Below are positions 1 through 64,000 of a stretch of DNA of 64,000 nucleotides, in pieces (within the stretch, counting starts at the first letter, position 1; each line of letters begins with the position of its first letter). Source of the stretch: Candidatus Binatia bacterium (GTDB taxonomy: Bacteria > Desulfobacterota > Binatia > UBA12015); contig JAQWRY010000086.1 of assembly GCA_029243485.1 (NCBI GenBank), positions 434,001-498,000 on the forward strand, given 5' to 3'. Position numbers and translations under genes: made by a program. Under the pieces are notes generated by a model. That model did not search any database. It was given only the letters and a program-made list of their open reading frames with translations, and was not told the origin of the DNA.

Positions 1-532
1 CGATCGCCAACAGGGCGAGCGGAAGGGCTCCGGTTGCGAGGTACTGCGGGTGCGGGAATCCCTCTACTCGCCACGGCGCAAACGTGAATGCCGCGCCGGC
101 GACGAGGGCCGCTCCCGCGTTCTTGGTGTGCGAGAACACCAGAGCGAACATCCCGAGCCCGGCGAGCAGAAAGCTCTCGAGCGCCATCGCTTTGAGGACG
201 GCGAGCACGCTTCCGGTTGCCGCGAAGACGGCTCCGGTGACCGGCACGTGCGCGATCATGTTCTCGGACAGTGCGATCGTGTTCGACGCTGGATAGAAGA
301 TGTTCCCGTCAAACAAGGCCGTCGGGTCCGTGATCCCGGCTCGGGCGACCCAGCCGAGGATCCACGCGTTGAGCAAGAGGTCGGCGTTCTCGACGGCCGC
401 GAAGAACGACGTGTCGCGCGGAAGCTCGTCGGCCGAGAGGAACCACGGGCGCAGCACCCACGGTGTCATCACGGCGAAGAACATCGCAGCGAGACTGCCC
501 GCGAGCCACGCCCTCTTTCGAGTAACGGACAT
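1..532 (-). CDS. polytopic membrane protein, N-terminal part (cut by window edge)
   Basis: An open frame of 177 codons runs off the left edge with no stop. It starts at the ATG whose first base is 532 (MSVTRKRAWLAGSLAAM). The protein opens with a short basic stretch and a hydrophobic segment. A conserved-looking loop follows with the pattern NADLLLNAWILGWV and FYPASNTIALSEN, then further hydrophobic segments. Loops of this kind occur in large GT-C-like or uncharacterised membrane proteins that may use lipid-linked sugars. That assignment is an inference, because the C-terminus is missing. It lies 20 nt downstream of the gene at 553-1275 on the same strand and is probably co-transcribed with the regulator/kinase pair. 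Confidence 0.7.
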   Translation of the reverse strand, partial: MSVTRKRAWLAGSLAAMFFAVMTPWVLRPWFLSADELPRDTSFFAAVENADLLLNAWILGWVARAGITDPTALFDGNIFYPASNTIALSENMIAHVPVTGAVFAATGSVLAVLKAMALESFLLAGLGMFALVFSHTKNAGAALVAGAAFTFAPWRVEGFPHPQYLATGALPLALLAI

Positions 533-552
533 GGCCTCTCAGGTCTTGCGAA

Positions 553-1275
553 TCAGGAGAGGGGTGACCATCTCACGGTGCGCAGCAATCGGCTTTGCCA
601 CTGATCTCGGAGGGAAAGCGCATCGTGCATCCACGTGCCGGGCTTCATGTATTGGGGCGGTACCTCGTTGCAGAGCAGGCGCTCCATCGCTTCCGGCCGT
701 TGCACCTTTTGCCAGAGGATCACCTCGCGTCGCTTACCGCTGCCGAAGGCCGTGCGATAGCTTGCGTCGACCGTGAGGATCCGCGGTCCCACCTCGCTCG
801 TCTGTTTCATCTCCTCTGCGTAGTGCGAGCCCGAGCGATCGATGTATTCGTCGAGCTTACCCTCGTACGGCCAGACCGTGTCTTCCATGAAGAGGGCGAG
901 CGGCTTCGCGGCGCCGTCGGTCGGCACCGCGGCGAAGTCGATGTCCTGGCGCGGCGACCAGGGCAGAGGCACGAGCATCTTGGCCTCGACCTCGTGGCGC
1001 ATCTCGTCGATCCGAGCGGCCCAGTCCGCGAGGTCGCCGGTCTCCACGCGCCGTGCGAGCCGGTCCCAGGCAGCGCCGTCTCGCAGAGCGGTGAGGGTGA
1101 TGACGCGATACGAGGGACCGGTCCCGTGGGCGTGACGGAGGAAGTACAGGAGGCGTCCGTCGTCGCCCGCCCCGAGGGTCTTCATCCAGCCGTCGCGGTA
1201 GACCTCGTCGAACTCCGCCTCGCGTTCGCCGTAAACCTCGTGGGTTTCGTGCAGGAGAAGCATGGCCCCGCTCAT
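553..1275 (-). CDS. hypothetical protein, probable paired alpha/beta-barrel domains
   Basis: A 240-residue soluble protein with no signal peptide or membrane segment. The two halves each look like a ferredoxin-like alpha/beta unit. The first carries LLLHETHEVYGEREAEF and LRHAHGTGPSYRVITLTAL. The second carries ALFMEDTVWPYEGKLDEYI and AFGSGKRREVILWQKV. This pattern recalls NIPSNAP-like or EthD-like dimeric alpha/beta-barrel proteins, but I do not recognise a named family and propose no reaction. The start is immediately after the stop of the histidine kinase (1277), so the two are almost certainly translated from one message. Confidence 0.75.
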   Translation of the reverse strand: MSGAMLLLHETHEVYGEREAEFDEVYRDGWMKTLGAGDDGRLLYFLRHAHGTGPSYRVITLTALRDGAAWDRLARRVETGDLADWAARIDEMRHEVEAKMLVPLPWSPRQDIDFAAVPTDGAAKPLALFMEDTVWPYEGKLDEYIDRSGSHYAEEMKQTSEVGPRILTVDASYRTAFGSGKRREVILWQKVQRPEAMERLLCNEVPPQYMKPGTWMHDALSLRDQWQSRLLRTVRWSPLS

Positions 1276-1276
1276 A

Positions 1277-2641
1277 TCACGCTTCAGAGCGGACGGGCAG
1301 ATCGATGGTCACCACGAGTCCGGGGTTCGCGGCGCTCAGGCGGACGTCACCGCCATGCAGGTGAGCGATGGCGCGCACCAGGCTCAACCCGAGCCCGCTT
1401 CCGGTCGACGTGCGGCTCGCCTCGAGCCGGCTGAACCGGTCGAAGGCCTTGTCGAAGAAAGCGTCGGGCACTCCGGGCCCATCGTCCGCGACGACGATGC
1501 GCACGCGGTCGTCCGCGTTCTCGACCCGACACCGCAGGTGTCCGCCGGTTGGGACGTACTTCATCGCGTTGTCGAGGAGGTTCGTGATGGCCTGTCCGAG
1601 AAGGTTCGGGTTTCCGGAGAGACGTGCCGGCGGGCTCTTTTCCATTACGACGGAAAGTCCGGCGTCCTCTGCCGCGGGTTCGTAGATCTCCACGGCGTCT
1701 GAGACGATCTTACGGACATCGACGGGCTCGAAGTTCTTCCGGGGTTCACCCGACTCCGCGTGGGCGATCGTGAGGAGCGCGTTGAACATGCCGAGGATGG
1801 CGTCGGCATCCTCGATCGTGCCCTCGAGAGCCGCACGATACGCGGCGGGGTCATCCTTTCCGAGGAGTGCGACTTCGATGCGGCTCCTGAGACGCGAGAT
1901 CGGACTGCGCATGTCGTGCGCGATGTCGTCGGTCACCTCACGCATTGCCGACATCAGGGTGCCGATTCGATCGAGCATCCGGTTCAGGTTCTGGGAGAGC
2001 TCGTCGAACTCGTCTCCCCGTCCGGTCTCTGGCATGCGCAGCTCGAGATTGCCCTGCAGGATCTCCTCGCTGTTCTGATTGATCTCGTCGAGGTGGCGCG
2101 AGACCCGGCGGCTCAGCAGGTAGGCGCCGCTGACGCCGAGGAGAACCGTGAGGAAGAGTGCGCCTCCGAACGCATTGCCGATCAGAGTGCGGAACCGGGC
2201 GCGCTCGCTGACGTTGCGGCCGACCAGAAGTTGCTCCCCGTTCGGCAGGCTATACGTGCGGCCGCGCCCGCGGGCTTTGCTGGTGGCCGCTCCTTCGAGC
2301 GGGAACTCGAACAAGTCGCCGTCCTTCTCGATTCCGTTGGGCCACTCGCGCAGGTTGCCTGCAACGTACTGCCGCGTTTTGGTGGCGAGCATGTAGACCG
2401 TCGTTCGGCCGGGCTGCTCGGCGGTCGTTCGGGAGACGATCGCGGCCATCTCCGTCACGGTGCGGACGCTCGCGAGTTGGTCGTGCAGGTTTTGCGCATC
2501 GTGCTGAATCTGCGCGTCCATCTCGGTTTCGTGCGCGGAGAGCGTCGACCAGTACAAGAAGGCGAGGGCCCCACTCAGCACGAGGATGAACAACGTCGCG
2601 TGCAGCAGGGTGTAGCGAAAGATGAGGCTACGGCGTCTCAT
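1277..2641 (-). CDS. two-component sensor histidine kinase
   Basis: A 454-residue classical membrane sensor. It has a first membrane helix near residues 10-30 (FRYTLLHATLFILVLSGAL), a periplasmic region of about 120 residues and a second helix around 155-175. A HAMP linker follows, then a dimerisation box with the phospho-acceptor His in DDIAHDMRSPISRLRSRIE. The ATPase domain has N-box ITNLLDNAMKY, G1 DDGPGVPD and G2 GSGLGLSLV. The start overlaps the end of the response regulator gene by 14 nt, so the pair forms one operon and very probably one phosphorelay. The signal is unknown. Confidence 0.95.
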   Translation of the reverse strand: MRRRSLIFRYTLLHATLFILVLSGALAFLYWSTLSAHETEMDAQIQHDAQNLHDQLASVRTVTEMAAIVSRTTAEQPGRTTVYMLATKTRQYVAGNLREWPNGIEKDGDLFEFPLEGAATSKARGRGRTYSLPNGEQLLVGRNVSERARFRTLIGNAFGGALFLTVLLGVSGAYLLSRRVSRHLDEINQNSEEILQGNLELRMPETGRGDEFDELSQNLNRMLDRIGTLMSAMREVTDDIAHDMRSPISRLRSRIEVALLGKDDPAAYRAALEGTIEDADAILGMFNALLTIAHAESGEPRKNFEPVDVRKIVSDAVEIYEPAAEDAGLSVVMEKSPPARLSGNPNLLGQAITNLLDNAMKYVPTGGHLRCRVENADDRVRIVVADDGPGVPDAFFDKAFDRFSRLEASRTSTGSGLGLSLVRAIAHLHGGDVRLSAANPGLVVTIDLPVRSEA

Positions 2642-3314
2642 TCTCCGCCAATCGGTACCCGGCCCCGCGCACGGTGTGGAGAAGAGGGCGCTCGTACCCG
2701 GCGTCGATCTTCTGCCGCAGCCGACTGATGTGGACGTCGACGACGTTCGTCTGCGGGTCGAAGTGGTAGTCCCAGACGCTCTCCAGGAGCATCGTCCGCG
2801 TTACGACGTGGCCGGCGTGGCGCATCAGGAATTCGAGAATTCGGAACTCGCGCGGCTTCAGGTCGATCGACTGCCCGCTGCGATTCACGGCGCGCGAGAG
2901 AAGATCCATTTCGAGATCGGCGACGCGAAGGCTCGTCTCCTGCGCACCGGCGGACCGCGTTCGACGCATCAGAGCTTCGACGCGGGCGAGCAACTCGGCG
3001 AACGCGAAGGGCTTCACCAAGTAGTCGTCGCCCCCGGCTTTGAGGCCGGCGACGCGATCGTCGACGCTCCCCATGGCCGACAAGATCAACACCGGAATGT
3101 CCGTGCCGTTCTTGCGCAGAGCTTCGATCACCGAGAGACCGTCGACCCCGGGGAGCATCCGATCGACGACGAGAACGTCGTACGGATCCGTGGTCGCCAT
3201 CATCAGTCCACGAGGCCCGTCTTCGGCGTGGTCGACGACGTAGCCGCTCTCGCCGAGACCCTTGGCGACGTAGCGAGCCGCCTCCAGGTCGTCTTCGATC
3301 AGAAGGATCCGCAC
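2628..3314 (-). CDS. OmpR/PhoB-family response regulator
   Basis: A 228-residue transcriptional regulator. The receiver domain (1-120) has acidic residues E7, D8 and D9 (IEDD), phospho-acceptor Asp51 in VLVVDRMLPG and Lys in LVKPF. The C-terminal winged helix has LKPREFRILEFLMRHAGHVV and VDVHISRLRQKI. The start is the GTG at 3314 (VRILLIEDD). The frame stays open far upstream, but that part is antisense-like and lacks domain character, so I exclude it. It lies 32 nt downstream of the amidotransferase gene and overlaps its kinase. Confidence 0.95.
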   Translation of the reverse strand: MRILLIEDDLEAARYVAKGLGESGYVVDHAEDGPRGLMMATTDPYDVLVVDRMLPGVDGLSVIEALRKNGTDIPVLILSAMGSVDDRVAGLKAGGDDYLVKPFAFAELLARVEALMRRTRSAGAQETSLRVADLEMDLLSRAVNRSGQSIDLKPREFRILEFLMRHAGHVVTRTMLLESVWDYHFDPQTNVVDVHISRLRQKIDAGYERPLLHTVRGAGYRLAENETP

Positions 3315-3346
3315 AGCGTGACTATGCCCGAGTCGGCGCTCGGCTC

Positions 3347-4093
3347 CTACCGCGACGTCAGAATGCGCCCGCGTTTCTCGCGGCCGAAGAGATGGATCCA
3401 CTCTCCGAACGTGCGGGCGGCGAGGTCGCAGGCGCTGTCGATCCGGGAAACGGTCTCGCTTCGGATCTCGCCTGCATCGACGGCTCCTTCGAGCGCCGCG
3501 ATCTCGGCCTGGTGAACCGGGATGCTGAGCCACCGCTCGATCAACGGCGCGTCGACCTCGAGATGGAATTGTAGACCGTAGACCTTTTTGCCATAGCGGA
3601 ACGCCTGGTTCGGACAGAGGGTAGAGGATGCGAGATGCTCTGCACCGCGCGGGATGTCGAAGGTGTCTCCGTGCCACTGGAAGATCCGCTCGGTCGGCGC
3701 GAAGTTCGACAACAGAGGATCGCCGAGCCCAGGTTCCGAAACGCAGACGTCGTACCAACCGATCTCTTTCCGAACGGCCGGGCCGACGGGTGCACCGAGG
3801 GCGCGTGCGATGAGCTGGGCGCCGAGGCAGATTCCCAGCACCGGGATGTCGCGGTCGAGGGCATCCTGAATCGCTTCGACCTCGGTCTGCAGGTGCGGAA
3901 ACCGGTCGACCTGGTCGACGTTCATCGGGCCGCCGAGGACCACGAGACCCTCGTATCCCTCGAGGCTGGGCTTGGCTTCGGGATCGCGCCCGAAGTTAAC
4001 GTACCGAATCCGCATGCTGGCGGATTTCAGCAACGGATTGAGCGTGCCCAGGATCTCGTGGGCGACGTGCTGAAAGACGAGGACCCTGCGCAT
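3347..4093 (-). CDS. class I glutamine amidotransferase-like protein
   Basis: A 248-residue stand-alone amidotransferase of the GMP-synthase/GuaA type. The nucleophile elbow is GICLGAQ with Cys89, and the catalytic His sits in GLQFHLEVD in the second half. The oxyanion stretch VVLGGPMNVD is also present. In this family the domain hydrolyses glutamine to ammonia, or in some orphan members acts on glutamyl-linked amines. No synthetase partner is adjacent, so the acceptor is unknown. Its ATG overlaps the mirror-image ATG at 4092 on the other strand. Confidence 0.9.
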   Translation of the reverse strand: MRRVLVFQHVAHEILGTLNPLLKSASMRIRYVNFGRDPEAKPSLEGYEGLVVLGGPMNVDQVDRFPHLQTEVEAIQDALDRDIPVLGICLGAQLIARALGAPVGPAVRKEIGWYDVCVSEPGLGDPLLSNFAPTERIFQWHGDTFDIPRGAEHLASSTLCPNQAFRYGKKVYGLQFHLEVDAPLIERWLSIPVHQAEIAALEGAVDAGEIRSETVSRIDSACDLAARTFGEWIHLFGREKRGRILTSR

Positions 4094-4109
4094 GACTGAC
4101 GTTTCAGTC
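4094..4109. promoter_or_regulatory. inverted repeat in divergent intergenic region
   Basis: GACTGA and its exact reverse complement TCAGTC are separated by CGTT. The site is directly between the amidotransferase gene (leftward) and the STT3-like gene (rightward). Its size and symmetry fit a dimeric repressor operator. Binding is inferred. The site also argues that the STT3-like protein starts downstream of 4092. Confidence 0.4.
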
Positions 4110-4145
4110 TATAGGGTGATCGACCGACTTTCACGAAGGAGGGGG

Positions 4146-6392
4146 ATGCCCCCTGCCGGGGAGCATCTTCGTCGAATGGATCTGGATCGAGCCAAGCGGG
4201 TTCTCTGGATGGCCGCCCTGGTCGTCCTGGGCTTCCTTCTGCGCACCACGAATGCCGCCGACGTCTTCGTCGATGGTTCGGTCGTCTTTCCCGGAAATGA
4301 CCCGTATTATCAGGCACATCGGGTCTTTCAGGCGCTCGCCGCCTACCCCTGGGTGCCACTGGTGGATCCCCTTTTGGACCATCCGTACGGGGCGGCGCCC
4401 ATCTGGCCGCCGCTCTTCCCTTGGCTCCTGGCCGGGCTGGTGAAGCTGGTCGGGGTGCCGGCGTCGAGCCCCGCGGCCGTCGAGACGGTCCTGGCCCTCT
4501 CGGCGCCGGTCACGGGCGCGCTGCTCTGTATCCCCGTCTATGCCCTGGCGCGTCGCATTCTGGACGGGCCGGGCGCCTGGATCGCCGCCACTCTGGCGGT
4601 CCTGATCCCTGCGCACCTCTGGTATTCGCGACTCGGATTCGTCGACCATCACGCGGCGGTCACGCTCGTGCAGGTCTTCCTGTTCCTGGGCGCACTCGTC
4701 GCGCTGCGGGAAGGTCGGTACGCCGGACTCGCCACCGCCCTCACGTTCGGGATGCTGCTCTGGAATGGCTTCGTACTGTTCGCCCTCATCCTCGACGCCT
4801 ACCTTCTCGCGGTCTTCGCGCTCTCGAGCATCGAGAATCGTGCGCGCGTTGGCCGCGCCGCGGCGTGGAGTCATGGGGTCGCGGCGGTTCTGATTCTCCC
4901 GGTCGTCGTCGCGACCGTGCACGCGACGGGTGCGCCGTGGGGTTCCTTCGCACTCTCGTATCTTCATCCGTCGGTCCTCGCCGCGGTTGCGGTCGTCGGG
5001 GTCGGGGTTGCCCGAGCGCCGGAACGCGGATTTCTCTGGCTCGCGGTTTTGATGGGGCTGGGGTTGGCCGTTGGTGTCGCGAGTGGGGCGCTCTTCGAAG
5101 TCGGCAACTGGGTATTCGCGCGCGACGACTTCATGTCGTCTATCCAGGAAGTCGTGCCGATCTTTCTTCGGTCCGACGGCACGATCAATCTGAGCGGCGC
5201 GACGCTCTGGCTCACGCGATTCTGGTTCGTCGTTCCGGTCCTGCTGGTGCTCGTGGCGCGCGGGGCGATGGAGCAGGGTCGCCTCGATGCGGGCAAGCTA
5301 CTGCTGGTCGTGTGGGGAACCGCGCTGTTCGTCCTGGCGCTGCGCCAGCGACGCTTCGCCGAAGCGTTTGCGCCGGCGCTCGCGATCCTCGCGGCATTCG
5401 GCCTGCGGTGGGTGCAGAGCCGGGTCCGGGAGGCGCTGGCGAGTCGCGGGTCACCGCTCTTCGCCCGGACGACGGCGGCAGTGCTGGTCGCCGTCCTCGC
5501 GGCGTTCGGGCTCGGGCCCTATTACGAGCCGATTCTCCGCCACCCGGAAGCGCTTTTCGCCATCGTCCACGACGCCGCTCCCGCCTCGCCGCGAGAGATC
5601 CCCGCTTCCCAGACGAATTTAGGCCGGCTCGGCGAGATCGCGGCGGAAACCCCGGGCAGCGACCCCCGAGGCGTGATGAATCTCTGGCCCCTCGGCCATC
5701 GCGTCCTGTACCTGACGAAACTACCGATCGTGGCCAGCCCGTTTGGCTCCCACATCGGAGGAGAGTCGTTCGACGAAGCGGCGGCGTTCTTCCTTTCGAC
5801 CCGAGAAGATGAGGCAGTCGAGAGGATGCGCGATCGAGACGTGCGGTACGTGGTGGTCGACAACGACCTCGGGACGATCGGCGCCGCGCTCCTCGCACGC
5901 GGGGAGCAGACGAGCGCGTACTACACGCAGACCACGTTGCCCGAGGGAACGCGCTGGGAGTATCAGCCCGCGCTCTACCGAACCCTGTACCTTCGCCTGG
6001 CTCTTCTCGCGGGAGTGGGGCTCGACGAAACCATCCCGGCGCTTCAGCACTTCCGACTGCTGGTAGACGCAGAGCGTGATCACGTCTCCGGTCAGCCCAA
6101 GATCTTCGAACGAGTCGAGGGCGCACGGCTGCGTCTCGAGGGCCTCCCGCGAAACGAGTACGAGCTCCGCTACGAGTTCGAGTCCGACGCCGGACGGAGG
6201 CGAACCTACGTCGCGCGCGTCCGGACCGACGCCCGAGGGTACGGCGAGATCGCGCTGCCGTATTCGTCGGAGCGGCCGGACCTCGGCCAGAATGCACGCT
6301 GGCACGTGGACGGCGCCGGCGGGTCCCGGGAGGTGTATGTTCCCGAAGCCGCTGTGCGAGAAGGCCTTCCGGTCGACGTCGATCTGCGGTGA
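4146..6392 (+). CDS. STT3/PglB-like oligosaccharyltransferase-family membrane protein
   Basis: About 748 residues with roughly a dozen membrane segments in the first 480 residues, then a soluble C-terminal domain. STT3 hallmarks are visible: an Asp motif in the first external loop (GNDPYYQAHR), SRLGFVDHHA with the DHH signature, and an external SSIQEVVPIF stretch. In place of the WWDYG motif there is GVMNLWPLGHRVLYLTKLP, so the acceptor-binding motif is atypical. In the family the enzyme transfers lipid-linked glycans to Asn of exported proteins. The frame is open from an ATG at 4092. I prefer the ATG at 4146 because AAGGAGG stands just upstream and the divergent control region is left free. 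An ATG at 4176 is another option. Confidence 0.8.
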   Translation: MPPAGEHLRRMDLDRAKRVLWMAALVVLGFLLRTTNAADVFVDGSVVFPGNDPYYQAHRVFQALAAYPWVPLVDPLLDHPYGAAPIWPPLFPWLLAGLVKLVGVPASSPAAVETVLALSAPVTGALLCIPVYALARRILDGPGAWIAATLAVLIPAHLWYSRLGFVDHHAAVTLVQVFLFLGALVALREGRYAGLATALTFGMLLWNGFVLFALILDAYLLAVFALSSIENRARVGRAAAWSHGVAAVLILPVVVATVHATGAPWGSFALSYLHPSVLAAVAVVGVGVARAPERGFLWLAVLMGLGLAVGVASGALFEVGNWVFARDDFMSSIQEVVPIFLRSDGTINLSGATLWLTRFWFVVPVLLVLVARGAMEQGRLDAGKLLLVVWGTALFVLALRQRRFAEAFAPALAILAAFGLRWVQSRVREALASRGSPLFARTTAAVLVAVLAAFGLGPYYEPILRHPEALFAIVHDAAPASPREIPASQTNLGRLGEIAAETPGSDPRGVMNLWPLGHRVLYLTKLPIVASPFGSHIGGESFDEAAAFFLSTREDEAVERMRDRDVRYVVVDNDLGTIGAALLARGEQTSAYYTQTTLPEGTRWEYQPALYRTLYLRLALLAGVGLDETIPALQHFRLLVDAERDHVSGQPKIFERVEGARLRLEGLPRNEYELRYEFESDAGRRRTYVARVRTDARGYGEIALPYSSERPDLGQNARWHVDGAGGSREVYVPEAAVREGLPVDVDLR

Positions 6393-6441
6393 AGAAACTC
6401 AGTTTTGACTGCGCCGACGCAGCGCCCTATGCTCGGCGCCA

Positions 6442-6969
6442 ATGAGCTTCCACCATCTGGCCCTGGTGACCCGCGACACGAAAGCGACGCACGAGTTCTA
6501 CTCCGTAGCCATGGGGTTCACCCTCGCGAAGGTGGAAGTTGGCGCGACGCCCGAAGGTGGCTGGGCCAAGCACTTCTTCTACGAAACCGGCGGCAACGGC
6601 ATGATCGCCTTCTGGGAGATCCACGATGAGACTACGCCGGCGGAGCACCCGACCGCGATTGCCGGCGGGTTGGGTCTTCCCGTCTGGAGCAATCACCTGG
6701 CCTTCACCGCGCGGGACCGCGACGAGCTCGACGCGCATCGGAAGCGCTGGGTCGAGCATGGGCACGACGTCGCCGAGGTCGATCACGAGTGGTGCGTTTC
6801 GATCTACACGCTCGACCCGAACGGCATCATGGTTGAATTTTGCCTGACGACGAGGGCCTTCACCGCGGCCGAGCAGAACGAAGCCGAGCACTTGCTACAG
6901 GACCCTGCACCGCCCGTTCCGAAGGTCTCACCGCCCACGAAGGTTTATCGGGCGGCCGCAAGCGATTGA
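6442..6969 (+). CDS. VOC (glyoxalase/bleomycin-resistance) family protein
   Basis: A 175-residue protein made of one vicinal-oxygen-chelate module pair. The first half starts with FHHLALVTRDTKATHEFY. The second has SNHLAFTARDRDELDAHR and ends in IYTLDPNGIMVEFCL. Candidate metal ligands are His5 (FHHLAL), the His in NHLAF and the Glu in MVEF. Such proteins bind a divalent metal and act as lyases, isomerases or ring-cleaving dioxygenases. The substrate cannot be read from sequence. The tail after residue 140 is proline-rich and probably disordered. It is transcribed in the same direction as the STT3-like gene, 49 nt behind it. Confidence 0.85.
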   Translation: MSFHHLALVTRDTKATHEFYSVAMGFTLAKVEVGATPEGGWAKHFFYETGGNGMIAFWEIHDETTPAEHPTAIAGGLGLPVWSNHLAFTARDRDELDAHRKRWVEHGHDVAEVDHEWCVSIYTLDPNGIMVEFCLTTRAFTAAEQNEAEHLLQDPAPPVPKVSPPTKVYRAAASD

Positions 6970-7144
6970 CTTGATTTCGCTGTGCGACCCAGGTTACGTT
7001 TAGCCCAGGTAAGCGGTGCGCTCCGCCCGCGGCTGTTTTCACACGGTTTCTCGTGGTGAGCCGCCCTCCGCGGCCTCGGTACGAATGGTCGTAGTCGAGG
7101 TCGTCCGGAAGATCAGGCGCGCGCGCCTTGTGCAGGGAGAGGGC

Positions 7145-9763
7145 ATGGCGGCTGGACCTATGGGCCGGGCGAGCGATCAGTCCTCGAACGCAGGTGGTGG
7201 CGGTGGACGCCGCCGTCGGCGCGGTCGAGGTCACAAACGTGGTGGGCGGGGACGCCCCGGGGGCGAGGCTGCGCCCGAGGTCGACGTGTCTTCGCTTCCC
7301 GAGCCGAAGAACGAAACGGAACGAGCAGCTCGGCGTATCGGCATTCGTCAGATGCACCCCGAGCAAGAGAGCGGAATCAACGCTGCGCTCGAGGGCTCCG
7401 ATGTCTTGATGGTTCTGCCGACCGGCTTCGGTAAGTCGGCTGTCTACCAGATCCTCTCGATGCTGATGCCCAAGCCGGTGGTGTTGGTGTCCCCTCTGCT
7501 CGCGCTCCTTCGAGATCAGCACGAAAAGCTCATCAAGTACCAGGTTCCGTGCGTCCGGCTGGACGGCACGGTTCGCGGAAAAGCGCGCGCCGAAGCGCTC
7601 GAGCGCATCAAGCAGGGTGGCCCGTTGCTCGTAATGACGACGCCGGAGACGCTCGGTTCCGACGCGTTCGCCGAGGTCATCCAGGAATCCGGGATCTCCC
7701 TCGCCGCGATCGACGAAGCGCACTGCATCTCGGAGTGGGGTTACGACTTCCGGCCGGCCTACCAGCGCCTTGGCGAACGACTGCGCGCCTTCGGGGCGCC
7801 GCCGCTCATCGCGCTCACCGCGACGGCGACCGAGAAGGTTCGCGAAGACATCGTTCGCTTCCTCGGCATGCGCGATCACAAGGTGGTCGCGAGTTCGCCC
7901 CATCGTTCGAACCTCGCGTTCGAGGTGATGATCTGTCGCGACACGACGGCGCGTCTACGCGCACTCGCGCGTCTCGCGCAGCGCCTGCGCCGTCCCGGGA
8001 TCATCTACTGTACGACGACGCGTGAGGTCGACACGGTCTACGCGATGTTGATGAAGCTGGGCATCCCGGCGCATCGGTATCACGGCAAGATGAACGCCGG
8101 CGAGCGCAACACGCAGCAGGAACTGTTCATGAAGACGGGCCGTCGGACCGTCATGGTTGCGACGAGCGCGTTCGGTCTTGGCATAGACAAGCCGGACATT
8201 CGTTACGTGGTGCACCAGCAGTCGCCCGCTTCCCTTGAGCAGTATGTTCAGGAAGCCGGTCGCGGCGGCCGCGACGGTGCGAAGTCGAACTGCATCCTCC
8301 TGTACGACCCCGAGGACCGCACGACCCACGAGGCCCTCCTGGGTCGTAGTCGCCTAAGGCCCGAGCAGCTCTATCGACTCGGTCGCGCTCTCTCGGCGTG
8401 GGCGGGTGAAGGTCGCACCCCGGACGTTCCCTCCCTCGCGCTCTCTGCGGAGTTGGGTGACCGAGCGACGACCGCGCTCCTGGTGCCGATCGAAGAGGCA
8501 GAGATCATCGAGTTCGACGAGCACAACGTCGTCGTGAAGATTCCGCCCGAAGAAGTGGCCGCGCGGGTGAAGAGCCTCGCCGGACAGTTCGAAAATTTGC
8601 GGACGCAGGATTCACGGCGACTCGATTCGCTCGCCGACTACGCGAACAACAGCGATTGCCGAGCGACCTACCTCCGAAGCTACTTTGGTGAGGACGACGG
8701 CGAACCCTGCGGCCTGTGCGATACCTGCCGTGGCCGACCCGAGCGCCCCTCGACGTTCTTCCAGGCGATCGCGGCACCACCGAAGCGCGGAAAGAAGCGC
8801 GGACGCGGCGGCAAGGGCGGAAAGCCTGAAACGGGTCGGGGGGATCGCTCTCGAAAGAAAAGAGCCGGCGGCGGTCAGCCGCAACGTGGCCAGAAGGCGC
8901 AGGGCGATCAGCAGCAGCAGCGACAACAGCCGCGCGACCGGCAGCCGCGCGACCAGCAGCCGCGCGATCTGCAGGCGCGCGATCTGCAGCCTCGTGATCA
9001 GCAGGCACAAGAAGGTCAGCCTGGGGGATCGAAGCGGTCGCGTCGCAATCGGCGTCGTCGGCGTCGCGGCGGTCAGGGTCGCGGGCCCGGTCAGGGTTCG
9101 GACGCAGCGAACACGCAGGGCCAAGCGAACACGCAGGCCCCGTCGAGCGCGCAGCAGTCATCTCAGGCGCAGGCGGGCAATCGTGCGCCGCGGCCGAGTC
9201 GTCCACCCCGCACAGGGGCTCCGAGTGCGCCTGCAACCGCAACACCCGCTGCGACCCAACCCGCACCCGTAGCGGCACCGGTGGCGAAGAAGGTGGCAGC
9301 CAAGAAGAGGACAGTTGCCGCGACACCGGCCTCGGCCGCTCCGAAGGCGGTTTCCGCGACGGCGAAGAAGGCGTCGACCGCCAAGGAGGCGGCGAAGAAG
9401 ACCGTTGCGAAGAAGGCTGTCGCCGCGAAGACCGTGAGCAAGAAGGTCGTCGCAAAGGCCGCTCCGGCGGCGAAGGCTCCCGCCGCGAAGAAGTCGGTCG
9501 CCAAGAAGACGGTTGCAAAGAAGGTCGCCACGACCGCGAAGAAGGCCGTCGCGAAGAAGGCCACTGCGAAGAAGGCACCCGTAAAGAAAGCGCCGGCCAA
9601 GAAGGTCGCAGCGAAAGCGAAGACGACGACCGTGGCCGCAAAGAAGGCACCCGCAAAGAAGGCGCCGGCCAAGAAGGTCACCGCCAAGAAGACGGCCGCC
9701 AAGAAGACGCCCGCAAAGAAAGTCACGGCCAAGAAGGCCGCGAAGAAGACCCCGAAGGCCTGA
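7145..9763 (+). CDS. RecQ-type ATP-dependent DNA helicase with histone H1-like tail
   Basis: About 872 residues. A Gly/Arg-rich leader (residues 15-45) precedes the helicase core: motif [13 protein letters not shown], motif [20 protein letters not shown], motif [10 protein letters not shown] and motif [13 protein letters not shown] zinc-binding RecQ-C-type cluster follows ([12 protein letters not shown], then CGLCDTC). No HRDC domain is seen. From about residue 545 the chain becomes low complexity: Gln/Arg-rich PRDQQ repeats, then a long Ala/Lys tail of AAKK-type repeats to the end. The ATG at 7145 has GGAGAGG upstream and is preferred to the GTG at 7016. The core predicts 3'-5' unwinding in recombination or repair. 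The tail should bind DNA non-specifically. Confidence 0.9.
8927..9009 (+). repeat. in-gene tandem repeat encoding PRD-Q units
   Basis: Six imperfect copies of a roughly 15-nt unit (cagccgcgcgac plus a variable codon) encode [25 protein letters not shown]-like and PRDQQ units. They sit in the linker between the RecQ zinc cluster and the Ala/Lys tail. Repeats of this kind change copy number by slippage, so the length may vary between strains. Confidence 0.7.
9283..9759 (+). repeat. in-gene Ala/Lys-rich repeat (histone H1-like tail)
   Basis: About 160 codons of degenerate AKK, AAKKA and PAKKV units, dominated by gcc/gcg and aag codons, form the C-terminus of the helicase. The composition matches H1-like bacterial proteins that condense DNA. 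The stretch has no aromatic residues and is expected to be disordered and strongly basic. Confidence 0.75.
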
Positions 9764-9785
9764 CCGGGAGCAGCTTTCGGTCGCC

Positions 9786-11282
9786 GTGTCTTCTTCGACT
9801 CGCCGTTGTCCAGATCCTCGGAACCATCTCCTCGCGGTCGTCTTGGGTGAAGAGGCGGCGATGCGCGCTTCGGACCCGGCCCTATTGAGCGCGGCGCGCG
9901 TTCTCTCCTACGGCGATCTGGCGCGAGCGGTGGAGCACGGCGGGCGGGAGATCGACGAGCGCTTCGCACCCGGCAGCCGGATCCTCATCGCAGGGTACGA
10001 TCAGATGGTGGTCGCGCTCGCCCTGCTTTCGGCGCTGCAGTCGCAATGCGTCCCGCTTCTCGTCGATCCGCAATCTGCGACGGAGCTCGCGCGGGTCGCA
10101 GGGCGCTGGGATGTTGCAGGCGGCGTCGGAGACCCGAAGATTTTGGGTGCGCTCGACGCGGTGATCGACGACACGGCGGTGCTCGGTTGGACGACGGCGG
10201 CGGGTCCCGGCGGCGCGGAACTCGAACCCGTTCACGCAGGCGACCCTGCTTTTTGGACCTTCACGTCGGGAACCACCGGCGAGCCCCGGGCTGTGGTCCA
10301 CGCCCACCGCGGCCCACGAGCGGCCTACGAGGCGTTCGGTCGCGACGTCCTGTCACTCGCGCCGACCGATCGCACGGCGTCGACGGCCGGCCTGCCGTTC
10401 GTCTACGCGCTCGGTAACAATCTCTTCTTTCCGCTTCTCGCCGGGGGTTCGGCGATCCTGCCGGCGGACTTGCTCCTTCCGACCGTGCTCGCGGAGGTCC
10501 GTCGTCACGACGCGACGGTACTCGTGAGCGGGCCGTGGTCTCTCGAGGCGATGGCGCGTCTCGCCGACCGATCCGACCGGGGGGAAGCGCTGCGTCGCCT
10601 CCGTCTGGTTCTGTCGGCCGGGGAGCCGCTCGCGGCGAGCGTGTTCTCGCGTTGGCAGAGCGCGTTCGGCCAGACTCCGCTCGACAATCTCGGATGCACC
10701 GAGATGTTCAACTCGTTCTTGTCGCCCCGCCCGGAGGGTGCCCTGCCGGGATCGCTGGGACACGTAGTGCCGGGTTTCGAGGTCCGCCTCGGCGGGCAGC
10801 CACCCGCTGCCGGTCGCCGCGGTGCGCTCACGGTTCGAGGCGAGAGCCGCGCGGTGGCGATGTCGTGCGACGATGGGAACGATCAGATCGTCGAGACCGA
10901 TGGTGAGTGGTGCGAAACCGGAGACGAACTCGAGGTCGACGAGACCGGGCGCTTCACCTATCTCGGCCGTCTCGACGACCGCTTCAAGGTCCGCGGCCAG
11001 TTCGTGCGGCCCGCCGAAGTCGAGCGGCGGCTGCGCACCTTGGACGGCATTCGCGAGTGTCTCGTTTCGTCGGAGACCGACGACCACGGTCTCGCGTGCG
11101 TCTCCGTCCGGCTCGTTCTCGGTGCGGACTACGATGCGGCCGAAGTCCTGAGAGCGGCCGGCGTGGCCGCGCGCCAAGTCCTCCCAGCGGCGGCCCGCAC
11201 GCTACGCCTCGAGCGGGTCGAGGCGTTGCCCCGCAGCCCGCGAGGCAAGGTGTTGCGAGAGCGCCGCGCGGCTTCGTCCTAG
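9786..11282 (+). CDS. AMP-dependent acyl/aryl-CoA or acyl-ACP ligase
   Basis: A 498-residue member of the ANL adenylating superfamily. The phosphate-binding loop is TFTSGTTGEPRAVVHAHRG. The adenine motif is DNLGCTEMFNS, the hinge region is TGDELEVDETGRFTYLGRLDDRFKVRGQFV, and the C-terminal catalytic Lys lies in RSPRGKVLRERR. It activates a carboxylic acid as acyl-AMP and transfers it to a thiol, but the substrate is not predictable. The GTG at 9786 is the longest sensible start. It shares the SGTTGEPRAV motif with the ligase at 16927 and may serve the cluster downstream or the neighbouring radical SAM gene. Confidence 0.9.
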   Translation: MSSSTRRCPDPRNHLLAVVLGEEAAMRASDPALLSAARVLSYGDLARAVEHGGREIDERFAPGSRILIAGYDQMVVALALLSALQSQCVPLLVDPQSATELARVAGRWDVAGGVGDPKILGALDAVIDDTAVLGWTTAAGPGGAELEPVHAGDPAFWTFTSGTTGEPRAVVHAHRGPRAAYEAFGRDVLSLAPTDRTASTAGLPFVYALGNNLFFPLLAGGSAILPADLLLPTVLAEVRRHDATVLVSGPWSLEAMARLADRSDRGEALRRLRLVLSAGEPLAASVFSRWQSAFGQTPLDNLGCTEMFNSFLSPRPEGALPGSLGHVVPGFEVRLGGQPPAAGRRGALTVRGESRAVAMSCDDGNDQIVETDGEWCETGDELEVDETGRFTYLGRLDDRFKVRGQFVRPAEVERRLRTLDGIRECLVSSETDDHGLACVSVRLVLGADYDAAEVLRAAGVAARQVLPAAARTLRLERVEALPRSPRGKVLRERRAASS

Positions 11283-11303
11283 ACGGCGTCGCCTCGTGCT
11301 GCA

Positions 11304-12470
11304 CTACCGCGGAGACAGGAAGTTTACGATGTCGCCTGCTTCTCGGTGCTCGGCGAGGATCTCTTCGAACGGGCGCTGGTCGATGACCTCGAACTGACTC
11401 GTTTCGAGCGGGAACTTAGCATCCGTCTCGGTGTAAGGTGTCACGGACGCGGAGCCGGCCGACAAGACCGTGCAGATCGGCACGAGCTTGTGCTGGATCT
11501 CCTTGGGTTCGCGGGTCGTCAGGACGAGCTTGCCGCTGGGGACAGTGAGCGCAAGCAGCGAAACCAGCCGGATGAACTCTTCGTCACTTGCCCCGCGCGG
11601 GCTCCGTCCCTCGCCCGCGGTCAGCCGAAGCCGCGGTAGGGAGAGGTAGACCTCCATCCCGGCCTCGAGCAGATGGCGCGTGTGCAGGATCAACGCGATC
11701 ATCTCGAATGCGAGATCGGGATTCAAGCCGATCAGGACGCCGGGATTGGCGACGCGGATACCCGCGGCGCGGTCGCGGTCGAAGTTGGCCAGGCGACGAT
11801 CGTAGTCGGCGCGGGGGTTGTCTGCGCTCTTCCCCATGAACCGGCCGTAGTACTCACGCGAGTACGTCTCCTGGAACGTGCACATGGTGATCTTCGGAGC
11901 GACGCTGCCGTCGTCGCGGCGCGAGATCCCGTCGAGAAGTGCGTCCAGCTCGTCGGGCTCGAGCGAGCCGATGTTGATGAGGACGTGCCGGAACTCGAGC
12001 TCCTCGGTCGTGCGCAACGCGCGATTCACGAACTCGAGCGCCCAGCCGCGGCGTTCGGCCCGGTACTCGCCGGTGAGAAGGGCGACGGCGTTCATGCCGC
12101 GCTTCTTCAACGTGCGGAGCTGCTCTTCGACCTGCTCGGACGGCGCGGTCTGTCGAACGAGCGCATCGTTGTCGCGGCGCATGCCACACATTCGGCACTC
12201 GGCGTCGCACGTGTTGGTCATGTACAGCGGCGAGAAGGTCTCGAGGGGAAGGGCGCGGCGCTGCTGCGCCTCGCGGGCGGCGGCGTAGATCGATTCGTGA
12301 TCGCTCTCGGAAAACCAGAGCCTTGCGGCCTCTTCGGGAGAGAGCTCATACCCCGTGCGTGCACGCTCGAGGAGCGCCGAAGCATCGGCGGAATCGGCGC
12401 ACTCGCGGCCCTGGGCCAAAATGGCTTCGACTCGCTCGGCGTTGAGCTCGAATTGCTTTGGCTCGGCCAT
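11304..12470 (-). CDS. ThiH/HydG-like radical SAM protein
   Basis: A 388-residue radical SAM enzyme. The [4Fe-4S] ligands are Cys88, Cys92 and Cys95 (CDAECRMC). ThiH/HydG features follow: CTFQETYSREYYGRFM, ANPGVLIGLNPDLAFE and LSLPRLRLTAGEG. ThiH and HydG cleave tyrosine to dehydroglycine and p-cresol. No thiamine or hydrogenase-maturation gene is nearby, and HydG's long C-terminal cluster domain is absent, so the substrate here is unknown. It converges on the adenylating enzyme gene, with only 21 nt between the stops. Confidence 0.85.
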   Translation of the reverse strand: MAEPKQFELNAERVEAILAQGRECADSADASALLERARTGYELSPEEAARLWFSESDHESIYAAAREAQQRRALPLETFSPLYMTNTCDAECRMCGMRRDNDALVRQTAPSEQVEEQLRTLKKRGMNAVALLTGEYRAERRGWALEFVNRALRTTEELEFRHVLINIGSLEPDELDALLDGISRRDDGSVAPKITMCTFQETYSREYYGRFMGKSADNPRADYDRRLANFDRDRAAGIRVANPGVLIGLNPDLAFEMIALILHTRHLLEAGMEVYLSLPRLRLTAGEGRSPRGASDEEFIRLVSLLALTVPSGKLVLTTREPKEIQHKLVPICTVLSAGSASVTPYTETDAKFPLETSQFEVIDQRPFEEILAEHREAGDIVNFLSPR

Positions 12471-12507
12471 AAAGTCGTCCCGATCTAACCCTGTGGGGCG
12501 AGGAGGG

Positions 12508-13344
12508 TCAATCGGTCTCGAGGACCCACGAGGTGACCTGGGCCGGTTCCGCTCGGCCCTCGACCAGCATGAGTTGCTGGTCGGCCCCGAGGTCGGTGAG
12601 GCGCGTGATCCGGCCCGACGGCCAGCGGATCTCCAGCGTGTCGATCGTCTCGGCGTTCGCGAGGCCGAAATGCTGCACTAGCGACGAGGCCGACAGGTAG
12701 CTCGAGCCGGTGTGGACCTCGCGCACCTGGCGCTTGCCGCCCGCTTCGAGAGTGAGCCGGGCACCGACGGCGTCGCGGTTGCTCTTCGTTCCGACGAGCT
12801 TGATTTCGAGCCAGTGCTCGGGCCCGCCGAGGTTCCGCAGCAGCTGGGCCGGCTGTGCGTAGTTGCGCAGGATGATGTCGACGTAGCCGTCCTGGTCGTA
12901 GTCCGCGACGATGGGCATGCTGGACCAGGTCGTAGGTTCGATGCCGATGATCTCGGTCTGGCCGACGAAAGTTCCGCATCCCTCGTTGCGGTAGAAGCGT
13001 TGCCCGAGCAGGCCGGAGATCCAAAGGTCCGGGTCTCCGTCGTTCTCGGCATCGAAGAAGACGAGGCCGGATCCGGAGATGGGAAGCTCGGGCGGGAGAC
13101 CGCTGTCGTCGTTGGCCGGGACGAAGGATCCGTCTGCGGCATTTCGGTAGAGCGTGATGTGGTTCGTGTTGAGAAGGGCGACGTCCTCGAAGCCGTCGCA
13201 GTCGTAGTCGGCGACCGCGGACCCGGAGGAAGCGGCCATCTCGCCGATCAGCCGGAACCGGGGCGAGCCGGACAGGTCATGGACGTCGCTCAAGCCGGCC
13301 ATCTCGGTCACGACCGCGAAGCGTGGCTCCGATGACTCGATCAT
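12508..13344 (-). CDS. FG-GAP/VCBS repeat and ASPIC/UnbV domain protein (C-terminal part of a split gene)
   Basis: 278 residues with FG-GAP-like calcium-loop repeats (ADYDCDGFEDVALL, DAENDGDPDLWI and ADYDQDGYVDIIL), which build a beta-propeller. An ASPIC/UnbV domain follows (WLEIKLVGTKSNRDAVGARL, GSSYLSASS, LEIRWPSG). Such proteins are normally exported, yet this frame has no signal peptide and only a weak ribosome site. The lipoprotein frame just upstream (13366-13677) is in the same reading frame, separated only by a TGA and seven codons. I therefore read the two as one gene broken by a nonsense change, or read through. The function is unknown. Confidence 0.8.
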   Translation of the reverse strand: MIESSEPRFAVVTEMAGLSDVHDLSGSPRFRLIGEMAASSGSAVADYDCDGFEDVALLNTNHITLYRNAADGSFVPANDDSGLPPELPISGSGLVFFDAENDGDPDLWISGLLGQRFYRNEGCGTFVGQTEIIGIEPTTWSSMPIVADYDQDGYVDIILRNYAQPAQLLRNLGGPEHWLEIKLVGTKSNRDAVGARLTLEAGGKRQVREVHTGSSYLSASSLVQHFGLANAETIDTLEIRWPSGRITRLTDLGADQQLMLVEGRAEPAQVTSWVLETD

Positions 13345-13365
13345 CTCGCGCGCCTCGATCGTTTC

Positions 13366-13677
13366 TCAAGTGACGACCCACTCGCCCCCGCTTTTCTCCC
13401 AGCGAACTCGCGTCTCGCTGAAGTCTCCCGAGATGTCGGCGGGGGGCGACCAGATGATGCCGTCGCCGGTTTCGACGTCGTAGTTCTTGAGGATCGCGTC
13501 GACGTCGCGCGATTTGATGTCGCCGGGGAGGTGGCGGTGGATCGCGGAGTTGATCGGGTCGATCTCGGCCTTGCGCGTCTTCTCCCATTGCTCGACGGAC
13601 GCCAAGCAGCCACTGAGCAGAGCAAGCGCGACCAGGCTCGAGAGTCCACGAAGCGGAAACGAACAGCGGTTCATCAT
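13366..13677 (-). CDS. lipoprotein with truncated NTF2-like domain (N-terminal part of a split gene)
   Basis: 103 residues. A signal peptide with lipobox ALLSGC and lipidation Cys24 is followed by an NTF2/SnoaL-like segment (IHRHLPGDIKSRDVDAILKNY and VRWEKSGGEWVV). The final beta strand of such a domain would continue past the TGA at 13366-13368. The codons after the stop read ETIEAREMIESSEPRF and run straight into the FG-GAP frame. A CGA-to-TGA change would explain the stop. Its ATG is just behind the ketosynthase-like gene end (13677). Confidence 0.7.
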   Translation of the reverse strand: MMNRCSFPLRGLSSLVALALLSGCLASVEQWEKTRKAEIDPINSAIHRHLPGDIKSRDVDAILKNYDVETGDGIIWSPPADISGDFSETRVRWEKSGGEWVVT

Positions 13678-14882
13678 CAGGGCGAAGCCAACACGTCAAT
13701 CGCGACAGGCACGAGGACGCCACTGCGCCCGCTGCCGGGGATCAGGATGCGCGAGGGGGCGCCCGAGTCGGCCAGCGCGCCGGGAAGAGAGCCGTGCCCG
13801 ACGGCGAGGGACGCCAGGGCGACCGAGAGCATGCCCCGTGAGGGCCAGTCTCCGACCAGCCCGTCGAGGCGCCTGTAGGTCGGCGGTGTCGGCTGCGTGC
13901 GCTCCAACGCGGAGAGTAGGCAGCGATCGAGCTCGTCCCGCGGCGGGGATCCGTTGGCGCCGCCGAGCACGGCCGAAACCGGGGGGGACGACTGGCCGCG
14001 TGTTTCGAGCATCCGGGTGAGCCGCGCGGCGGCTGCCTGGGGTTCCGGTGCGGCGTAGGGTCCGGCCGCGATGGCCCCGCTTCGCGCCACGCCGACCGCG
14101 GCGTACGGAGCGCGCCCACGGGCCCGGGCAGCGTCTTCGTACTCGAGGACGACCGCGGCTGCGCCTTCGCCGGGTACGATCCGACCCCGGACGGCGTCTT
14201 CTCGCGCGGCCACGGCCGAACTCGCCCCGTCGAGCAGGCGACGCTCACGAAGCGCCCCGAGATAGACCGACCCGAACTCGTCCGCTCCGCCCACGACGAC
14301 CCGGTCGCACATGCCGGCCCGGAGAAGATCGACCGCAGTCGCGACGGCGATCTCGCCCGAGGCTTCGTGTTCCGAAACGCTCAGATTCGGCCCTCGGATC
14401 GTCTGCTCGATTGCGGCGTAACCGCCGGCCGCGTTGAGCACCAGGTTCGGAAACAGGATCGGCTGCCCGGCGCCCGGTCCGTGCTGCAGCACCCGTTCCA
14501 TGTACTTCTGCGTCTCGCGCTGGTTCCCCAAGCACGACCCGATGACGAGCGCCGTGCGGACCTGGTCGTGTTCGGATTCGAGCGGGAGTGCGGCATCGGT
14601 GACCGCCTGCGTCGCGGAGGCCCCGATCATGCGGGAGCACCAGTCCATCCGGCGCAGGTGAGACGACTGGATGTGTTCCTTCGGTTGAAAGCCCCGCACG
14701 AACCCCGCACGTCCCACAGCGGGCAGGGCGACCGGGTCGACCCCGCGGGCGAGGCGGGGGTCGTCTTCGGCGAGGGTGCGGACGCCAGCCTCGTCCTTCT
14801 GCCACGCATCCCACACGGCGCTCTTGCCGGTGCCCAGAGGGCACACGAAGCCGAGACCCGTCACCACGATGGCGCCGTTCAC
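13677..14882 (-). CDS. ketosynthase-like protein lacking catalytic residues (chain-length-factor type)
   Basis: 401 residues with the thiolase-fold pattern of FabF-type enzymes (IVVTGLGFVCPLG at the start, GEGAAAVVLEYEDAARARG in the middle). The nucleophile region reads GPNLSVSEHEASGEIA with no Cys. The region normally holding NAHGTGT reads AVLGGANGSPP, and the second catalytic His motif is replaced by GDWPSRGMLSVAL. It therefore cannot condense by the normal mechanism and probably pairs with the active ketosynthase upstream, as chain length factors do. The GTG start overlaps the stop of the active ketosynthase (GTGA), indicating coupled translation. Confidence 0.85.
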   Translation of the reverse strand: MNGAIVVTGLGFVCPLGTGKSAVWDAWQKDEAGVRTLAEDDPRLARGVDPVALPAVGRAGFVRGFQPKEHIQSSHLRRMDWCSRMIGASATQAVTDAALPLESEHDQVRTALVIGSCLGNQRETQKYMERVLQHGPGAGQPILFPNLVLNAAGGYAAIEQTIRGPNLSVSEHEASGEIAVATAVDLLRAGMCDRVVVGGADEFGSVYLGALRERRLLDGASSAVAAREDAVRGRIVPGEGAAAVVLEYEDAARARGRAPYAAVGVARSGAIAAGPYAAPEPQAAAARLTRMLETRGQSSPPVSAVLGGANGSPPRDELDRCLLSALERTQPTPPTYRRLDGLVGDWPSRGMLSVALASLAVGHGSLPGALADSGAPSRILIPGSGRSGVLVPVAIDVLASP

Positions 14883-16105
14883 GGCCGCTCCAGGATCAAG
14901 CTGCAGTTGTTGCCGCCGAAGCCGTAGGAGTTGGAGGCCGCACGTCGGAACGCGAGGTCGCGCGGGGCGCCCTGGATCAGGTCGACGGTGCACTCGGGAT
15001 CGGGATTCGTGAGCCCGATCGTAGGCGGGACGAAGCCCCCGTTCATGGCGAGCACTGTGGCGATGGCTTCGACCGCGCCCGCGGCTCCGAGCAGGTGCCC
15101 GAACAGGCCTTTCGTCGACGACACGGGAAGCGCCGACGCTCGCGCTCCGAACACGGTGCGCAGAGCGCGTGCTTCGCACGCATCGTTTTGGGGCGTCCCG
15201 GTGCCGTGAGCGTTCACGTACTCGATCTCCGCCGGCGGGACCCCGGCGTCGGAGAGGGCGGTCTGCAGCGCCTGACTCGCACCGAGGCCTTCTTGGTGAG
15301 GTGCCGTCGGATGGTTGGCATCGCACGAAAGCCCGGCGCCGAGCAGCCGCGCGAGGACCGGCGCGCCCCGCTCGTTCGCGTGGTCCTCCGCTTCGAGGAC
15401 CACGGCGGCAGCGCCCTCGCCGAGAGTGAGCCCCTGCCGGTCGCGATCGAAGGGCCGGCACGGTTCCGGCGCGAGAGCTTTCAGGGCGTGGAATCCCGAG
15501 TACGTCATGCGGCACAGAGCGTCGGTGCCGCCGGCGATCACCACGTCCGCCGCGCCCGAGCGGATCCAGGCGAGTCCCATGGCGAGCGAGATCGCGCTGC
15601 TCGAGCAGGCGGTCGACGGTCCGAGGCGGGGTCCGAACGCTCCGACGGAGGACGCGATCATGCCCGTCGGCGCACCGACCGTCGACGACAGGAGCTGGGG
15701 CCGGAGACGGCCGGCCGGAGTCCCGAGTCGCCGTGTGTCGTAATAGGCCTCGGTCTCGAGCATCCCGCCGGTCGAAGTTCCGATCGACGTCCCGATCCGT
15801 TCCCGGTCCTCGGAAGACAGGTCGAGGCCGCTGCTGTCGAGTGCATGTTCGACGGCGAACAGGGCCAGACGATCGGATCGCGAACTGCGCCGACGTGCCG
15901 CCGCGCCCGCGAGGGCGGAGTCCGGAATCTCCTCGACCTCCCCCGCGATATGAACCCGCAGCCCCTCGGTCGAGAAGAGAGTCACGTCGCGGAAGCGATG
16001 GGTGTTGCCGCGCAGGGCCTGCTCGAGCGCGGCGGTGCCGAGCCCGGCGGACGTGATGGCTCCCATGCCGGTGATGACCACGCGACGCTGTGGCTCGGTG
16101 GGCAT
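14879..16105 (-). CDS. beta-ketoacyl-ACP synthase (FabF/KAS II type)
   Basis: 408 residues, full length for the family. Catalytic Cys167 is in GPSTACSSSA, one His is in VNAHGTGTPQND and the second His is in STKGLFGHLLGAAGAVEA. The glycine-rich C-terminus SNSYGFGGNNCSLIL is also present. It catalyses decarboxylative condensation of malonyl-ACP with an acyl or aryl primer. It lies 3 nt behind the ketoreductase gene and overlaps the catalytically dead partner by 4 nt, making a KR-KS-CLF-like operon. Confidence 0.95.
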   Translation of the reverse strand: MPTEPQRRVVITGMGAITSAGLGTAALEQALRGNTHRFRDVTLFSTEGLRVHIAGEVEEIPDSALAGAAARRRSSRSDRLALFAVEHALDSSGLDLSSEDRERIGTSIGTSTGGMLETEAYYDTRRLGTPAGRLRPQLLSSTVGAPTGMIASSVGAFGPRLGPSTACSSSAISLAMGLAWIRSGAADVVIAGGTDALCRMTYSGFHALKALAPEPCRPFDRDRQGLTLGEGAAAVVLEAEDHANERGAPVLARLLGAGLSCDANHPTAPHQEGLGASQALQTALSDAGVPPAEIEYVNAHGTGTPQNDACEARALRTVFGARASALPVSSTKGLFGHLLGAAGAVEAIATVLAMNGGFVPPTIGLTNPDPECTVDLIQGAPRDLAFRRAASNSYGFGGNNCSLILERP

Positions 16106-16108
16106 GTC

Positions 16109-16849
16109 TCAGCGCATGGTGAGACCGCCGTCGACTACCAGCGTGGTACCGGTCACGTAGCGGGCTCGTTCGGAGGCGAGAAACAGGATGGCATCGGCGA
16201 TCTCGTCCGGTGCGGCGAAGCGACCCGTCGGGATTCGAGCCGACTCGGCCGCGCGCGCCTCGTCGTTCAGCCCGGACACCATTTCGGTCTCGACCCAGCC
16301 GGGGCAGACGGCGTTCGCGGTGATCCCGTGGCGGGCGGACTCGGCGGCGAGTGTCTTCGTGAGAGCGAGGAGAGCACCCTTTGCGGCCGCGTAGTTCGCC
16401 GCACCCGGCTTTCCGAGGAAGGCCGCGGGGGAGACCACGTTGACGATCCGACCCCATCGGCTACCGATCATCGATCGGAGCCCGGCCCGTGCACAGTAGA
16501 AGGCGCCGTCGAGGCTCACGTCGAGGACCTCGCGCCAGGCGCTCGGTTGCAGCATCATGACGAGGGAGTCTCGCGCGACCGCTGCGTTGTTTACCAGGAT
16601 GTCGATGCCGCCCATTTCCTTCTTGAGCGTTCGGAACATCTCGTCCACGGCCTTCGGGTCCGAGACGTCGGCGAAGCACGCGAGCGCGCCGTCTACCTCG
16701 GCCTTGGCGGCCTCGAGTCCCTCGCGGGAGTGGCCCGCATTGAGCGCGACGCGCACGCCTTCCGCGGCGAGACGTTTCGCCGTGGCCAGGCCGATTCCCC
16801 GGCTCGCACCGGTGATGAGGGCTCTTTTCCCGGACAGCTCGAGATCCAT
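16109..16849 (-). CDS. 3-oxoacyl-ACP reductase (FabG-type SDR)
   Basis: 246 residues of the classical short-chain dehydrogenase fold. It has cofactor loop TGASRGIG, ILVNNAAVARDSLVMM, catalytic Ser in VNVVSPAAF and YAAAK with Tyr and Lys. The C-terminus VTGTTLVVDGGLTMR is typical of FabG. It is predicted to reduce the beta-keto group formed by the adjacent ketosynthase using NADPH. It is the first gene of the leftward operon and is divergent from the AMP ligase at 16927. The 77-nt gap between them should hold both promoters. Confidence 0.93.
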   Translation of the reverse strand: MDLELSGKRALITGASRGIGLATAKRLAAEGVRVALNAGHSREGLEAAKAEVDGALACFADVSDPKAVDEMFRTLKKEMGGIDILVNNAAVARDSLVMMLQPSAWREVLDVSLDGAFYCARAGLRSMIGSRWGRIVNVVSPAAFLGKPGAANYAAAKGALLALTKTLAAESARHGITANAVCPGWVETEMVSGLNDEARAAESARIPTGRFAAPDEIADAILFLASERARYVTGTTLVVDGGLTMR

Positions 16850-16926
16850 GACGACTCACGTCCCCGACGTTCAGGGTACGGGCAACATCCTCGCGAAAGC
16901 GTGCCGCGGGAGCAACTGGGCGGCGA

Positions 16927-18297
16927 ATGGCTGAGGCTCTCTACCGACACTTCGAAGACCGCCGCCGGGAGTCGCCGGCCGCCGAGGCCGTCCTGGACGT
17001 CGACGCGGGCCGTCGATTCACCCGTGATGGGCTGGCGGCACTGGTGGATCAGGTGGCCGGGTCGGTCCGGGCCGCGGCGTCGGAGGCCGGTGTCGTGGCC
17101 GTGCAGTCCGAGAACGCTCCGGAGCTGATTGCGGCGGTCCTCGCCGCCTGGCGTGAGAATCTCGTGCCTCTGCCCATCGATCGCGAGCGCGATGTCGCCG
17201 AGATCGAGACGCTCGCGCGGTCGCTCGGCATCGGGATGCTGCTGCGCGGGCGGGGGCTCGAGCGTCATGCCATCCCGGGCGTGCGCGCCGAGATCGCCCT
17301 CCCGACCGAAGCGGCCGTCCTGAAGCTCACATCGGGCACCACGGGGGAGCCGCGGGCCGTCGCGGTCGCCGGACCCGCGCTCGAGCTCGGAGTCTCCCAG
17401 ATCTGCTCCACGATGGGGATCAGGGCCGGGGATCGAAACCTGGTGACGGTGCCGCTCGCGCACAGCTATGCTTTCGACAACGTCCTCGGCACACTCGTCA
17501 TGCAGGGGACTCCCGCCGTGCTGGTTTCGGATCTCGTGCCGCGGCGCCTCTTCTCGGTCGTGCGCGAGACCGGCGTCACGGTGTGGCCGTCGGTGCCGCT
17601 CCTCCTCGATGTTCTGTCTCGGTCGCCTGCCGGTGGCGAGGCCCCGCTCGGCTCGCTTCGGCTCGTGATCTCCGCGGGAGCGCCGCTTCCCGCGACGACG
17701 CGCGAGAATTTCGCGAAGCGCTTTCATCTGCGACCCCGCACGTTCTACGGCGCCACGGAGTGCGGCGGTATCGCTTTTGACCGGGAGGCCGACCGGGAGG
17801 TGCCCGACGGCTGCGTGGGTCGACCGCTCGACGGCGTTTCGATCGACTTGCTCGACGGCGAGGACGGCGTGGGGAGGATCTCCGTTCGAAGTGGCTCCGT
17901 CGCGCTCGGGACGCTTCCTACGGCGAGTCCCGAGATCTCGGCTGGCCGGCTTCTCGCTTCGGACCTCGGTCGTCTTGATGAAGAAGGTCGGCTGCATCTC
18001 ATCGGGCGGGTCGGTCAGTTCGTGAAGATCCACGGCCACAAGGTCTACCCGATAGAAGTCGAGCGCGTCCTGCGGGGCCTTCCGGGTGTCCTGGATGCCG
18101 CCGTCGTTCCGTACGCTCGGTCCGACGTTAGTGAAGGCCTGCGAGCGATCGTCGCGGCGGGAGACGGGATCGACCGGGCCACGATCGCGCGTGGGTGCGA
18201 ACGCGTATTGCCGTCGTACAAGGTCCCGCGCTCGATCGAGATTCGCGACGAGGTCCCGCGGAACGAGCGGGGCAAACTCGATCGCCGCCGGCTCTAG
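16927..18297 (+). CDS. AMP-dependent acyl/aryl ligase of the polyene-like cluster
   Basis: 456 residues of the ANL superfamily. Motifs are LKLTSGTTGEPRAVAVA, the aromatic/adenine motif FYGATECGGIAFD, the hinge Asp in LLASDLGRLDEEGRLHLIGR, and catalytic Lys in RNERGKLDRRRL at the very end. It is slightly short in the N-terminal domain. By position it should activate the starter acid for loading on the ACP at 21726, as the AMP ligase of aryl polyene clusters does. That substrate assignment is an inference. Its stop is 18 nt from the convergent flavoprotein gene. Confidence 0.9.
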   Translation: MAEALYRHFEDRRRESPAAEAVLDVDAGRRFTRDGLAALVDQVAGSVRAAASEAGVVAVQSENAPELIAAVLAAWRENLVPLPIDRERDVAEIETLARSLGIGMLLRGRGLERHAIPGVRAEIALPTEAAVLKLTSGTTGEPRAVAVAGPALELGVSQICSTMGIRAGDRNLVTVPLAHSYAFDNVLGTLVMQGTPAVLVSDLVPRRLFSVVRETGVTVWPSVPLLLDVLSRSPAGGEAPLGSLRLVISAGAPLPATTRENFAKRFHLRPRTFYGATECGGIAFDREADREVPDGCVGRPLDGVSIDLLDGEDGVGRISVRSGSVALGTLPTASPEISAGRLLASDLGRLDEEGRLHLIGRVGQFVKIHGHKVYPIEVERVLRGLPGVLDAAVVPYARSDVSEGLRAIVAAGDGIDRATIARGCERVLPSYKVPRSIEIRDEVPRNERGKLDRRRL

Positions 18298-18314
18298 TGC
18301 GGCGTACGAGATAG

Positions 18315-19586
18315 TCAATTATCGAAAACAGATCCGATCACGAGCCGCGGCTGGAGATCGAATCGGCGATGCAGGTACTGGAGCGTCTCGAAGAGCCACA
18401 CACGCGCGCGAAGGCCGAGAGTGCCTGGCCCCATCCCGGCAAACACGCTGTTCAGCGCGGGTACGAGGCTCCGGAAGATCGCCGCGCCGGACGGTTGGAG
18501 CAGCAGGTCGATGAACTCCGGTGTGTAGAAGGAGTCGATTAGCCGCCAGTAGTAGAGGTTCGCTTTCGCTTGCCGGGCAGCCCACTCCGCCAGGATCGCA
18601 TCGGCGGCGGTGGGTCGCGCGAGACTGTGGTCGAGTGCGGCGGCGGCGGACTCCCCGCCCTGCAGGGCCAGGAAGACGCCCGTCGAGAAGACGGGGTCGA
18701 GAAAGCCCAGGGCATCGCCGATCAGGACTGCGCCGTCGCGCGCCGCCGTACCGCTCCGGTAGGAGTAGTTGCTCGTCACGTGGATGGGCGAGACGCGTTC
18801 GGCGTCGCGTGTCTTTTCCGCGAGGGCCGGTGTGTGGCGCAGGGCGTATTCGAACGCTTCTTCGGGTGTTCTTTCGAACCGGCGAAGTGCGTCGCCTTGC
18901 ACGACGAGTCCGATGCTCGTCCGCCCGTCGGCGAGCGGAATCAACCAGAGCCAGCCATCGGTTCGCACCGCCAGCAAGATGTCGCCGGACTCTGCGCCCG
19001 AGACCCGGGGGACGCCCTCGAAGTGCGCGTAGATGGCTGCTCGCTGGTGGCCGGGGGCCATCACCTTCGTACCGCGCGCTCGCGCGAGGAAGGTATCCCG
19101 GCCACTCGCGTCTACGAGGTGCTTCGCCCGGAACTCGTGCTCTCGGTCCGCGGTTCGCGCGTGAACGGACCACCCATGATCCGTCCGCTCGGCTCGCGCG
19201 ACCTCGTGTTCCTGCCTTACTTCGGCGCCGGCGCTCGCACAGGCACGCAGGAGAATGTCGTCGAACGTTGCCCGCACGACCTGGAACGCACTGGGAGCCG
19301 AGGGGACGAGGCCTTCGTCGAACCGGATTCGGACGGACGGGGTGCCGGTGGCCGTCAGCACGCGTGCGCCGAATTTGGGCACGCTCCCGGAGGCCTCCAC
19401 TTCGGCGCGTACCCCGAGGCGTTCGAGCAGCGGCATGCTGGCCGGCAGCAGGGATTCGCCGATGTGGAACCGGGGGAAGCGCTCGCGCTCCAACACGATC
19501 ACGTCTCGGCCGGCTCGCGCCAAGAGGTGTCCGGCCGTCGACCCGGCCGGGCCGCCTCCGATCACCAGCACGTCACACGTTCGCAT
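18315..19586 (-). CDS. FAD-dependent oxidoreductase, flavin-halogenase-like
   Basis: 423 residues. The N-terminal FAD fold is VLVIGGGPAGSTAGHLLARAG. FPRFHIGESLLP follows, which is typical of the tryptophan-halogenase-like group. A WxWxIP signature is present as GWLWLIPL. The second FAD motif is VLIGDALGFLDPVFSTGV. WxWxIP is the halogenase hallmark, but non-halogenating relatives also carry it, so halogenation is possible rather than shown. Similar flavoproteins occur in aryl polyene, flexirubin and dialkylresorcinol clusters. No flavin reductase is adjacent. It is divergent from the diiron protein gene. Confidence 0.85.
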   Translation of the reverse strand: MRTCDVLVIGGGPAGSTAGHLLARAGRDVIVLERERFPRFHIGESLLPASMPLLERLGVRAEVEASGSVPKFGARVLTATGTPSVRIRFDEGLVPSAPSAFQVVRATFDDILLRACASAGAEVRQEHEVARAERTDHGWSVHARTADREHEFRAKHLVDASGRDTFLARARGTKVMAPGHQRAAIYAHFEGVPRVSGAESGDILLAVRTDGWLWLIPLADGRTSIGLVVQGDALRRFERTPEEAFEYALRHTPALAEKTRDAERVSPIHVTSNYSYRSGTAARDGAVLIGDALGFLDPVFSTGVFLALQGGESAAAALDHSLARPTAADAILAEWAARQAKANLYYWRLIDSFYTPEFIDLLLQPSGAAIFRSLVPALNSVFAGMGPGTLGLRARVWLFETLQYLHRRFDLQPRLVIGSVFDN

Positions 19587-19683
19587 GGCTCCCAGAGCCC
19601 TACCGACCTCGGCGCCACATTGGAACCGGGCGCCTGTCGTTCATTCTTCCCTTTTCAGAGTCGTCGTGATTGGTTTCCCGCAC

Positions 19684-20613
19684 ATGGCCGAGGACAGCAG
19701 GCAGGCGGCCGAAGCCCCGCGGCCGGAACCGTTCACGTGGCGTCTTCCGAACGCGCCGGTGGACGCCGAAGACGACTGGGTTCTGTACGATCAGTTCATC
19801 GATCTGGCGGAGGCCCACCGGTGGAAGATGTCCGACGTGCGCCGAGAGATCGAAGGCGTCGATCCAGCGACGTTGACGGAAGCCGATCACAAGATCGTCG
19901 ACTGCATCGGTGAGATCGCGATCGTCGCAGGGAATGCTCCGACGATCGTCGTGAACCAACTCTCGGTCATGCTCTTCGATGCCGAGTTCGCCGCGTGGGC
20001 GACGTATCAGGTGGGCGAAGAGTCCAAGCACTTCCACGTGGTGCGTCACTATTGCCGTCACGTCGGCCACGCCATGTCGGCCGAGCACACCGAAGCGAAC
20101 GTGGTGCGGAAGCAGAAGGATTTCGACCCCGACGAGTACCACGACGAGCATTGGGTGACGCTCGTGAACCTGCTGGGTGAAACGCTGAACATCCATCTGT
20201 ACCAGCAGCTCTCGAAGGCCGCCGACGAGCCGGTTCTGAAGGAGCTTCTGCATCGCATCTCGCTCGACGAACGGCGCCACCAGCAGTGGTTCGTCGCGTA
20301 CTTCAAGAAGCGCGCACAGGCGGAGGACGCCTACGTGGGGCGGGCTCTCGCGGCGCTACGCGTGATGCTGGGGATCGACGAGCCACCGGACCGCAACGCG
20401 CAGCGGCACCAGGGAACCGGCTCGGTCAACTATCTGCAGGCAACAGAGAAGGTGCTGCGGCACGGGTTCTCGGTGCCCATCATCGCGCGCACCGTGCGCG
20501 AGCAATGGCAGATTCTCGAGAGCATTTTCGGAGACCGGCTCGACATCGACAAGCGCGAATTCATCTCGCGGCAGACCGCGAGCGCGAGCATGGTCGAACG
20601 ACAACTTGGTTGA
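19684..20613 (+). CDS. ferritin-like diiron oxygenase/desaturase family protein
   Basis: 309 residues, helical, with carboxylate-bridged diiron motifs: EESKHFHVVRHY (ExxH) and DERRHQQWFVAYF (DExRH), plus further Glu in GETLNIHLYQQL. The spacing resembles acyl-ACP desaturases and AurF-type N-oxygenases, and I cannot choose between them. Acting on an ACP-bound chain would fit the neighbouring genes. The frame is open far upstream (to 19255) antisense to the flavoprotein. The ATG at 19684 is preferred because the recognisable protein begins there. Confidence 0.82.
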   Translation: MAEDSRQAAEAPRPEPFTWRLPNAPVDAEDDWVLYDQFIDLAEAHRWKMSDVRREIEGVDPATLTEADHKIVDCIGEIAIVAGNAPTIVVNQLSVMLFDAEFAAWATYQVGEESKHFHVVRHYCRHVGHAMSAEHTEANVVRKQKDFDPDEYHDEHWVTLVNLLGETLNIHLYQQLSKAADEPVLKELLHRISLDERRHQQWFVAYFKKRAQAEDAYVGRALAALRVMLGIDEPPDRNAQRHQGTGSVNYLQATEKVLRHGFSVPIIARTVREQWQILESIFGDRLDIDKREFISRQTASASMVERQLG

Positions 20614-20653
20614 GCGCATCGTAGATCGCGCGCTCGCAAGCTAACGTCTTCCC

Positions 20654-21673
20654 ATGGCTCACGAGGTCGTACTCATTCCCGGTGATGGCATCGGACCCGA
20701 AGTTGCCGAAGCCGTCTGCGCCGTGCTCGATAAAGCGGCAGCGCCCATTACTTGGGCGATTCATCTCGCCGGCATTGCTGCGCTCGACGACTGCGGTGAG
20801 GTGCTGCCTGAGTCGACGTTGGACGCGATCCGACGCACGGGCGTGGGTCTGAAAGGCCCGTGTACGACGCCCGTGGGAGAGGGCTTCGCGTCGGTGAACG
20901 TGAAGCTACGCAAGGCGCTGGACCTCTACGCGGCGGTTCGGCCGGTGCGGAACCTGCCGGGTGTCGGGAGTCGTTACTCGGATGTCGACCTCGTGGTCGT
21001 TCGCGAGAACACCGAAGGGCTTTACAGCGGTGTCGAGAACGAGATCACACAGGGCGTCGTCACGAGCCTCAAGGTGGCGACCGACGCGGCGTGCATTCGG
21101 ATTGCTCGCTGGGCGTTCCACTACGCTCGAAGCCGTGGGCGGAAGAAGGTCACGGTCTTCCACAAGGCCAACATCATGAAGATGACCGATGGTCTGTTTC
21201 TGCGCTCGGCGAAGAACGTCCACGAATCCGACTTCAGCGAGATCGAGTACGAGTCCGTCATCATCGACGCCGGCTGCATGAAGATGGTGCAGGACCCGAC
21301 GCAATTCGACGTGCTCCTCATGGAGAACCTCTACGGCGACGTCGTGAGCGATCTCTGCGCGGGACTCGTCGGGGGCCTCGGCGTCGTTCCCGGCGCGAAC
21401 CTCGGAAACGAGCGCGCCGTGTTCGAGGCCGTCCACGGGTCGGCTCCGGACATCGCCGGCAAGGGTCTCGCGAACCCGCTCGCACTCCTGATGTCTGCCG
21501 TCATGATGCTGAACCATCTCGCGGAAACCCGCTCCGACGAGGCGTGTCGAGAGAGCGCGGCTCGGATCAAGACGGCGTACGACCAGGCGCTCGGAGCCGG
21601 CGCGCAGACTCGGGATATCGGCGGAGGGCTCGGCACCAAGGAGTTCACGGCCGCCCTCCTCGAGCGCCTGTAG
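20654..21673 (+). CDS. isocitrate/isopropylmalate-family dehydrogenase
   Basis: 339 residues of the beta-decarboxylating dehydrogenase family. It has LIPGDGIGPEVAEAV at the N-terminus, the substrate loop RENTEGLYSGVEN, Lys and Asn in VFHKANIMKMTDGLF, the metal-binding Asp region LLMENLYGDVVSDL, and GSAPDIAGKGLANP. The pattern is closest to NAD-dependent isocitrate or homoisocitrate dehydrogenases. It probably oxidatively decarboxylates a (homo)isocitrate-like acid. Its presence between the diiron protein and the ACP is unusual for a polyene-type cluster. It could be a neighbour of general metabolism. Confidence 0.9.
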   Translation: MAHEVVLIPGDGIGPEVAEAVCAVLDKAAAPITWAIHLAGIAALDDCGEVLPESTLDAIRRTGVGLKGPCTTPVGEGFASVNVKLRKALDLYAAVRPVRNLPGVGSRYSDVDLVVVRENTEGLYSGVENEITQGVVTSLKVATDAACIRIARWAFHYARSRGRKKVTVFHKANIMKMTDGLFLRSAKNVHESDFSEIEYESVIIDAGCMKMVQDPTQFDVLLMENLYGDVVSDLCAGLVGGLGVVPGANLGNERAVFEAVHGSAPDIAGKGLANPLALLMSAVMMLNHLAETRSDEACRESAARIKTAYDQALGAGAQTRDIGGGLGTKEFTAALLERL

Positions 21674-21725
21674 AGCGTGGTTGTTTCGAGGTCCGCGCGC
21701 GGGTAAAACCGCAGCCGGTCGAACC

Positions 21726-21995
21726 ATGACGAGAGCTGAAATCGCGAAACGCGCCAAGGAGATTCTGGTCGAAGGGCTGCGCCTAGAGATCGAGCCCGAG
21801 AGTATCGTGAATTCCGAGGGGATCTTCGGCGAGGGCCTCGGCCTGGACTCGATCGACGCACTCGAATTCGTCGTGTTGATCGAAGAAGAGTTCGAGGTTG
21901 CCATTCCCGACGAGGAGGTGGCTCGCGTCGCTTTCGCGTCGATCGACGCCCTCACCGACTTCATCGAGCTCGAGCGCCGCGCCGCGGCCAGCTGA
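21726..21995 (+). CDS. acyl carrier protein
   Basis: An acidic four-helix protein of 89 residues. Phosphopantetheine would attach to Ser42 in GLGLDSIDALEFVV. FEVAIPDEE and FASIDALTDFI complete the fold. I place the start at ATG 21726 (MTRAEIAKRAKE); an in-frame upstream ATG at 21681 would add a non-homologous leader. It carries the growing chain for the ketosynthase and reductase of the cluster and opens a tight rightward operon with the LolA-like, lipoprotein, MMPL and flippase genes. Confidence 0.93.
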   Translation: MTRAEIAKRAKEILVEGLRLEIEPESIVNSEGIFGEGLGLDSIDALEFVVLIEEEFEVAIPDEEVARVAFASIDALTDFIELERRAAAS

Positions 21996-22003
21996 CCGCA
22001 CTC

Positions 22004-22327
22004 GTGGCTCGGCTCTGCGGGGCGACGCTACTCGCCGTTGTTCTCGGAGCACTCGCCCTCCTGCCCGCGCACGCGCAGGACTCTCCGGCGCAGCAGTTGG
22101 CGGCGATCCTCGGCAAGCGCACGGGGCAAGCCCTCGACGCAAGGTTTCGCCAGACAAAGCACATCGCGCTCTTGCGAGGGCCGCTCGTGTCGCGTGGAAC
22201 CGTGCGGTTCGAGCTGCCCGACGGTCTACGCTGGGAAGTCGTCGAGCCGGAGCCTCTGGTGGTTGATACCCGCGGCGGTGTTCTCCGCGTCGGGCCCCCG
22301 GACCAGCTGCAAGAAGTGCCGGCCTAG
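22004..22327 (+). CDS. LolA-like outer membrane lipoprotein carrier, N-terminal part (ends at in-frame TAG)
   Basis: 107 residues from a GTG 9 nt behind the ACP stop. A clear signal peptide (LLAVVLGALALLPAHAQ) is followed by the LolA-type beta-sandwich start: LDARFRQTKHIALLRGPLVS, GTVRFELPDGLRWEV and LVVDTRGGVLRV. LolA proteins are about 200 residues, and this frame stops halfway at TAG (22325-22327). The remainder continues in the same frame at 22328. In aryl polyene clusters the LolA-like protein is thought to carry the product across the periplasm. A CAG-to-TAG change would restore one frame. Confidence 0.8.
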   Translation: MARLCGATLLAVVLGALALLPAHAQDSPAQQLAAILGKRTGQALDARFRQTKHIALLRGPLVSRGTVRFELPDGLRWEVVEPEPLVVDTRGGVLRVGPPDQLQEVPA

Positions 22328-22582
22328 ATGCTGGGACCGTTTGCCTCACTCCCGGGTGGATTCTCCGGCATCTTCGGGGCGAGTGCACAGGAGATCTCCG
22401 CTGCGTTCGAGGTGGTCGCCGCAGAGGGGGTGGGCGCCTTCCAGCTCACGCCGAAGGACGTGAACCTTGCCCGCGCGCTCGACGGGATCGATCTCGCGCT
22501 CGATCCGGAGTCGGGAATGCCGCGGAAGGTCGTTCTCCGCGAGGCCGGCGGCGACCGAAGCGAGATCGAGATCCTTCGCTGA
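22328..22582 (+). pseudogene. LolA-like carrier, C-terminal part after in-frame stop
   Basis: 84 codons follow the amber codon directly in the same frame. They contain the second half of the sandwich (FEVVAAEGVGAFQLTPKD, IDLALDPESGMPRKVVLREA, RSEIEILR). There is no signal peptide and no plausible ribosome site, so it is unlikely to be an independent gene. Whether the TAG is a genuine mutation, suppressed, or an assembly error cannot be decided here. Confidence 0.7.
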
Positions 22583-22628
22583 GCCTGCGCGCGCGGTCGA
22601 CTGGCGATCGGTGGACGTCGGTGACACC

Positions 22629-23417
22629 GTGATCGGCGTGTGGGTTGCCGTGCGCATCCTCGTTTTCGGGGGACTCGTCGGGCTGCTGGGGTGTGTGCCG
22701 CAGCGACCTTGGACGGGGGTGAAGCCGACCGCCCCGTGCCCCGAGGTCGTGGGGAGTGAGATCGAGCGGGTGTGCCGCGAAGATCGGGCCATCGAGACTC
22801 TGCAGGCGCGTTTTCGCGCGACCGTCGTCGTCGATGGAGAGGTGCGCAGCACCGACGGAATTCTGCTGGTCCGGCGGCCGGATGCCGTTCGAGTCAAGTT
22901 GTTCGGACTCGCGGGAATGACGGTGCATGACGCACTCTGGGTCGGTGATCGCGGCTCGGTGCGCGGTTTCATCCGCCGGCCGCTGTCGGGTGCGCCCATC
23001 ATGGTGGAGCTCGAACCGGGTGAGAATCTCTCCGAGCCCGAGGCGGAGTTTTCGCTCGCACTGTGGTCTCTCTGGCGTCCGCGCTGCTCGACGCTCCCGA
23101 CGGCGCTCGCGGCCGAGCCGGGGTGGCTTCGGCTCGATCCCCACTCCGCGCACGCGACGGCTCGTGACGTTCGTGTCGGCCCCCTCGGAGTCGATGAGGA
23201 GCGTCTGGTCCGCACGGCCGGAGACGATCCGGACGTCGTCGAGGTGCGCTACCTCGAGCGTGATTGCAGTCTCGCAGGGCTGCTCCCGGCGCGAATCGAG
23301 ATGGCGTCGCGGGCGCGGGGCTGGCGCGCGACGGTTCGCATCCTGAAGCAAGAGGAGAACGTCGCTCTCGACGATGCCTTGTTCGCGCTGCCGGCCGCGG
23401 GCGAGGACGGCTCGTGA
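22629..23417 (+). CDS. LolB-like outer membrane lipoprotein of the export system
   Basis: About 262 residues from GTG 22629 (or GTG 22638). The signal peptide has lipobox LVGLLGC with Cys22. The body has LQARFRATVVVDGEVRSTDG and RRPDAVRVKLFGLAGMTVHD, a layout close to LolB/DUF4292-type lipoproteins that accept lipophilic cargo at the outer membrane. It follows the LolA-like gene and overlaps the MMPL exporter start by GTGA. Function as acceptor for the cluster product is inferred from this order. Confidence 0.8.
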   Translation: MIGVWVAVRILVFGGLVGLLGCVPQRPWTGVKPTAPCPEVVGSEIERVCREDRAIETLQARFRATVVVDGEVRSTDGILLVRRPDAVRVKLFGLAGMTVHDALWVGDRGSVRGFIRRPLSGAPIMVELEPGENLSEPEAEFSLALWSLWRPRCSTLPTALAAEPGWLRLDPHSAHATARDVRVGPLGVDEERLVRTAGDDPDVVEVRYLERDCSLAGLLPARIEMASRARGWRATVRILKQEENVALDDALFALPAAGEDGS

Positions 23418-25939
23418 GCGAGCCTGCACCGCGCACCCTGACCTACGTGCGGTGGCTCGGGGCGCGCGCCGGTGTGGTGCTGGTCGGCTCGGTGGTCCTG
23501 GCGCTGCTCGGCGTGCTCTCCCTCTTTCGACTGGAGTTCGACGTCGGGTTGGTGTCGATGCTGCCCCGCGGTGCGGAACGCTTTGCCGACTATCAGCGCT
23601 TCGTCGAACGCTTCGGGGCGCAGGATCTGGTGATCGCGCTGGTGCGGGCTCCGGACCCGGCGACGGCGCGCACCTTCGGGACCGAGTTTGCAGCCGCCCT
23701 CGAGGAGCGACCGGAGATCGCCGACGTGCGCGCGCGCGTCGATCGCGAGGCGTTCCTGCGCGCCTTGGGCGAGGGGGCTCTGCCGCGCTTGATGCCCGCC
23801 TCCCGCCGCGGCGAACTCGAACGTCGACTTTCACCCGAGAACGTCGATGCGGCCGTCGTCGGCATGCGTAGCGCACTCTCGGTTCCCGGCGCGATCGGAC
23901 TCCGCTCGGCGCTCGTTTCGGACCCCCTCGGACTCGCAGTCGTTCTTGCGGAAGCCTTGGCGGCCTCCCGCCCCGATCGCGCGCTCGCCCCCGGCGCCGA
24001 GTCGCTCACGTCGACGGATGGCAGGAAGCTGCTGCTCCTGATCCGGCCGTTTGAGGCGGGCTACGACCTACAGGACGTGGAGCAACTGGCGCTCTCTCTC
24101 GAGGCGGCCGAGCGCGTCGCTCGAGACCGTTTCGGGAACGCCTCCGCCGTCACCGTCGACTATACGGGCGCATTCGCACACGCCCGCGAAGACGCGGCGC
24201 TGCTGCATCGCGACATCTCGCTCTACATCTTCCTTGCGTTGGTCGGTGTGCTCGCTGTGTTCTACGCGGGCTATCGGGATCTCCGGATCCTTCCCTTCGT
24301 CACCTATCACCTGAGTCTCACGACGTTGCTCACGCTGGCGCTCGGCATCGTGCTGCTCGGCAAGCTGAACCTCATCTCTCTCGCATTCGCGGCGATCTTC
24401 TACGGCCTCGGGATCGACGCCGCCATCCACTTCTATACGCGCTTCCTCGAAGAGCGGGTTGCCTGCGAGGATCCGGAGCAGGCGCTCTCGGCTACGATCG
24501 ATGCGCTTCTTCCACCGACGTTGCTCGCGACGGCGACGACGGCGATCGCCTTCGGGGCTGTCGGGTTCTCTAGCTTGGAGGGCGTGGCCCAGCTCGGCTG
24601 GCTCACCGCGATTGGCCTGCTGCTCAACGTGCCGGGCACGTTCGTCGTGATGGCGGCCCTCCTTCTCTGGTTCGAGAGGCGCGGACGGCTTGCGCGGGTG
24701 CGCGCCCCGACGCGCGCGACGTGGCTGGCCGCCGTGGCCGTCTGGGTCGCACGGCATCGCCGGGTCAGCGTGCCGGTGGTCGGAGTCCTGTTCGCACTTT
24801 CGGCCGTCTCTGCGAGGCATGCGTCGATCGACACGGATCTGTTCCACCTTCGTCCGGCAGAGTCGCGCGCGCGCTCGGTGGAGAAGGAAATTCAGCGCGA
24901 GTTCGGCTTCACGGACCCCCACGGTTCGGTTCTGGTCGAAACACGGAACATCGGGGATCCCGACGCGATCGACTCCGTAGTGCGCGTGGCGGAGATCGTG
25001 ACGGAGAGTCTTCGAGGTGCGCAGGAGGCGGGCGACGTGCGGTCCGTGACGAGCCTGGCGCCGCTCCTCCCGTCGCGCACGACGCAGCGGGAGCGCCTGG
25101 ACGCTTGGGCGGCGCTACCGCGCGAGGCTGCCGCCGATCGTCTCGAGGTGGCCCTCGATGCGGCGGGCTTTCGCACCGAGATGTTCGCCAGTGCGATACG
25201 GATGCTGCGAGAAGTCCCGGCTCCCGCGGATCCCACCTCCGAGGTGCTCCCCGGACTCGAGATCTTGATCGAGCGACAACTCGAGCGCGACGACGAGGCT
25301 CTCTCCATCCTGGTGTCGTTCACGCCTACGGATGCGGCGGCCCTCGAGCGGGTGGCCGATCGATTGGTGCGCGAGACCGTGCTGCCGCCTGGGGTTTCGT
25401 TGATCGTCACCGGTCGTCCCCTGATGGAGGCAGAATTGGGCCGGAGCGCCCGCCGCGAGTTGTTGGGCTTTCTCGGCTTTGTGCTCGCGTGCACCGTGAT
25501 TCTGATCGGCGCCCACGAGCGCCGTGTCGCCCCCACCCTCGCGCTCCTCGCGATCCCGGTGGGATCCGTCGTGGGTGTCCTCGGGCTCGCCGGGTTCTTC
25601 GGGATTCCGCTCACCCCGGTGAGCGTCGTCGTGCTGCCGCTCACCATCGGCATCGGGCTGGACGATTGCCTCTATCTCGTCGAGCGGTACCGGGAGAGCG
25701 GTGACGTCGGGGAGGCGGTCGCACGCGGCGGCCGCGCTTTGTCGATCACCACGGCGACCACGATCGCGGGGTTCGGCGCCCTGGCGCTCTCGCGTTACCC
25801 CGCCCTTTCCGGACTCGGTACGCTTGCCGCGGTAAGCCTCGCCATCTGTCTCGCGACGACCATCGTTCTGCTTCCGGCGCTTCTCTCGCCCGCCTGGCTG
25901 CGACGCAGCCGCGAGGATTCGTCCGTGGTGTCTTCGTGA
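23414..25939 (+). CDS. MMPL/RND-superfamily exporter
   Basis: About 841 residues starting at the GTG that overlaps the lipoprotein stop. The RND plan is present twice: one membrane helix (VVLVGSVVLALLGVLSLF), a periplasmic domain, then five helices, and the same again from residue 440. Motifs include FAAIFYGLGIDAAIHFYTR and VLPLTIGIGLDDCLYLVERY, each with a membrane-embedded Asp typical of proton-driven transport. Family members of this type export lipids or aryl polyenes from the inner membrane. It is presumed to hand the product to the LolA/LolB-like pair. Confidence 0.93.
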   Translation: MSEPAPRTLTYVRWLGARAGVVLVGSVVLALLGVLSLFRLEFDVGLVSMLPRGAERFADYQRFVERFGAQDLVIALVRAPDPATARTFGTEFAAALEERPEIADVRARVDREAFLRALGEGALPRLMPASRRGELERRLSPENVDAAVVGMRSALSVPGAIGLRSALVSDPLGLAVVLAEALAASRPDRALAPGAESLTSTDGRKLLLLIRPFEAGYDLQDVEQLALSLEAAERVARDRFGNASAVTVDYTGAFAHAREDAALLHRDISLYIFLALVGVLAVFYAGYRDLRILPFVTYHLSLTTLLTLALGIVLLGKLNLISLAFAAIFYGLGIDAAIHFYTRFLEERVACEDPEQALSATIDALLPPTLLATATTAIAFGAVGFSSLEGVAQLGWLTAIGLLLNVPGTFVVMAALLLWFERRGRLARVRAPTRATWLAAVAVWVARHRRVSVPVVGVLFALSAVSARHASIDTDLFHLRPAESRARSVEKEIQREFGFTDPHGSVLVETRNIGDPDAIDSVVRVAEIVTESLRGAQEAGDVRSVTSLAPLLPSRTTQRERLDAWAALPREAAADRLEVALDAAGFRTEMFASAIRMLREVPAPADPTSEVLPGLEILIERQLERDDEALSILVSFTPTDAAALERVADRLVRETVLPPGVSLIVTGRPLMEAELGRSARRELLGFLGFVLACTVILIGAHERRVAPTLALLAIPVGSVVGVLGLAGFFGIPLTPVSVVVLPLTIGIGLDDCLYLVERYRESGDVGEAVARGGRALSITTATTIAGFGALALSRYPALSGLGTLAAVSLAICLATTIVLLPALLSPAWLRRSREDSSVVSS

Positions 25940-26949
25940 GCGACGATGAGCTTCGTCGCGAGCGGCGGAGTCGGATCTGGCGAAGCCTGCTTGCGATCCT
26001 CGGTCTCGTCGCCCTCTTCGCGCTCATTCGACGGGCTGGTGCGGAGAACGTCTGGGATACGCTGGCCGGTGTTCGACCGGGGTGGTTGGCGGTCTGGCTC
26101 TTCGTCGAGGGTGTCATCTTCGTCGGCTTCGCCCTGCGGTGGCGGATGCTGTTGCGCAGCCTCGGCGCCGAAGTTCCGCTGCCTCGGTTGATCGGCGTTC
26201 GGGTGGCCGGGTTGGCGGTCGGCACGTTGACGCCGGGTGCGAAGTTGGGCGGGGAACCCCTGCGTGCGTATCTGATCGCCCGCGACGGTGTGCCGAGCGG
26301 CCCGGCCATCGCGAGTGTCGCGGTGGACCGTTCGCTCGAGCTCGTGGCGAATCTGGTGTTCGCGGTGGCGTACTGCGCCCTGTTCGCACTGCGCGATCAG
26401 GAAACTGCGTCACGGGTCCTCATCGTCGTCGTCGTGAGTGGGATCGCCTTCGTCGTCGCGACGGGGCTCCTCGTGCGTCGGCTCAAACGCGGAGGCTCGA
26501 TCGTGCCGGCGCGGATGAGGAGCGTACTCGATCGTCTCGGCGCGTCCGAGGACGCGATTGAGCGAACCGACGAGGCCCTACGGGAATTGCTCTTCGCCCG
26601 ACCGCGCATGCTCGCCGGAGCTCTCGGCGCATCGCTTCTGCTGAACGCGATCATCCTGACCGAGTACGGCGTGTTGTTCATCGCCTTCGGAATCTGGCCG
26701 ACGCTGCCGGACCTCGCCGGCGCACTGCTCGGCGTGGGCCTGGCGCATGCCCTTCCGATTCCCGCTTCTCTCGGGGCGCTCGAAGGAGCGCAGGCGGTGG
26801 TCTTTGGTCTCGCTGACGACGATCCAAAACTTGCGATCGTCGCCGCGACTGCGGCGCGGGTCCGGGACATCGGATGGACCGTGCCCGGGGTAATCTATCT
26901 CGCCGTGACGGCGCTACGGCGGCGCGCGTCAGGTCGGAACGACGCGTAG
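25936..26949 (+). CDS. flippase-like membrane protein (LPG synthase transmembrane-domain family)
   Basis: 337 residues with about eight membrane helices. Family marks are RPGWLAVWLFVEGVIFVGFA, ALRWRMLLRSLG, the loop GTLTPGAKLGGEPLRAYLIA and IPASLGALEGAQAVV. These proteins (UPF0104/DUF4897-type) are thought to move lipids across the membrane. The GTG start overlaps the exporter stop (GTGA), so it is the last gene of the ACP-led operon. Its 3' end overlaps the convergent JAMM peptidase gene by about 21 nt. Confidence 0.88.
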   Translation: MSDDELRRERRSRIWRSLLAILGLVALFALIRRAGAENVWDTLAGVRPGWLAVWLFVEGVIFVGFALRWRMLLRSLGAEVPLPRLIGVRVAGLAVGTLTPGAKLGGEPLRAYLIARDGVPSGPAIASVAVDRSLELVANLVFAVAYCALFALRDQETASRVLIVVVVSGIAFVVATGLLVRRLKRGGSIVPARMRSVLDRLGASEDAIERTDEALRELLFARPRMLAGALGASLLLNAIILTEYGVLFIAFGIWPTLPDLAGALLGVGLAHALPIPASLGALEGAQAVVFGLADDDPKLAIVAATAARVRDIGWTVPGVIYLAVTALRRRASGRNDA

Positions 26950-27393
26950 TTCCTCGTATTCGAGGCGCTCTTCATTCCAGAGGTGTCCGGACATTCCGGT
27001 GATCGAATTGTCGTCGACGCCCACGACGATGTAGACGGCTTCGGGGTAGATCGGCTCGTCGAACATCTTGGCGCGAGCCTGGTCCTCCTTCGAGAAGTAG
27101 GCACGTCCGTTCGGGTGGGAGTGGTAGATGCAGCGGAGTTCGAAGTCCTGCGCGTCGACTTGCTCTGACACGGCGAGGAGTTCCTTCTCGTCCATGATGT
27201 AGCCGTCGCTCCCGTCTCGTGAGAACGTCTCGGGATCGGCTTTGTGCCGTGCGGTCGCTACGTTTTCGACGCGCCGAACGATTTCGACATCGTTGTCGAC
27301 GTCATAAAGGATGAATCCGCAACACTCCTCAGGGAAGGCTTCACGGGCGTGCTTCTTGACCTCGATGAAGAGGCTCTTGGCCAGATGATACAT
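26929..27393 (-). CDS. JAMM/Mov34-MPN metallopeptidase (M67-like)
   Basis: 154 residues. Zinc ligands are visible: Glu in FPEECCGFIL, and IYHSHPNGRAYFSKEDQ with the HSHP His pair and Asp in the correct spacing (HxHx7SxxD). Bacterial stand-alone JAB proteins cut isopeptide bonds, for example processing sulfur-carrier or ubiquitin-like proteins. No ubiquitin-like or thiamine/cysteine synthesis gene is adjacent, so the substrate is open. It lies upstream of nothing on its own strand and downstream of thrH (gap of 56 nt), with which it may be co-transcribed. Confidence 0.9.
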   Translation of the reverse strand: MYHLAKSLFIEVKKHAREAFPEECCGFILYDVDNDVEIVRRVENVATARHKADPETFSRDGSDGYIMDEKELLAVSEQVDAQDFELRCIYHSHPNGRAYFSKEDQARAKMFDEPIYPEAVYIVVGVDDNSITGMSGHLWNEERLEYEELRVVPT

Positions 27394-27449
27394 GATGGGG
27401 GTAGATCAGCCTTCTACGCGGTCGGAAGTCAAGCCGCTCGGACGGTCGC

Positions 27450-28064
27450 TCAGCCCTGGATCTCGCCGCCACTCGCCTCGGTGAAGGCGGTGCGCAACTC
27501 GTCGTAGGTCCGGCAGACGGGGTATTGGGGGAACTCGGCGATGACGTTGTCGGGGGGACGGAACAGGATCCCGGCATCTGCGACGCCGAGCATCGTGGTG
27601 TCGTTGTACGAATCGCCTGAGGCGACACAGCGGAAGTTGAGAGCGCGCAGCGACTCGACGGCACGCCGTTTTCCGTCGTCTATGCGCAGCTGATAGCCGG
27701 TGATTCGATCTTCGGAGTTGACCTCGAGCGCGTGACAGAACAGACACGGATGACCGAGCTGCCGCATGAGCGGCGCCGCGAACTGATAGAAGGTATCGGA
27801 GAGGATGATCACCTGAGCACGCGCCCGGAGCCAATCGAGAAAATCGGCTGCGCCCTCCAGCGGGCCCATCCCATCGATCACTTCCTGGATCTGACCGAGG
27901 GAGATCCCGTGCTCATCGAGAATCCCCAGTCGGTACTGCATGAGATTGTCGTAGTCGGGCTCGTCCCGAGTCGTGCGGCGGAGCTCCTCGATTCCGGTTC
28001 GCTCGGCCACGTTGATCCAGATTTCCGGGATGAGAACTCCCTCGAGGTCCAGGCATGCGATCAT
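27450..28064 (-). CDS. thrH: ThrH-type phosphoserine phosphatase / homoserine phosphotransferase
   Basis: 204 residues of the HAD superfamily. Motif I is [13 protein letters not shown], motif II is [10 protein letters not shown] and motif III/IV is [13 protein letters not shown]. The Glu in DLEG and the overall length match ThrH of Pseudomonas. ThrH dephosphorylates phosphoserine and can pass the phosphate to homoserine, linking serine and threonine synthesis. Its ATG shares a CATG with a rightward ATG at 28063, the same arrangement as at 4091-4094. Confidence 0.88.
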
Positions 28065-28118
28065 GCGCGGACGCTACCGGAGCCTCGGTACGCCGACAAC
28101 CGATGGCGCGCCCTGCTG

Positions 28119-29306
28119 GTGGGTCTTCTCGTCCTTCTCGTCTCGGCTTGCTCGGTCCGCACGCTGCGCGTCGGCACAAGTGGCGACTACCCACCGTTTT
28201 CCGTGCAGGAAGAGGGCGGAACCCGCCATGGCTTCGACATCTCGGTGGCGCGGGCCTATGCGCGCGACCGGGGCTTGGCGCTCGAGGTCGTGCCGTTTTC
28301 GTGGCCGGAACTCGAAGATGCGTTGCTCTCCGGGAAGTTCGACGTCGCGATGAGCGGGGTCACCGTGCGCGGCGACCGGCTGGTCCGAGGCCCGATGACG
28401 AGTTCCGTCGCCCGCGCGGACGCGATCGTGCTGGTGCGCGATGGGCGCTCCGGTGCGGAGATCGATCGGGAGGGTGTCGTGGTGGCGGTGAACCGGGGTG
28501 GGCACCTGGAGAAGCTGGCGCGCGCCAGGTTCCGTCACGCGACGATCCGCACGGTCGACGACAACCAGAGCCTCCCCGCTCTTCTCGGAGGGAGACGGGT
28601 GCATGCAGTCGTCACCGACACGCTCGAGGTCAAGAGCTTCGAGGCGTTCGATACGGAGGTGAAGGAGGTGCTCGCCCGCGACCGGAAGGCCTATTGGGTG
28701 ACGCCGGCCCGTCCGGAGCTCGCGCTCGATCTGAACCAATGGATTGGAGCCCGGGCCGCAGACCGCTGGCTCGAGACCGAACGCAACGTGTGGATGGACG
28801 ATCCGCAGCGATCGACGCTGCCCGTCGACGACGCTGCGTTGGTCGATCACATCGCGCAGCGACTGATGCTGATGCCGCTCGTCGCCGAGGTGAAACGTGC
28901 GAAGGGACTTCCGGTTGAGGCGCCGGGTCGAGAGGAAGTGATCGAGGAAAAATCGCGGGCGGCGGCAACCCGCGCTGGTCTAGATCCGACGAGCTACCTG
29001 GGCTTCGTGCGCGCCGAGATCGAAGCTGCGAAGAACGTGCAGCGGGCCGTGCTCGCCGGCGCGGTGTCGATGAACGCATCCGATCTGCCGGATCTCTCTT
29101 CGGACATCCGACCCGCCATCGATCGAATCGACGTCGCGATCCGGATGACGTTGCTCTGGGCGGCCCCGGTCGAGTCCTCGGTAGACGACCTGGTGGCGGC
29201 TCTTCGACTCGACGCGCGTGTACCGGGCCTGGACGACGAATCCCTCCGCGCGATTGCTCGTGCGGCGCGCGCGATTCCGGCGCCGGCGCGCCAACCTACT
29301 TCGTAG
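28119..29306 (+). CDS. periplasmic cyclohexadienyl dehydratase-chorismate mutase fusion (PheC-AroQ type)
   Basis: About 395 residues from the first normal start in frame (GTG 28119). The true N-terminus is probably earlier, because the codons before it read RYADNRWRALLVG and lead into lipobox LVSAC. Residues to about 240 are a family 3 solute-binding fold (LRVGTSGDYPPFS, RHGFDISVARAYA, DVAMSGVTVR), as in PheC. The C-terminal part has the AroQ pattern: KRAKGLPVEAPGREEVI, GLDPTSYLGFVRAEIEAAKN and Q near its end. It would convert chorismate to prephenate, and prephenate or arogenate to phenylpyruvate or phenylalanine, outside the cytoplasm. A one-base loss after ATG 28063 (MRGRYRS) would supply a start. 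Confidence 0.82.
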   Translation: MGLLVLLVSACSVRTLRVGTSGDYPPFSVQEEGGTRHGFDISVARAYARDRGLALEVVPFSWPELEDALLSGKFDVAMSGVTVRGDRLVRGPMTSSVARADAIVLVRDGRSGAEIDREGVVVAVNRGGHLEKLARARFRHATIRTVDDNQSLPALLGGRRVHAVVTDTLEVKSFEAFDTEVKEVLARDRKAYWVTPARPELALDLNQWIGARAADRWLETERNVWMDDPQRSTLPVDDAALVDHIAQRLMLMPLVAEVKRAKGLPVEAPGREEVIEEKSRAAATRAGLDPTSYLGFVRAEIEAAKNVQRAVLAGAVSMNASDLPDLSSDIRPAIDRIDVAIRMTLLWAAPVESSVDDLVAALRLDARVPGLDDESLRAIARAARAIPAPARQPTS

Positions 29307-30198
29307 TGCGCGGCGCGATGGCGTAGAGGACGCCGCCGCACAACCCCCCGAGGGCGCCCACGGCCCACCACAGAAGGGCCAATGCCACGGCGTCGTCCGT
29401 CGCGATGCCGGCGTGAGGGAGCAGGTAGGCGTACGCCGCTTCGCGGAGGCCGAAGCCCCCGATCGTGATGGGGATCGCCGTCGCGAGCACGACGAGGGGG
29501 TGGTAGATCGCGATGAAGCTCAGGGGCACGGCGAGTCCGAGTGCGTCGGTGAGGAGCTTTTGCGTCACGATCTGTAGCGTGTGGACGATCACCGAGAGAG
29601 CGACCGCCCGTGCCAAGAGCCCCGGGTCGCGGAAGTACGGGAGGAGATCATCCTCCACGAGGGTCCGGATTCGATTGCCCTCCGGAAGGAGGCCCGAGAG
29701 TATCGGGGCCAGCGCCCACCCGGCGATCAGCGCGACTCCAAGTCCGATGAGGACGATCACGACGCTTTCGGGCAGATCGCCGCTCGGCCCGAGAAGGAGA
29801 GCAGCCACCGCAACGCCGACCAATGTGACGAGTCCGACCCACCGATCGAACACCACTGAGGAGAGGGCCCGTGCCTGCCCCGGCTCTGCGCGACCGAGGT
29901 AGAGCGTGCGCGTGCCATCCGACCCGAGAGTGCTCGGAACGGCGAGGCCGAAGAACATCCCCACGAAGTAGATGCGGGTGCATTCGATCATCGACGTGGT
30001 GAATCCGACGCCACGGGCGAGGGCATGCCAGCGAACCGCGCTCACGATCTGCCCGAGGATGAAGAGCCCGAACGCCGCCGCGAGGTACTCGGGTCGCGCG
30101 CGGAGGCAGATCTCGAGTACGTCGCCGAGCCCGACGCGGTAGAACAGAACCGCGAGGACTGAGACGCTGACGGCAACGCGCAGGGCCGTCTTGGCTAT
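29296..30198 (-). CDS. flippase-like membrane protein, start uncertain (second copy of family)
   Basis: The C-terminal 249 residues (from GTG 30045) have family marks: STLGSDGTRTLYLGRAEPG, DRWVGLVTLVGVAVA, IYHPLVVLATAIPITIGGFG and LREAAYAYLLPHAG. The in-frame codons upstream, to ATA 30198, encode a perfectly typical N-terminus (KTALRVAVSVSVLAVLFYR, YLAAAFGLFILGQIVSAVRW) but contain no ATG, GTG or TTG. An ATG at 30218 (MSRERIS) would join if one base were restored near 30199. I read this as a frameshifted start, or a sequence error. Role: possible lipid flippase. Confidence 0.75.
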   Translation of the reverse strand: MAKTALRVAVSVSVLAVLFYRVGLGDVLEICLRARPEYLAAAFGLFILGQIVSAVRWHALARGVGFTTSMIECTRIYFVGMFFGLAVPSTLGSDGTRTLYLGRAEPGQARALSSVVFDRWVGLVTLVGVAVAALLLGPSGDLPESVVIVLIGLGVALIAGWALAPILSGLLPEGNRIRTLVEDDLLPYFRDPGLLARAVALSVIVHTLQIVTQKLLTDALGLAVPLSFIAIYHPLVVLATAIPITIGGFGLREAAYAYLLPHAGIATDDAVALALLWWAVGALGGLCGGVLYAIAPRTTK

Positions 30199-30289
30199 GA
30201 GATCCGCTCCCGCGACATGCGCCCGCGAAGCTACCGCCCCGCGGTCGTTCGTTGCAACTTCCGCGTGGGTTGCACCGGACGCCCCCTCC

Positions 30290-30295
30290 GGAGGT
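30290..30295 (+). promoter_or_regulatory. ribosome binding site that fixes the DUF763 start
   Basis: GGAGGT lies 10 nt before the GTG at 30306. It supports that GTG over the in-frame upstream start at 30252, which would run antisense into the flippase-like gene leader. Confidence 0.6.
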
Positions 30296-30305
30296 ATCCT
30301 GCGGC

Positions 30306-31628
30306 GTGGCGCGGTCGATGGGAAGCGCGGACCTGCCCCTGCACGGGGGGCGGGTGCCGCAGTGGCTGGGAGAGCGGATGACGCGCCTGGGCGGCGTGAT
30401 CTCGCAGGCGATCGTCCACCATTACGGCCGAGACGAGCTCCTGCGACGCCTCGCCAACCCGTTCTGGTTCCAGTCCTTCGGCGCGGTAATGGGAATGGAC
30501 TGGCACTCCTCGGGGATCACGACCTCGGTGATGGGAGCCCTCAAGCGCGGCCTCACGCCCATGTCCGGCGAACTCGGAATTCACGTCTGCGGTGGGCGCG
30601 GGAAGCACTCGCGGCGGACCCCTGAGGAGCTCTTCGACGTCGGCGAACGCGTCGGACTAGACGGCGCGGCCCTCGCCGTCACGAGCAAGCTCGTGGCAAA
30701 GGTCGATAGCGCAGCGGTCCAGGACGGCTTCGATCTGTATCTCCACAGCTTCGTCGTGGCAGATGACGGGAAGTGGGCGGTCGTGCAGCAGGGGATGAAC
30801 CCCGACAGGAAGGAAGCGCGGCGGTATCACTGGTTGTCGGAGGGGCTCGAGAGCTTCGTGGAAGATCCGCACGCGGCCATCGAGGGTGCGGCGAAGGGGC
30901 GCATCGTGAATCTCGCCGACGAGCGCGCTCGCCGTGCCCGAGACGCGCAGCTTGCGTTGATCGTCGATGACCCGGAACGCGTGACGAGGGCCGTTCAGCA
31001 CTGGAGCCCAGAGCTCGCTCTGGACGTCGAGAAACAGGATGCGGGCGCCATGGAGCCCATCACCCCGCAACCTGAATGGGAACCCGGCCCGCGTCTTCAC
31101 CTGACGATGCCGAAGCGCCACGACGTGAACGCGTCCGACGTCGTACTGCGCCGCCTGCGCGGGACCATCGCGACGGCGCAGACAGCGGCCCCGCCGGACT
31201 TCCCCTCCCTCCTGCTCACGCCCGGGGTCGGTGCCCGCACGGTGCTGGCTCTCGCGATGGCGGCCGAGGTGATCCACGGGACGCCGTGTCGCTTCACCGA
31301 TCCCGCGCGGTTCTCGCTCGCGCTCGGCGGCAAGGATGGCCACCCATTCCCGGTTCCGCTTCGAGTGTACGACGAGACGATCCGGGTTCTGAAGGATGCC
31401 GTTATGGCGGCAAAGCGTCTTCCGGGCGACGACCGGCTTGCCGCCATTCAACGCCTGGATCGCCAGGCGCGTTGGCTCGAGAAGGGTGCCGAAGGCCCCA
31501 GCTTCGAGGAGTTCGTTTCCCGTGAGCGCAAGCGTTCGCATTCGCTGGGTGGCCGCGCCGTCGGGGACAATCGGGGCGAGCGGAAGCCCCGGCGGCCCAG
31601 GGGGCAGCAGACGCTCCCAGGTTTCTGA
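30306..31628 (+). CDS. DUF763 domain protein
   Basis: About 440 residues. The DUF763 signature is clear: SADLPLHGGRVPQWLGERM at the start, FGAVMGMDWHSSGITTSV, GIHVCGGRGKHSRRTPEEL and LLLTPGVGARTVLALAM. No biochemical role is established to my knowledge. The C-terminal helix-hairpin-like LTPGVGARTV motif suggests DNA contact, and the family is found mainly in archaea and scattered bacteria. The tail is basic and ends in QQTLPGF. It is a single gene with its own upstream region. Confidence 0.88.
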   Translation: MARSMGSADLPLHGGRVPQWLGERMTRLGGVISQAIVHHYGRDELLRRLANPFWFQSFGAVMGMDWHSSGITTSVMGALKRGLTPMSGELGIHVCGGRGKHSRRTPEELFDVGERVGLDGAALAVTSKLVAKVDSAAVQDGFDLYLHSFVVADDGKWAVVQQGMNPDRKEARRYHWLSEGLESFVEDPHAAIEGAAKGRIVNLADERARRARDAQLALIVDDPERVTRAVQHWSPELALDVEKQDAGAMEPITPQPEWEPGPRLHLTMPKRHDVNASDVVLRRLRGTIATAQTAAPPDFPSLLLTPGVGARTVLALAMAAEVIHGTPCRFTDPARFSLALGGKDGHPFPVPLRVYDETIRVLKDAVMAAKRLPGDDRLAAIQRLDRQARWLEKGAEGPSFEEFVSRERKRSHSLGGRAVGDNRGERKPRRPRGQQTLPGF

Positions 31629-31718
31629 GCGCCGGGCGGCGGCTCTCTGGTCGCGACGAACGTAGAATTCGCCGGGGCGGGGGTGGCGAGAGCGCGTCGC
31701 CTTTGGTGACTATGGGGC

Positions 31719-32678
31719 ATGAGTCGACCGCGGATCTTCATCGATGGGCACGTCGGAACGACGGGGCTCCGCATCCGCGATTGGCTTGCTCCGCGCGACG
31801 ACCTCGAGCTCTTGCAGATAGAGGAGTCGAAGCGCAAGGACCCGGACGCCCGCCGCGAGTTGTTGAATCGGGCAGATCTCGTGATCCTGTGTCTCCCCGA
31901 CGCCGCCGCTCGCGAAGCGGTCACGTTGATCGAGAACGACACGACCCGGGTCGTCGACGCGAGCACCGCTCATCGTGTGGCGGACGGTTGGGTGTACGGA
32001 CTACCGGAGATTAGTGCGGAGCATCGCGCATCTCTCGCGGCAAGTCGGCGCATTTCGAATCCGGGTTGTTGGCCGACGTCTCCGATCCTCAGTCTTCGAC
32101 CGCTCGTCGACGAAGGGATCGTTCCGGCCGATGCTGCGATCTCCATCCACGGACTCTCCGGGTACAGCGGCGGCGGTCGCTCGATGGTCGAGAAGTGGGA
32201 GGACCCGGCGAATCGGCTGGTTGGGCTTTCGCACGAAGCTCCGTATGCGATGGAGCGTCGGCACAAACATGCGCCGGAGTTGCTGAAGTACTCGCACCTG
32301 TCGGCACCACCGCATTTTCTTCCGTCGGTCGGGCCATTTCGGTGTGGGATGCGAGTGGGTACTTCCCTTCATGCGGCGTCGCTCGCGCCGGGTGCGGATG
32401 GGAAGCGCATTCACGAGGTGCTCGCCGACTGCTACGCGAGCTCGAAGTTCGTGAATGTATGCGCGTATCGAGAACCTCTCGAGTCGGACGAGTTCACGTT
32501 CGATCCGCAGGCGTGCAACGACACGAACCGGGTCGACCTCCATGTCGCCACCCATCCCGACGGGCATGTTCTCCTGGTCGGTGTGCTCGACAACCTGGGG
32601 AAGGGCGCGGCCGGCGCGGCGGTTCAGAATCTCAACTTGATGCTCGGCCTCGACGAAGGCGCGGGCCTCACCGCCTGA
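31719..32678 (+). CDS. argC: N-acetyl-gamma-glutamyl-phosphate reductase, type 2
   Basis: 319 residues, the shorter ArgC class. The NADP loop is RIFIDGHVGTTGLRIRDWL. The active-site Cys117 is in SNPGCWPTSPILSL. GLSGYSGGGRSMVEKWEDP and PHFLPSVGPFRCGMRV also match type 2 ArgC. It reduces N-acetylglutamyl phosphate to the semialdehyde in arginine synthesis. No other arg gene is in the window, so it is a scattered pathway gene. Confidence 0.93.
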   Translation: MSRPRIFIDGHVGTTGLRIRDWLAPRDDLELLQIEESKRKDPDARRELLNRADLVILCLPDAAAREAVTLIENDTTRVVDASTAHRVADGWVYGLPEISAEHRASLAASRRISNPGCWPTSPILSLRPLVDEGIVPADAAISIHGLSGYSGGGRSMVEKWEDPANRLVGLSHEAPYAMERRHKHAPELLKYSHLSAPPHFLPSVGPFRCGMRVGTSLHAASLAPGADGKRIHEVLADCYASSKFVNVCAYREPLESDEFTFDPQACNDTNRVDLHVATHPDGHVLLVGVLDNLGKGAAGAAVQNLNLMLGLDEGAGLTA

Positions 32679-32679
32679 C

Positions 32680-33120
32680 CTAGTGTCCTGAGTCGAGCCG
32701 CTTGCCGAGCGAGAAGCGTTTCTCCACGGCGAACCCGATCCGCTCGTAGAACTCGACCACGGCCTGATTGTCGGCGCGGACCTGCAAGTTGACCTTGGGG
32801 CACCCGAGCTTGCGGAGGGCGTCTTCTGCCATCCCCATCATCCTTCGCCCGAGGCCTTCCCGTCGGTGTTCGGGTGCCACCGCGAGGTAGTTGATCCACC
32901 CGCGGTGGCCCTCGTACCCCGCCATCACGGAGGCGATGATTCGGCCGTCGCTCTCGGCGACGAACAGAAGACCGGGCTGAAATGAGAGCTTTAGGTCGAT
33001 GTCCCGTTTCGGGTCATTCGATGGACTGACGAGCCCGCAGTGCTCCCAGAGACGGATGATGCCTGCCTGGTCGGCTGGAACGTACGTTCGTACGAGAAAA
33101 GATGCGCTACCGTCGGCCAA
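32680..33120 (-). CDS. GNAT-family acetyltransferase (YpeA-like)
   Basis: 146 residues with the acetyl-CoA loop VAPEHRREGLGRRMMGMAED and the C-terminal VRADNQAVVEFYERIGF. LWEHCGLVSPSNDPKRDID near the start is typical of the YpeA-like group, whose substrates are mostly unknown. It is convergent with argC (stops one nt apart) and divergent from the hybrid kinase. If the kinase started at its first ATG, the two would overlap. Confidence 0.9.
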   Translation of the reverse strand: MADGSASFLVRTYVPADQAGIIRLWEHCGLVSPSNDPKRDIDLKLSFQPGLLFVAESDGRIIASVMAGYEGHRGWINYLAVAPEHRREGLGRRMMGMAEDALRKLGCPKVNLQVRADNQAVVEFYERIGFAVEKRFSLGKRLDSGH

Positions 33121-33194
33121 TACGCCCGTTTCTCATCTGCACATCGCACGCGCAAGGACTTGACGAAGGGTGTACAAGAGAAACGGGTTCTCCG

Positions 33195-35669
33195 TTGGAC
33201 AACATCGACCTCTCAGAACGAGCCCGAAGCGGAGCACGTGCGGGCTTCCCCTGGATCGCAGCCGTCTACGCGGCTGTCGGAGTGGTGTACATCGTGCATC
33301 CGCCCATCGAACCGGGTTGGTTGTATGCGGCGCTCGCGTTCTTCACGTCAAGTAGTTTCGTTTTTTTGTGGGCGTGGCTTCGAACCGCGCCGACGAGGTT
33401 GCTCGCGCCGCTGACGCTCGCCGCTGCTCTCACCGCGATCTTCTTTGCGTTGGCCTTCGTCGGCATTACCGGTGATGCGGGACAGACGACGACGTTGCTG
33501 ATCACTCTGCTCGGGATCGGTTGTCTCGTTCTCGACCTCCGTACGATCGTCATCTCGGTGTTGGCTGGGACGTTGGGTTGGATCGCGTTGCTTCCGCTGC
33601 AAGCGCCGCCGCCGGCGGCGCACTGGAGTATCGACCTAGTGGCGACGGCTCTCTTGGCGATCGTAGTGACCGCAGTCCGACGCAGTACGTTCGTGGAACT
33701 CGAGATTCTGAACCGACAGAACCGTCTGCTCGTAGACTCCGCGGGCGAGGCGATCTACGGCGTCGACGCGGCGGGGCTGATTAGCTTCGTGAACCCGGTC
33801 GCGGAACGTGTCTTGGGACGGTCCCAGTCGGAGTTGCTCCGACAGTTGGAACACCCTCTCCTGCACCTCGAGCCGCGGGGCGAGCGGGTCTACCCCGCCG
33901 TCAGTTGTCCGTTCTGCCATCCGGCTCTCGACTCTTTCCGGACGGCTCTGCCGCTTCGGCGACCGAGCGGAGAGATTGCATGGGTCGAACTGACGCGCAC
34001 CGACGCGCACGCTCCCGATGCGCTGCGTGCGGTGGTCACGATGCGCGATGTGACGGAGCAGACGTGGACGCAACGCGCTCTGCGCGCGAGCGAGGAGAAG
34101 AATCGCCTCGTCGTGGATACCGCCCTGGACGGCGTCGTCTCGATGGACCGCCGTGGACGGATCGTCGGGTGGAACCGCCAGGCGGAGAGGATCTTCGGTT
34201 GGACGCGCAGTGAAGTCGTCGGCCAACTACTGATGGATTGGTTGGTCCCCCCGTCCCTCAAACCGACGCTGATCGGTGAGGCAGAGCGGTACGGATCCAC
34301 CGGCGACAGCCGCGTTCTGGGGCGCCGCCTCGAGGCCCGCGCGCTTCGAAAGAACGGAGAAGAATTCCCGATCGAGTTCTCTACGTCGTCGATCGGCACG
34401 GACAGCCAACAGCATTACACCGCGTTCGTGCGCGACATCACCGAGCGTGTGGAGGCCGCGGAGCGCCTTCGAGAGTCGAAGGAGGCCGCCGAGGCGGCCG
34501 CGGAGGTCAAGACCGAGTTCCTGGCGACGATGAGTCACGAGATTCGTACGCCGCTGAACGGCATCTTCGGGATGACGGAGTTGGCGATCGACACGACGGA
34601 CGCCGGGGAGCGGAGCGACTTTCTCAACCGGGCACGTTCGTGCGCGCAGAGCCTCATGACGATCCTCAACGACGTGCTCGACTTCTCGAAGATCGAGGCC
34701 GGGCACCTGCCGCTCGAGAGGATCGAGTTCGAGCCGGAGAGTCTTCTCGACGGCGTGATCGACACGCTTGCCGCGGAGGCCCAGCGCAAAGGTCTCGAGT
34801 TGATCGGCTGCCTCGACCAGTCGGTCCCCGACCGGCTCATCGGCGATCCCGGACGGCTACGCCAGGTGTTGGTGAACCTGGGAGGGAACGCGATCAAATT
34901 CACCGAACGAGGCGAGGTGCTCATTCGCTTGTTTGCGGAACCGACGGCCGAGCACAATCACTTCATGGTGTCCGGGATGGTGCGTGATACCGGCGTCGGC
35001 ATCCGGCCAGAGCACCAAAGCCGCATCTTCGAAGCGTTCACCCAGGCCGATAGCTCCACGACGCGTCAGTACGGCGGCACGGGTTTGGGCCTGACCATCG
35101 CGCACCGCTTGGTGGACGTGATGGATGGCACGATCGGGGTGGACAGCGTAGAAGGCACCGGGAGCGTCTTCTCATTCTCGGTTCCGCTGGCGGCCGAAGG
35201 GAACGGGACGGCGGAAGCGCCGCCTCTGCCGAGGGGATTTCGAATCCTGGTGGTGGATGACAACGAGGCGAGCCGCCGTCACCTGCTTCACCGTCTCCGG
35301 GAATGGGGTTGTTACGCCGACGGGGCGGCCGAGGGCACGACCGCGTGTACGCGCCTCAACGCCGCGTACCGCGAGGGTTCACCGTACGGCTTGGTCCTGA
35401 TCGATCTCGACATGCCGGACCCCGACGGTGTCACGGTGGCTCGGTGGATTCGTGGAGCGGCGCAAGGGTCGAACGTTCCGATGGTGGCGCTCACGCCGCT
35501 TGCGACGTCGCCGGAAATCGAGGTCGAAGGGCTGGGCTTCCAGGCGTCCGTCACGAAGCCGATCAAGCAGAAGCAGTTTCGCTCCGCGATGACCGCGGTG
35601 TTCCGGCGTGCGGGCCATCGCAAAGGCCCGCCTGTGCGCGCGGTGCCGCGTCGAACGAAGAGAGCCTGA
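33195..35669 (+). CDS. hybrid sensor histidine kinase with two PAS domains and receiver
   Basis: About 824 residues. Five or six membrane helices occupy the first 150 residues (starting WIAAVYAAVGVVYIVHP). PAS 1 follows (LLVDSAGEAIYGVDAAGLIS), then PAS 2 (LVVDTALDGVVSMDRRGRIV). The dimerisation box is FLATMSHEIRTPLNGIFG. The ATPase domain has LVNLGGNAIKFTERG and GGTGLGLTIAH. The C-terminal receiver has VVDDNEASRRH, Asp in LIDLDMPDPDG and Lys in VTKPIKQKQF. I use the TTG at 33195 because longer starts (TTG 33159, ATG 33102) crowd or overlap the divergent GNAT gene. The true start is uncertain. No separate output regulator is next to it. Confidence 0.9.
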   Translation: MDNIDLSERARSGARAGFPWIAAVYAAVGVVYIVHPPIEPGWLYAALAFFTSSSFVFLWAWLRTAPTRLLAPLTLAAALTAIFFALAFVGITGDAGQTTTLLITLLGIGCLVLDLRTIVISVLAGTLGWIALLPLQAPPPAAHWSIDLVATALLAIVVTAVRRSTFVELEILNRQNRLLVDSAGEAIYGVDAAGLISFVNPVAERVLGRSQSELLRQLEHPLLHLEPRGERVYPAVSCPFCHPALDSFRTALPLRRPSGEIAWVELTRTDAHAPDALRAVVTMRDVTEQTWTQRALRASEEKNRLVVDTALDGVVSMDRRGRIVGWNRQAERIFGWTRSEVVGQLLMDWLVPPSLKPTLIGEAERYGSTGDSRVLGRRLEARALRKNGEEFPIEFSTSSIGTDSQQHYTAFVRDITERVEAAERLRESKEAAEAAAEVKTEFLATMSHEIRTPLNGIFGMTELAIDTTDAGERSDFLNRARSCAQSLMTILNDVLDFSKIEAGHLPLERIEFEPESLLDGVIDTLAAEAQRKGLELIGCLDQSVPDRLIGDPGRLRQVLVNLGGNAIKFTERGEVLIRLFAEPTAEHNHFMVSGMVRDTGVGIRPEHQSRIFEAFTQADSSTTRQYGGTGLGLTIAHRLVDVMDGTIGVDSVEGTGSVFSFSVPLAAEGNGTAEAPPLPRGFRILVVDDNEASRRHLLHRLREWGCYADGAAEGTTACTRLNAAYREGSPYGLVLIDLDMPDPDGVTVARWIRGAAQGSNVPMVALTPLATSPEIEVEGLGFQASVTKPIKQKQFRSAMTAVFRRAGHRKGPPVRAVPRRTKRA

Positions 35670-35678
35670 AGAGTCGGC

Positions 35679-37115
35679 TCAGCTTCCGCCCGGCTTTGGC
35701 TTGGCCTCGAACGCGACGAACACCAGTCCGGGCCCGCGCTGAACCTGCAGCACGGCCGCTTCTCCGCCGGGCAACTGATCGATCTCTTCTCGCAGCTGCT
35801 CGAGCGTGACGATGTCTGTGCCGTTCACGGCGATGATGACGTCACCCGGAACGAGTGGCATTTCGAACAATGGACCGTCGGCCGCTCGGCCGGCGACCGC
35901 GACCCCGCGCGAGATGCGCAGCGGGGGCAGATGTTTCGTGACCTCACTGTCTAGCTCGATACCCAGGATGCCGAGGCCGGGCACCAGGTTCTTCTCTGGG
36001 CGCACCATTTCGGCGATGCGCTCAGGCTCTCCTTCGCGCTCGCGCACGGAGACGTACTCCGTCGACTTTACGCCCGCGCGTTCGATCTCCATCTCGATCA
36101 CGTCGCCGGGGGGATGCTGGTACACGTTGACCTCGAGCTGCCGGCCGTTCTCCATCGGCTTGCCGCCCATGCTGAGGATGATGTCGCCGATCTGGAGACC
36201 GGCGGCGTAGGCCGGCCCGCCGGGCTCGACGTCTCCGAGGACGACGCCACGGTCGCGACCGAGACCGAGGGCGTCCGCGAGGAGCGGAGTAATCGTTTGC
36301 GGGAACGCGCCGATGTTTCCGCGCCGGACACGGCCGTTCGTCTTCAGCTGCTGATAAACGGACTTCACGATGTTGCTCGGCGCGGCAAAGCCGATGCCTT
36401 CGCTGCCGCCGGAGTGGGACAAGATGAAGGTGTTGATCCCGACCAGATTGCCCTCGGTATCGACGAGGGCTCCGCCGCTGTGGCCCGGATTGATGGGTGC
36501 GTCGGTCTGGATGTAGACCATCCGGTCTTCGGGTCCGCGCTGACGCCCGAGGGCGCTCACGACGCCGAGAGACACCGAGCCGCCGAGGCCCATTGGGCTG
36601 CCGATGGCGACGACGAGCTCGCCCGTGCGGAGCTTGTCGGAGTCGCCGATCTTCACGGTCGGCAGGTTCTTCTCCGAGACCTTGAGCAGCGCGAGATCGG
36701 TTTCGCGATCGAGCCCGACGAGCTTCGCTTCGACCTGCTGGCCGCGCGGTCGAACGATTGAGTTCTTTCCGCCCTTGCCCTTGTGCTCGTGCGGCAGAAC
36801 GACATGAACCTTCTGCGCGCCGCCGATCACGTGTGCGTTCGTGATGATGTAGCCGGAAGCATCGATGATGACGCCGGAGCCGGTCGAACGCTGTGTCGTG
36901 AGGAGACTGCTCGTCGCCGCGGAAGAGAGTCGCGCGGGGCCACCTGGTCCGTACCCGGTGGCGAGCACCTGGACGACGCCGGGCTGGACCCGTGCGACGA
37001 GGTCTTCGGTGGCGTCGCTTAGCGCCGTCAGATTGGTGCCGGCTTCGGCAGGTCCGGCCGCCGAGAAGAGAACCGTTGCGAGAACGGCCGCGCATGCGAT
37101 CAGGCGTGCATTCAT
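35679..37115 (-). CDS. HtrA/DegP-family periplasmic serine protease
   Basis: 478 residues. The signal peptide is LIACAAVLATVLFSAAGPAEA. The trypsin-like domain carries His95 (ITNAHVIGG), Asp140 (RETDLALLKV) and Ser213 (NPGHSGGALVD). Two PDZ domains follow (GLQIGDIILSMGGKP and PLVPGDVIIAVNGTDI). The residue before the catalytic Ser is His, where GNSGG is usual. It degrades or refolds damaged envelope proteins. The frame extends upstream to 37532, but the signal peptide fixes the ATG at 37115. It converges on the hybrid kinase with 9 nt between the stops. Confidence 0.93.
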   Translation of the reverse strand: MNARLIACAAVLATVLFSAAGPAEAGTNLTALSDATEDLVARVQPGVVQVLATGYGPGGPARLSSAATSSLLTTQRSTGSGVIIDASGYIITNAHVIGGAQKVHVVLPHEHKGKGGKNSIVRPRGQQVEAKLVGLDRETDLALLKVSEKNLPTVKIGDSDKLRTGELVVAIGSPMGLGGSVSLGVVSALGRQRGPEDRMVYIQTDAPINPGHSGGALVDTEGNLVGINTFILSHSGGSEGIGFAAPSNIVKSVYQQLKTNGRVRRGNIGAFPQTITPLLADALGLGRDRGVVLGDVEPGGPAYAAGLQIGDIILSMGGKPMENGRQLEVNVYQHPPGDVIEMEIERAGVKSTEYVSVREREGEPERIAEMVRPEKNLVPGLGILGIELDSEVTKHLPPLRISRGVAVAGRAADGPLFEMPLVPGDVIIAVNGTDIVTLEQLREEIDQLPGGEAAVLQVQRGPGLVFVAFEAKPKPGGS

Positions 37116-37158
37116 GAAGAAGATGGGTAATCGAAGAGAACCAGGGAAACACCCCGAG

Positions 37159-38190
37159 ATGGGCTCCATGCGACGAAATCCCCGAAACCTCCGAGTTCCC
37201 GGCGCGCTCCTGCTGGCCGTTCTTCTGTGCTTGGCGCCGACCCCGGTGCCCGCCCTCGAGATGATCGAGACCTTCGATCGCGATTGGACCGCTCCCGATG
37301 CGGCCACCTGCCGCGGAGGGCACGGAGCCTTCGTCCGCCGGGTCACGAGCGGGGCCTGTGGGGATCCGGGCTCGTTCTCGTGGGAAGGTGCCCCCGGCGC
37401 GGAACACGGGGCGCCGGCGTGTCGGGGCGCGGCGGGCTGCGATGGTGATTCGGTCGCCGTCCACCGGTTCGCGGAATTCGAGGCGGACGGGGGACCCTTC
37501 GGAACGGCGAACCGGGGCGTACTCGAGATCATGACGACCCGCGACCGGCAGGCGTCGGAGACGGGCCGCCTGCGGGTGGATCTCCACGTCCACGAGGACG
37601 TCGCGGTGGGCGGCGCGGGAGAGCACTACCTCATCCTCCATAACCTCACCGTCACCGAGACCGCGTGTGACCGGGACTGCGCTGGTATCGCCGACACGGC
37701 GACGAGCCACGGGGACGGGCCGGACCGCTATCGGTGGTACGGGGTCATCGGGGGTGCGTTCGGCGAGCCCGCCGATCGCGACTCCCCGATTCGGGGAGGG
37801 AGCGTCGGGTTCGCGGTGGAAGTACCGAACGAGGTCTCGGAATCGGGAGGGCGGCCGAACGACCTGATCGACGTTTCGTACTTGCCCTATAGCGTCGGTG
37901 GAAAGGGCGTGGCGTTCCCGGCGGGGTGGTACCGGATCGAAATCGAGCGGGGCGCCGAGTCCTATCGGTACTCGGTTCTGCGCTTTGACGGGGCAGGCTT
38001 CGTTCCGATCGTCCCCGACGATGCCGCGCAGGGAGGCACGCACGAGCGTCGCTTTCCGACCGCATTACTGGCGGAACCCCTGGGCCGGGCCCTCCCCCCC
38101 GGCTACATCGGCCTCACTGTGGCCTGGTTCGGAGGAGCGGCGCGCGCGGGCGCGCATGTCGATTGGGACCATCTACGGGTGGACTGGTAG
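37159..38190 (+). CDS. secreted hypothetical protein
   Basis: 343 residues with a signal peptide (LLLAVLLCLAPTPVPAL). The mature part is Cys-containing (CRGGHGAF, SGACGDPGS, PACRGAAGCDGD, ACDRDCAG) and beta-rich, ending in GLTVAWFGGAARAGAHVDWD. The last segment resembles LamG/laminarin-type beta sandwiches that describe a fibre-like body, but I do not recognise a family with confidence. Even cysteine spacing suggests disulfides in the periplasm or outside. ATG 37168 is an alternative start. It is divergent from the HtrA gene. Confidence 0.75.
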   Translation: MGSMRRNPRNLRVPGALLLAVLLCLAPTPVPALEMIETFDRDWTAPDAATCRGGHGAFVRRVTSGACGDPGSFSWEGAPGAEHGAPACRGAAGCDGDSVAVHRFAEFEADGGPFGTANRGVLEIMTTRDRQASETGRLRVDLHVHEDVAVGGAGEHYLILHNLTVTETACDRDCAGIADTATSHGDGPDRYRWYGVIGGAFGEPADRDSPIRGGSVGFAVEVPNEVSESGGRPNDLIDVSYLPYSVGGKGVAFPAGWYRIEIERGAESYRYSVLRFDGAGFVPIVPDDAAQGGTHERRFPTALLAEPLGRALPPGYIGLTVAWFGGAARAGAHVDWDHLRVDW

Positions 38191-38323
38191 GCGCGGCTGC
38201 GTACAATAGGGCCTTGCCCAAGCCGTGCGGGCTCCGGCGTAACGCTCGATTCTCCTTGCTTGCTTGAGGATCCCTCCTTCCATACCGATATATCCGCAGA
38301 AGCCAGACTTTTTCCTTCAATTG

Positions 38324-38353
38324 CGCGGGCTTGCACCCGCGTGTTTCATTTTC
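38324..38353 (+). terminator. possible intrinsic terminator
   Basis: CGCGGG and CCCGCG pair around a CTTGCA loop. They are followed by a T-rich stretch (TGTTTCATTTT). The stem is only six base pairs, so strength is doubtful. It would end the transcript of the secreted protein before the sulfotransferase gene. The remaining 130 bases upstream of it show no gene. Confidence 0.4.
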
Positions 38354-38370
38354 GGGCACCCTGAGAGGCG

Positions 38371-39240
38371 ATGTATTTTGTCTTGAGCACCGGGCGCGCC
38401 GGTAGCAGGACCATCGCTACCGCCCTCAATCAGATTCCGGGCACCGTCTGCCTGCATCACCCGCAGCCGGAGCTCGCGGCGGAAGCCACCGACTTCTACA
38501 CCGGTGGTTCGTCGCGCAATGAGCTCGCGCAGACGCTGCGCGAGACCCGCGAGGCGACTGTCGACGGCAAGGTATACGGGGAAGTGAACCTGCAGCATAC
38601 GCTGCTCTTCCCGATCCTGCGCGACGTCTTCCCCGAAGCCCAATACATCTGGCTGATTCGCGACGGCCGCGATTCCGTCGCGTCGATGTACTATCGCGGT
38701 TGGTACGACGAGGTGTATCCGCGCCAGGGCATCATGTGGCGGCGGGCCCGTCTGCATGGGGATCGCACCGGCGACTTCTCCTCGGAGGAGTGGGAGAGCC
38801 TCTCTAGGTTCGAGAAGTGCTGCTGGTGCTGGAGTAAGTACAACCGGTTGATCGAGACCGAGTTGTCGGGACTCGACGAGTCCCTGCACACCAAGGTTCG
38901 CCTCGATCGCCTCACATCCGCGATCCCTCGCTTGCAGGCATTCCTCGGGCTGTCCGAGCAAGGAAAGGTCGTCGTCGAGCAGCTGAACACCGCGCGGCAA
39001 CCCGTGAGCTACTGGACTCGCTGGACGAAGACGCAACGCGCCTCGTTCGAGCGTTTTTGTGGTGAGGATATGGATCGCTGGTTCCCCGAGTGGCTTTCGC
39101 CTTCGGGCATCTGGCGGGATTTGGCGGCCGAGCCCGTGCACCACCCGGGCCGGGTCGAGTCGCTCGTCCGTTCCGGTCGAGCCACTGCGGAGAAGGTGAG
39201 TAAGAAGCTCGGTCGCGTGAGCGGCGGGCTCCCCGGATGA
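38371..39240 (+). CDS. sulfotransferase-family protein
   Basis: 289 residues. The 5'-phosphosulfate loop is FVLSTGRAGSRTIATAL and the 3'-phosphate motif is YIWLIRDGRDSVASMYY. Both are features of PAPS-dependent sulfotransferases. A cluster of aromatic and Cys residues (KCCWCWSKYNRL) sits in the middle. It should transfer sulfate from PAPS to a sugar, lipid or protein hydroxyl or amine. It is followed by a sugar oxidoreductase and a sugar aminotransferase, so a sulfated amino sugar is a reasonable guess, made from context only. Confidence 0.88.
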   Translation: MYFVLSTGRAGSRTIATALNQIPGTVCLHHPQPELAAEATDFYTGGSSRNELAQTLRETREATVDGKVYGEVNLQHTLLFPILRDVFPEAQYIWLIRDGRDSVASMYYRGWYDEVYPRQGIMWRRARLHGDRTGDFSSEEWESLSRFEKCCWCWSKYNRLIETELSGLDESLHTKVRLDRLTSAIPRLQAFLGLSEQGKVVVEQLNTARQPVSYWTRWTKTQRASFERFCGEDMDRWFPEWLSPSGIWRDLAAEPVHHPGRVESLVRSGRATAEKVSKKLGRVSGGLPG

Positions 39241-39282
39241 CCGAGGCGGCGAGCCGCCCGGCAAACCCAAGTTAGGAAAACC

Positions 39283-40449
39283 ATGAGCAGGAAGTTCGGT
39301 GTCGGCGTCGTCGGAGCGGGGGCAATCTTTCCCTCGCACCTGCAGGCGTACAAATATCTTTCAAAGCGCTTTCGGATCGTCGGGATCTCCGACACCGACG
39401 AGCTTCGCCTGCGCCAGGCAGGCCAGAAGCACTTCCTTCCGGTTTCGACGACGGACTACCGCGAGCTTCTCGCGCGCCCCGACATCGACATCATCGACAT
39501 CTGCACCCCTCCGGGTGTGCATGCGCAGATCGTGAAGGACGCGCTCGTCGCGGGGAAGTGGGTCATCTCGGAGAAGCCTCTCGCCCCGACGCTGGCCGAG
39601 GTCGACGAGCTCATCGAGTTCGAGAAGCAGTACCCGGGCAAGCTCTCGACGGTGTTCCAGCGCCGCTACGCGACCGACGTCGAGCGCCTCATGCGGTTGA
39701 AGGACGATGAATCGCTGGGACGTCTCGTCGGCGGAACGTTTAATCGGACCGCGCGCGGCGCCTTCGTGCAGAACGCCAAGAACTGGGGCAGTTGGAAGAT
39801 GTCCGGTGGCGGCACCGTGATGACCCAGTTCGTACACGAGCTCGATCTGATGTGTCTCGTCTACGGCGAGCCCGAGAGCGTCTCGGCGATGATGGATACC
39901 GTGCACCTCGACATCGAGTCGGAAGATGCGTTCGCCGCGACAATTCGATTTAAGAACGGTGCGATCGTGTCGTGTAGTTCGTCGACGGGAGTCGGCAAGT
40001 CGGGGGTCATGTTCGACGTCGTCGGTACCAATAAAGTCCATCGCTACGCGTCCAAGAGTGACGACGACGGCGGCGGCAGTGGGCTTGCCCGCTTGCAGAC
40101 TCTCGCGACCAAGGTGGTCGAAAAGGGCGGCGACAAAATCAAAGGCAAGCTCGGACGCCCTACGAAGAAGAAGGGCGACGGTGGCAGCCACCGCCCCTAC
40201 TTCGAGGCGATCCTGAAGGCGCTCGACATGGATCAGCCGTTGCCCGTGGGGCCGGCGTCGTCGCGACCCGCCGTGGAACTCGCGACGGGGATCTACACCT
40301 CGGCTATTCTCGGGGAGCCGGTCGTGTTCCCTCTCGGTTCGTCGGCGACGTACTACAACGGCATCACCGCCGAGATTTATCGCACTCGACCGGGTGCCGG
40401 CGGTGACAAGAATAATTTGACGGCGATCAGCGGGAGACAGGCAGGATGA
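39283..40449 (+). CDS. Gfo/Idh/MocA-family oxidoreductase
   Basis: 388 residues. The N-terminal NAD-binding fold is GVGVVGAGAIFPSHLQAY, and the conserved EKP motif (VISEKPLAPT) supplies the catalytic Lys. FVHELDLMCLVYG carries the His/Asp pair near the substrate. A basic linker GKLGRPTKKKGDGG is unusual for the family. Members oxidise sugar hydroxyls, often the keto-sugar step before transamination. Its stop overlaps the aminotransferase start (ATGA), so the two likely work in sequence. AGG-type ribosome site lies upstream of the ATG. Confidence 0.92.
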   Translation: MSRKFGVGVVGAGAIFPSHLQAYKYLSKRFRIVGISDTDELRLRQAGQKHFLPVSTTDYRELLARPDIDIIDICTPPGVHAQIVKDALVAGKWVISEKPLAPTLAEVDELIEFEKQYPGKLSTVFQRRYATDVERLMRLKDDESLGRLVGGTFNRTARGAFVQNAKNWGSWKMSGGGTVMTQFVHELDLMCLVYGEPESVSAMMDTVHLDIESEDAFAATIRFKNGAIVSCSSSTGVGKSGVMFDVVGTNKVHRYASKSDDDGGGSGLARLQTLATKVVEKGGDKIKGKLGRPTKKKGDGGSHRPYFEAILKALDMDQPLPVGPASSRPAVELATGIYTSAILGEPVVFPLGSSATYYNGITAEIYRTRPGAGGDKNNLTAISGRQAG

Positions 40450-41768
40450 GCGAAGCGGGCGCGAATGGCGCAAACGGCAAGCTGGCGATCTTCGGCGGCA
40501 AGAAGGCCGTCACGATAAAGCGCCCGACGGACAAGTGGCGCAAGGTCACGTTCAAGGACATCGTCTCGGTTCTCTACAGCGGCCTTCGCGACGTGAACAC
40601 GATCTCCGATGGCCGTGGTGCGCAGGGTCAGTTCGAACAGAAGTGGGCCAAGATGGTCGGGACGAAGTACGGCCTCGCCATGAACAGCGGCACGTCGACT
40701 CTGCACAGCGCCTATTTCGCGGTGGGCTGTCGCCCCGGCGATGAAGTCATCGTGCCGGCGTACACGTTCTTCGCTTCGACCACGCCGATCCTGCAGACTG
40801 GTGCGACGCCCGTCTTCTGCGACGTGGACGAGAACACGCTCATCGCGGATCCGGAGCACGTCGAGAAGCTCATCACGCCGCGCACCAAGGCGATCTGTGT
40901 CGTTCACGTCTGGGGAAACCCGGGCAAGATGGACGCGTTCCTCGACATTGCGCGTCGACATCGCGTGGCGCTGATCGAGGACTGCTCACACGCGCCCGGC
41001 GCGACCTACGCGGGTCGGCCGGTTGGTTCGTGGGGCGACATCGGCTGCTTCAGCCTGCAGGGCGCCAAGGCCGTTTCGGGTGGGGAGTGCGGTATCGCGA
41101 CGACCGACGATCCGGTTCTCTACGACCGGATGCTCGCTCTGGGGCACAACGGCCGCACGGGCAAGCAGCAGAAGGCCGGAACGTTCGAAGAGCTCGACAA
41201 CATCAGCTTCGGCTTGAAGTACCGTCCGCACGTATACGGCGTTCTGCTCGCGGCGGGTGGCCTCGAGCGGCTTCCGATGCTCAACGACCTGCGACGCCGC
41301 AACTACGGGATCCTCGAGGAGGAGCTGCGCGGCTGCAAGGGAATTCAGCCGGTCGGCACGTACGACGAGGCCGAGCGAGGCGGCTTCCTCAACTACATTT
41401 TGAAGTACGATCCGAAGGAGTGCAGCGACTGGTCGCGCGAAGCCTTCGTCCAGGCCGCGAAGGCCGAGGGTGTGCCGCTGAACGTTGATCGCTACACGCA
41501 GTTCGGTCAGCGTTGGGCGCTTCTCCCCGACTCGCCGATGTTCCAGACGATGGATACGAGCGAACTCGGCGGCCCGATGGGTGTCGCGTTGGAGAACTTC
41601 CGCAAGAGTCGGGCGCCCGAGTTGCCGAACACGAGGAAGCTGGTGACGCGCTTGGTGTCGTTGCCGGGGTTTGCGAGTGTTCCGCCCGAGTACGTGCGTG
41701 AATGCGCGCGCGCTCTACGCAAAGTAGCGGAAGGCGCGAGCAACGTCAGCGACTTCCGCGAGGTCTAG
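40446..41768 (+). CDS. DegT/DnrJ/EryC1/StrS-family sugar aminotransferase
   Basis: 440 residues of PLP-dependent fold type I. MNSGTSTLHSAYFAVG binds cofactor phosphate, VPAYTFFASTTPIL is typical, LIEDCSHAPGATYAGRPVGS holds the Asp that contacts the pyridine, and Lys in CFSLQGAKAVSGGECGI is the Schiff-base residue. It should convert the 3- or 4-keto sugar made by the preceding oxidoreductase to an amino sugar with glutamate as donor. It is coupled to the oxidoreductase gene by a 4-nt overlap. Confidence 0.93.
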   Translation: MSEAGANGANGKLAIFGGKKAVTIKRPTDKWRKVTFKDIVSVLYSGLRDVNTISDGRGAQGQFEQKWAKMVGTKYGLAMNSGTSTLHSAYFAVGCRPGDEVIVPAYTFFASTTPILQTGATPVFCDVDENTLIADPEHVEKLITPRTKAICVVHVWGNPGKMDAFLDIARRHRVALIEDCSHAPGATYAGRPVGSWGDIGCFSLQGAKAVSGGECGIATTDDPVLYDRMLALGHNGRTGKQQKAGTFEELDNISFGLKYRPHVYGVLLAAGGLERLPMLNDLRRRNYGILEEELRGCKGIQPVGTYDEAERGGFLNYILKYDPKECSDWSREAFVQAAKAEGVPLNVDRYTQFGQRWALLPDSPMFQTMDTSELGGPMGVALENFRKSRAPELPNTRKLVTRLVSLPGFASVPPEYVRECARALRKVAEGASNVSDFREV

Positions 41769-41845
41769 CGCCGAGGTGCGCTAGCGCGCGGTTTCCGTTC
41801 GGGAGTCCTTGGGCCCGCAGGGCTTTCGTGTAGAGTCTCCTTCGC

Positions 41846-44125
41846 ATGCGGCGGTTCGGGCTGATTCTTCTCGTTCTTCTGGTAGTGCTGGGCGGGGTAC
41901 TGGGCCTCGCCCTGCTGAACGTGAACCGGTACTTGAACGAGAACCGGGATTGGATCGAAGAGCGGACGGAGTCCGCCACCGGCCGGCGCATCTCGTTCGG
42001 CGAGATCGGGCTGTCGCTCTGGGGCGGTTTCGGGGCTCGCGTTTCCGACCTGCAGGTCGCGGACGACCCGGCCTTCTCCGACGAGCCGTTCCTTCGGGCC
42101 GGCGTGGCTCGCGTGAAAGTCGCGATCCTGCCCGCGCTCTTCGGCAGAGTCGAAGTGCAGGAGATCGTACTCGAGGATCCGACCGTCCGCGTCATCCGCG
42201 ATTTGAGCGGGATGAACTTCGAGACGCTCGGGGCCCCGGGCCCTGCAGAGCCTGCCGCTTCCGGGCCGCCGAGTTCCGAGGGCGACGAGAATGAGTCGGC
42301 CCCGCTGGGAATCGCGCTTCTGATCGGCCTCGTGACGATCCGCGACGGTGAGGTCGTGTACGTCGATCGCACGGTCTCCCCCGCGACGAGCACCGCCTTG
42401 CAGCACCTCGATGTGAGTGCCATCGGAGTCGGCAGTGACGATCCGGTGGAGGTGTCGTTCGCCGCTGCGGTGCTCGGAGCCGATGAGCCGAACGTGCGGA
42501 TCGACGGGCAAGTCGGCCCGCTGACGTCGGCGACTGCCAAGAATGTGGGCGCGGTTTCGCTCGATCTCGCGGTTCGCATCGGCCCGGTCGTTCTCGACGA
42601 GATGCGAGGGCTTCCGGGAGCGGGCGAAGCGATGCCGCCGGAGTTGTCCGCTCCGGATCCTTTGACGCTCGTGGCGCGCATCCAGGGCAGCCCTTCGCGC
42701 CTCGGCTTCGAGGTGGACCTGGACGCGACGGCCGCGCGACTGGGCTACGGGGACGCGTTCCACAAGGGTGCCGGAGTCCCGCTCACACTTGCCGTGTCGG
42801 GTACGCAATCTTCAGAGCAGATCGATTTGACGAAGCTCGAGTTGGTGCTCGCAAAGCTGGAGCTCGGCGGCTCCGGAACGGTGAAGCTGGGCCCGGACGC
42901 GAAGATCGACGTGCGTATCGACGCCGACGGCGCGCCCCTCGCTGGGTGGAACGAGATCCTCCCCGCGCTCAAAGGGTACGACCTGGCGGGCACGGTCTCC
43001 GTTCACCTGAGCGTTGCGGGGAAGGTGGACGGGACGACACCCCCGGCGGTCACCGGGACAGTGGCGCTGGCGGAAGTCTCGGGGCAGCAAGAAGGATCGA
43101 CCGACGAGATCGAGGGTCTGTCGACGAAGCTCGAGTTCACGGGCAAAGCGACCCGGTTCAAGGGGGACGTTCGGATCGACCGGGGCTCACTCGGCAACGT
43201 ACCGTTCGATACGTTCGGCGCAGAACTCGCGATGGCGGACGACGTTGCGTCGCTCCAAAAAATCGAGATGAACCTGCTCGGTGGCTCCTACGAAGGAAAG
43301 GGTAAATATGATCTCCGTGATGCCGAAGCGCCTCGGTTCGATTTTAGTCAGGAGCTGCGCGGCGTCGACGTGAGCCGGATGCTTGCGAGTCAGTCGCCGA
43401 GCGCGGGGGGGCGAATGACGGGGCGCCTCTCGGGCAAGCTACAGGTGGCCGGCTCCGGCTCCGGCGCGGAGGCCGTCCACAAGACGCTTCGTGGAGACGG
43501 GAGCGTCGTGGTGACCGACGGCGTTCTGGTCGGGGTGAATCTCGCCGAGTTGGTACTCGAGAGCCTCACCGGAATCAGCGGGCTGACCGGCCTGCTCTCG
43601 GATGATCTCCGGACGAAGTACGCCGATCTCTTCTCGGCGGACGACACCACGTTCGAAAGGATGTCCGCCTCGGTCCTCATAGAGGACGGGCGTGCCCGCA
43701 CGGACGACGCGATCGTAGCGGCGCGCGACTACACGCTGCGCGGCGAGGGTTCGGTCGCCTTCGATGGAGAGCTCGACTTCACCACGACGCTCGTTGCATC
43801 CGAAGAGCTGACCGGAGATGTGATTCGCAGCGTGCGAGAAGCGCGCTACATCACGAACGACGAACAGCGTGTCGCGGTCCGGGCCCGGATCGTCGGCGTC
43901 CTCCCGGACGTGAGCGTCAAGCCGGATGCGGAGTTCGTCGCGAAGGCCCTGACGAAGGGCGCGATCGGCGCCGGCCTCGAGCTTCTCGGCGGGGGAAAGA
44001 AGAAGGACGCCTCCGGCACGAAACCCGGCGCGCTCGCGGCCGATTCAGAGGCCGAACCGAAGCGCCCCGAAGACGTCGGAGCCGAGCTCATCGAAAAGGG
44101 GCTCCGCGGCCTGTTCGGAGACTGA
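41846..44125 (+). CDS. AsmA-family envelope protein
   Basis: 759 residues. An N-terminal membrane anchor (GLILLVLLVVLGGVLGLALL) is followed by the AsmA start pattern (ATGRRISFGEIGLSLWGGFG, VARVKVAILPALFGRVEVQE). A long beta-rich repeat region lies in the middle, and the AsmA C-terminal domain is GGRMTGRLSGKLQVAGSGSG and LNLLGGSYEGKGKYDLR. AsmA-like proteins form hydrophobic grooves that carry phospholipid between membranes. The tail (after residue 715) is charged and low complexity. Confidence 0.9.
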   Translation: MRRFGLILLVLLVVLGGVLGLALLNVNRYLNENRDWIEERTESATGRRISFGEIGLSLWGGFGARVSDLQVADDPAFSDEPFLRAGVARVKVAILPALFGRVEVQEIVLEDPTVRVIRDLSGMNFETLGAPGPAEPAASGPPSSEGDENESAPLGIALLIGLVTIRDGEVVYVDRTVSPATSTALQHLDVSAIGVGSDDPVEVSFAAAVLGADEPNVRIDGQVGPLTSATAKNVGAVSLDLAVRIGPVVLDEMRGLPGAGEAMPPELSAPDPLTLVARIQGSPSRLGFEVDLDATAARLGYGDAFHKGAGVPLTLAVSGTQSSEQIDLTKLELVLAKLELGGSGTVKLGPDAKIDVRIDADGAPLAGWNEILPALKGYDLAGTVSVHLSVAGKVDGTTPPAVTGTVALAEVSGQQEGSTDEIEGLSTKLEFTGKATRFKGDVRIDRGSLGNVPFDTFGAELAMADDVASLQKIEMNLLGGSYEGKGKYDLRDAEAPRFDFSQELRGVDVSRMLASQSPSAGGRMTGRLSGKLQVAGSGSGAEAVHKTLRGDGSVVVTDGVLVGVNLAELVLESLTGISGLTGLLSDDLRTKYADLFSADDTTFERMSASVLIEDGRARTDDAIVAARDYTLRGEGSVAFDGELDFTTTLVASEELTGDVIRSVREARYITNDEQRVAVRARIVGVLPDVSVKPDAEFVAKALTKGAIGAGLELLGGGKKKDASGTKPGALAADSEAEPKRPEDVGAELIEKGLRGLFGD

Positions 44126-44218
44126 CCGGGCTCTATTGCCGCCGATTTCTCCCATCTGCCATCAAGCTGACGTCACTACTACGTTCTAGCCGGCATCGGG
44201 ATCTACGGCGACGTCAAG

Positions 44219-44472
44219 AATGGAGCGACGCACTCGATCGGGTTCGCTCGGCCCTGCCCGAAGAGGCCGATCTGATCCTCATCGAACGTCTGTCGGAGTC
44301 AGAGGTCGGCGCCCGCGTGCAGTCTGCCCATCTCTTTCTCGCGATCTCCCCCGACGAAGCGTTCGGGCTCCCGCCGCTCCAGGCCATGTGCGCGGGTTGC
44401 TGCGTCGTCGGCTTCCCGGGGATGGGTGGCTTCGAGTGTCTGCGGCATCGCGAGGTCTTGCAGGCGACGGCT
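44219..44472 (+). pseudogene. remnant of a family 4/GT1-type glycosyltransferase
   Basis: One frame encodes WSDALDRVRSALPEEADLIL, LIERLSESEVGARVQSAHLF and AISPDEAFGLPPLQAMCAG, then VVGFPGMGGFEC. This is the nucleotide-sugar-binding end of a retaining glycosyltransferase (E-FGLP-EAMA-type loop). No start, N-terminal domain or proper C-terminus remains. After about 44470 the frame loses family character, and a convergent small membrane protein gene runs into it. It is a decayed fragment following asmA-like DNA. Confidence 0.6.
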
Positions 44473-44483
44473 CGGAAGGGAAC

Positions 44484-44885
44484 TCAGCGCCCGGCGAAGC
44501 TGCGGCGACGTTTGCGCGGTGCCGGTGCATCGTCGCCGCGATGCCAGGAGAATTCGTTGTTCTGTGAGCGCGTCGATCCGGGGCTACGGTCGAGTTCTCC
44601 CCGCATGGGCGCGCGGACTTGCATCCTAGGCAACGACTTCGCGGAACGGCGGATCGTCGCACGGGGACGCAGGACGAACTCCACGAGGAGGCACAGCGGC
44701 ACGGAGACGATCATCCACAGTGCGACGCCGAGCCAACCTTCTACTTGCGAGAGGAAGGCCCAACCCGAACCGGCGAAGAGCAGCAGAAGCCCGACGCCGA
44801 GTGGGGCATCCCGTGCGAGTCTCCTCCTGCGTGCCGCATACTGAGCGTCCCTGCTGAAGCCGGGAGTAGTTTCCGCTAGACGCAT
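44484..44885 (-). CDS. small two-helix membrane protein (hypothetical)
   Basis: 133 residues. It has two hydrophobic segments, LGVGLLLLFAGSGWAFLS and LGVALWMIVSVPLCLLVEF, with basic residues on both sides and a basic, probably cytoplasmic tail. No family is recognised. The segments are much more hydrophobic than a chance antisense frame, which supports a real gene. The 3' end overlaps the glycosyltransferase remnant. The tail from about residue 85 may therefore be unselected sequence. Confidence 0.5.
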   Translation of the reverse strand: MRLAETTPGFSRDAQYAARRRRLARDAPLGVGLLLLFAGSGWAFLSQVEGWLGVALWMIVSVPLCLLVEFVLRPRATIRRSAKSLPRMQVRAPMRGELDRSPGSTRSQNNEFSWHRGDDAPAPRKRRRSFAGR

Positions 44886-44982
44886 TCGCCCCGACCATGG
44901 CGAAGCAGGTGGCGTCAGGCAAGCGCCAATGTGTCAGTTCGGTGAACGCGCGTTCAACTTTTCCGGTCGAGTGACGCCGGGT

Positions 44983-45849
44983 TTAGGTGGGAGCCTCACC
45001 CTGGATAGTGACGCGGTGAATCACTCGCGGCGCGTCCGAGTAGTCGGCGATCGCGTAGTGCATCGTGCACCGGTTGTCCCAGAATCCGATGTCGCCCTCT
45101 GTCCACCGGCGGCGGCAGAGGAATTCGGGCTGCGTCGAGTGGCGGTATAGGAAATCGAGCACGGCGTCGCCCTCTGCCATGGGCAGATTCACGATGTGAG
45201 ACGTGAACGTGGGGTTCACGAAGAGACATTTTCGCCCTGTCTTCGGGTGGGTCCGGATGACCGGATGGTGGGCGCTTGGCAGGTCGAGTTTGGCGAATCC
45301 AGCCATGCCTTCGCCGATCTCGGTGCCCGGGTCGGCCGGATTCACCTTCGCCGAGAGCTCGCGCATGACCGTCTTCACCGTGCCCATGAGGTCGTGGTAG
45401 GCGACGACCCCTTCGAGATAGGTTTTCATCTTGTCGGAGAGTGCGTCGTAGGCCGCGTAGAGATTCGCGAACATCGTATCGCCGCCGTACTCGGGCGACG
45501 TACGCATGTGGAGGATCGAACCCATCGGGGGTTCCGGCGAGATCGTGATGTCGGTGTGCCAGAGGTCGGCGCGACCGCCCTCCTGACCCGCGAGCACGAC
45601 AATCTCTTTATGATCGGGATGTGTCGGTAGATACGATGGATGGTCGGTGGTGAGTGAGCCGTACGCTTCCCCGAACGCGATGTGCTGCTCGGCGGAGATG
45701 TTCTGCTCGGGCAGGAAGACGACGAGGTGCTCGAGCAGTGCCTGTTCGATCGCGCCGATCGTCTCGCGGTCGATTCCGCTCTTGAGGTCGATTCCGTGGA
45801 TCTCTGCGCCGAGCGATCCGGCGATGGGGCGAATGTCGAGCTGGGTCAT
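44983..45849 (-). CDS. TauD/TfdA-family 2-oxoglutarate dioxygenase
   Basis: 288 residues. Fe(II) ligands are His98 and Asp100 (DLWHTDITIS) and His278 (RVIHRVTIQG). GDTMFANLYAAYDALSD and FWDNRCTMHYAIADY are typical of the taurine/2,4-D dioxygenase group. These enzymes hydroxylate sulfonates, aryloxy acids or alkylsulfates with 2-oxoglutarate and oxygen, and the substrate is not readable. Its ATG overlaps the TetR gene stop by 4 nt, so expression should be controlled by that regulator. Confidence 0.93.
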   Translation of the reverse strand: MTQLDIRPIAGSLGAEIHGIDLKSGIDRETIGAIEQALLEHLVVFLPEQNISAEQHIAFGEAYGSLTTDHPSYLPTHPDHKEIVVLAGQEGGRADLWHTDITISPEPPMGSILHMRTSPEYGGDTMFANLYAAYDALSDKMKTYLEGVVAYHDLMGTVKTVMRELSAKVNPADPGTEIGEGMAGFAKLDLPSAHHPVIRTHPKTGRKCLFVNPTFTSHIVNLPMAEGDAVLDFLYRHSTQPEFLCRRRWTEGDIGFWDNRCTMHYAIADYSDAPRVIHRVTIQGEAPT

Positions 45850-46535
45850 TGTCGTGCTCCCTTCGGACTGCGCTTGTTTCCCGCCTTCGGCTTGAAGGTT
45901 CGGATGGCGATGTGATTTGTGGCTTCGAATCCGCCGGAGATGAAATCGATCAGCGCTGCGCCTCGTTCTCTCGCCTCGAGCGGTGCGGCGTCGGGTCCGG
46001 AGGTTGCGGCGGGGACCATCAGGTCGGCGAGGGAACGCAGGCTCGTCTCGAGTGCGATGCCGAGTCGAATGCTCACCAACTCGGGTGGCAGGTCCGGGAG
46101 CGCACGCTGTGCCATCGGGCCGATTCGCTCTATGCCGTTCCCGAAGTGTTCGCGGATGAACGCGGGATCGAGCCGGCGGTCGCTCCAGGCGCGGGCGATG
46201 AACCGCGCATAGCGAATGCCGTCGTCGCCTTGCTCGAGCACCAGGTCGAGGAGCGGACCGACGATCGCCTCGACGACCTGCCGGGCCGTCGGAGGATCGT
46301 CGTCGTTCTCGATTGCGTCCAGAAGCTCGCGCCGTTTCGCCATGAGGGCCGGCATGCGTCGCAGGAGGATGGCTTCGAGGAGCTTTTCCTTGGTGCCGAA
46401 GTGGTAGTGCAGCGCCGCCGGGCTGAGGCCCGCGGCGGCGTTGATCGCCCGAAGCGATACGCCCTCGAGGCCGCTCTCGGCGAAGAGTTCCTCGGCGACG
46501 TTGAGGATGCGCTCCCGTGCGGATCGGTCTGACAT
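45846..46535 (-). CDS. TetR-family transcriptional regulator
   Basis: 229 residues. The N-terminal helix-turn-helix is ARERILNVAEELFAESGLEG and INAAAGLSPAALHYHFGTKE, ending KLLEAILL. A ligand-binding helical domain follows (VVEAIVGPLLDLVLEQ, YARFIARAWSDRRLDP). I use ATG 46535 (MSDRSARERIL). A TTG at 46559 would put the start inside the palindrome described below. It lies just upstream of the dioxygenase and most likely represses both genes until an inducer, perhaps the dioxygenase substrate, binds. Confidence 0.93.
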   Translation of the reverse strand: MSDRSARERILNVAEELFAESGLEGVSLRAINAAAGLSPAALHYHFGTKEKLLEAILLRRMPALMAKRRELLDAIENDDDPPTARQVVEAIVGPLLDLVLEQGDDGIRYARFIARAWSDRRLDPAFIREHFGNGIERIGPMAQRALPDLPPELVSIRLGIALETSLRSLADLMVPAATSGPDAAPLEARERGAALIDFISGGFEATNHIAIRTFKPKAGNKRSPKGARQ

Positions 46536-46551
46536 CTCTTCCGAGCATGGA

Positions 46552-46567
46552 CTTATCAAATGATAAG
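46552..46567. promoter_or_regulatory. palindromic operator for the TetR-dioxygenase operon
   Basis: CTTATCA and TGATAAG form a perfect inverted repeat with an AA spacer, 17 nt upstream of the regulator ATG. A second partial half-site (TGATAGG) follows at 46574-46580. The arm length and position are typical of TetR autoregulation. Binding is inferred. Confidence 0.65.
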
Positions 46568-46635
46568 ATCAAGTGATAGGTGAGGCGCCGGTCGCTTTCA
46601 GGCCGATAGGGCCCGAGAGTCTGGTGAGGGCGGTT

Positions 46636-47625
46636 TCAGCGACCGAGGGCGGCCCGGACGGGCCCGACGAGAGTCTCGGCTATGACCTGGTAGCCGGCGT
46701 CGTTGGGGTGCACCCAGTCGATGTGGAGCGTCTCGTTGCCCCCCGAATCGAACACCGGGAGCAGGTCGACGAGGGCCACGTCCTCGGCGGCCGCAACCTC
46801 GCGCGTGATCTCCTGGTACACCGGGTGCGCATCGATGTTCGCGTCGACCAACGCGCGGGGATGTTTCCAGTGCGACGCGACACCGGCGCGCGTGTCTTCG
46901 TCGCTCAAGATGGGCGGGTACACCAGTAGGACCGGTTCGCTTCCTTTCTCGCGCAGCGTGCGGACGGTCGCGACGAGATTATCGCGGTACTGCACCGGTG
47001 AAATCGACGGCGTGAAGTCGACCAGTGGGGGGCGCGTGTCGGCCCGCGGCTGGGCCAGGTAGTCGAACATCGTCGCACACACCCGGCTCGCGAAGCACGC
47101 GTAGGCGCCGCGGCGGACCCACAGCTCCTCTTCGGCGGTTTGGTACGCCGGGAAGTGATCGTTGAACCCCGTCATCACCAAGGTGACCGGTGCGGGATCG
47201 TCGTTCCGTTCGGCGAGGAGTCGGGCGGACTGTGACGTGTATCCGGGAACGCCCAGATTTCGCACCGGCTCGCCGAGCAGGCGGGCGAGCGCCGCCGGGT
47301 AGGTGCGGCCGTTCACCGAACCGTACCCGAAGGTCGTCGAGTCCCCGATGCAATCGACAGTCGGTTTCTCCTCGCCTTCGCTGGTGAACCGATTGCCCGC
47401 TTCGTTAGTCGAGAACGGCTGGACCAACTCGCGGCCCTTCCATTCGAGGTGCGGCCTGAGTGTCCAGGCGAGGTCGCGGTCGGGCTGATAGAACGCCGGA
47501 AACTTCGGAAAGAGGAGGACGCGATCTCGGTTGTCGGGAGCGTGGTAGCCGACGAGCCGCAGAACCAGCTCGAGCACGATCCACGGCAAGAGGAAGGCGG
47601 TAACGAGCTTCGCCAGAGTTCGCAT
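46636..47625 (-). CDS. membrane-anchored SGNH/GDSL-family hydrolase
   Basis: 329 residues. It has an N-terminal signal anchor (LVTAFLLPWIVLELVLRLVG). SGNH block I is VDCIGDSTTFGYG with Ser96, block III is MTGFNDHF, and block V is DWVHPNDAGYQVIA with the Asp/His pair. Such enzymes remove or add acyl groups on cell-surface sugars or lipids outside the membrane. The ATG at 47625 is chosen because the anchor begins there; the upstream frame to 47727 has no family character. It is divergent from the VOC gene at 47751. Confidence 0.9.
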   Translation of the reverse strand: MRTLAKLVTAFLLPWIVLELVLRLVGYHAPDNRDRVLLFPKFPAFYQPDRDLAWTLRPHLEWKGRELVQPFSTNEAGNRFTSEGEEKPTVDCIGDSTTFGYGSVNGRTYPAALARLLGEPVRNLGVPGYTSQSARLLAERNDDPAPVTLVMTGFNDHFPAYQTAEEELWVRRGAYACFASRVCATMFDYLAQPRADTRPPLVDFTPSISPVQYRDNLVATVRTLREKGSEPVLLVYPPILSDEDTRAGVASHWKHPRALVDANIDAHPVYQEITREVAAAEDVALVDLLPVFDSGGNETLHIDWVHPNDAGYQVIAETLVGPVRAALGR

Positions 47626-47750
47626 CAACTCCTCAGTCGCCCGCGCTTCTGCCGCGGCCGATCGCGATCTTGTACGTGAAGGACACGGGCGGAGTCCCTT
47701 CGTACCAGATGCCTGGTGTCGCCCCAATTGCGCACGCTACAACGACGGGC

Positions 47751-48635
47751 ATGTTCACGAGTGTCGATCACATCATCGTCGCGGTATCGGACCTGGACGG
47801 GGCGACGTCCGACTACCGGACGCTTCTGGGCCGCGAGCCCTCGTGGCGTGGGGATCATCCGGGCCAGGGTACGGCGAACACGCTCTTTCGACTCGGCAAC
47901 GGTTATCTGGAACTTCTCGCCGCGACCGGCGAGGGCGGTCTTGGGGATTTGGTCCGCCAGCGTATCGAGACCTCGGGCGAGGGCATCCTGGGCTTCGCGC
48001 TGCAGTGCGAGGACGCGGCGGCCTGCGCGACCACGCTCCGGGAGCGTGGGATGAGCCCCACCGATCCGGTCGACGGCTCGGGGAAGGACGAAAAGACGGG
48101 CGCCGAGCGCCGCTGGCGCAACGTCTATCTCTCCCCGGACGAGACCCGGGGCGTGCTTATCTTCGCCATCGAACACCAGTCCCCACCCGACGCGTTGCCC
48201 GACGCCGTCCCTACCCACGGCGACGAGGGGGCGGTGCGTGACTTTGACCACATCGTCGTGATGACCAAGGACGCCGACGGTGCTCGCGAACTCTACGGTG
48301 ATCGTTTCGGAATTCGCATGGCGCTCGACAAGACGTTCGAGAAGTTCGGATCGCGGCTCGTGTTCTTCCGATTGGGAGGGATGTCCATAGAGATCGGTGC
48401 GTCTCTGAACGAGGAGCCCGACCCCGCTGCCCCGGACTCCTTGTGGGGCCTCGCGTACCGGGTGCGCGACGTCGCGGCGACGCAGGCACGGATCGCGAAG
48501 GCCGGCCTCGCCGTGAGCGAGGTGCGTGAGGGGCGAAAAGCGGGCACGCTCGTGTGCACGGCGAAGGAAGCGACGCACGGTGTTGCGACGCTTCTCATCG
48601 GTCCCGATCCGGGCGCCGAACGCACGGCTCATTGA
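47751..48635 (+). CDS. two-domain VOC/glyoxalase-like protein
   Basis: 294 residues with two VOC modules. Module 1 is VDHIIVAVSDLDGATSDYRT through YLELLAATGE. Module 2 is FDHIVVMTKDADGARELYGD through FRLGGMSIEIGA. Candidate metal ligands are His in VDHI and FDHI and Glu in YLEL and SIEI. The first module matches the glyoxalase-like (Glyoxalase_3) layout. Substrate unknown. The ATG at 47751 begins the conserved module; the earlier in-frame ATG at 47670 adds unrelated residues. Confidence 0.87.
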   Translation: MFTSVDHIIVAVSDLDGATSDYRTLLGREPSWRGDHPGQGTANTLFRLGNGYLELLAATGEGGLGDLVRQRIETSGEGILGFALQCEDAAACATTLRERGMSPTDPVDGSGKDEKTGAERRWRNVYLSPDETRGVLIFAIEHQSPPDALPDAVPTHGDEGAVRDFDHIVVMTKDADGARELYGDRFGIRMALDKTFEKFGSRLVFFRLGGMSIEIGASLNEEPDPAAPDSLWGLAYRVRDVAATQARIAKAGLAVSEVREGRKAGTLVCTAKEATHGVATLLIGPDPGAERTAH

Positions 48636-48692
48636 AACGAACGCTCGGTCGAAATCCTTGACACTTTCGAGGATTTGAAGAACGTGCCTCCT

Positions 48693-50090
48693 ATGAGCGC
48701 TCATTCGGATGTTCTCGTCGTCTTCGGAGCCTCGGGAGACCTGGCGAGGAAGATGACCTTCCCGTCTCTGTATCGTCTGGCGAGGCGCAAACTGCTCAAG
48801 GTGCCGATCATCGGCGTCTCGTTCTCGGACTGGACCGACGCGGACCTGAAGGCCTACGCCAAGAAGGCCATCCGCGAGGCCGGCCTGCGCGTCGACGCGA
48901 AGGTCTTCGCCCGCATGACCCGCGGGATGAAGTTCGTGAAGGGTGACTATACGAAGCTCGACACGTTCGAGCGCGTGAAGGCGTCGGTCGGAAAGGCCAA
49001 GCGGCCGCTCTTTTACCTCGAGATTCCGCCTGCCCTCTTCCAGACCGTCGTCTACAACCTCTCCAAGGTGGGGCTGACCGAGAACGGACGCGTGATCATC
49101 GAGAAGCCGTTCGGCCACGACCTGGCGTCGGCGCAGGCGCTGAACGTGTCGCTGCTGAAGGTCCTGCGCGAGGAACAGCTCTACCGGATCGATCACTACC
49201 TCGGGAAAGAGCCCGTCCAGGACTTACTCGTCTGGCGCTTCGGGAACACGATGTTCGAGCCGGTATGGAATCGCCGGTACATCTCGAACGTCCAGATCAC
49301 AATGTCGGAAACCGTGGACGTCGCCGACCGCGGTTCGTTCTACGATGCCGTCGGTGCACTCAAAGACGTGGTGCAGAACCACATGATGCAGGTCGTTGCG
49401 TTGCTCGCGATGGAGCCGCCGGTCAGCGCTGCTGCTCAGTGTCTGCACGACGAGCAGATCAAGGTCTTCAATTCCATGCGGCCGATTGACCCGGTGAACT
49501 ACGTGCGAGGGCAGTACGACGGCTTCACGAAGGTCGACGGCGTGGCCAAGAAGTCGCGCACCGAGTCGTACTGCGCTCTGCGGATCGACATCGATTCGTG
49601 GCGGTGGGAGGGCGTGCCGTTCTTCCTCCGCACCGGGAAGGCACTTGCCGCCAAGGCGACCGAAGCCGTCGTGGAGTTCCGCAATCCGCCGAAGCAGCTC
49701 TTCGACGACGCCGGGTGTGCAGCGCCCGAAACGAACCGGCTCCGGTTCCGACTGGGGAGTGACGCGGGCGTGTCGATCGAGGTGCAGGCCAAGAAGCCGG
49801 GTGAGGGGATGCACTCCGAGCCCATCGCGCTCAACGTCGACTTCGCACAGGCCCTCGGGGACTCGCCGCTGCCGTACGAGCGCCTCCTCGGCGATGCGCT
49901 TGCCGGGGAGTCGACTCTCTTCGCATCCGAGCGGGCCGTGGAAGGGACCTGGGCCGCGATCGACCCGATCCTCGGCGACGTGGGTCCGATCCGGAAGTAC
50001 GCGCGCGGTTCGATGGGGCCGAAGGAGGCCAACCGGCTGACCGCGGAGTACGGCGGCTGGGTCGACCCGATCGGGGTGAAGGCGAAGTAG
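48693..50090 (+). CDS. zwf: glucose-6-phosphate 1-dehydrogenase
   Basis: About 465 residues. The NADP loop is VLVVFGASGDLARKMTFPSLY. Catalytic His lies in the family signature YRIDHYLGKEPVQDLL, and IIEKPFGHDLASAQALN and VQNHMMQVVALLAMEPP are conserved. It oxidises glucose 6-phosphate to 6-phosphogluconolactone, the entry to the pentose phosphate pathway. ATG 48693 is chosen over TTG 48675. A TTGACA box at 48658 could be a -35 element, but no matching -10 is clear. Lactonase and 6-phosphogluconate dehydrogenase genes are not adjacent. Confidence 0.95.
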   Translation: MSAHSDVLVVFGASGDLARKMTFPSLYRLARRKLLKVPIIGVSFSDWTDADLKAYAKKAIREAGLRVDAKVFARMTRGMKFVKGDYTKLDTFERVKASVGKAKRPLFYLEIPPALFQTVVYNLSKVGLTENGRVIIEKPFGHDLASAQALNVSLLKVLREEQLYRIDHYLGKEPVQDLLVWRFGNTMFEPVWNRRYISNVQITMSETVDVADRGSFYDAVGALKDVVQNHMMQVVALLAMEPPVSAAAQCLHDEQIKVFNSMRPIDPVNYVRGQYDGFTKVDGVAKKSRTESYCALRIDIDSWRWEGVPFFLRTGKALAAKATEAVVEFRNPPKQLFDDAGCAAPETNRLRFRLGSDAGVSIEVQAKKPGEGMHSEPIALNVDFAQALGDSPLPYERLLGDALAGESTLFASERAVEGTWAAIDPILGDVGPIRKYARGSMGPKEANRLTAEYGGWVDPIGVKAK

Positions 50091-50106
50091 CGCAGTCGGA
50101 CGCTTT

Positions 50107-51885
50107 TCAGGTGGTGGTCGAAGCCTCGCCTACGCGGGCGGCCAGCAGCTCTCCGACCTTGCCGAGGAACACCTCCGGCGCGACCGGCTTTTGCAAGAGC
50201 ACTGTCGATGGGTCGAGCAAGCCGTGGCGGTCGGTCAGGTCGTTGGCGTAGCCGGAAACGAACATCGTCGGCAGCGGGCCGAGCTTCGCGGCGACGTTCA
50301 GGGCGAGCTCGGGACCGCTCATCCCCGGCATGACGACGTCGGTCACGAGCAGGTCGATCTCTGCATCGAGCCCGTCGAGGAGATCGAGTGCTGCGGGTCC
50401 ACTCTCCGCATCGAGGACCCGGTATCCGCCTTTGCGCAGCACGCCGACAAGAAGGGTGCGAGCGGCGTCGTCGTCGTCCACTAGGAGAAGCGTTGCTTCG
50501 CCGGGCGCGTCGGAGTCCTGTACCGGTTGCGCGGTCGTCTCGGCCCCTCCGGCCTCGGGGAGGTAGATCGTCAACGTGGATCCTACACCGGGTTCGCTCT
50601 CCGCGACGAGGCCCCCACCGCTCTGGCGAGCGATGCCGTACGCGGTGGACAGACCCAGTCCCGAACCCTTGCCGAATTTCTTCGTGGTGAAGAAGGGCTC
50701 GAAGACGCGGCTCAGGACGTCGGGCTCCATGCCGTGTCCAGAGTCGCGGATCGATAGTGTCACGTACCGTCCGGGTTGCAGGTCGTTGTGTGGCAGCCCT
50801 TCGGGCGCGCGGATTTCCGCTTGGCGGACCTCGACGATCAGCCGGCCGCTCGTCGGCATCGCGTCTCGGGCATTCAGGCAGAGATTGACGATCGCCTTCT
50901 CGAGCTGCGCCCGATCGGCCTCGACCGAGCCGGCGTCGGGATCAGTGACGATCTCGACTTCGATGCCCTCGCCCAGGGTGCGGCTGAGGAGCGATTCCAT
51001 CTGGCGCGCGACCTCGTTCAGGTTGAGGACGGCCGGAGACAGAACCTGCTTTTGCACGAAGGCGAGAAGCCCATGCGTGAGGGCCGCGCCCCGGTCGCCG
51101 CTGCGACGGATCTCTTCGAGCCAGTGCTGGCTCTGTTCCTCAGACGCCCGACCGCTGAGGAGCAGATCGCAGTAGCCGTTGATGATGGTGAGGATGTTGT
51201 TCAGGTCATGCGCCACGCCGCCGGCCAAGAGGCCGATGGCCTCCATTTTCTGCGCCTGTAGCAGCTGCGCTTCGAGCTGGCGGCGCTCGGTGAGCTCGTT
51301 GTTGAGATCGTTGCCGCGCTGGGTCAGTTTGACGAGCGCCTCGCGGAGAGTCGCATCGGTGACCGCGCGCTCGACCGCGATGCTGGTGAGGTGTGCGGCC
51401 GTCTCGAGTAGCTTCAGGTCGTCGGCAGAAGGAGCGCCCGGCTCGAGCTGGGAGAGGGTGACCGCGCCCAGAACCCCGCCCTCCTTGCTGAAGAAGGGGC
51501 GCGACCAATAGGCCTTCAGCCCGAACCGGTTCGCGAAGTCATGCAGACCTTGCGCCGCCCAGCGGGGATCGCAGGACGTGTCCTCGACGACCACCATTTC
51601 TCCGTTGAAGGGGGCGGTGCCGCAACTTCCCGAAAGGTTCGCCAAGGCGAGGCCATCGAGAGCCTCGGCGGCTTCCGGGGCGAGGCTCGGCGCGGCGCTG
51701 GTGTGGAGGCAGGTGCCGTCCTCGTCCAGAACCATGATCGAACAGAGGCCGGGGGTGGCCTGGGCCTCGACCAGAAGGCATGTTTTTTTGAGGATTTCGT
51801 GGAGGGGCTGCCCGGTGGCGATCATCTCCAGGATGGCGTGTCGCATTGAAGTCAGATGATCCATGTCGGTCCCGGGACCGGGCAT
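50107..51885 (-). CDS. GAF-domain hybrid histidine kinase with C-terminal receiver
   Basis: 592 residues, soluble. The GAF domain spans about 15-180 (LVEAQATPGLCSIMVLDEDG, GSCGTAPFNGEMVVVEDTS). A coiled-coil linker follows, then the kinase core with His in LLAGGVAHDLNNILTIINGY, the ATPase marks VNLCLNARDAMPTSG and GKGSGLGLSTAYGI, and a receiver with LLLVDDDDAAR, Asp in LLVTDVVMPGMSG and Lys in LLQKPVAP. This is the common HisKA_2-like NtrB-type hybrid plan. No DNA-binding partner is adjacent. ATG 51864 (MDHLTS) is an alternative start. It converges on zwf. Confidence 0.93.
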   Translation of the reverse strand: MPGPGTDMDHLTSMRHAILEMIATGQPLHEILKKTCLLVEAQATPGLCSIMVLDEDGTCLHTSAAPSLAPEAAEALDGLALANLSGSCGTAPFNGEMVVVEDTSCDPRWAAQGLHDFANRFGLKAYWSRPFFSKEGGVLGAVTLSQLEPGAPSADDLKLLETAAHLTSIAVERAVTDATLREALVKLTQRGNDLNNELTERRQLEAQLLQAQKMEAIGLLAGGVAHDLNNILTIINGYCDLLLSGRASEEQSQHWLEEIRRSGDRGAALTHGLLAFVQKQVLSPAVLNLNEVARQMESLLSRTLGEGIEVEIVTDPDAGSVEADRAQLEKAIVNLCLNARDAMPTSGRLIVEVRQAEIRAPEGLPHNDLQPGRYVTLSIRDSGHGMEPDVLSRVFEPFFTTKKFGKGSGLGLSTAYGIARQSGGGLVAESEPGVGSTLTIYLPEAGGAETTAQPVQDSDAPGEATLLLVDDDDAARTLLVGVLRKGGYRVLDAESGPAALDLLDGLDAEIDLLVTDVVMPGMSGPELALNVAAKLGPLPTMFVSGYANDLTDRHGLLDPSTVLLQKPVAPEVFLGKVGELLAARVGEASTTT

Positions 51886-51954
51886 AGGACCACGATGGGA
51901 TTGGAACTGACAATCCCTTTCGCCGAACAGCTGACCGAGTCGGCGAGGCGTACC

Positions 51955-52665
51955 TCAGGTCCGCCAGAGCGCGATCCCACCCAGGACGCCGCCCAGGTTC
52001 GAATGCAGGCGGACGTTTGCCGGCACCTCGTCGGGCTTGAGGAGCTTCACGTTTCCGCCACCGATGTGCAGCAGGCGGTAGTTCCAGATGGGCTCCAGTT
52101 GACCGAGGACCTTCTGGACCCGCTTACGCCAGCGCTTCTTCCCCACGGCCTCGAGGGCGGGCTTGCCCACGTACTCCTCGTAGGTCCGTCCTTTTCGGAA
52201 CGGGTGATGGCCGAGCTCGAGGTTCGGGACGAGCCTCCCGTCCACGAACAGGGCCGAGCCGAGGCCGGTGCCGAGGGTTAGAACCATCTCGACGCCCGTC
52301 CCTTCGACGCTCGCGTAGCCCTGCACGTCGGCGTCGTTGGCGACGCGGACCGGCTTCCCAGTGATCTCCTGGACGGCCTTCGAGAGCGAAACCCCGCGCC
52401 AACTGCGGTGCAGATTGGGGGCCGTCCAGACGACTCCGTCGTGGACCACTCCGGGGAAGCCGATGGAAACCCTGTCAAAATTGGGCTGTTCGGCGATCAG
52501 GCCCCGCAGCGCCTCGATCACGGCACCCGGAGTCGCAGGTCTCGGCGTGGGGACTCTCTTGCGCTCGTCGATGGCTGCTCCCAGGGGGTCGAGGACCAGC
52601 ATCTTCAGTCCCGTGCCTCCGATGTCGATGGACAGTGTACGCTCTGTGGCGTCATTTTCGGTCAT
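51955..52665 (-). CDS. ppgK: polyphosphate glucokinase (ROK family)
   Basis: 236 residues. The ATP/polyP loop is LSIDIGGTGLKMLVLD, the glucose-binding region is VANDADVQGYASV, and TLGTGLGSALFVDGRLVPN and ELGHHPFRKGRTYEEYVG match polyphosphate glucokinases of actinobacteria and others. It phosphorylates glucose using inorganic polyphosphate (often also ATP), giving the substrate of the glucose-6-phosphate dehydrogenase encoded 2 kb away. It lies upstream of the GAF kinase on the same strand, 69 nt apart. Confidence 0.93.
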   Translation of the reverse strand: MTENDATERTLSIDIGGTGLKMLVLDPLGAAIDERKRVPTPRPATPGAVIEALRGLIAEQPNFDRVSIGFPGVVHDGVVWTAPNLHRSWRGVSLSKAVQEITGKPVRVANDADVQGYASVEGTGVEMVLTLGTGLGSALFVDGRLVPNLELGHHPFRKGRTYEEYVGKPALEAVGKKRWRKRVQKVLGQLEPIWNYRLLHIGGGNVKLLKPDEVPANVRLHSNLGGVLGGIALWRT

Positions 52666-52708
52666 CTAGGATCTTTGTCACGGAAGCAGGGCTGAGGGGA
52701 GTGGGGCA

Positions 52709-52731
52709 GCTACCCAAGCTTGTCAGGTAGC
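52709..52731. promoter_or_regulatory. inverted repeat upstream of the pyrophosphatase gene
   Basis: GCTACC and GGTAGC, exact complements, flank an 11-nt loop that contains the palindrome CAAGCTTG. The site is in the divergent region between ppgK and hppA. It could be an operator or a transcript hairpin. Nothing else in this 190-nt gap looks like a gene. Confidence 0.35.
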
Positions 52732-52855
52732 ATTGGGTGCGCTAACCAAGCCTGTTTCCAGAATCATCATTTTCTAATACCGCACGTCTGACGAAGGCCC
52801 CGGCGGTCCCGGTTCTCGGGCACCCGCGCGGCCCCAAAAACATATTGGTGGCAGG

Positions 52856-54961
52856 ATGCAAAGTTTCGGACCCTATCTTCTTGGATTCGTCGCGATCGGC
52901 GTCGCTCTGTTCGGTCTCCGCACCGCTCGAAAGCTCTTCGGGCAAGTGGAGGCGGTCCCGGTCGACGACCCCAAGATCGCCGACATCGGCAAGCAGATCC
53001 AGGACGGCGCGATGGCGTTCCTGCGCGCCGAGTACCGAGTTCTCTCCGTCTTCGTGGTGATCGTCGCCGGCCTTCTGGCCGTCGCGACCAGTTGGCAGGC
53101 GTCGGTCGCGTTCCTTCTGGGCGCGCTCTCGAGCGTTGCCGCCGGTTTTGCCGGCATGCGTGCCGCCACGACCGCGAATACGCGCACCGCGATGGCGGCT
53201 TCGCAGAGCGGCGCAGGCGCGGCTCTGTTGATCGCCTACAACGGGGGCGCGGTGATGGGCCTCTGTGTCGGTGGTCTCGGCCTGCTCGGCATCGCGGTCA
53301 TGTACATGCTCTGGGGCCATAGCCTCAGCACGGTGCAGTACATCAGCGGCTTCGGCATGGGCGCCAGCAGCATCGCGTTGTTTGCGCGCGTTGGTGGCGG
53401 CATTTACACGAAGGCTGCGGACGTCGGTGCTGATCTCGTCGGCAAGATCGAGGCCGGCATCCCCGAAGACGATCCCCGCAACCCGGGTGTCATCGCTGAC
53501 AACGTCGGCGACAACGTCGGTGACGTCGCGGGAATGGGCGCGGACATCTTCGAATCCTTCGTCGGTTCGATCATCGCGTCCATCGTTCTCGGCGCGACGA
53601 TCACGTCGGCAACCTCTGGTCTAATGTTCCCCGAGGGCCACATCCTCACTTCAGCGGATCGCGCCACTCTGATGTCGCTTCCCGTGCTCCTCGCGATCCT
53701 CGGATTCGGGTCGAGCATGGTAGGCATCTTCTCGATGAACTGGCTCAAGAACTCCGAGCCAGCGGGTGCACTCCGGAATACGACGCTGATTGGCGCCGGC
53801 TTGTTCTGGGTGCTCGGCTTCATCGTTCTCGGGTTGTTCGACATGCCATTCGAGCCGCTCTACGCCGTAATCGTCGGTAGCATCGTCGGCATCCTGATCG
53901 GTCTCGCGACCGAGTACTACACCTCGACGGATAAGGTTCTCGGGATCCAGACCAAGGCGGTTCAGCGCATCGCGGACGCTTCGAAGACGGGCCCCGCGAC
54001 CAACGCGATCACCGGCCTGGCGGTCGGCATGGAGAGCGTCTTCCTGCCGCTGATCCTCATCACGATCGGCATCTACTGGTCCAACCACGCGGCCGGCCTC
54101 TACGGCATCGCGCTCGCAGCCATGGGCATGCTCGCGACGGTCGGTGTCACTATGACCGTCGACGCGTACGGCCCCGTCGCCGACAACGCCGGTGGCATTT
54201 CGGAGATGGGCGGCCTCGGCGAAGAGACCCGCAAGATCACCGATAGCCTCGACTCCATCGGCAACACGACTGCGGCCATCGGCAAGGGCTTCGCGATCGG
54301 CTCCGCGGCCCTGACGGCCCTGGCGCTGTTCGCCGCGTACTCCTCGGAGGTGGATCGTCTCATGGTCGTGGGCGGCGCCGCGGCGGGTAGCTTCAGGCTC
54401 GAGCTCACCGATCCGCTCGTTGTGATCGGTCTTCTCATCGGCGGCGCGCTTCCGTTCCTCGTCGCCGCAATGACGATGACTTCGGTTGGCAAGGCCGCCG
54501 GTCAGATGGTGGAAGAGATCCGTCGCCAGTTCCGTGAGATCCCGGGCCTGCTCGAAGGCAAGGAAGGCGTGAAGCCGGACTCGGCTCGTTGCGTGGAGAT
54601 CAGCACCACTGCGGCACTGCGTGAGATGATCATGCCGGGCCTCATCGCGGTGTCCGCTCCGGTCATCTGCGGTCTGATCCTCGGACCTCAGGCTCTCGGC
54701 GGGATGCTCGCCGGCGCGACCGCGACCGGTGTGCTCATGGCTCTCTTTATGGCGACCGCCGGTGGCGCGTGGGACAACGCGAAGAAGGCGATCGAGCAAG
54801 GCAAGATCGAAGGCGAGAAGAAGGGCACCGACGCCCACTCCGCCGCGGTTATCGGCGACACCATCGGGGATCCCTTCAAGGACACCAGCGGCCCGTCGCT
54901 CAACATCCTGATCAAGCTGATGTCGATCGTCGCACTCGTCATCGTTCCGCTGCTCGTGTGA
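52856..54961 (+). CDS. hppA: membrane-bound ion-translocating pyrophosphatase
   Basis: 701 residues, about 16 membrane helices. The PPi-binding signature is [19 protein letters not shown] followed by [19 protein letters not shown]. The second conserved block is [15 protein letters not shown] and the third is [20 protein letters not shown]. The stretch [10 protein letters not shown] (about residue 470) has Ala where K+-independent enzymes have Lys, so this is the K+-dependent type. It couples PPi hydrolysis to pumping of H+ or Na+, and the ion cannot be told with certainty. A strong terminator follows. Confidence 0.96.
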
Positions 54962-54984
54962 CGAAGTAACCTCGTACGAGGAAG

Positions 54985-55020
54985 ACGGCGGCGCGGCCAC
55001 CAGGCTGCGCCGCCGTTTTT
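54985..55020 (+). terminator. intrinsic terminator after hppA
   Basis: ACGGCGGCGC plus GGCC pairs with GGCT plus GCGCCGCCGT around an ACCA loop. It is a 14-bp stem with one G-T pair, followed by five T. It ends the hppA transcript and separates it from the convergent metallo-beta-lactamase gene (stop at 55032). A shorter palindrome CTCGTACGAG lies just before it (54971-54980). Confidence 0.9.
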
Positions 55021-55031
55021 CGTTCCGGATC

Positions 55032-56255
55032 CTACTCGGCGGCGGCGCGCGCCCGCGCGGAGGCGGTGTTGTAGAAGTTCCGCGCGATGAAGGATGGCTC
55101 GATCGCGATGATCGCATCGGATGCGTTGGCTAGAAGGCCTTGCGCTTCGCGATCGGTCGCGTCCGCCTGAACGAGGTGCATCACGAGGTGCAGCGCCCGG
55201 TGCGGCTCGTTCTCGGCGAGGAGCTTTCGTACCCGGTCGACGAGGGCCTCGCGGCCCGCGGTTTCCACGATGTCGCGCGCGACGTCGGCGCGTTTGGCCG
55301 GGATGAGATCGGCCGGGTTTCCGCCCCACCAACCCGCGTACATCCGCAGAACGTCGCGGACGACAAACGGGGCGCAACCGTAGAGCGGTTGCAGGTAGGG
55401 CTTCTTCGCCAGGTCGTCCGGTAGCTCGATTTTTGCGTCGATGATGTCGTCCGGCCACTGCCCGGCGTTCATGCGCTCGATCACCGCATCGTGCAGGAAC
55501 CGCAGGGCACGGGCGGTTTCCGTCAGTGTCTCGGCGATGTTGTCCTTCCCCCGCAGAGGGGTGCCGTGGCCCGGGATGATGATCTCGGGCCCGCGCGCGG
55601 CGATCGCCTCGAGGGTCTCGGCCCAGCCGAGCGTATACCGCTGGGGCTTGTTCGGGTTGCCACTGTTGGGCAGCGAGCCGATCGAGAGATCGCCGACCAT
55701 CGCGACGGATCGCTCGGGGAGCCACACCCATGTCGCGTCGTTCGTCTCGGCGTTGGCGTGGTGAAGAACGACGCGCTCCCCGGCGAGATCGATCTCGGCC
55801 GTGTCGCTGTAAGTCTGGTCGGGCTCGATGAATTCCTTCGGGAATGCATCGATGCCGGGAGGCAGCTGGAACTGCCGTCGATTCACCTCGTTGTTCCAAC
55901 CCCAGGTGAGCCGGTAGCGAGCCATCCGCTCGACGACCTTCTCGTGGCCCCAGACCGTCGGGCGGTCGTGTCCGCGTTCTTTGGCGGAATCGAGGAAGGC
56001 CGGAGCGCCGCCGACGTGATCCACATGCCCGTGCGTGTAGACGACGTGTCGGAGGGGATCGTGGGTTGCGGCCGCGAGGCCGTCGGAGGCCTTCTTTCCG
56101 AGGAGCGCGTTCGACGTGTCGACGGCCAGAGACGCGCCGCTGCCCCACGCGAAGCCGACGTTGCAAAAGCCGTGGAACATGGCGAGGCCGTCACCGAGGC
56201 CCTCCACAGTTCCGTTCTTCTCGCCCGATACGAGTGCCTCTCCGAGGGTGGCCAT
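55032..56255 (-). CDS. metallo-beta-lactamase-fold hydrolase, alkylsulfatase-like
   Basis: 407 residues. Zinc ligands are in [16 protein letters not shown], and [13 protein letters not shown] and [14 protein letters not shown] supply Asp and His. The C-terminal half has [20 protein letters not shown], the dimerisation-domain pattern of SdsA1-type alkylsulfatases. The third, SCP2-like domain of SdsA1 is shorter or missing. It probably hydrolyses a sulfate or other ester, but the substrate is unproven. The genomic neighbours give no further hint. Confidence 0.87.
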
Positions 56256-56306
56256 GCCTAACGCTTTAGGCTCATCGGACTACGGCATGCAACGGCGAGG
56301 GGCGGG

Positions 56307-56821
56307 TCAGGTGGACTCGGGGGCAGGTTCCTCGCTGGGCTCGAGGGGTACGATCTCGCGGCGGGTCTGCACGAGGCCGGCCGCGCAGCGCAGCCTACCG
56401 AGGCCGAAGGCGAAGCCGCTGTAAGTGTAGAAGCCGAGCTGCATCGAGACCGCCATGGTCGCGAAGCGCGCGCCGCGCTGCTGCGCGAGAAAGCGGAAGA
56501 AATCGTCGTTCAGGGAGATGATCTTTGCGGTTCCTGCACACCAAAGGCCGGCGACGCCCACAAGGAGCGGCTCGGCGGTCGAGAGCGAGCCGGATTGCGC
56601 GCGTGCGCCGGGCCACGCCGCGCCTGCGGCGTGATCACGGTCGCGCCGTGTCGGAGCGCGGTTCGGCCGGAGTCGTCGGTGGACCCGTCGTCGTCGACGT
56701 TGCACTCCGTCGGCTGCTTGGTGCTGCCCATCAGGTCGTGGAGGCACTGCTCCAATAGAGCGGACGCCTGGTGGGTCGGGATCACAACCGAGATCATGGG
56801 ATTCAAGCCGTCGCTCATCAC
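56307..56821 (-). pseudogene. family 2 glycosyltransferase with internal deletion and frameshift
   Basis: The frame starting at ATG 56821 (or 56797) encodes the GT2 N-terminus: ISVVIPTHQASALLEQCLHD, DDDGSTDDSGRTALRHGA and QARRGPAHARN. From about 56594 it becomes meaningless. Another frame, from about 56531 to 56307, carries what looks like the C-terminal end of such an enzyme (AKIISLNDDFFRFLAQQRGA, VSMQLGFYTYSGFAFGLGRL). The nucleotide-sugar core between is gone. The gene is therefore broken by a deletion of several hundred bases. Confidence 0.65.
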
Positions 56822-56867
56822 AAGCCTGAGGAAGAATTAACCGCGAATCCCTCTCGCTGGAAAGGCT

Positions 56868-57632
56868 TTAGATGAACCTCTCCTGTAACCGGCGCATGCC
56901 GCGGAGCCACCGGTCGTAGTCATTGGTCTTTCGCCGCATGTACTCCAGCACTTCGGGGTGGGGGAGGATCAGGAACTGCTCGGTCGCGAGGCCCGCGACG
57001 ACGCATTCGGCGATCTCTTCGGGCTCCATCAATCCGTCCACGCCGGCAACGCCGCCCTCGTCGGATCCCGCTGTCATCGCCGTGCGCACAGCCTGCGGGC
57101 ATAGGACCGAGACCTTGATTCCCTGTCCCCCGTGCGTGATCGAAAGCCACTCGGCGAGGCCGACGGCCGCGTGTTTGGTGACCGAGTAGGGCGCGGAACC
57201 GATCTGTGTGAGGAGCCCAGCCGCGGATGCGGTATTCAGGAGGTAGCCGCCGCCGCGCTCGGTCATACGCGGGACGAGGGCCCGGGCGGCCAACACGTGG
57301 GCGTGGACGTTGACCTGCCAGATCCGAGTCCACTCGGCGTCGGGAACTTCGGCGCCCCCGATCGCCAGGATGCCGGCGTTGGAGCAGAAGAGATCGATGG
57401 GGCCCTGGTCGCGCTCGGTTTCCTCCACGAGCGCTTCGATCTGCTCGCCCGAGGAGACGTCGATGACGTGCCCGGTCCCGGAGATTTCCTCGGCGACCGC
57501 GCGAACCCCGGCTTCGTCGCGGTCGGCGACGACCACGGCGCGTGCACCCTCGGTCTTGAAACGGTGTGCGAGGGCTCGGCCAATGCCACTGGCGCCACCC
57601 GTCACGACGATGGTTTTGCCCTCGATTCTCAT
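56868..57632 (-). CDS. short-chain dehydrogenase/reductase
   Basis: 254 residues. Cofactor loop [19 protein letters not shown], with VADRDEAG after strand 2 suggesting NAD preference. [12 protein letters not shown], catalytic Ser in [11 protein letters not shown], and YSVTKHAAV with Tyr and Lys complete the set. The C-terminus ([16 protein letters not shown]) is typical of the group whose substrates are hydroxy-steroids or other alcohols. Start ATG 57632 has AAAGGTGAG upstream, better than the longer frame to 57689. Confidence 0.93.
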
Positions 57633-57758
57633 TTCCAGCTCACCTTTCGGGGTCGAAGTCGGACTGCTCGGTCGAAAGTTTGGTAACACGGGCTTGGCGC
57701 GGACGCCGTGCCTCGGTAGTGCCGTGCACTAGTGATCGAGGATCTTGGAGGGTTTCGG

Positions 57759-58970
57759 ATGAAGCGAATCGGACTGTTGCTCACTCCCGTGTTGGCGGGA
57801 CTCGTGCCTCTTCTCGCGTTTGCCGAGGCGCCGCGCCCGATCGCCGGAGTCGTGCCTCTGTCGATGGACGATGTCGCCGAGGTCGAAGGGCCGACGCTGC
57901 GCCTCGATGACTACGAGATGGATCTAGCCGGGAAGCGCGTGCGCTTCGTGGGGGAGGTCGACGACGTTGGCGAGACGTCGGCGGGCGAGCACTTCGTCGT
58001 GTTCGAAGGGGACGGGGAACGGGTCGTCATCGCTCTTCCCGGTCCTCTCGAGACACCCGACCGCCTCGACGATGAAGAAGAGTGGGCGGTGATCGCTCGC
58101 TTCGATCGGCCGGTCACGCTCGCAAACGGAGAGAAAGCGATCTTCGTCGGACCCGACGTGTTGGTAAAGACACCGGGACCACCCGGCGTGGTACGTCCGG
58201 ACGACGTCATCCTCACCGTGGCCGGCGAGGAGTTCTTCCAAGAGCCGAAGGTGAAGCCATGGGAATCGGAGAAGCCGATGTTCGGCCTGACGATCGTAGA
58301 CGCGGGCCGGAATAAAGAGGAGTTCCTCACGCTGGGCGCGACGGGCTTCCAAGGTTCTCGGAAGGGCGGCAACCAGCTCTACGACTACCAGCAGGTGACG
58401 CACGCCAAAGATGGTCGCCAGCGTGCACAGCGCTGCGTCTACAAGGTCGAGATGGGCCGCTTTCGCAACACCGGCTTCGGCGAGGTCGAGCTCGACAAGG
58501 ATGGGAAGCGGAAGAAGCAGCGCTGGGTGGACTTCGCTTCGGACAAGTTTCACGACACCTGGTCGGCCAAGCGGAAGTCGTTCCCCCCGAACACCTATCA
58601 GGCATCGTGCATCGGCATGGGCATGTCCGGTTTCCCGATCGACGCGGGCGTGATGCGGTTCTTCGTGTGGGGCGAACGTGGAATGCCGATCCCGGTCTAC
58701 GCATTCATCGATGGAGAGGAGGCCGTGCAGGTGCGGGGTGGGTCCGAGAAGGCGTACCGGATTCGCGTCGGGCTCGACGTGCGTCGCGCGGCGCAGCAGG
58801 TGGATGTTCCGGAGCCCTGGAAGCGAGAAGCCGAGGCGGCAGGCGAGACCTGGTACGCGGGCGATTCGACGTACTGGATTGCGGTCGCCGAACCGCACGA
58901 TTTTCTTCGCTTCGAAGGGCCGCTCGGACCGCCGGGTTCGCCGGTCGCGCGGATCGATCGACTCCGCTGA
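57759..58970 (+). CDS. secreted hypothetical protein
   Basis: 403 residues with a signal peptide (GLLLTPVLAGLVPLLAFAEA). The mature protein begins with a beta-rich domain (MDLAGKRVRFVGEVDDV, DGERVVIALPG) that looks like an OB-like fold. A second region has PMFGLTIVDAGRNKEEF, FQGSRKGGNQLYDY and the Cys-containing RAQRCVYKVEM. I recognise no family. GGAGGG stands 9 nt before the ATG at 57759 and decides the start. It is divergent from the SDR. Confidence 0.8.
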   Translation: MKRIGLLLTPVLAGLVPLLAFAEAPRPIAGVVPLSMDDVAEVEGPTLRLDDYEMDLAGKRVRFVGEVDDVGETSAGEHFVVFEGDGERVVIALPGPLETPDRLDDEEEWAVIARFDRPVTLANGEKAIFVGPDVLVKTPGPPGVVRPDDVILTVAGEEFFQEPKVKPWESEKPMFGLTIVDAGRNKEEFLTLGATGFQGSRKGGNQLYDYQQVTHAKDGRQRAQRCVYKVEMGRFRNTGFGEVELDKDGKRKKQRWVDFASDKFHDTWSAKRKSFPPNTYQASCIGMGMSGFPIDAGVMRFFVWGERGMPIPVYAFIDGEEAVQVRGGSEKAYRIRVGLDVRRAAQQVDVPEPWKREAEAAGETWYAGDSTYWIAVAEPHDFLRFEGPLGPPGSPVARIDRLR

Positions 58971-59152
58971 ACCGGTAGTGCCTCCCGCGCCCGGCCGAGG
59001 TCAGTAGAAGCTCCCGTGCCCGCAGGAGACCAAGACGAACCACCGAAGGCTCCGCCGACGAATCCGTCACAAGAGTGGCGACTAAACAAACCGCCGAGAC
59101 TAACGAACGTCCCTACCTCAGACTTGCAGGGTGGTGGGGAGTCCGCGGCGCG

Positions 59153-60010
59153 CTAGGAGTAAATCACCTGCGATAGCTTGGCCTGGTACTCGTCGACAAT
59201 TGGGTTCTCGCGGCCGAGCAGGGTGAAGAGATCGAGCATGGCCTTGCGGGCCGCGGCGTCTTCGAAGTTGCGATCGTACTTGACGCCCTCGAGGAAGACG
59301 GCGAGGGCTTCCTCGGGGCGTCCGCTCGAAGCGAGGAGCCGGCCGAGCGCGAGTCCGGCGGCGAGGTCTTTCGGGTTTGCTTCGAGTGTGGCGCGGAGCG
59401 TGGCTTCGTCTTCGGCGCCGGTGCCTTGCATGCGCAGCTCAGCCGACAGGCGCTCGAACTCGACACCGAGTTCGCCGGAGGCGGTCACGGTCTGCAATAG
59501 CTCCGTTGCTTCGTCCACGCGGTTCGTCGCGGCGAAGACGCGAGCGAGGCCGAGCGTTGCGCGCGGGTGTCGCGGGCGGAGCTGTAGAGCGCTCGCGAAC
59601 TTGACCTCGGCATCTGCCGCACTCCCCGCTGCCGTGAGTGCTTCGCCTTCGGAGGTCAGGTCGTCGGCTTCGTCGGGAAGGATGCGCTCGATGAACTGTC
59701 GGACCACGCTCTCGGGCTGGGCGCCCACGAACTCGTTCACGACCTGGCCGTCGCGGAACGCCAGAACGAACGGAATGCTCTGGATCGAAAGCGCCTGTGC
59801 GATGACCTTGTTCTGGTCGATGTCGACCTTGGCCAGCCGGAATCCGCCGCCCGAGCCGGCTGCGAGCTTCTCCAGCAAGGGGCCTAGGGTTCGGCAGGGG
59901 CCGCACCAGGGGGCCCAGAAATCGACCACGATCGGCACCCGGTGGGACGCCTCGATCACCTCGGCCTCGAAAGTCGCGTCAGTGACGTCGATGACGACAG
60001 TCTCTTCCAT
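59153..60010 (-). CDS. thioredoxin-TPR protein (CnoX/YbbN type)
   Basis: 285 residues. The thioredoxin domain (1-110) has the active pair Cys36-Cys39 in FWAPWCGPCRTL and cis-Pro in IQSIPFVLAFRDG. Tetratricopeptide-like helices follow (ADAEVKFASALQLRPRHPRA, GLALGRLLASSGRPEEALAV). CnoX proteins hold unfolding clients under oxidative stress and pass them to GroEL/DnaK. Unlike the E. coli member, this one keeps CxxC, so it can also reduce disulfides. It is divergent from the P450 gene. Confidence 0.92.
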   Translation of the reverse strand: MEETVVIDVTDATFEAEVIEASHRVPIVVDFWAPWCGPCRTLGPLLEKLAAGSGGGFRLAKVDIDQNKVIAQALSIQSIPFVLAFRDGQVVNEFVGAQPESVVRQFIERILPDEADDLTSEGEALTAAGSAADAEVKFASALQLRPRHPRATLGLARVFAATNRVDEATELLQTVTASGELGVEFERLSAELRMQGTGAEDEATLRATLEANPKDLAAGLALGRLLASSGRPEEALAVFLEGVKYDRNFEDAAARKAMLDLFTLLGRENPIVDEYQAKLSQVIYS

Positions 60011-60067
60011 GCCCTCATCTCTAGCTCAGAGTCGGCTTGACCGGCATCGGCGGCCCGGGTAGAATTA

Positions 60068-60083
60068 AATCAATCGATTGATT
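60068..60083. promoter_or_regulatory. perfect 16-bp palindrome upstream of the P450 gene
   Basis: AATCAATCGATTGATT is its own reverse complement. It sits between the thioredoxin-TPR gene (leftward) and the P450 gene (rightward), 45 nt before the P450 ATG. A related sequence (AATCGATCGAGTGATC) follows directly. The form matches TetR-family operators. The regulator is not encoded next to it. Confidence 0.6.
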
Positions 60084-60127
60084 GAATCGATCGAGTGATC
60101 CAATTCCACTGTGCCGAGGGGCCCCCG

Positions 60128-61321
60128 ATGACTCAGGTTCAAGAAGTACAATACGAGAGCAGCCGAGAGCTCTTCGGTGGCTCGATAATGAGCCCGGTGC
60201 CGGATCCGTACAGCGTCTACGGCCGTCTGCGCACCGAGAGGCCCGTCATCCCGATGAAGGATTGGATGGACGCGAGCCACATGGTCACGCGGTATGACGA
60301 CGTGGTCGCGGGTCTGAAGGATGCCGAGACGTTCTCGGCCAAGGGGAACGCGCGTGGCATCGGCCTCGTGATCGGGCGCACCATCCTCGAGATGGAAGGT
60401 GGAGAGCATCTTCGCCATCGTCGAATCGTCACGCCGGCCTTCTCCTTGCGCGCGCTGCGTGGCGAGGTGGAAAAGCAGGTCGAGACGATCACCCACGAAC
60501 TGATCGATCAGTTTGTGAGTGAGGGCCGCGCCGACCTCGTGCCGCAGTTCACGTTCACGTTTCCACTGCGCGTGCTCGCGCGAATCATGGGCATCCCGAT
60601 TTCTGACTTCGAAGAGTTCCACCATTGGGCACTCGATCTGATCTCGGTCGCGCAAGATCCGGCGAAGGGCTTCGCCGCTGCAAAGTCGATCGTCGACTAT
60701 CTCCGACCGGTCCTCGACGAGCGTCGCGAAAACCCGCGCACCGATCTTCTCTCCATGCTCGTGCAAGCCGAGGTGGATGGAGAGCGCCTGACCGAAGAGG
60801 AGGTGCTGAGCTTCCTGCGGTTGCTCCTTCCGGCCGGCGCGGAGACGACGTATCGCCTCACCGGTAGTGTCCTGCACGCGCTTCTGACGCATCCCGAGCA
60901 GCGAGCCGAGGCGGAGGCCGACCCCGCGCGTCTCGACGATGCGATCGAGGAAACCCTGCGCTGGGAGTCGCCGGTCCAGATCGTGTCGCGCGAGGTGACC
61001 CGAGACGTCGAACTGCACGGGCACGTGATCCCCAAGGGCGAGCTTGCGATCCTCGCGATCGGTTCGGCCAACCGCGACGAGCGGCATTTCGATGACCCCG
61101 ACGCCTTCGACCTTCATCGCGAGAACAAGAGCGACCACGTGGCGTTCGGTTTCGGCGAGCACTTCTGCCTGGGCTCGCATCTCGCGCGCATGGAGACCCG
61201 AATCGCCGTTGCAGCGCTGCTCGAGCGCCTCCCGGGCCTTCGGCTCGATCCGACCGAGCAGTGTGGTGTCGTGGGGGTCGCGTTTCGCTCCCCGGACAAG
61301 CTGCCGGTCCTCTTCGGCTAG
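60128..61321 (+). CDS. cytochrome P450
   Basis: 397 residues. The heme-binding loop is FGFGEHFCLGSHLARME with Cys near residue 347. The K-helix ExxR is in ETLRWESPVQ. The I-helix reads LLLPAGAETTYR, where the usual AGxDTT has Glu in place of Asp. It is a soluble class I type and needs ferredoxin and a reductase, neither of which is adjacent. Substrate unknown; steroid-, terpene- and fatty-acid-acting P450s share this layout. ATG 60128 is chosen; a GTG at 60095 is also in frame. Confidence 0.95.
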   Translation: MTQVQEVQYESSRELFGGSIMSPVPDPYSVYGRLRTERPVIPMKDWMDASHMVTRYDDVVAGLKDAETFSAKGNARGIGLVIGRTILEMEGGEHLRHRRIVTPAFSLRALRGEVEKQVETITHELIDQFVSEGRADLVPQFTFTFPLRVLARIMGIPISDFEEFHHWALDLISVAQDPAKGFAAAKSIVDYLRPVLDERRENPRTDLLSMLVQAEVDGERLTEEEVLSFLRLLLPAGAETTYRLTGSVLHALLTHPEQRAEAEADPARLDDAIEETLRWESPVQIVSREVTRDVELHGHVIPKGELAILAIGSANRDERHFDDPDAFDLHRENKSDHVAFGFGEHFCLGSHLARMETRIAVAALLERLPGLRLDPTEQCGVVGVAFRSPDKLPVLFG

Positions 61322-61577
61322 CGCGCGATCCTGCGGGTCACGGGGCCGAGAATGGCGCGGCGCTGAACGGCATTCCGGCACAGCTCGTCGTCTCGCTGGA
61401 CCCGGGCGCCGACGGGCCACTGTTGCGCGGTGGGGCGGGCGACTCGAACCTTCCCGATGTCGGTGCCGCCGGTCACTGCGTGCGTGGACTTAGCGAGCGA
61501 TGGTGCGCGCCGCGAGTTCCAGAACCTCCTTTACCACTTCAGATTGGTAGACGACGGTGGTGACGTTCACGGCCGGG

Positions 61578-62282
61578 CTACGCGGCATCGTGGAAGATCA
61601 CGCCGAGAGTGAAGCGCTCCCCGCTCAGGATGGAGCTGACGCCGTGGCGAACGTGCACCCGGTGGAATCCGCGCTTGCCCTCGACCGGGCGTTCCCGGCA
61701 CGGGAAGACGAGCCCCTCGCCCTGCGCGAGTGAGATCGCCTCGCCGCGGGATTGTGCGCGGAGCCGTTGCTCGACGAGGAGGAGTTGTCCACCGGTGAAA
61801 TCGCGCTCCGGGTCGGACAGCAAACAGGCGACCTGTAGCGGGAAGTGGATGGGACCGTAGAGGTCTTGGTGGAGGCAGTTATAGCCGCCTTCTTCGTAAT
61901 GCAGGAGCAACGGCGTCGGTCGGGTCTGATCGCCCGCGCGACACGTCTCCGTGAACTCGCGGAGGGTCGACGGGAACCTCGCCTTCGAGCCGAGTCGTTC
62001 CTCCCAGACGTTCACGATGGGCACCAGGGTCTTGTAGAGGCGCGTTCGTAGCTTCTTCACCAGAGCGGGCAGCGGGTCGGCGAAGTACCGGTAGTCCCCT
62101 TCCCCGAAACGGTGACGCCCCATGTCGACGAAACTCCGGAATCGCTTCTCCTGGTCGTACAGCTCGCGGAGGCTGGTGCACTCCGCCTTGGTGAGGAGCT
62201 CGGGCAGACGCGCGTGGCCGTGGTCGTCGAGGGAGGATTGCATCGCGGCCGGGTCGAGTAGGGGGAGATGTGCTTTCGCCAT
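61578..62282 (-). CDS. 2-oxoglutarate/Fe(II)-dependent oxygenase
   Basis: 234 residues. Iron ligands are His and Asp in NCLHQDLYGPIHFPL and a distal His in FHRVHVRHGVSSI. Arg in SGERFTLGVIFHDA should bind 2-oxoglutarate. The pattern matches prolyl-hydroxylase-like DSBH enzymes acting on small molecules or proteins. The 256 nt between it and the P450 gene show no convincing coding frame. Confidence 0.9.
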   Translation of the reverse strand: MAKAHLPLLDPAAMQSSLDDHGHARLPELLTKAECTSLRELYDQEKRFRSFVDMGRHRFGEGDYRYFADPLPALVKKLRTRLYKTLVPIVNVWEERLGSKARFPSTLREFTETCRAGDQTRPTPLLLHYEEGGYNCLHQDLYGPIHFPLQVACLLSDPERDFTGGQLLLVEQRLRAQSRGEAISLAQGEGLVFPCRERPVEGKRGFHRVHVRHGVSSILSGERFTLGVIFHDAA

Positions 62283-62380
62283 GGGAGCTCCGAAGTCGGG
62301 AGGTTCCTTATCGGCTCCGGCCGCGTTACTGAACCCGGAACGACGATGATGGAGACTGTGACTGACCCAAGGGACGCCTC

Positions 62381-62800
62381 ATGCCGTTGCGGCTAGTGTT
62401 CACGCTGGCCGTGGCCGCCTGGTTCGGAACGTTGATCTGCCTGAGCTTCGTCGTGACGCCGGTGGCGCATCGGACCTTTCCCGCGGAACAGGCGCGGCAG
62501 TTCCTTCGGCCGATGTTCCGGCGAATCTACAGAGCCGGTACGGGTCTCGGCTTCGTCGCACTTCTTGCCGTCTTCTTCGGCCGAGACGGTTTGCCGGCCG
62601 ACGACATCGCCCGCCTGGCGACTCCGGTCGGGGTCGCGGTTCTGGCTTCGATCATCGGGGGTGAGGTGTTGTTGCCGCGCTTCCATAAGCTCGACGGCGA
62701 GGACCCGCGGTTCGGTCGGCTGCATCAGGTCTCCGCCATGCTGAACACGACGTCGATCGCGGCGCTGATGCTCGCGCTCGCCGGAGCGATCGCGCGATGA
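62381..62800 (+). CDS. DUF4149 membrane protein
   Basis: 139 residues with four membrane helices (LVFTLAVAAWFGTLICLSFV, GTGLGFVALLAVFFG, VGVAVLASIIGGEVLLP, TTSIAALMLALAGAI). The conserved PVAHRTFPAEQARQFLRPMF is the DUF4149 mark. Function unknown. It is coupled by an ATGA overlap to the hydroxyacid dehydrogenase. Confidence 0.87.
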   Translation: MPLRLVFTLAVAAWFGTLICLSFVVTPVAHRTFPAEQARQFLRPMFRRIYRAGTGLGFVALLAVFFGRDGLPADDIARLATPVGVAVLASIIGGEVLLPRFHKLDGEDPRFGRLHQVSAMLNTTSIAALMLALAGAIAR

Positions 62801-63735
62801 GCGCTCCCCTCAAAATCCTGAGTCACTTTCCGCGCAGTCGCCTGACCCGCTTGGAAGCGGACGTGGCCGACATCGAGATCATCGAAGTCGACACGGAAGG
62901 CGACGTTGCCCAAGGCATCGAGGGAGAGGTCTTGCTGACCCGCCCCTGGGGAACGCCGAACATGTCGGAGCTCCTACGGCGCGGTGTCCGTTGGGTTCAC
63001 ACCGTGGGCACTGGCGTGGATCGGTTCCCGATGGACGAGATCGGCGACCGCATCCTGACATGCTCGCGCGGCGCGAGCGCGACTCCCATCTCGGAGTGGA
63101 TCGTCACGATGATGCTCGCTTACGAGAAGCGTCTGCCGGAGGTCTGGCTGTCCGAGCCACCGGAGGCGTGGAGTGTGGGCGGGGATCTCGGTTCGCTCGA
63201 CGGCCGCGTGCTGGGGCTCGTCGGTCTGGGCTCGATCGGTCTCGGCGTGGCACGGCGGGTGGAGGCCTTCGGCATGCGGACGATCGCCTGTCGCCGTAAG
63301 AACGCGCCCTCCCCGATGCCCGGCATTGAGATCACGTCGTTCGAGGACGTGATCGAGCGTGCTGATCACCTCGTGATTGCTGCGCCCGCGACGAAGGCGA
63401 CCAAGCAGTTGCTCGACGCCGAGGCGTTCTCGCGCGTGAAGGCGGGCGTGCATCTCGTGAACATCGCCCGAGGTTCGCTCATCGATCACGATGCGTTGCG
63501 AGCGGCCCTCGACTCCGGCCGGATCGCTCGAGCGTCGCTCGATACGGTTGATCCGGAGCCGGTTCCCATGGGGCACTGGCTCTACGAGCACCCGTCCGTG
63601 CGCCTCAGCCCGCACGTCTCCTGGAGCATGCCGAACGTGCTGGACTCGTTTCTCGGGATCTTTGCCGACAACGTGGGTCGGTATCGCCGCGGCGAGGAGC
63701 TGCATGGCGTCGTAGACCTCGTCGAGGGCTACTGA
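62797..63735 (+). CDS. D-2-hydroxyacid dehydrogenase
   Basis: 312 residues. The NAD-binding loop is VLGLVGLGSIGLGVARRVEA. Catalytic Arg is in VNIARGSLIDHDALRAAL, Glu in LDTVDPEPVPMGHWLYEHP and His in RLSPHVSWSMP. The substrate domain is N-terminal. Such enzymes reduce 2-keto acids with NADH or NADPH; the acid is not predictable. It overlaps the DUF4149 gene by 4 nt. Confidence 0.92.
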   Translation: MSAPLKILSHFPRSRLTRLEADVADIEIIEVDTEGDVAQGIEGEVLLTRPWGTPNMSELLRRGVRWVHTVGTGVDRFPMDEIGDRILTCSRGASATPISEWIVTMMLAYEKRLPEVWLSEPPEAWSVGGDLGSLDGRVLGLVGLGSIGLGVARRVEAFGMRTIACRRKNAPSPMPGIEITSFEDVIERADHLVIAAPATKATKQLLDAEAFSRVKAGVHLVNIARGSLIDHDALRAALDSGRIARASLDTVDPEPVPMGHWLYEHPSVRLSPHVSWSMPNVLDSFLGIFADNVGRYRRGEELHGVVDLVEGY

Positions 63736-63749
63736 CGAGCGCCCGGCGT

Positions 63750-64000
63750 TCAGTCCTTCAGTTCGATCAGGACCTCGCGGTACGGCTTGGCGCCGATGTT
63801 CACCGCCCATTCCGTCTCTCCGCGGGTGAGGTAGGTCGTGCGACCAGGCGTGACGTCGGCCGCGCGGGCGATGTGTTCGGAGCCCGGCCCGGGGATCCCT
63901 GCGATTCGATCGCCCTCGACCAACACGACCATGTAGTCGAGGTCGTGCCGGTGCAGGGACGAGGCTTCCCCGGGGGCGAGAGTGAGCTCCCAGATCCGGA
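63750..64000 (-). CDS. cupin-domain protein, C-terminal part (cut by window edge)
   Basis: The frame enters from beyond 64000 and ends at 63750. The visible 83 residues have cupin features: LAPGEASSLHRHDLDYMVVL with the HxH pair, and VEGDRIAGI. The N-terminus is outside the window. Cupins bind a metal for isomerase, dioxygenase or storage roles, and none can be chosen here. Confidence 0.75.
   Translation of the reverse strand, partial: RIWELTLAPGEASSLHRHDLDYMVVLVEGDRIAGIPGPGSEHIARAADVTPGRTTYLTRGETEWAVNIGAKPYREVLIELKD

Follow-up and report, generated by a model that had tools for sequence, protein, structure and literature searches.

A type II polyketide and outer-membrane export cluster resembling aryl polyene clusters, with a NosL-type radical-SAM enzyme as candidate starter-unit maker, in a Candidatus Binatia bacterium

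Within a 64,000-nucleotide stretch of DNA from a Candidatus Binatia bacterium (the window), one region is best read from its genes as an aryl polyene (APE)-like type II polyketide synthase and export cluster with optional halogenase-like and diiron genes. We consider it somewhat probable (roughly 55%) that this is an APE-like polyketide and outer-membrane export cluster whose aryl starter comes from a NosL-type radical-SAM tryptophan lyase. Gene content, the kinship of ketosynthase KS1 with Escherichia coli ApeO, an inactive partner (KS2), membership of the radical-SAM enzyme in the NosL clade, and class-wide linkage were established at the sequence level, and the gene set suggests that an indole acid, excised from tryptophan by a radical enzyme familiar chiefly from thiopeptide antibiotics, may prime the chain. 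More tentatively, and somewhat short of even odds, we propose that in type II polyketide clusters across the class an indole carboxylate made by a NosL-type tryptophan lyase primes synthesis, so that the resulting APE-like outer-membrane lipids bear an indole head group and may be halogenated. The genes are as follows.

9786..11282, + strand: benzoate-CoA-ligase-like AMP ligase beside the radical-SAM gene, probable member (PF00501; TIGR02262 208 bits, cut-off 375)
11304..12470, - strand: NosL-type radical-SAM enzyme, 3-methyl-2-indolic acid synthase family (TIGR04158, PDB NosL match, tree)
12508..13344, - strand: FG-GAP/ASPIC-UnbV protein of the ketosynthase operon, optional (PF07593, PF13517)
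13366..13677, - strand: small lipoprotein, optional (lipobox-like signal)
13677..14879, - strand: KS2, ketosynthase-like partner in the chain-length-factor position (fabF model 123 bits only; active-site columns and tree)
14879..16105, - strand: KS1, ketosynthase with Cys-His-His (PF00109/PF02801)
16109..16849, - strand: FabG-type ketoreductase, KR (PF13561; PRK12826 subfamily 232 bits, cut-off 222)
16927..18297, + strand: AMP-forming acyl ligase, ApeH-like role proposed (PF00501, PF13193)
18315..19586, - strand: FAD halogenase-like protein, optional (PF04820; Lys71 and WLWLIP)
19684..20613, + strand: ferritin-like diiron protein, distant acyl-ACP-desaturase relative, optional (EExxH, DExxH; DesA2 E=2.8e-4)
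20654..21673, + strand: NAD-isocitrate-dehydrogenase (IDH)-family protein (PF00180; PRK08997 403 bits, cut-off 510)
21726..21995, + strand: acyl carrier protein (ACP), GLDSID phosphopantetheine site (PF00550; best model PRK09184 52 bits, cut-off 70)
22004..22582, + strand: LolA-like periplasmic carrier, interrupted (in-frame TAG 22325-22327)
22638..23417, + strand: LolB-fold lipoprotein, start codon uncertain (AlphaFold pLDDT 82.6; Foldseek)
23414..25939, + strand: MMPL/RND exporter (PF03176; HpnN model 197 bits, cut-off 752)
25936..26949, + strand: flippase-like membrane protein (PF03706; TIGR00374 passed, 90 bits, cut-off 43)

An earlier note on this DNA had placed an APE-like biosynthesis and export cluster at 13677-26949, and every gene it named there was recovered: ketoreductase, ketosynthase, ketosynthase partner, AMP ligase and ACP, together with the halogenase-like, diiron, LolA-like, LolB-like, MMPL, and flippase-like genes. 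Its edge had to be moved, since the ketosynthase operon extends past 13677 to 11304, through the small lipoprotein and the FG-GAP/ASPIC protein to the radical-SAM enzyme, whose gene closes this KR-KS1-KS2 operon (successive gaps 3, -1, -1, 21, and 37 bp). Promoter and terminator scans gave signals at chance level. The small lipoprotein had tblastn matches in loci of G001, G002, G038, G025, G032, and G045; the FG-GAP/ASPIC-UnbV protein had no counterpart in a 20-kb stretch of G003. The IDH-family gene, which the earlier note did not mention, sits between the diiron and ACP genes and adjoins the ACP gene in G001, G003, and G011. A cispentacin-like 2-oxoglutarate starter, considered on account of this gene and matches to AmcF/AmcH/AmcB, was set aside as all scores were below cut-offs.

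Nine KS1 sequences of the class and ApeO formed one clade with support of 100/99 in a tree that also took in FabB. A place among ordinary FabF enzymes, named beforehand as an outcome that would speak against an APE-like cluster, was rejected for KS1 (p-AU 0.0012 for the FabF grouping), and with it a FabF origin. Of the profiles, fabF gave KS1 its highest score (381, cut-off 494); on PRK09185, a model that ApeO passes, KS1 reached 323, below the cut-off of 407. In the active-site alignment KS1 keeps the catalytic Cys and both His residues, whereas KS2 lacks all three, in agreement with the dead partner described before; blastp gave no match between KS2 and the ApeC of E. coli, annotated at 240 aa. 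A KR and an ACP, as in APE clusters, are both present: the KR is 33% identical to E. coli ApeQ, and one E. coli APE ACP passes the PRK09184 cut-off below which the window ACP falls. The ligase at 16927..18297 is 24% identical to E. coli ApeH.

LolA-like and MMPL genes are likewise present, as in APE clusters, the former interrupted in the assembly by a TAG codon that the earlier note did not record and the latter nearer to HpnN. The LolA-like copy in G001 is uninterrupted and matches PF03548. The predicted structure of the LolB-fold lipoprotein had LolA/LolB as its top Foldseek matches (E 9e-9); the protein sequence gave no Pfam hit, and blastp did not match it to ApeN, the DUF3261 protein of E. 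coli. Grouping of the MMPL protein with hopanoid exporters, another outcome named beforehand as adverse, was borne out in part: HpnN is its best-scoring model, yet the score lies under the cut-off, and E. coli ApeM scores 45 on the same model. The fabF and HpnN scores would fit housekeeping genes for fatty-acid synthesis and for hopanoid-type export that are neighbors and nothing more; we regard this as very improbable, given the rejected FabF grouping, the genome's own FabF-like gene elsewhere, on contig C1, the inactive KS2 partner, and the conservation of the cluster in relatives.

The KS1-ApeO clade, the ACP model, and the LolA-like, LolB-fold, and MMPL genes thus support the APE-like biosynthesis and export proposed earlier, whereas strict APE membership fails because there is no dehydratase, thioesterase, or glycosyltransferase. 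Searches of the cluster with 17 E. coli APE proteins (blastp/tblastn) gave no match of weight to an E. coli-type dehydratase, thioesterase, glycosyltransferase, acyltransferase, or methyltransferase, and Pfam scans of the cluster ORFs revealed no aromatic ammonia-lyase, so the absences noted before still stand. Two hotdog dehydratase profiles found nothing in six-frame ORFs of the window, which ruled out a hidden dehydratase in the cluster. In the rest of the genome, where the earlier note suggested looking for hotdog dehydratases, there are four FabA/FabZ-type matches, two of them in another ketosynthase locus. The APE dehydratase families PF22818 and PF22817 had no match in this genome, but PF22817 matched no control either, so this result is no proof by itself. 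Presence is patchy in the class: nine related clusters have an ApeP-like dehydratase, while it is absent at G038, G057, G092, and most family-f1 loci scanned, and in G010 (f1) a dehydratase-like ORF (L173, 39 bits) lies in an adjoining ApeQ/ApeR-like set. Without a dehydratase of its own, such as those nine have, the window cluster might make a non-polyene product, a β-hydroxy or short aryl-acyl lipid, which we think unlikely though worth weighing; the FabA/FabZ-type proteins encoded elsewhere could act in trans.

The halogenase-like flavoprotein and diiron protein reported earlier are both there. In an alignment with four halogenases of known structure, PltA and ChlB4 among them, Lys71 and WLWLIP of the former are matched; we take them to be the catalytic Lys and the WxWxIP motif of FAD-dependent halogenases. 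The AlphaFold model of the diiron protein (pLDDT 53.5) was too poor for a structure search. Both genes are considered optional because they are missing from the G003 locus, which has the core and comes from a member of the same genus.

The earlier note had seen neither a starter-forming enzyme nor an ammonia lyase; the Pfam scans gave no hit for the lyase either, and a starter candidate, the NosL-type enzyme, lies just outside its coordinates. This protein carries the CxxxCxxC cluster motif (CDAECRMC at 88), matches PDB NosL (6htk/4r33) at about 245 bits, and scores 262 bits on TIGR04158, under the equivalog cut-off of 400 for 3-methyl-2-indolic acid (MIA) synthase, with 144 on the ThiH model. 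In the tree it fell inside the NosL clade (100/100), apart from HydG/ThiH, which ruled out both as its identity. Residues and elements that separate Trp-type from Tyr-type enzymes have been described (ThiH R306, the β8 insertion, and Arg323; PMC9046217). All 18 rows of the class (16 genomes; G025 and G032 supply two each) have Gln at the ThiH R306 place, no β8 insertion, and a kept Arg323, whereas 8 of 8 HydG/ThiH rows have both the Arg and the insertion. The tree was built without G003, in which the gene is split over two frames, although G003 is counted among the 17 genomes below. We propose from these sequence features that the enzyme makes the starter unit from tryptophan. A NosL relative with altered chemistry, acting on another aromatic amino acid, decarboxylating, or cleaving Cα-Cβ to give a methyl-arene, would agree with the sub-threshold TIGR04158 score and the catalytic promiscuity of NosL described in PMC4916742; we judge it improbable, though a serious competitor, as the Trp-type markers are invariant and the adjoining carboxylate ligase genes suggest a carboxylic acid product.

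Gene linkage was surveyed in 148 genomes of the class. KS1 occurred in 16 of the 17 genomes that have the radical-SAM enzyme and in 10 of the other 131 (Fisher p 7.7e-14, shared ancestry ignored). For these counts at most 12 first-pass candidates per genome were scored, the KS1 threshold of 473 bits (next match 420) was chosen after inspecting the match list, and a 62-residue radical-SAM fragment in G037 was omitted. A wider survey covered 395 genomes drawn from a larger phylum, with at most four candidates per genome among the matches listed; a KS1 scan of viral contigs yielded nothing of use. In 11 of the 17 genomes the two genes share a contig and are no more than 21 kb apart; in five they are on separate contigs. 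The set KR/KS1/KS2/AMP ligase/IDH/ACP/LolA/LolB/MMPL is found again, beyond what chance would give, in G001, where the contig stops within MMPL, in G003, and, within the limits of its contig, in G002. G088 groups KR, ACP, KS1, KS2, an ApeP-like dehydratase, LolA, LolB, MMPL, a ligase, the radical-SAM enzyme, and a flippase.

A carboxylate ligase gene lies within 300 bp of the radical-SAM gene in 10 of the 17 genomes, which fits the NosL-NosI-NosJ logic outlined in PMC5585349. The ligase/radical-SAM pair of the window recurs in G001, G002, and G003, and this second aryl-acid-type ligase adjoining the radical-SAM gene in four genus members, like the position of that gene in the ketosynthase operon and its linkage to KS1 or a ligase despite reshuffled order, argues against a conventional APE-like pathway that starts from 4-hydroxybenzoate or another common aryl acid, with the radical-SAM enzyme making a separate product or decorating the polyene. 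That alternative, which we hold to be about one chance in a handful or slightly better, draws on the ten class genomes with KS1 and no NosL-like match, including the f1 relatives G005, G006, G008, G010, G011, and G012 (G011 only 70% and G012 only 63% complete), because of which the polyketide synthase cannot need the radical-SAM enzyme everywhere. It also draws on the ligase at 16927..18297, whose matches of 45-100% identity all fall in family f1 (10 of the 148 genomes, counting this one), both with and without the radical-SAM gene, and on the predicted 4-hydroxybenzoate start of the E. coli APE (PMC8253772).

We nevertheless favor priming by an indole acid because the radical-SAM gene ends the ketosynthase operon, belongs to the NosL clade, has Trp-type markers, co-occurs with KS1, and adjoins a ligase, and because KS1 groups with ApeO and G088 unites the genes. 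Counted against it are the TIGR04158 shortfall, the missing dehydratase, the MMPL protein nearer to HpnN, the lack of blastp matches of the LolB-like protein and KS2 to ApeN and ApeC, the interrupted LolA-like gene, the split G003 gene, and the separate contigs. The chemistry of every step, the starter, and the nature and place of the product are our inference from the gene set. The radical-SAM enzyme would convert L-tryptophan to an indole-2-carboxylate, e.g. 3-methyl-2-indolic acid, which one of the two AMP ligases would adenylate and load onto the ACP. KS1, with inactive KS2 and KR, would elongate the ACP-bound starter with malonyl units; dehydration would rely on a hotdog dehydratase encoded elsewhere or be omitted, and the halogenase-like and diiron enzymes may decorate the product. 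The MMPL, LolA-like, LolB-like, and flippase-like proteins would then carry it to the outer membrane.

The cluster resembles apeA-R of E. coli CFT073 in its ApeO-type ketosynthase, KR, ACP, acyl ligase, LolA, and MMPL by sequence, in its LolB-like lipoprotein by fold, and in its inactive ketosynthase partner by active site. It differs in lacking an ApeI/ApeP dehydratase, thioesterase, glycosyltransferase, acyltransferase, and methyltransferase, and adds NosL-type radical-SAM, halogenase-like, diiron, IDH, and flippase-like genes. A likeness to flexirubin clusters (KR on FlxB 210 bits, cut-off 340; G001 LolA on LolA2_flexi 37, cut-off 125) stays below both cut-offs, and the window cluster has no ammonia lyase. 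In G038 a lyase encoded close to the cluster clears the threshold for the histidine-ammonia-lyase subfamily but not that for FlxA.

Among the open-licence papers searched, none joined NosL and aryl polyenes, NosL, ketosynthase and indole, or indolic acid and ketosynthase; for aryl polyenes with indole/tryptophan, radical SAM, or starter units, the near cases among the papers listed were Clostridium pigments. The celluxanthenes/flavoaffinins (cex) of Clostridium thermocellum are aryl polyenes with a Trp-derived indole, but they are made by an iterative type I PKS, and the proposed source of the indole is a Trp-derived ketoacid joined to the completed polyene instead of a starter from a NosL-type enzyme (PMC12144888, PMC11839114).

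The cluster may be likened to the system for the nosiheptide indole side ring (NosL, NosI, NosJ), which also has a NosL-clade enzyme beside an adenylating ligase and a carrier protein in the cluster; unlike there, the neighbors here are ketosynthase and Lol/MMPL export genes. If our reading is true, NosL chemistry serves polyketide synthesis outside thiopeptides, a chemical class is predicted for uncultured bacteria, and two chemistries that are separate in the literature found, the radical-SAM tryptophan rearrangement of thiopeptides and aryl-polyene-type outer-membrane lipids, meet in one pathway.

Open reading frame (ORF) and profile analysis confirmed the observation in an earlier note of an aryl polyene (APE)-like biosynthesis and export cluster at 13677-26949, and every gene listed there was found in the window, which spans positions 434001-498000 of contig C86 in a draft genome of 6.5 Mb and 97.5% completeness. 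That list missed a NosL-type radical-SAM enzyme, which is the new point of our analysis. Its gene closes a minus-strand operon running from 16849 to 11304, in which a small lipoprotein and an FG-GAP/ASPIC protein are encoded between the ketosynthase-like partner and the radical-SAM enzyme (intergenic gaps of 3, -1, -1, 21, and 37 bases):

16109-16849 (-), FabG-type ketoreductase (KR)
14879-16105 (-), ketosynthase (KS1)
13677-14879 (-), ketosynthase-like partner (KS2)
11304-12470 (-), NosL-type radical-SAM enzyme

To the right of the operon, an AMP ligase is encoded on the plus strand and a halogenase-like flavoprotein on the minus strand, followed by a plus-strand run encoding diiron, IDH-family, ACP, LolA-like, LolB-like, MMPL, and flippase-like proteins and ending at 26949. 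A JAB-domain gene (26929-27393) overlaps the end of the flippase-like gene and also adjoins it in G005, G008, and G012. Elsewhere in the window, 27732-29306 encodes an SBP_bac_3 solute-binding domain fused to a type II chorismate mutase, with a 47% relative near the G005 cluster (L185), and 4092-6392 encodes an STT3/AglB-like oligosaccharyltransferase, in a bacterium.

The closest solved relative of the radical-SAM protein was NosL (~245 bits), the 3-methyl-2-indolic acid (MIA) synthase of the nosiheptide pathway; the protein scored 262 bits with the MIA synthase model (cut-off 400), 144 with ThiH, and 107 with HydG. In a 27-row tree, 18 rows from the class grouped with NosL (100/100), apart from eight ThiH and HydG rows, with NosL and ThiH flagged as long branches. 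PMC9046217, in excerpt, names two likely primary Tyr-versus-Trp markers, R306 of ThiH and an insertion of one residue. Both were present in 8/8 HydG/ThiH rows, whereas all 18 class rows, like NosL, carried Gln at the R306 place and lacked the insertion. The catalytic Arg (NosL R323) was likewise conserved in 18/18. The positions of NosL Tyr90 and Ser340, which we take to be substrate contacts, were kept in the window protein, with Ser replaced by Thr in some class rows.

Across 148 class genomes, the radical-SAM profile matched 17 at E 1e-20 (best per genome at least 425 bits); non-class matches in a 395-genome phylum sample reached at most 153 bits. KS1-type ketosynthases occurred in 26 class genomes (threshold 473 bits; next match 420). 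Both genes were found in 16 genomes, radical-SAM alone in one (G015, 74% complete), KS1 alone in 10, and neither in 121 (Fisher p 7.7e-14, uncorrected for shared ancestry). The two shared a contig in 11/17, separated by 1.2 to 20.6 kb, and were on separate contigs in five, KS1 being absent in the remaining one. In 10/17, no more than 300 bases separated the radical-SAM gene from a ligase gene, which was benzoate-CoA-ligase-like in four (G000, the genome studied here; G001 and G002, its near relatives, MAGs filed as Deltaproteobacteria bacterium OFTM293 and bacterium Co_bin.122, respectively; and G003) and PaaK-like in six (G015, G020, G025, G032, G045, and G088). A flippase-like gene lay within ~1.4 kb in 9/17, and the most complete set at one site was that of G088. 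The G003 radical-SAM gene (L077:9302-10442) is split across two reading frames. In G038 (L046), G092 (L074), and G088 (L084), a second ketosynthase pair and a B12-binding radical-SAM gene adjoin the KS1 pair.

The APE-like reading stood as a description of what the cluster works like; strict APE membership failed on the features tested. Cys-His-His was intact in KS1, and Cys and both His were absent in 8/8 KS2 rows compared, including that of the window. In a 20-row tree, E. coli ApeO and nine class KS1 rows fell on one side of a branch (100/99), ApeO being a long branch whose position within the KS1 group is unsure. A constrained topology uniting KS1 with FabF of E. coli and with the contig-C1 ketosynthase of this genome was rejected (p-AU 0.0012). 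KS1 scored 323 bits with PRK09185 (cut-off 407), versus 556 for ApeO, and 381 with the fabF model (cut-off 494), and by these curated cut-offs is therefore neither. A blastp comparison of E. coli ApeC with KS2 gave zero matches. With the HpnN model (cut-off 752), the window MMPL scored 197 bits versus 45 for E. coli ApeM; it is thus nearer HpnN than ApeM is, which counts against a strict APE exporter. The LolB-like protein matched nothing in a Pfam scan, nor E. coli ApeN; the best structural matches of its AlphaFold model (pLDDT 82.6) were LolA and LolB (E 9e-9). The LolA-like gene is split by an in-frame TAG at 22325-22327, which may be an assembly error, decay, or real; the G001 copy (L039 9840-10415) is an open frame matching PF03548.

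The absence of a dehydratase noted earlier held for the window: profile searches of six-frame ORFs found none there, in the scanned loci of G038, G057, and G092, or in those of G001, G002, G003, G005, G006, G008, G011, and G012 from the window's family f1, several of which are truncated by contig ends. ApeP-like dehydratases were found near KS1 genes in G018, G020, G024, G030, G037, G039, G043, G050, and G088, of which six contributed to the profile and G024, G039, and G088 were independent finds. G010, also of f1, carried a dehydratase-like ORF (L173, 39 bits) within an adjoining ApeQ/ApeR-like set ~12 kb from KS1; ApeQ-like KR, ApeR-like KS, ACP, dehydratase-like, and MMPL-like ORFs lie together in L173, about 8-17 kb from KS1. 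The suggested genome-wide search for hotdog dehydratases gave four FabA/FabZ-type matches, all outside the cluster, two of them in a separate KS locus on the same contig. This locus, L095 (C86:66000-85999), holds KS, two FabA/FabZ-like, KR, KASIII-like, and PPTase-like genes, the KASIII-like and PPTase-like ones named by eye.

The halogenase-like, diiron, small-lipoprotein, and ASPIC genes are optional: a 20-kb stretch of G003, from the same genus, contained the core and gave no matches to any of the four. Four halogenases of known structure share their Lys and WxWxIP motifs with the halogenase-like protein. EExxH and DExxH motifs are present in the diiron protein, whose solved relatives are all distant; of 145 genomes, G001, G002, and G038 contained close orthologues, and a 63% orthologue lies amid unrelated genes in a Baikal MAG (L045:10001-10879) whose genome gave no NosL-like match. 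In G038, the diiron gene adjoins that of a 735-aa histidine/phenylalanine ammonia-lyase-type protein with an ASG motif (L041:10469-12676), a relative of which is encoded near the G025 radical-SAM gene (L079). The IDH gene is adjacent or close to that of the ACP in G000, G001, G003, and G011, and may be a housekeeping gene because it is the only close copy in its genome (next, 37%).

In nosiheptide biosynthesis, MIA is made by NosL, adenylated by NosI, and carried by NosJ (PMC5585349, in excerpt). In E. coli, ApeH is the predicted loader of 4-hydroxybenzoate, after which type II enzymes extend the chain, and such loading has been demonstrated in vitro for the APEXd enzyme (both from excerpts of PMC8253772). 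From gene content and linkage, we infer that the window pathway would join the first half of the nosiheptide indole route to the second half of the E. coli APE route. Among the papers listed in searches of an open-licence library, none linked NosL to aryl polyenes or to type II polyketides. Indole-bearing aryl polyenes are themselves known from Clostridium thermocellum, where, according to excerpts of PMC12144888 and PMC11839114, they are made by a type I PKS and follow a different route.
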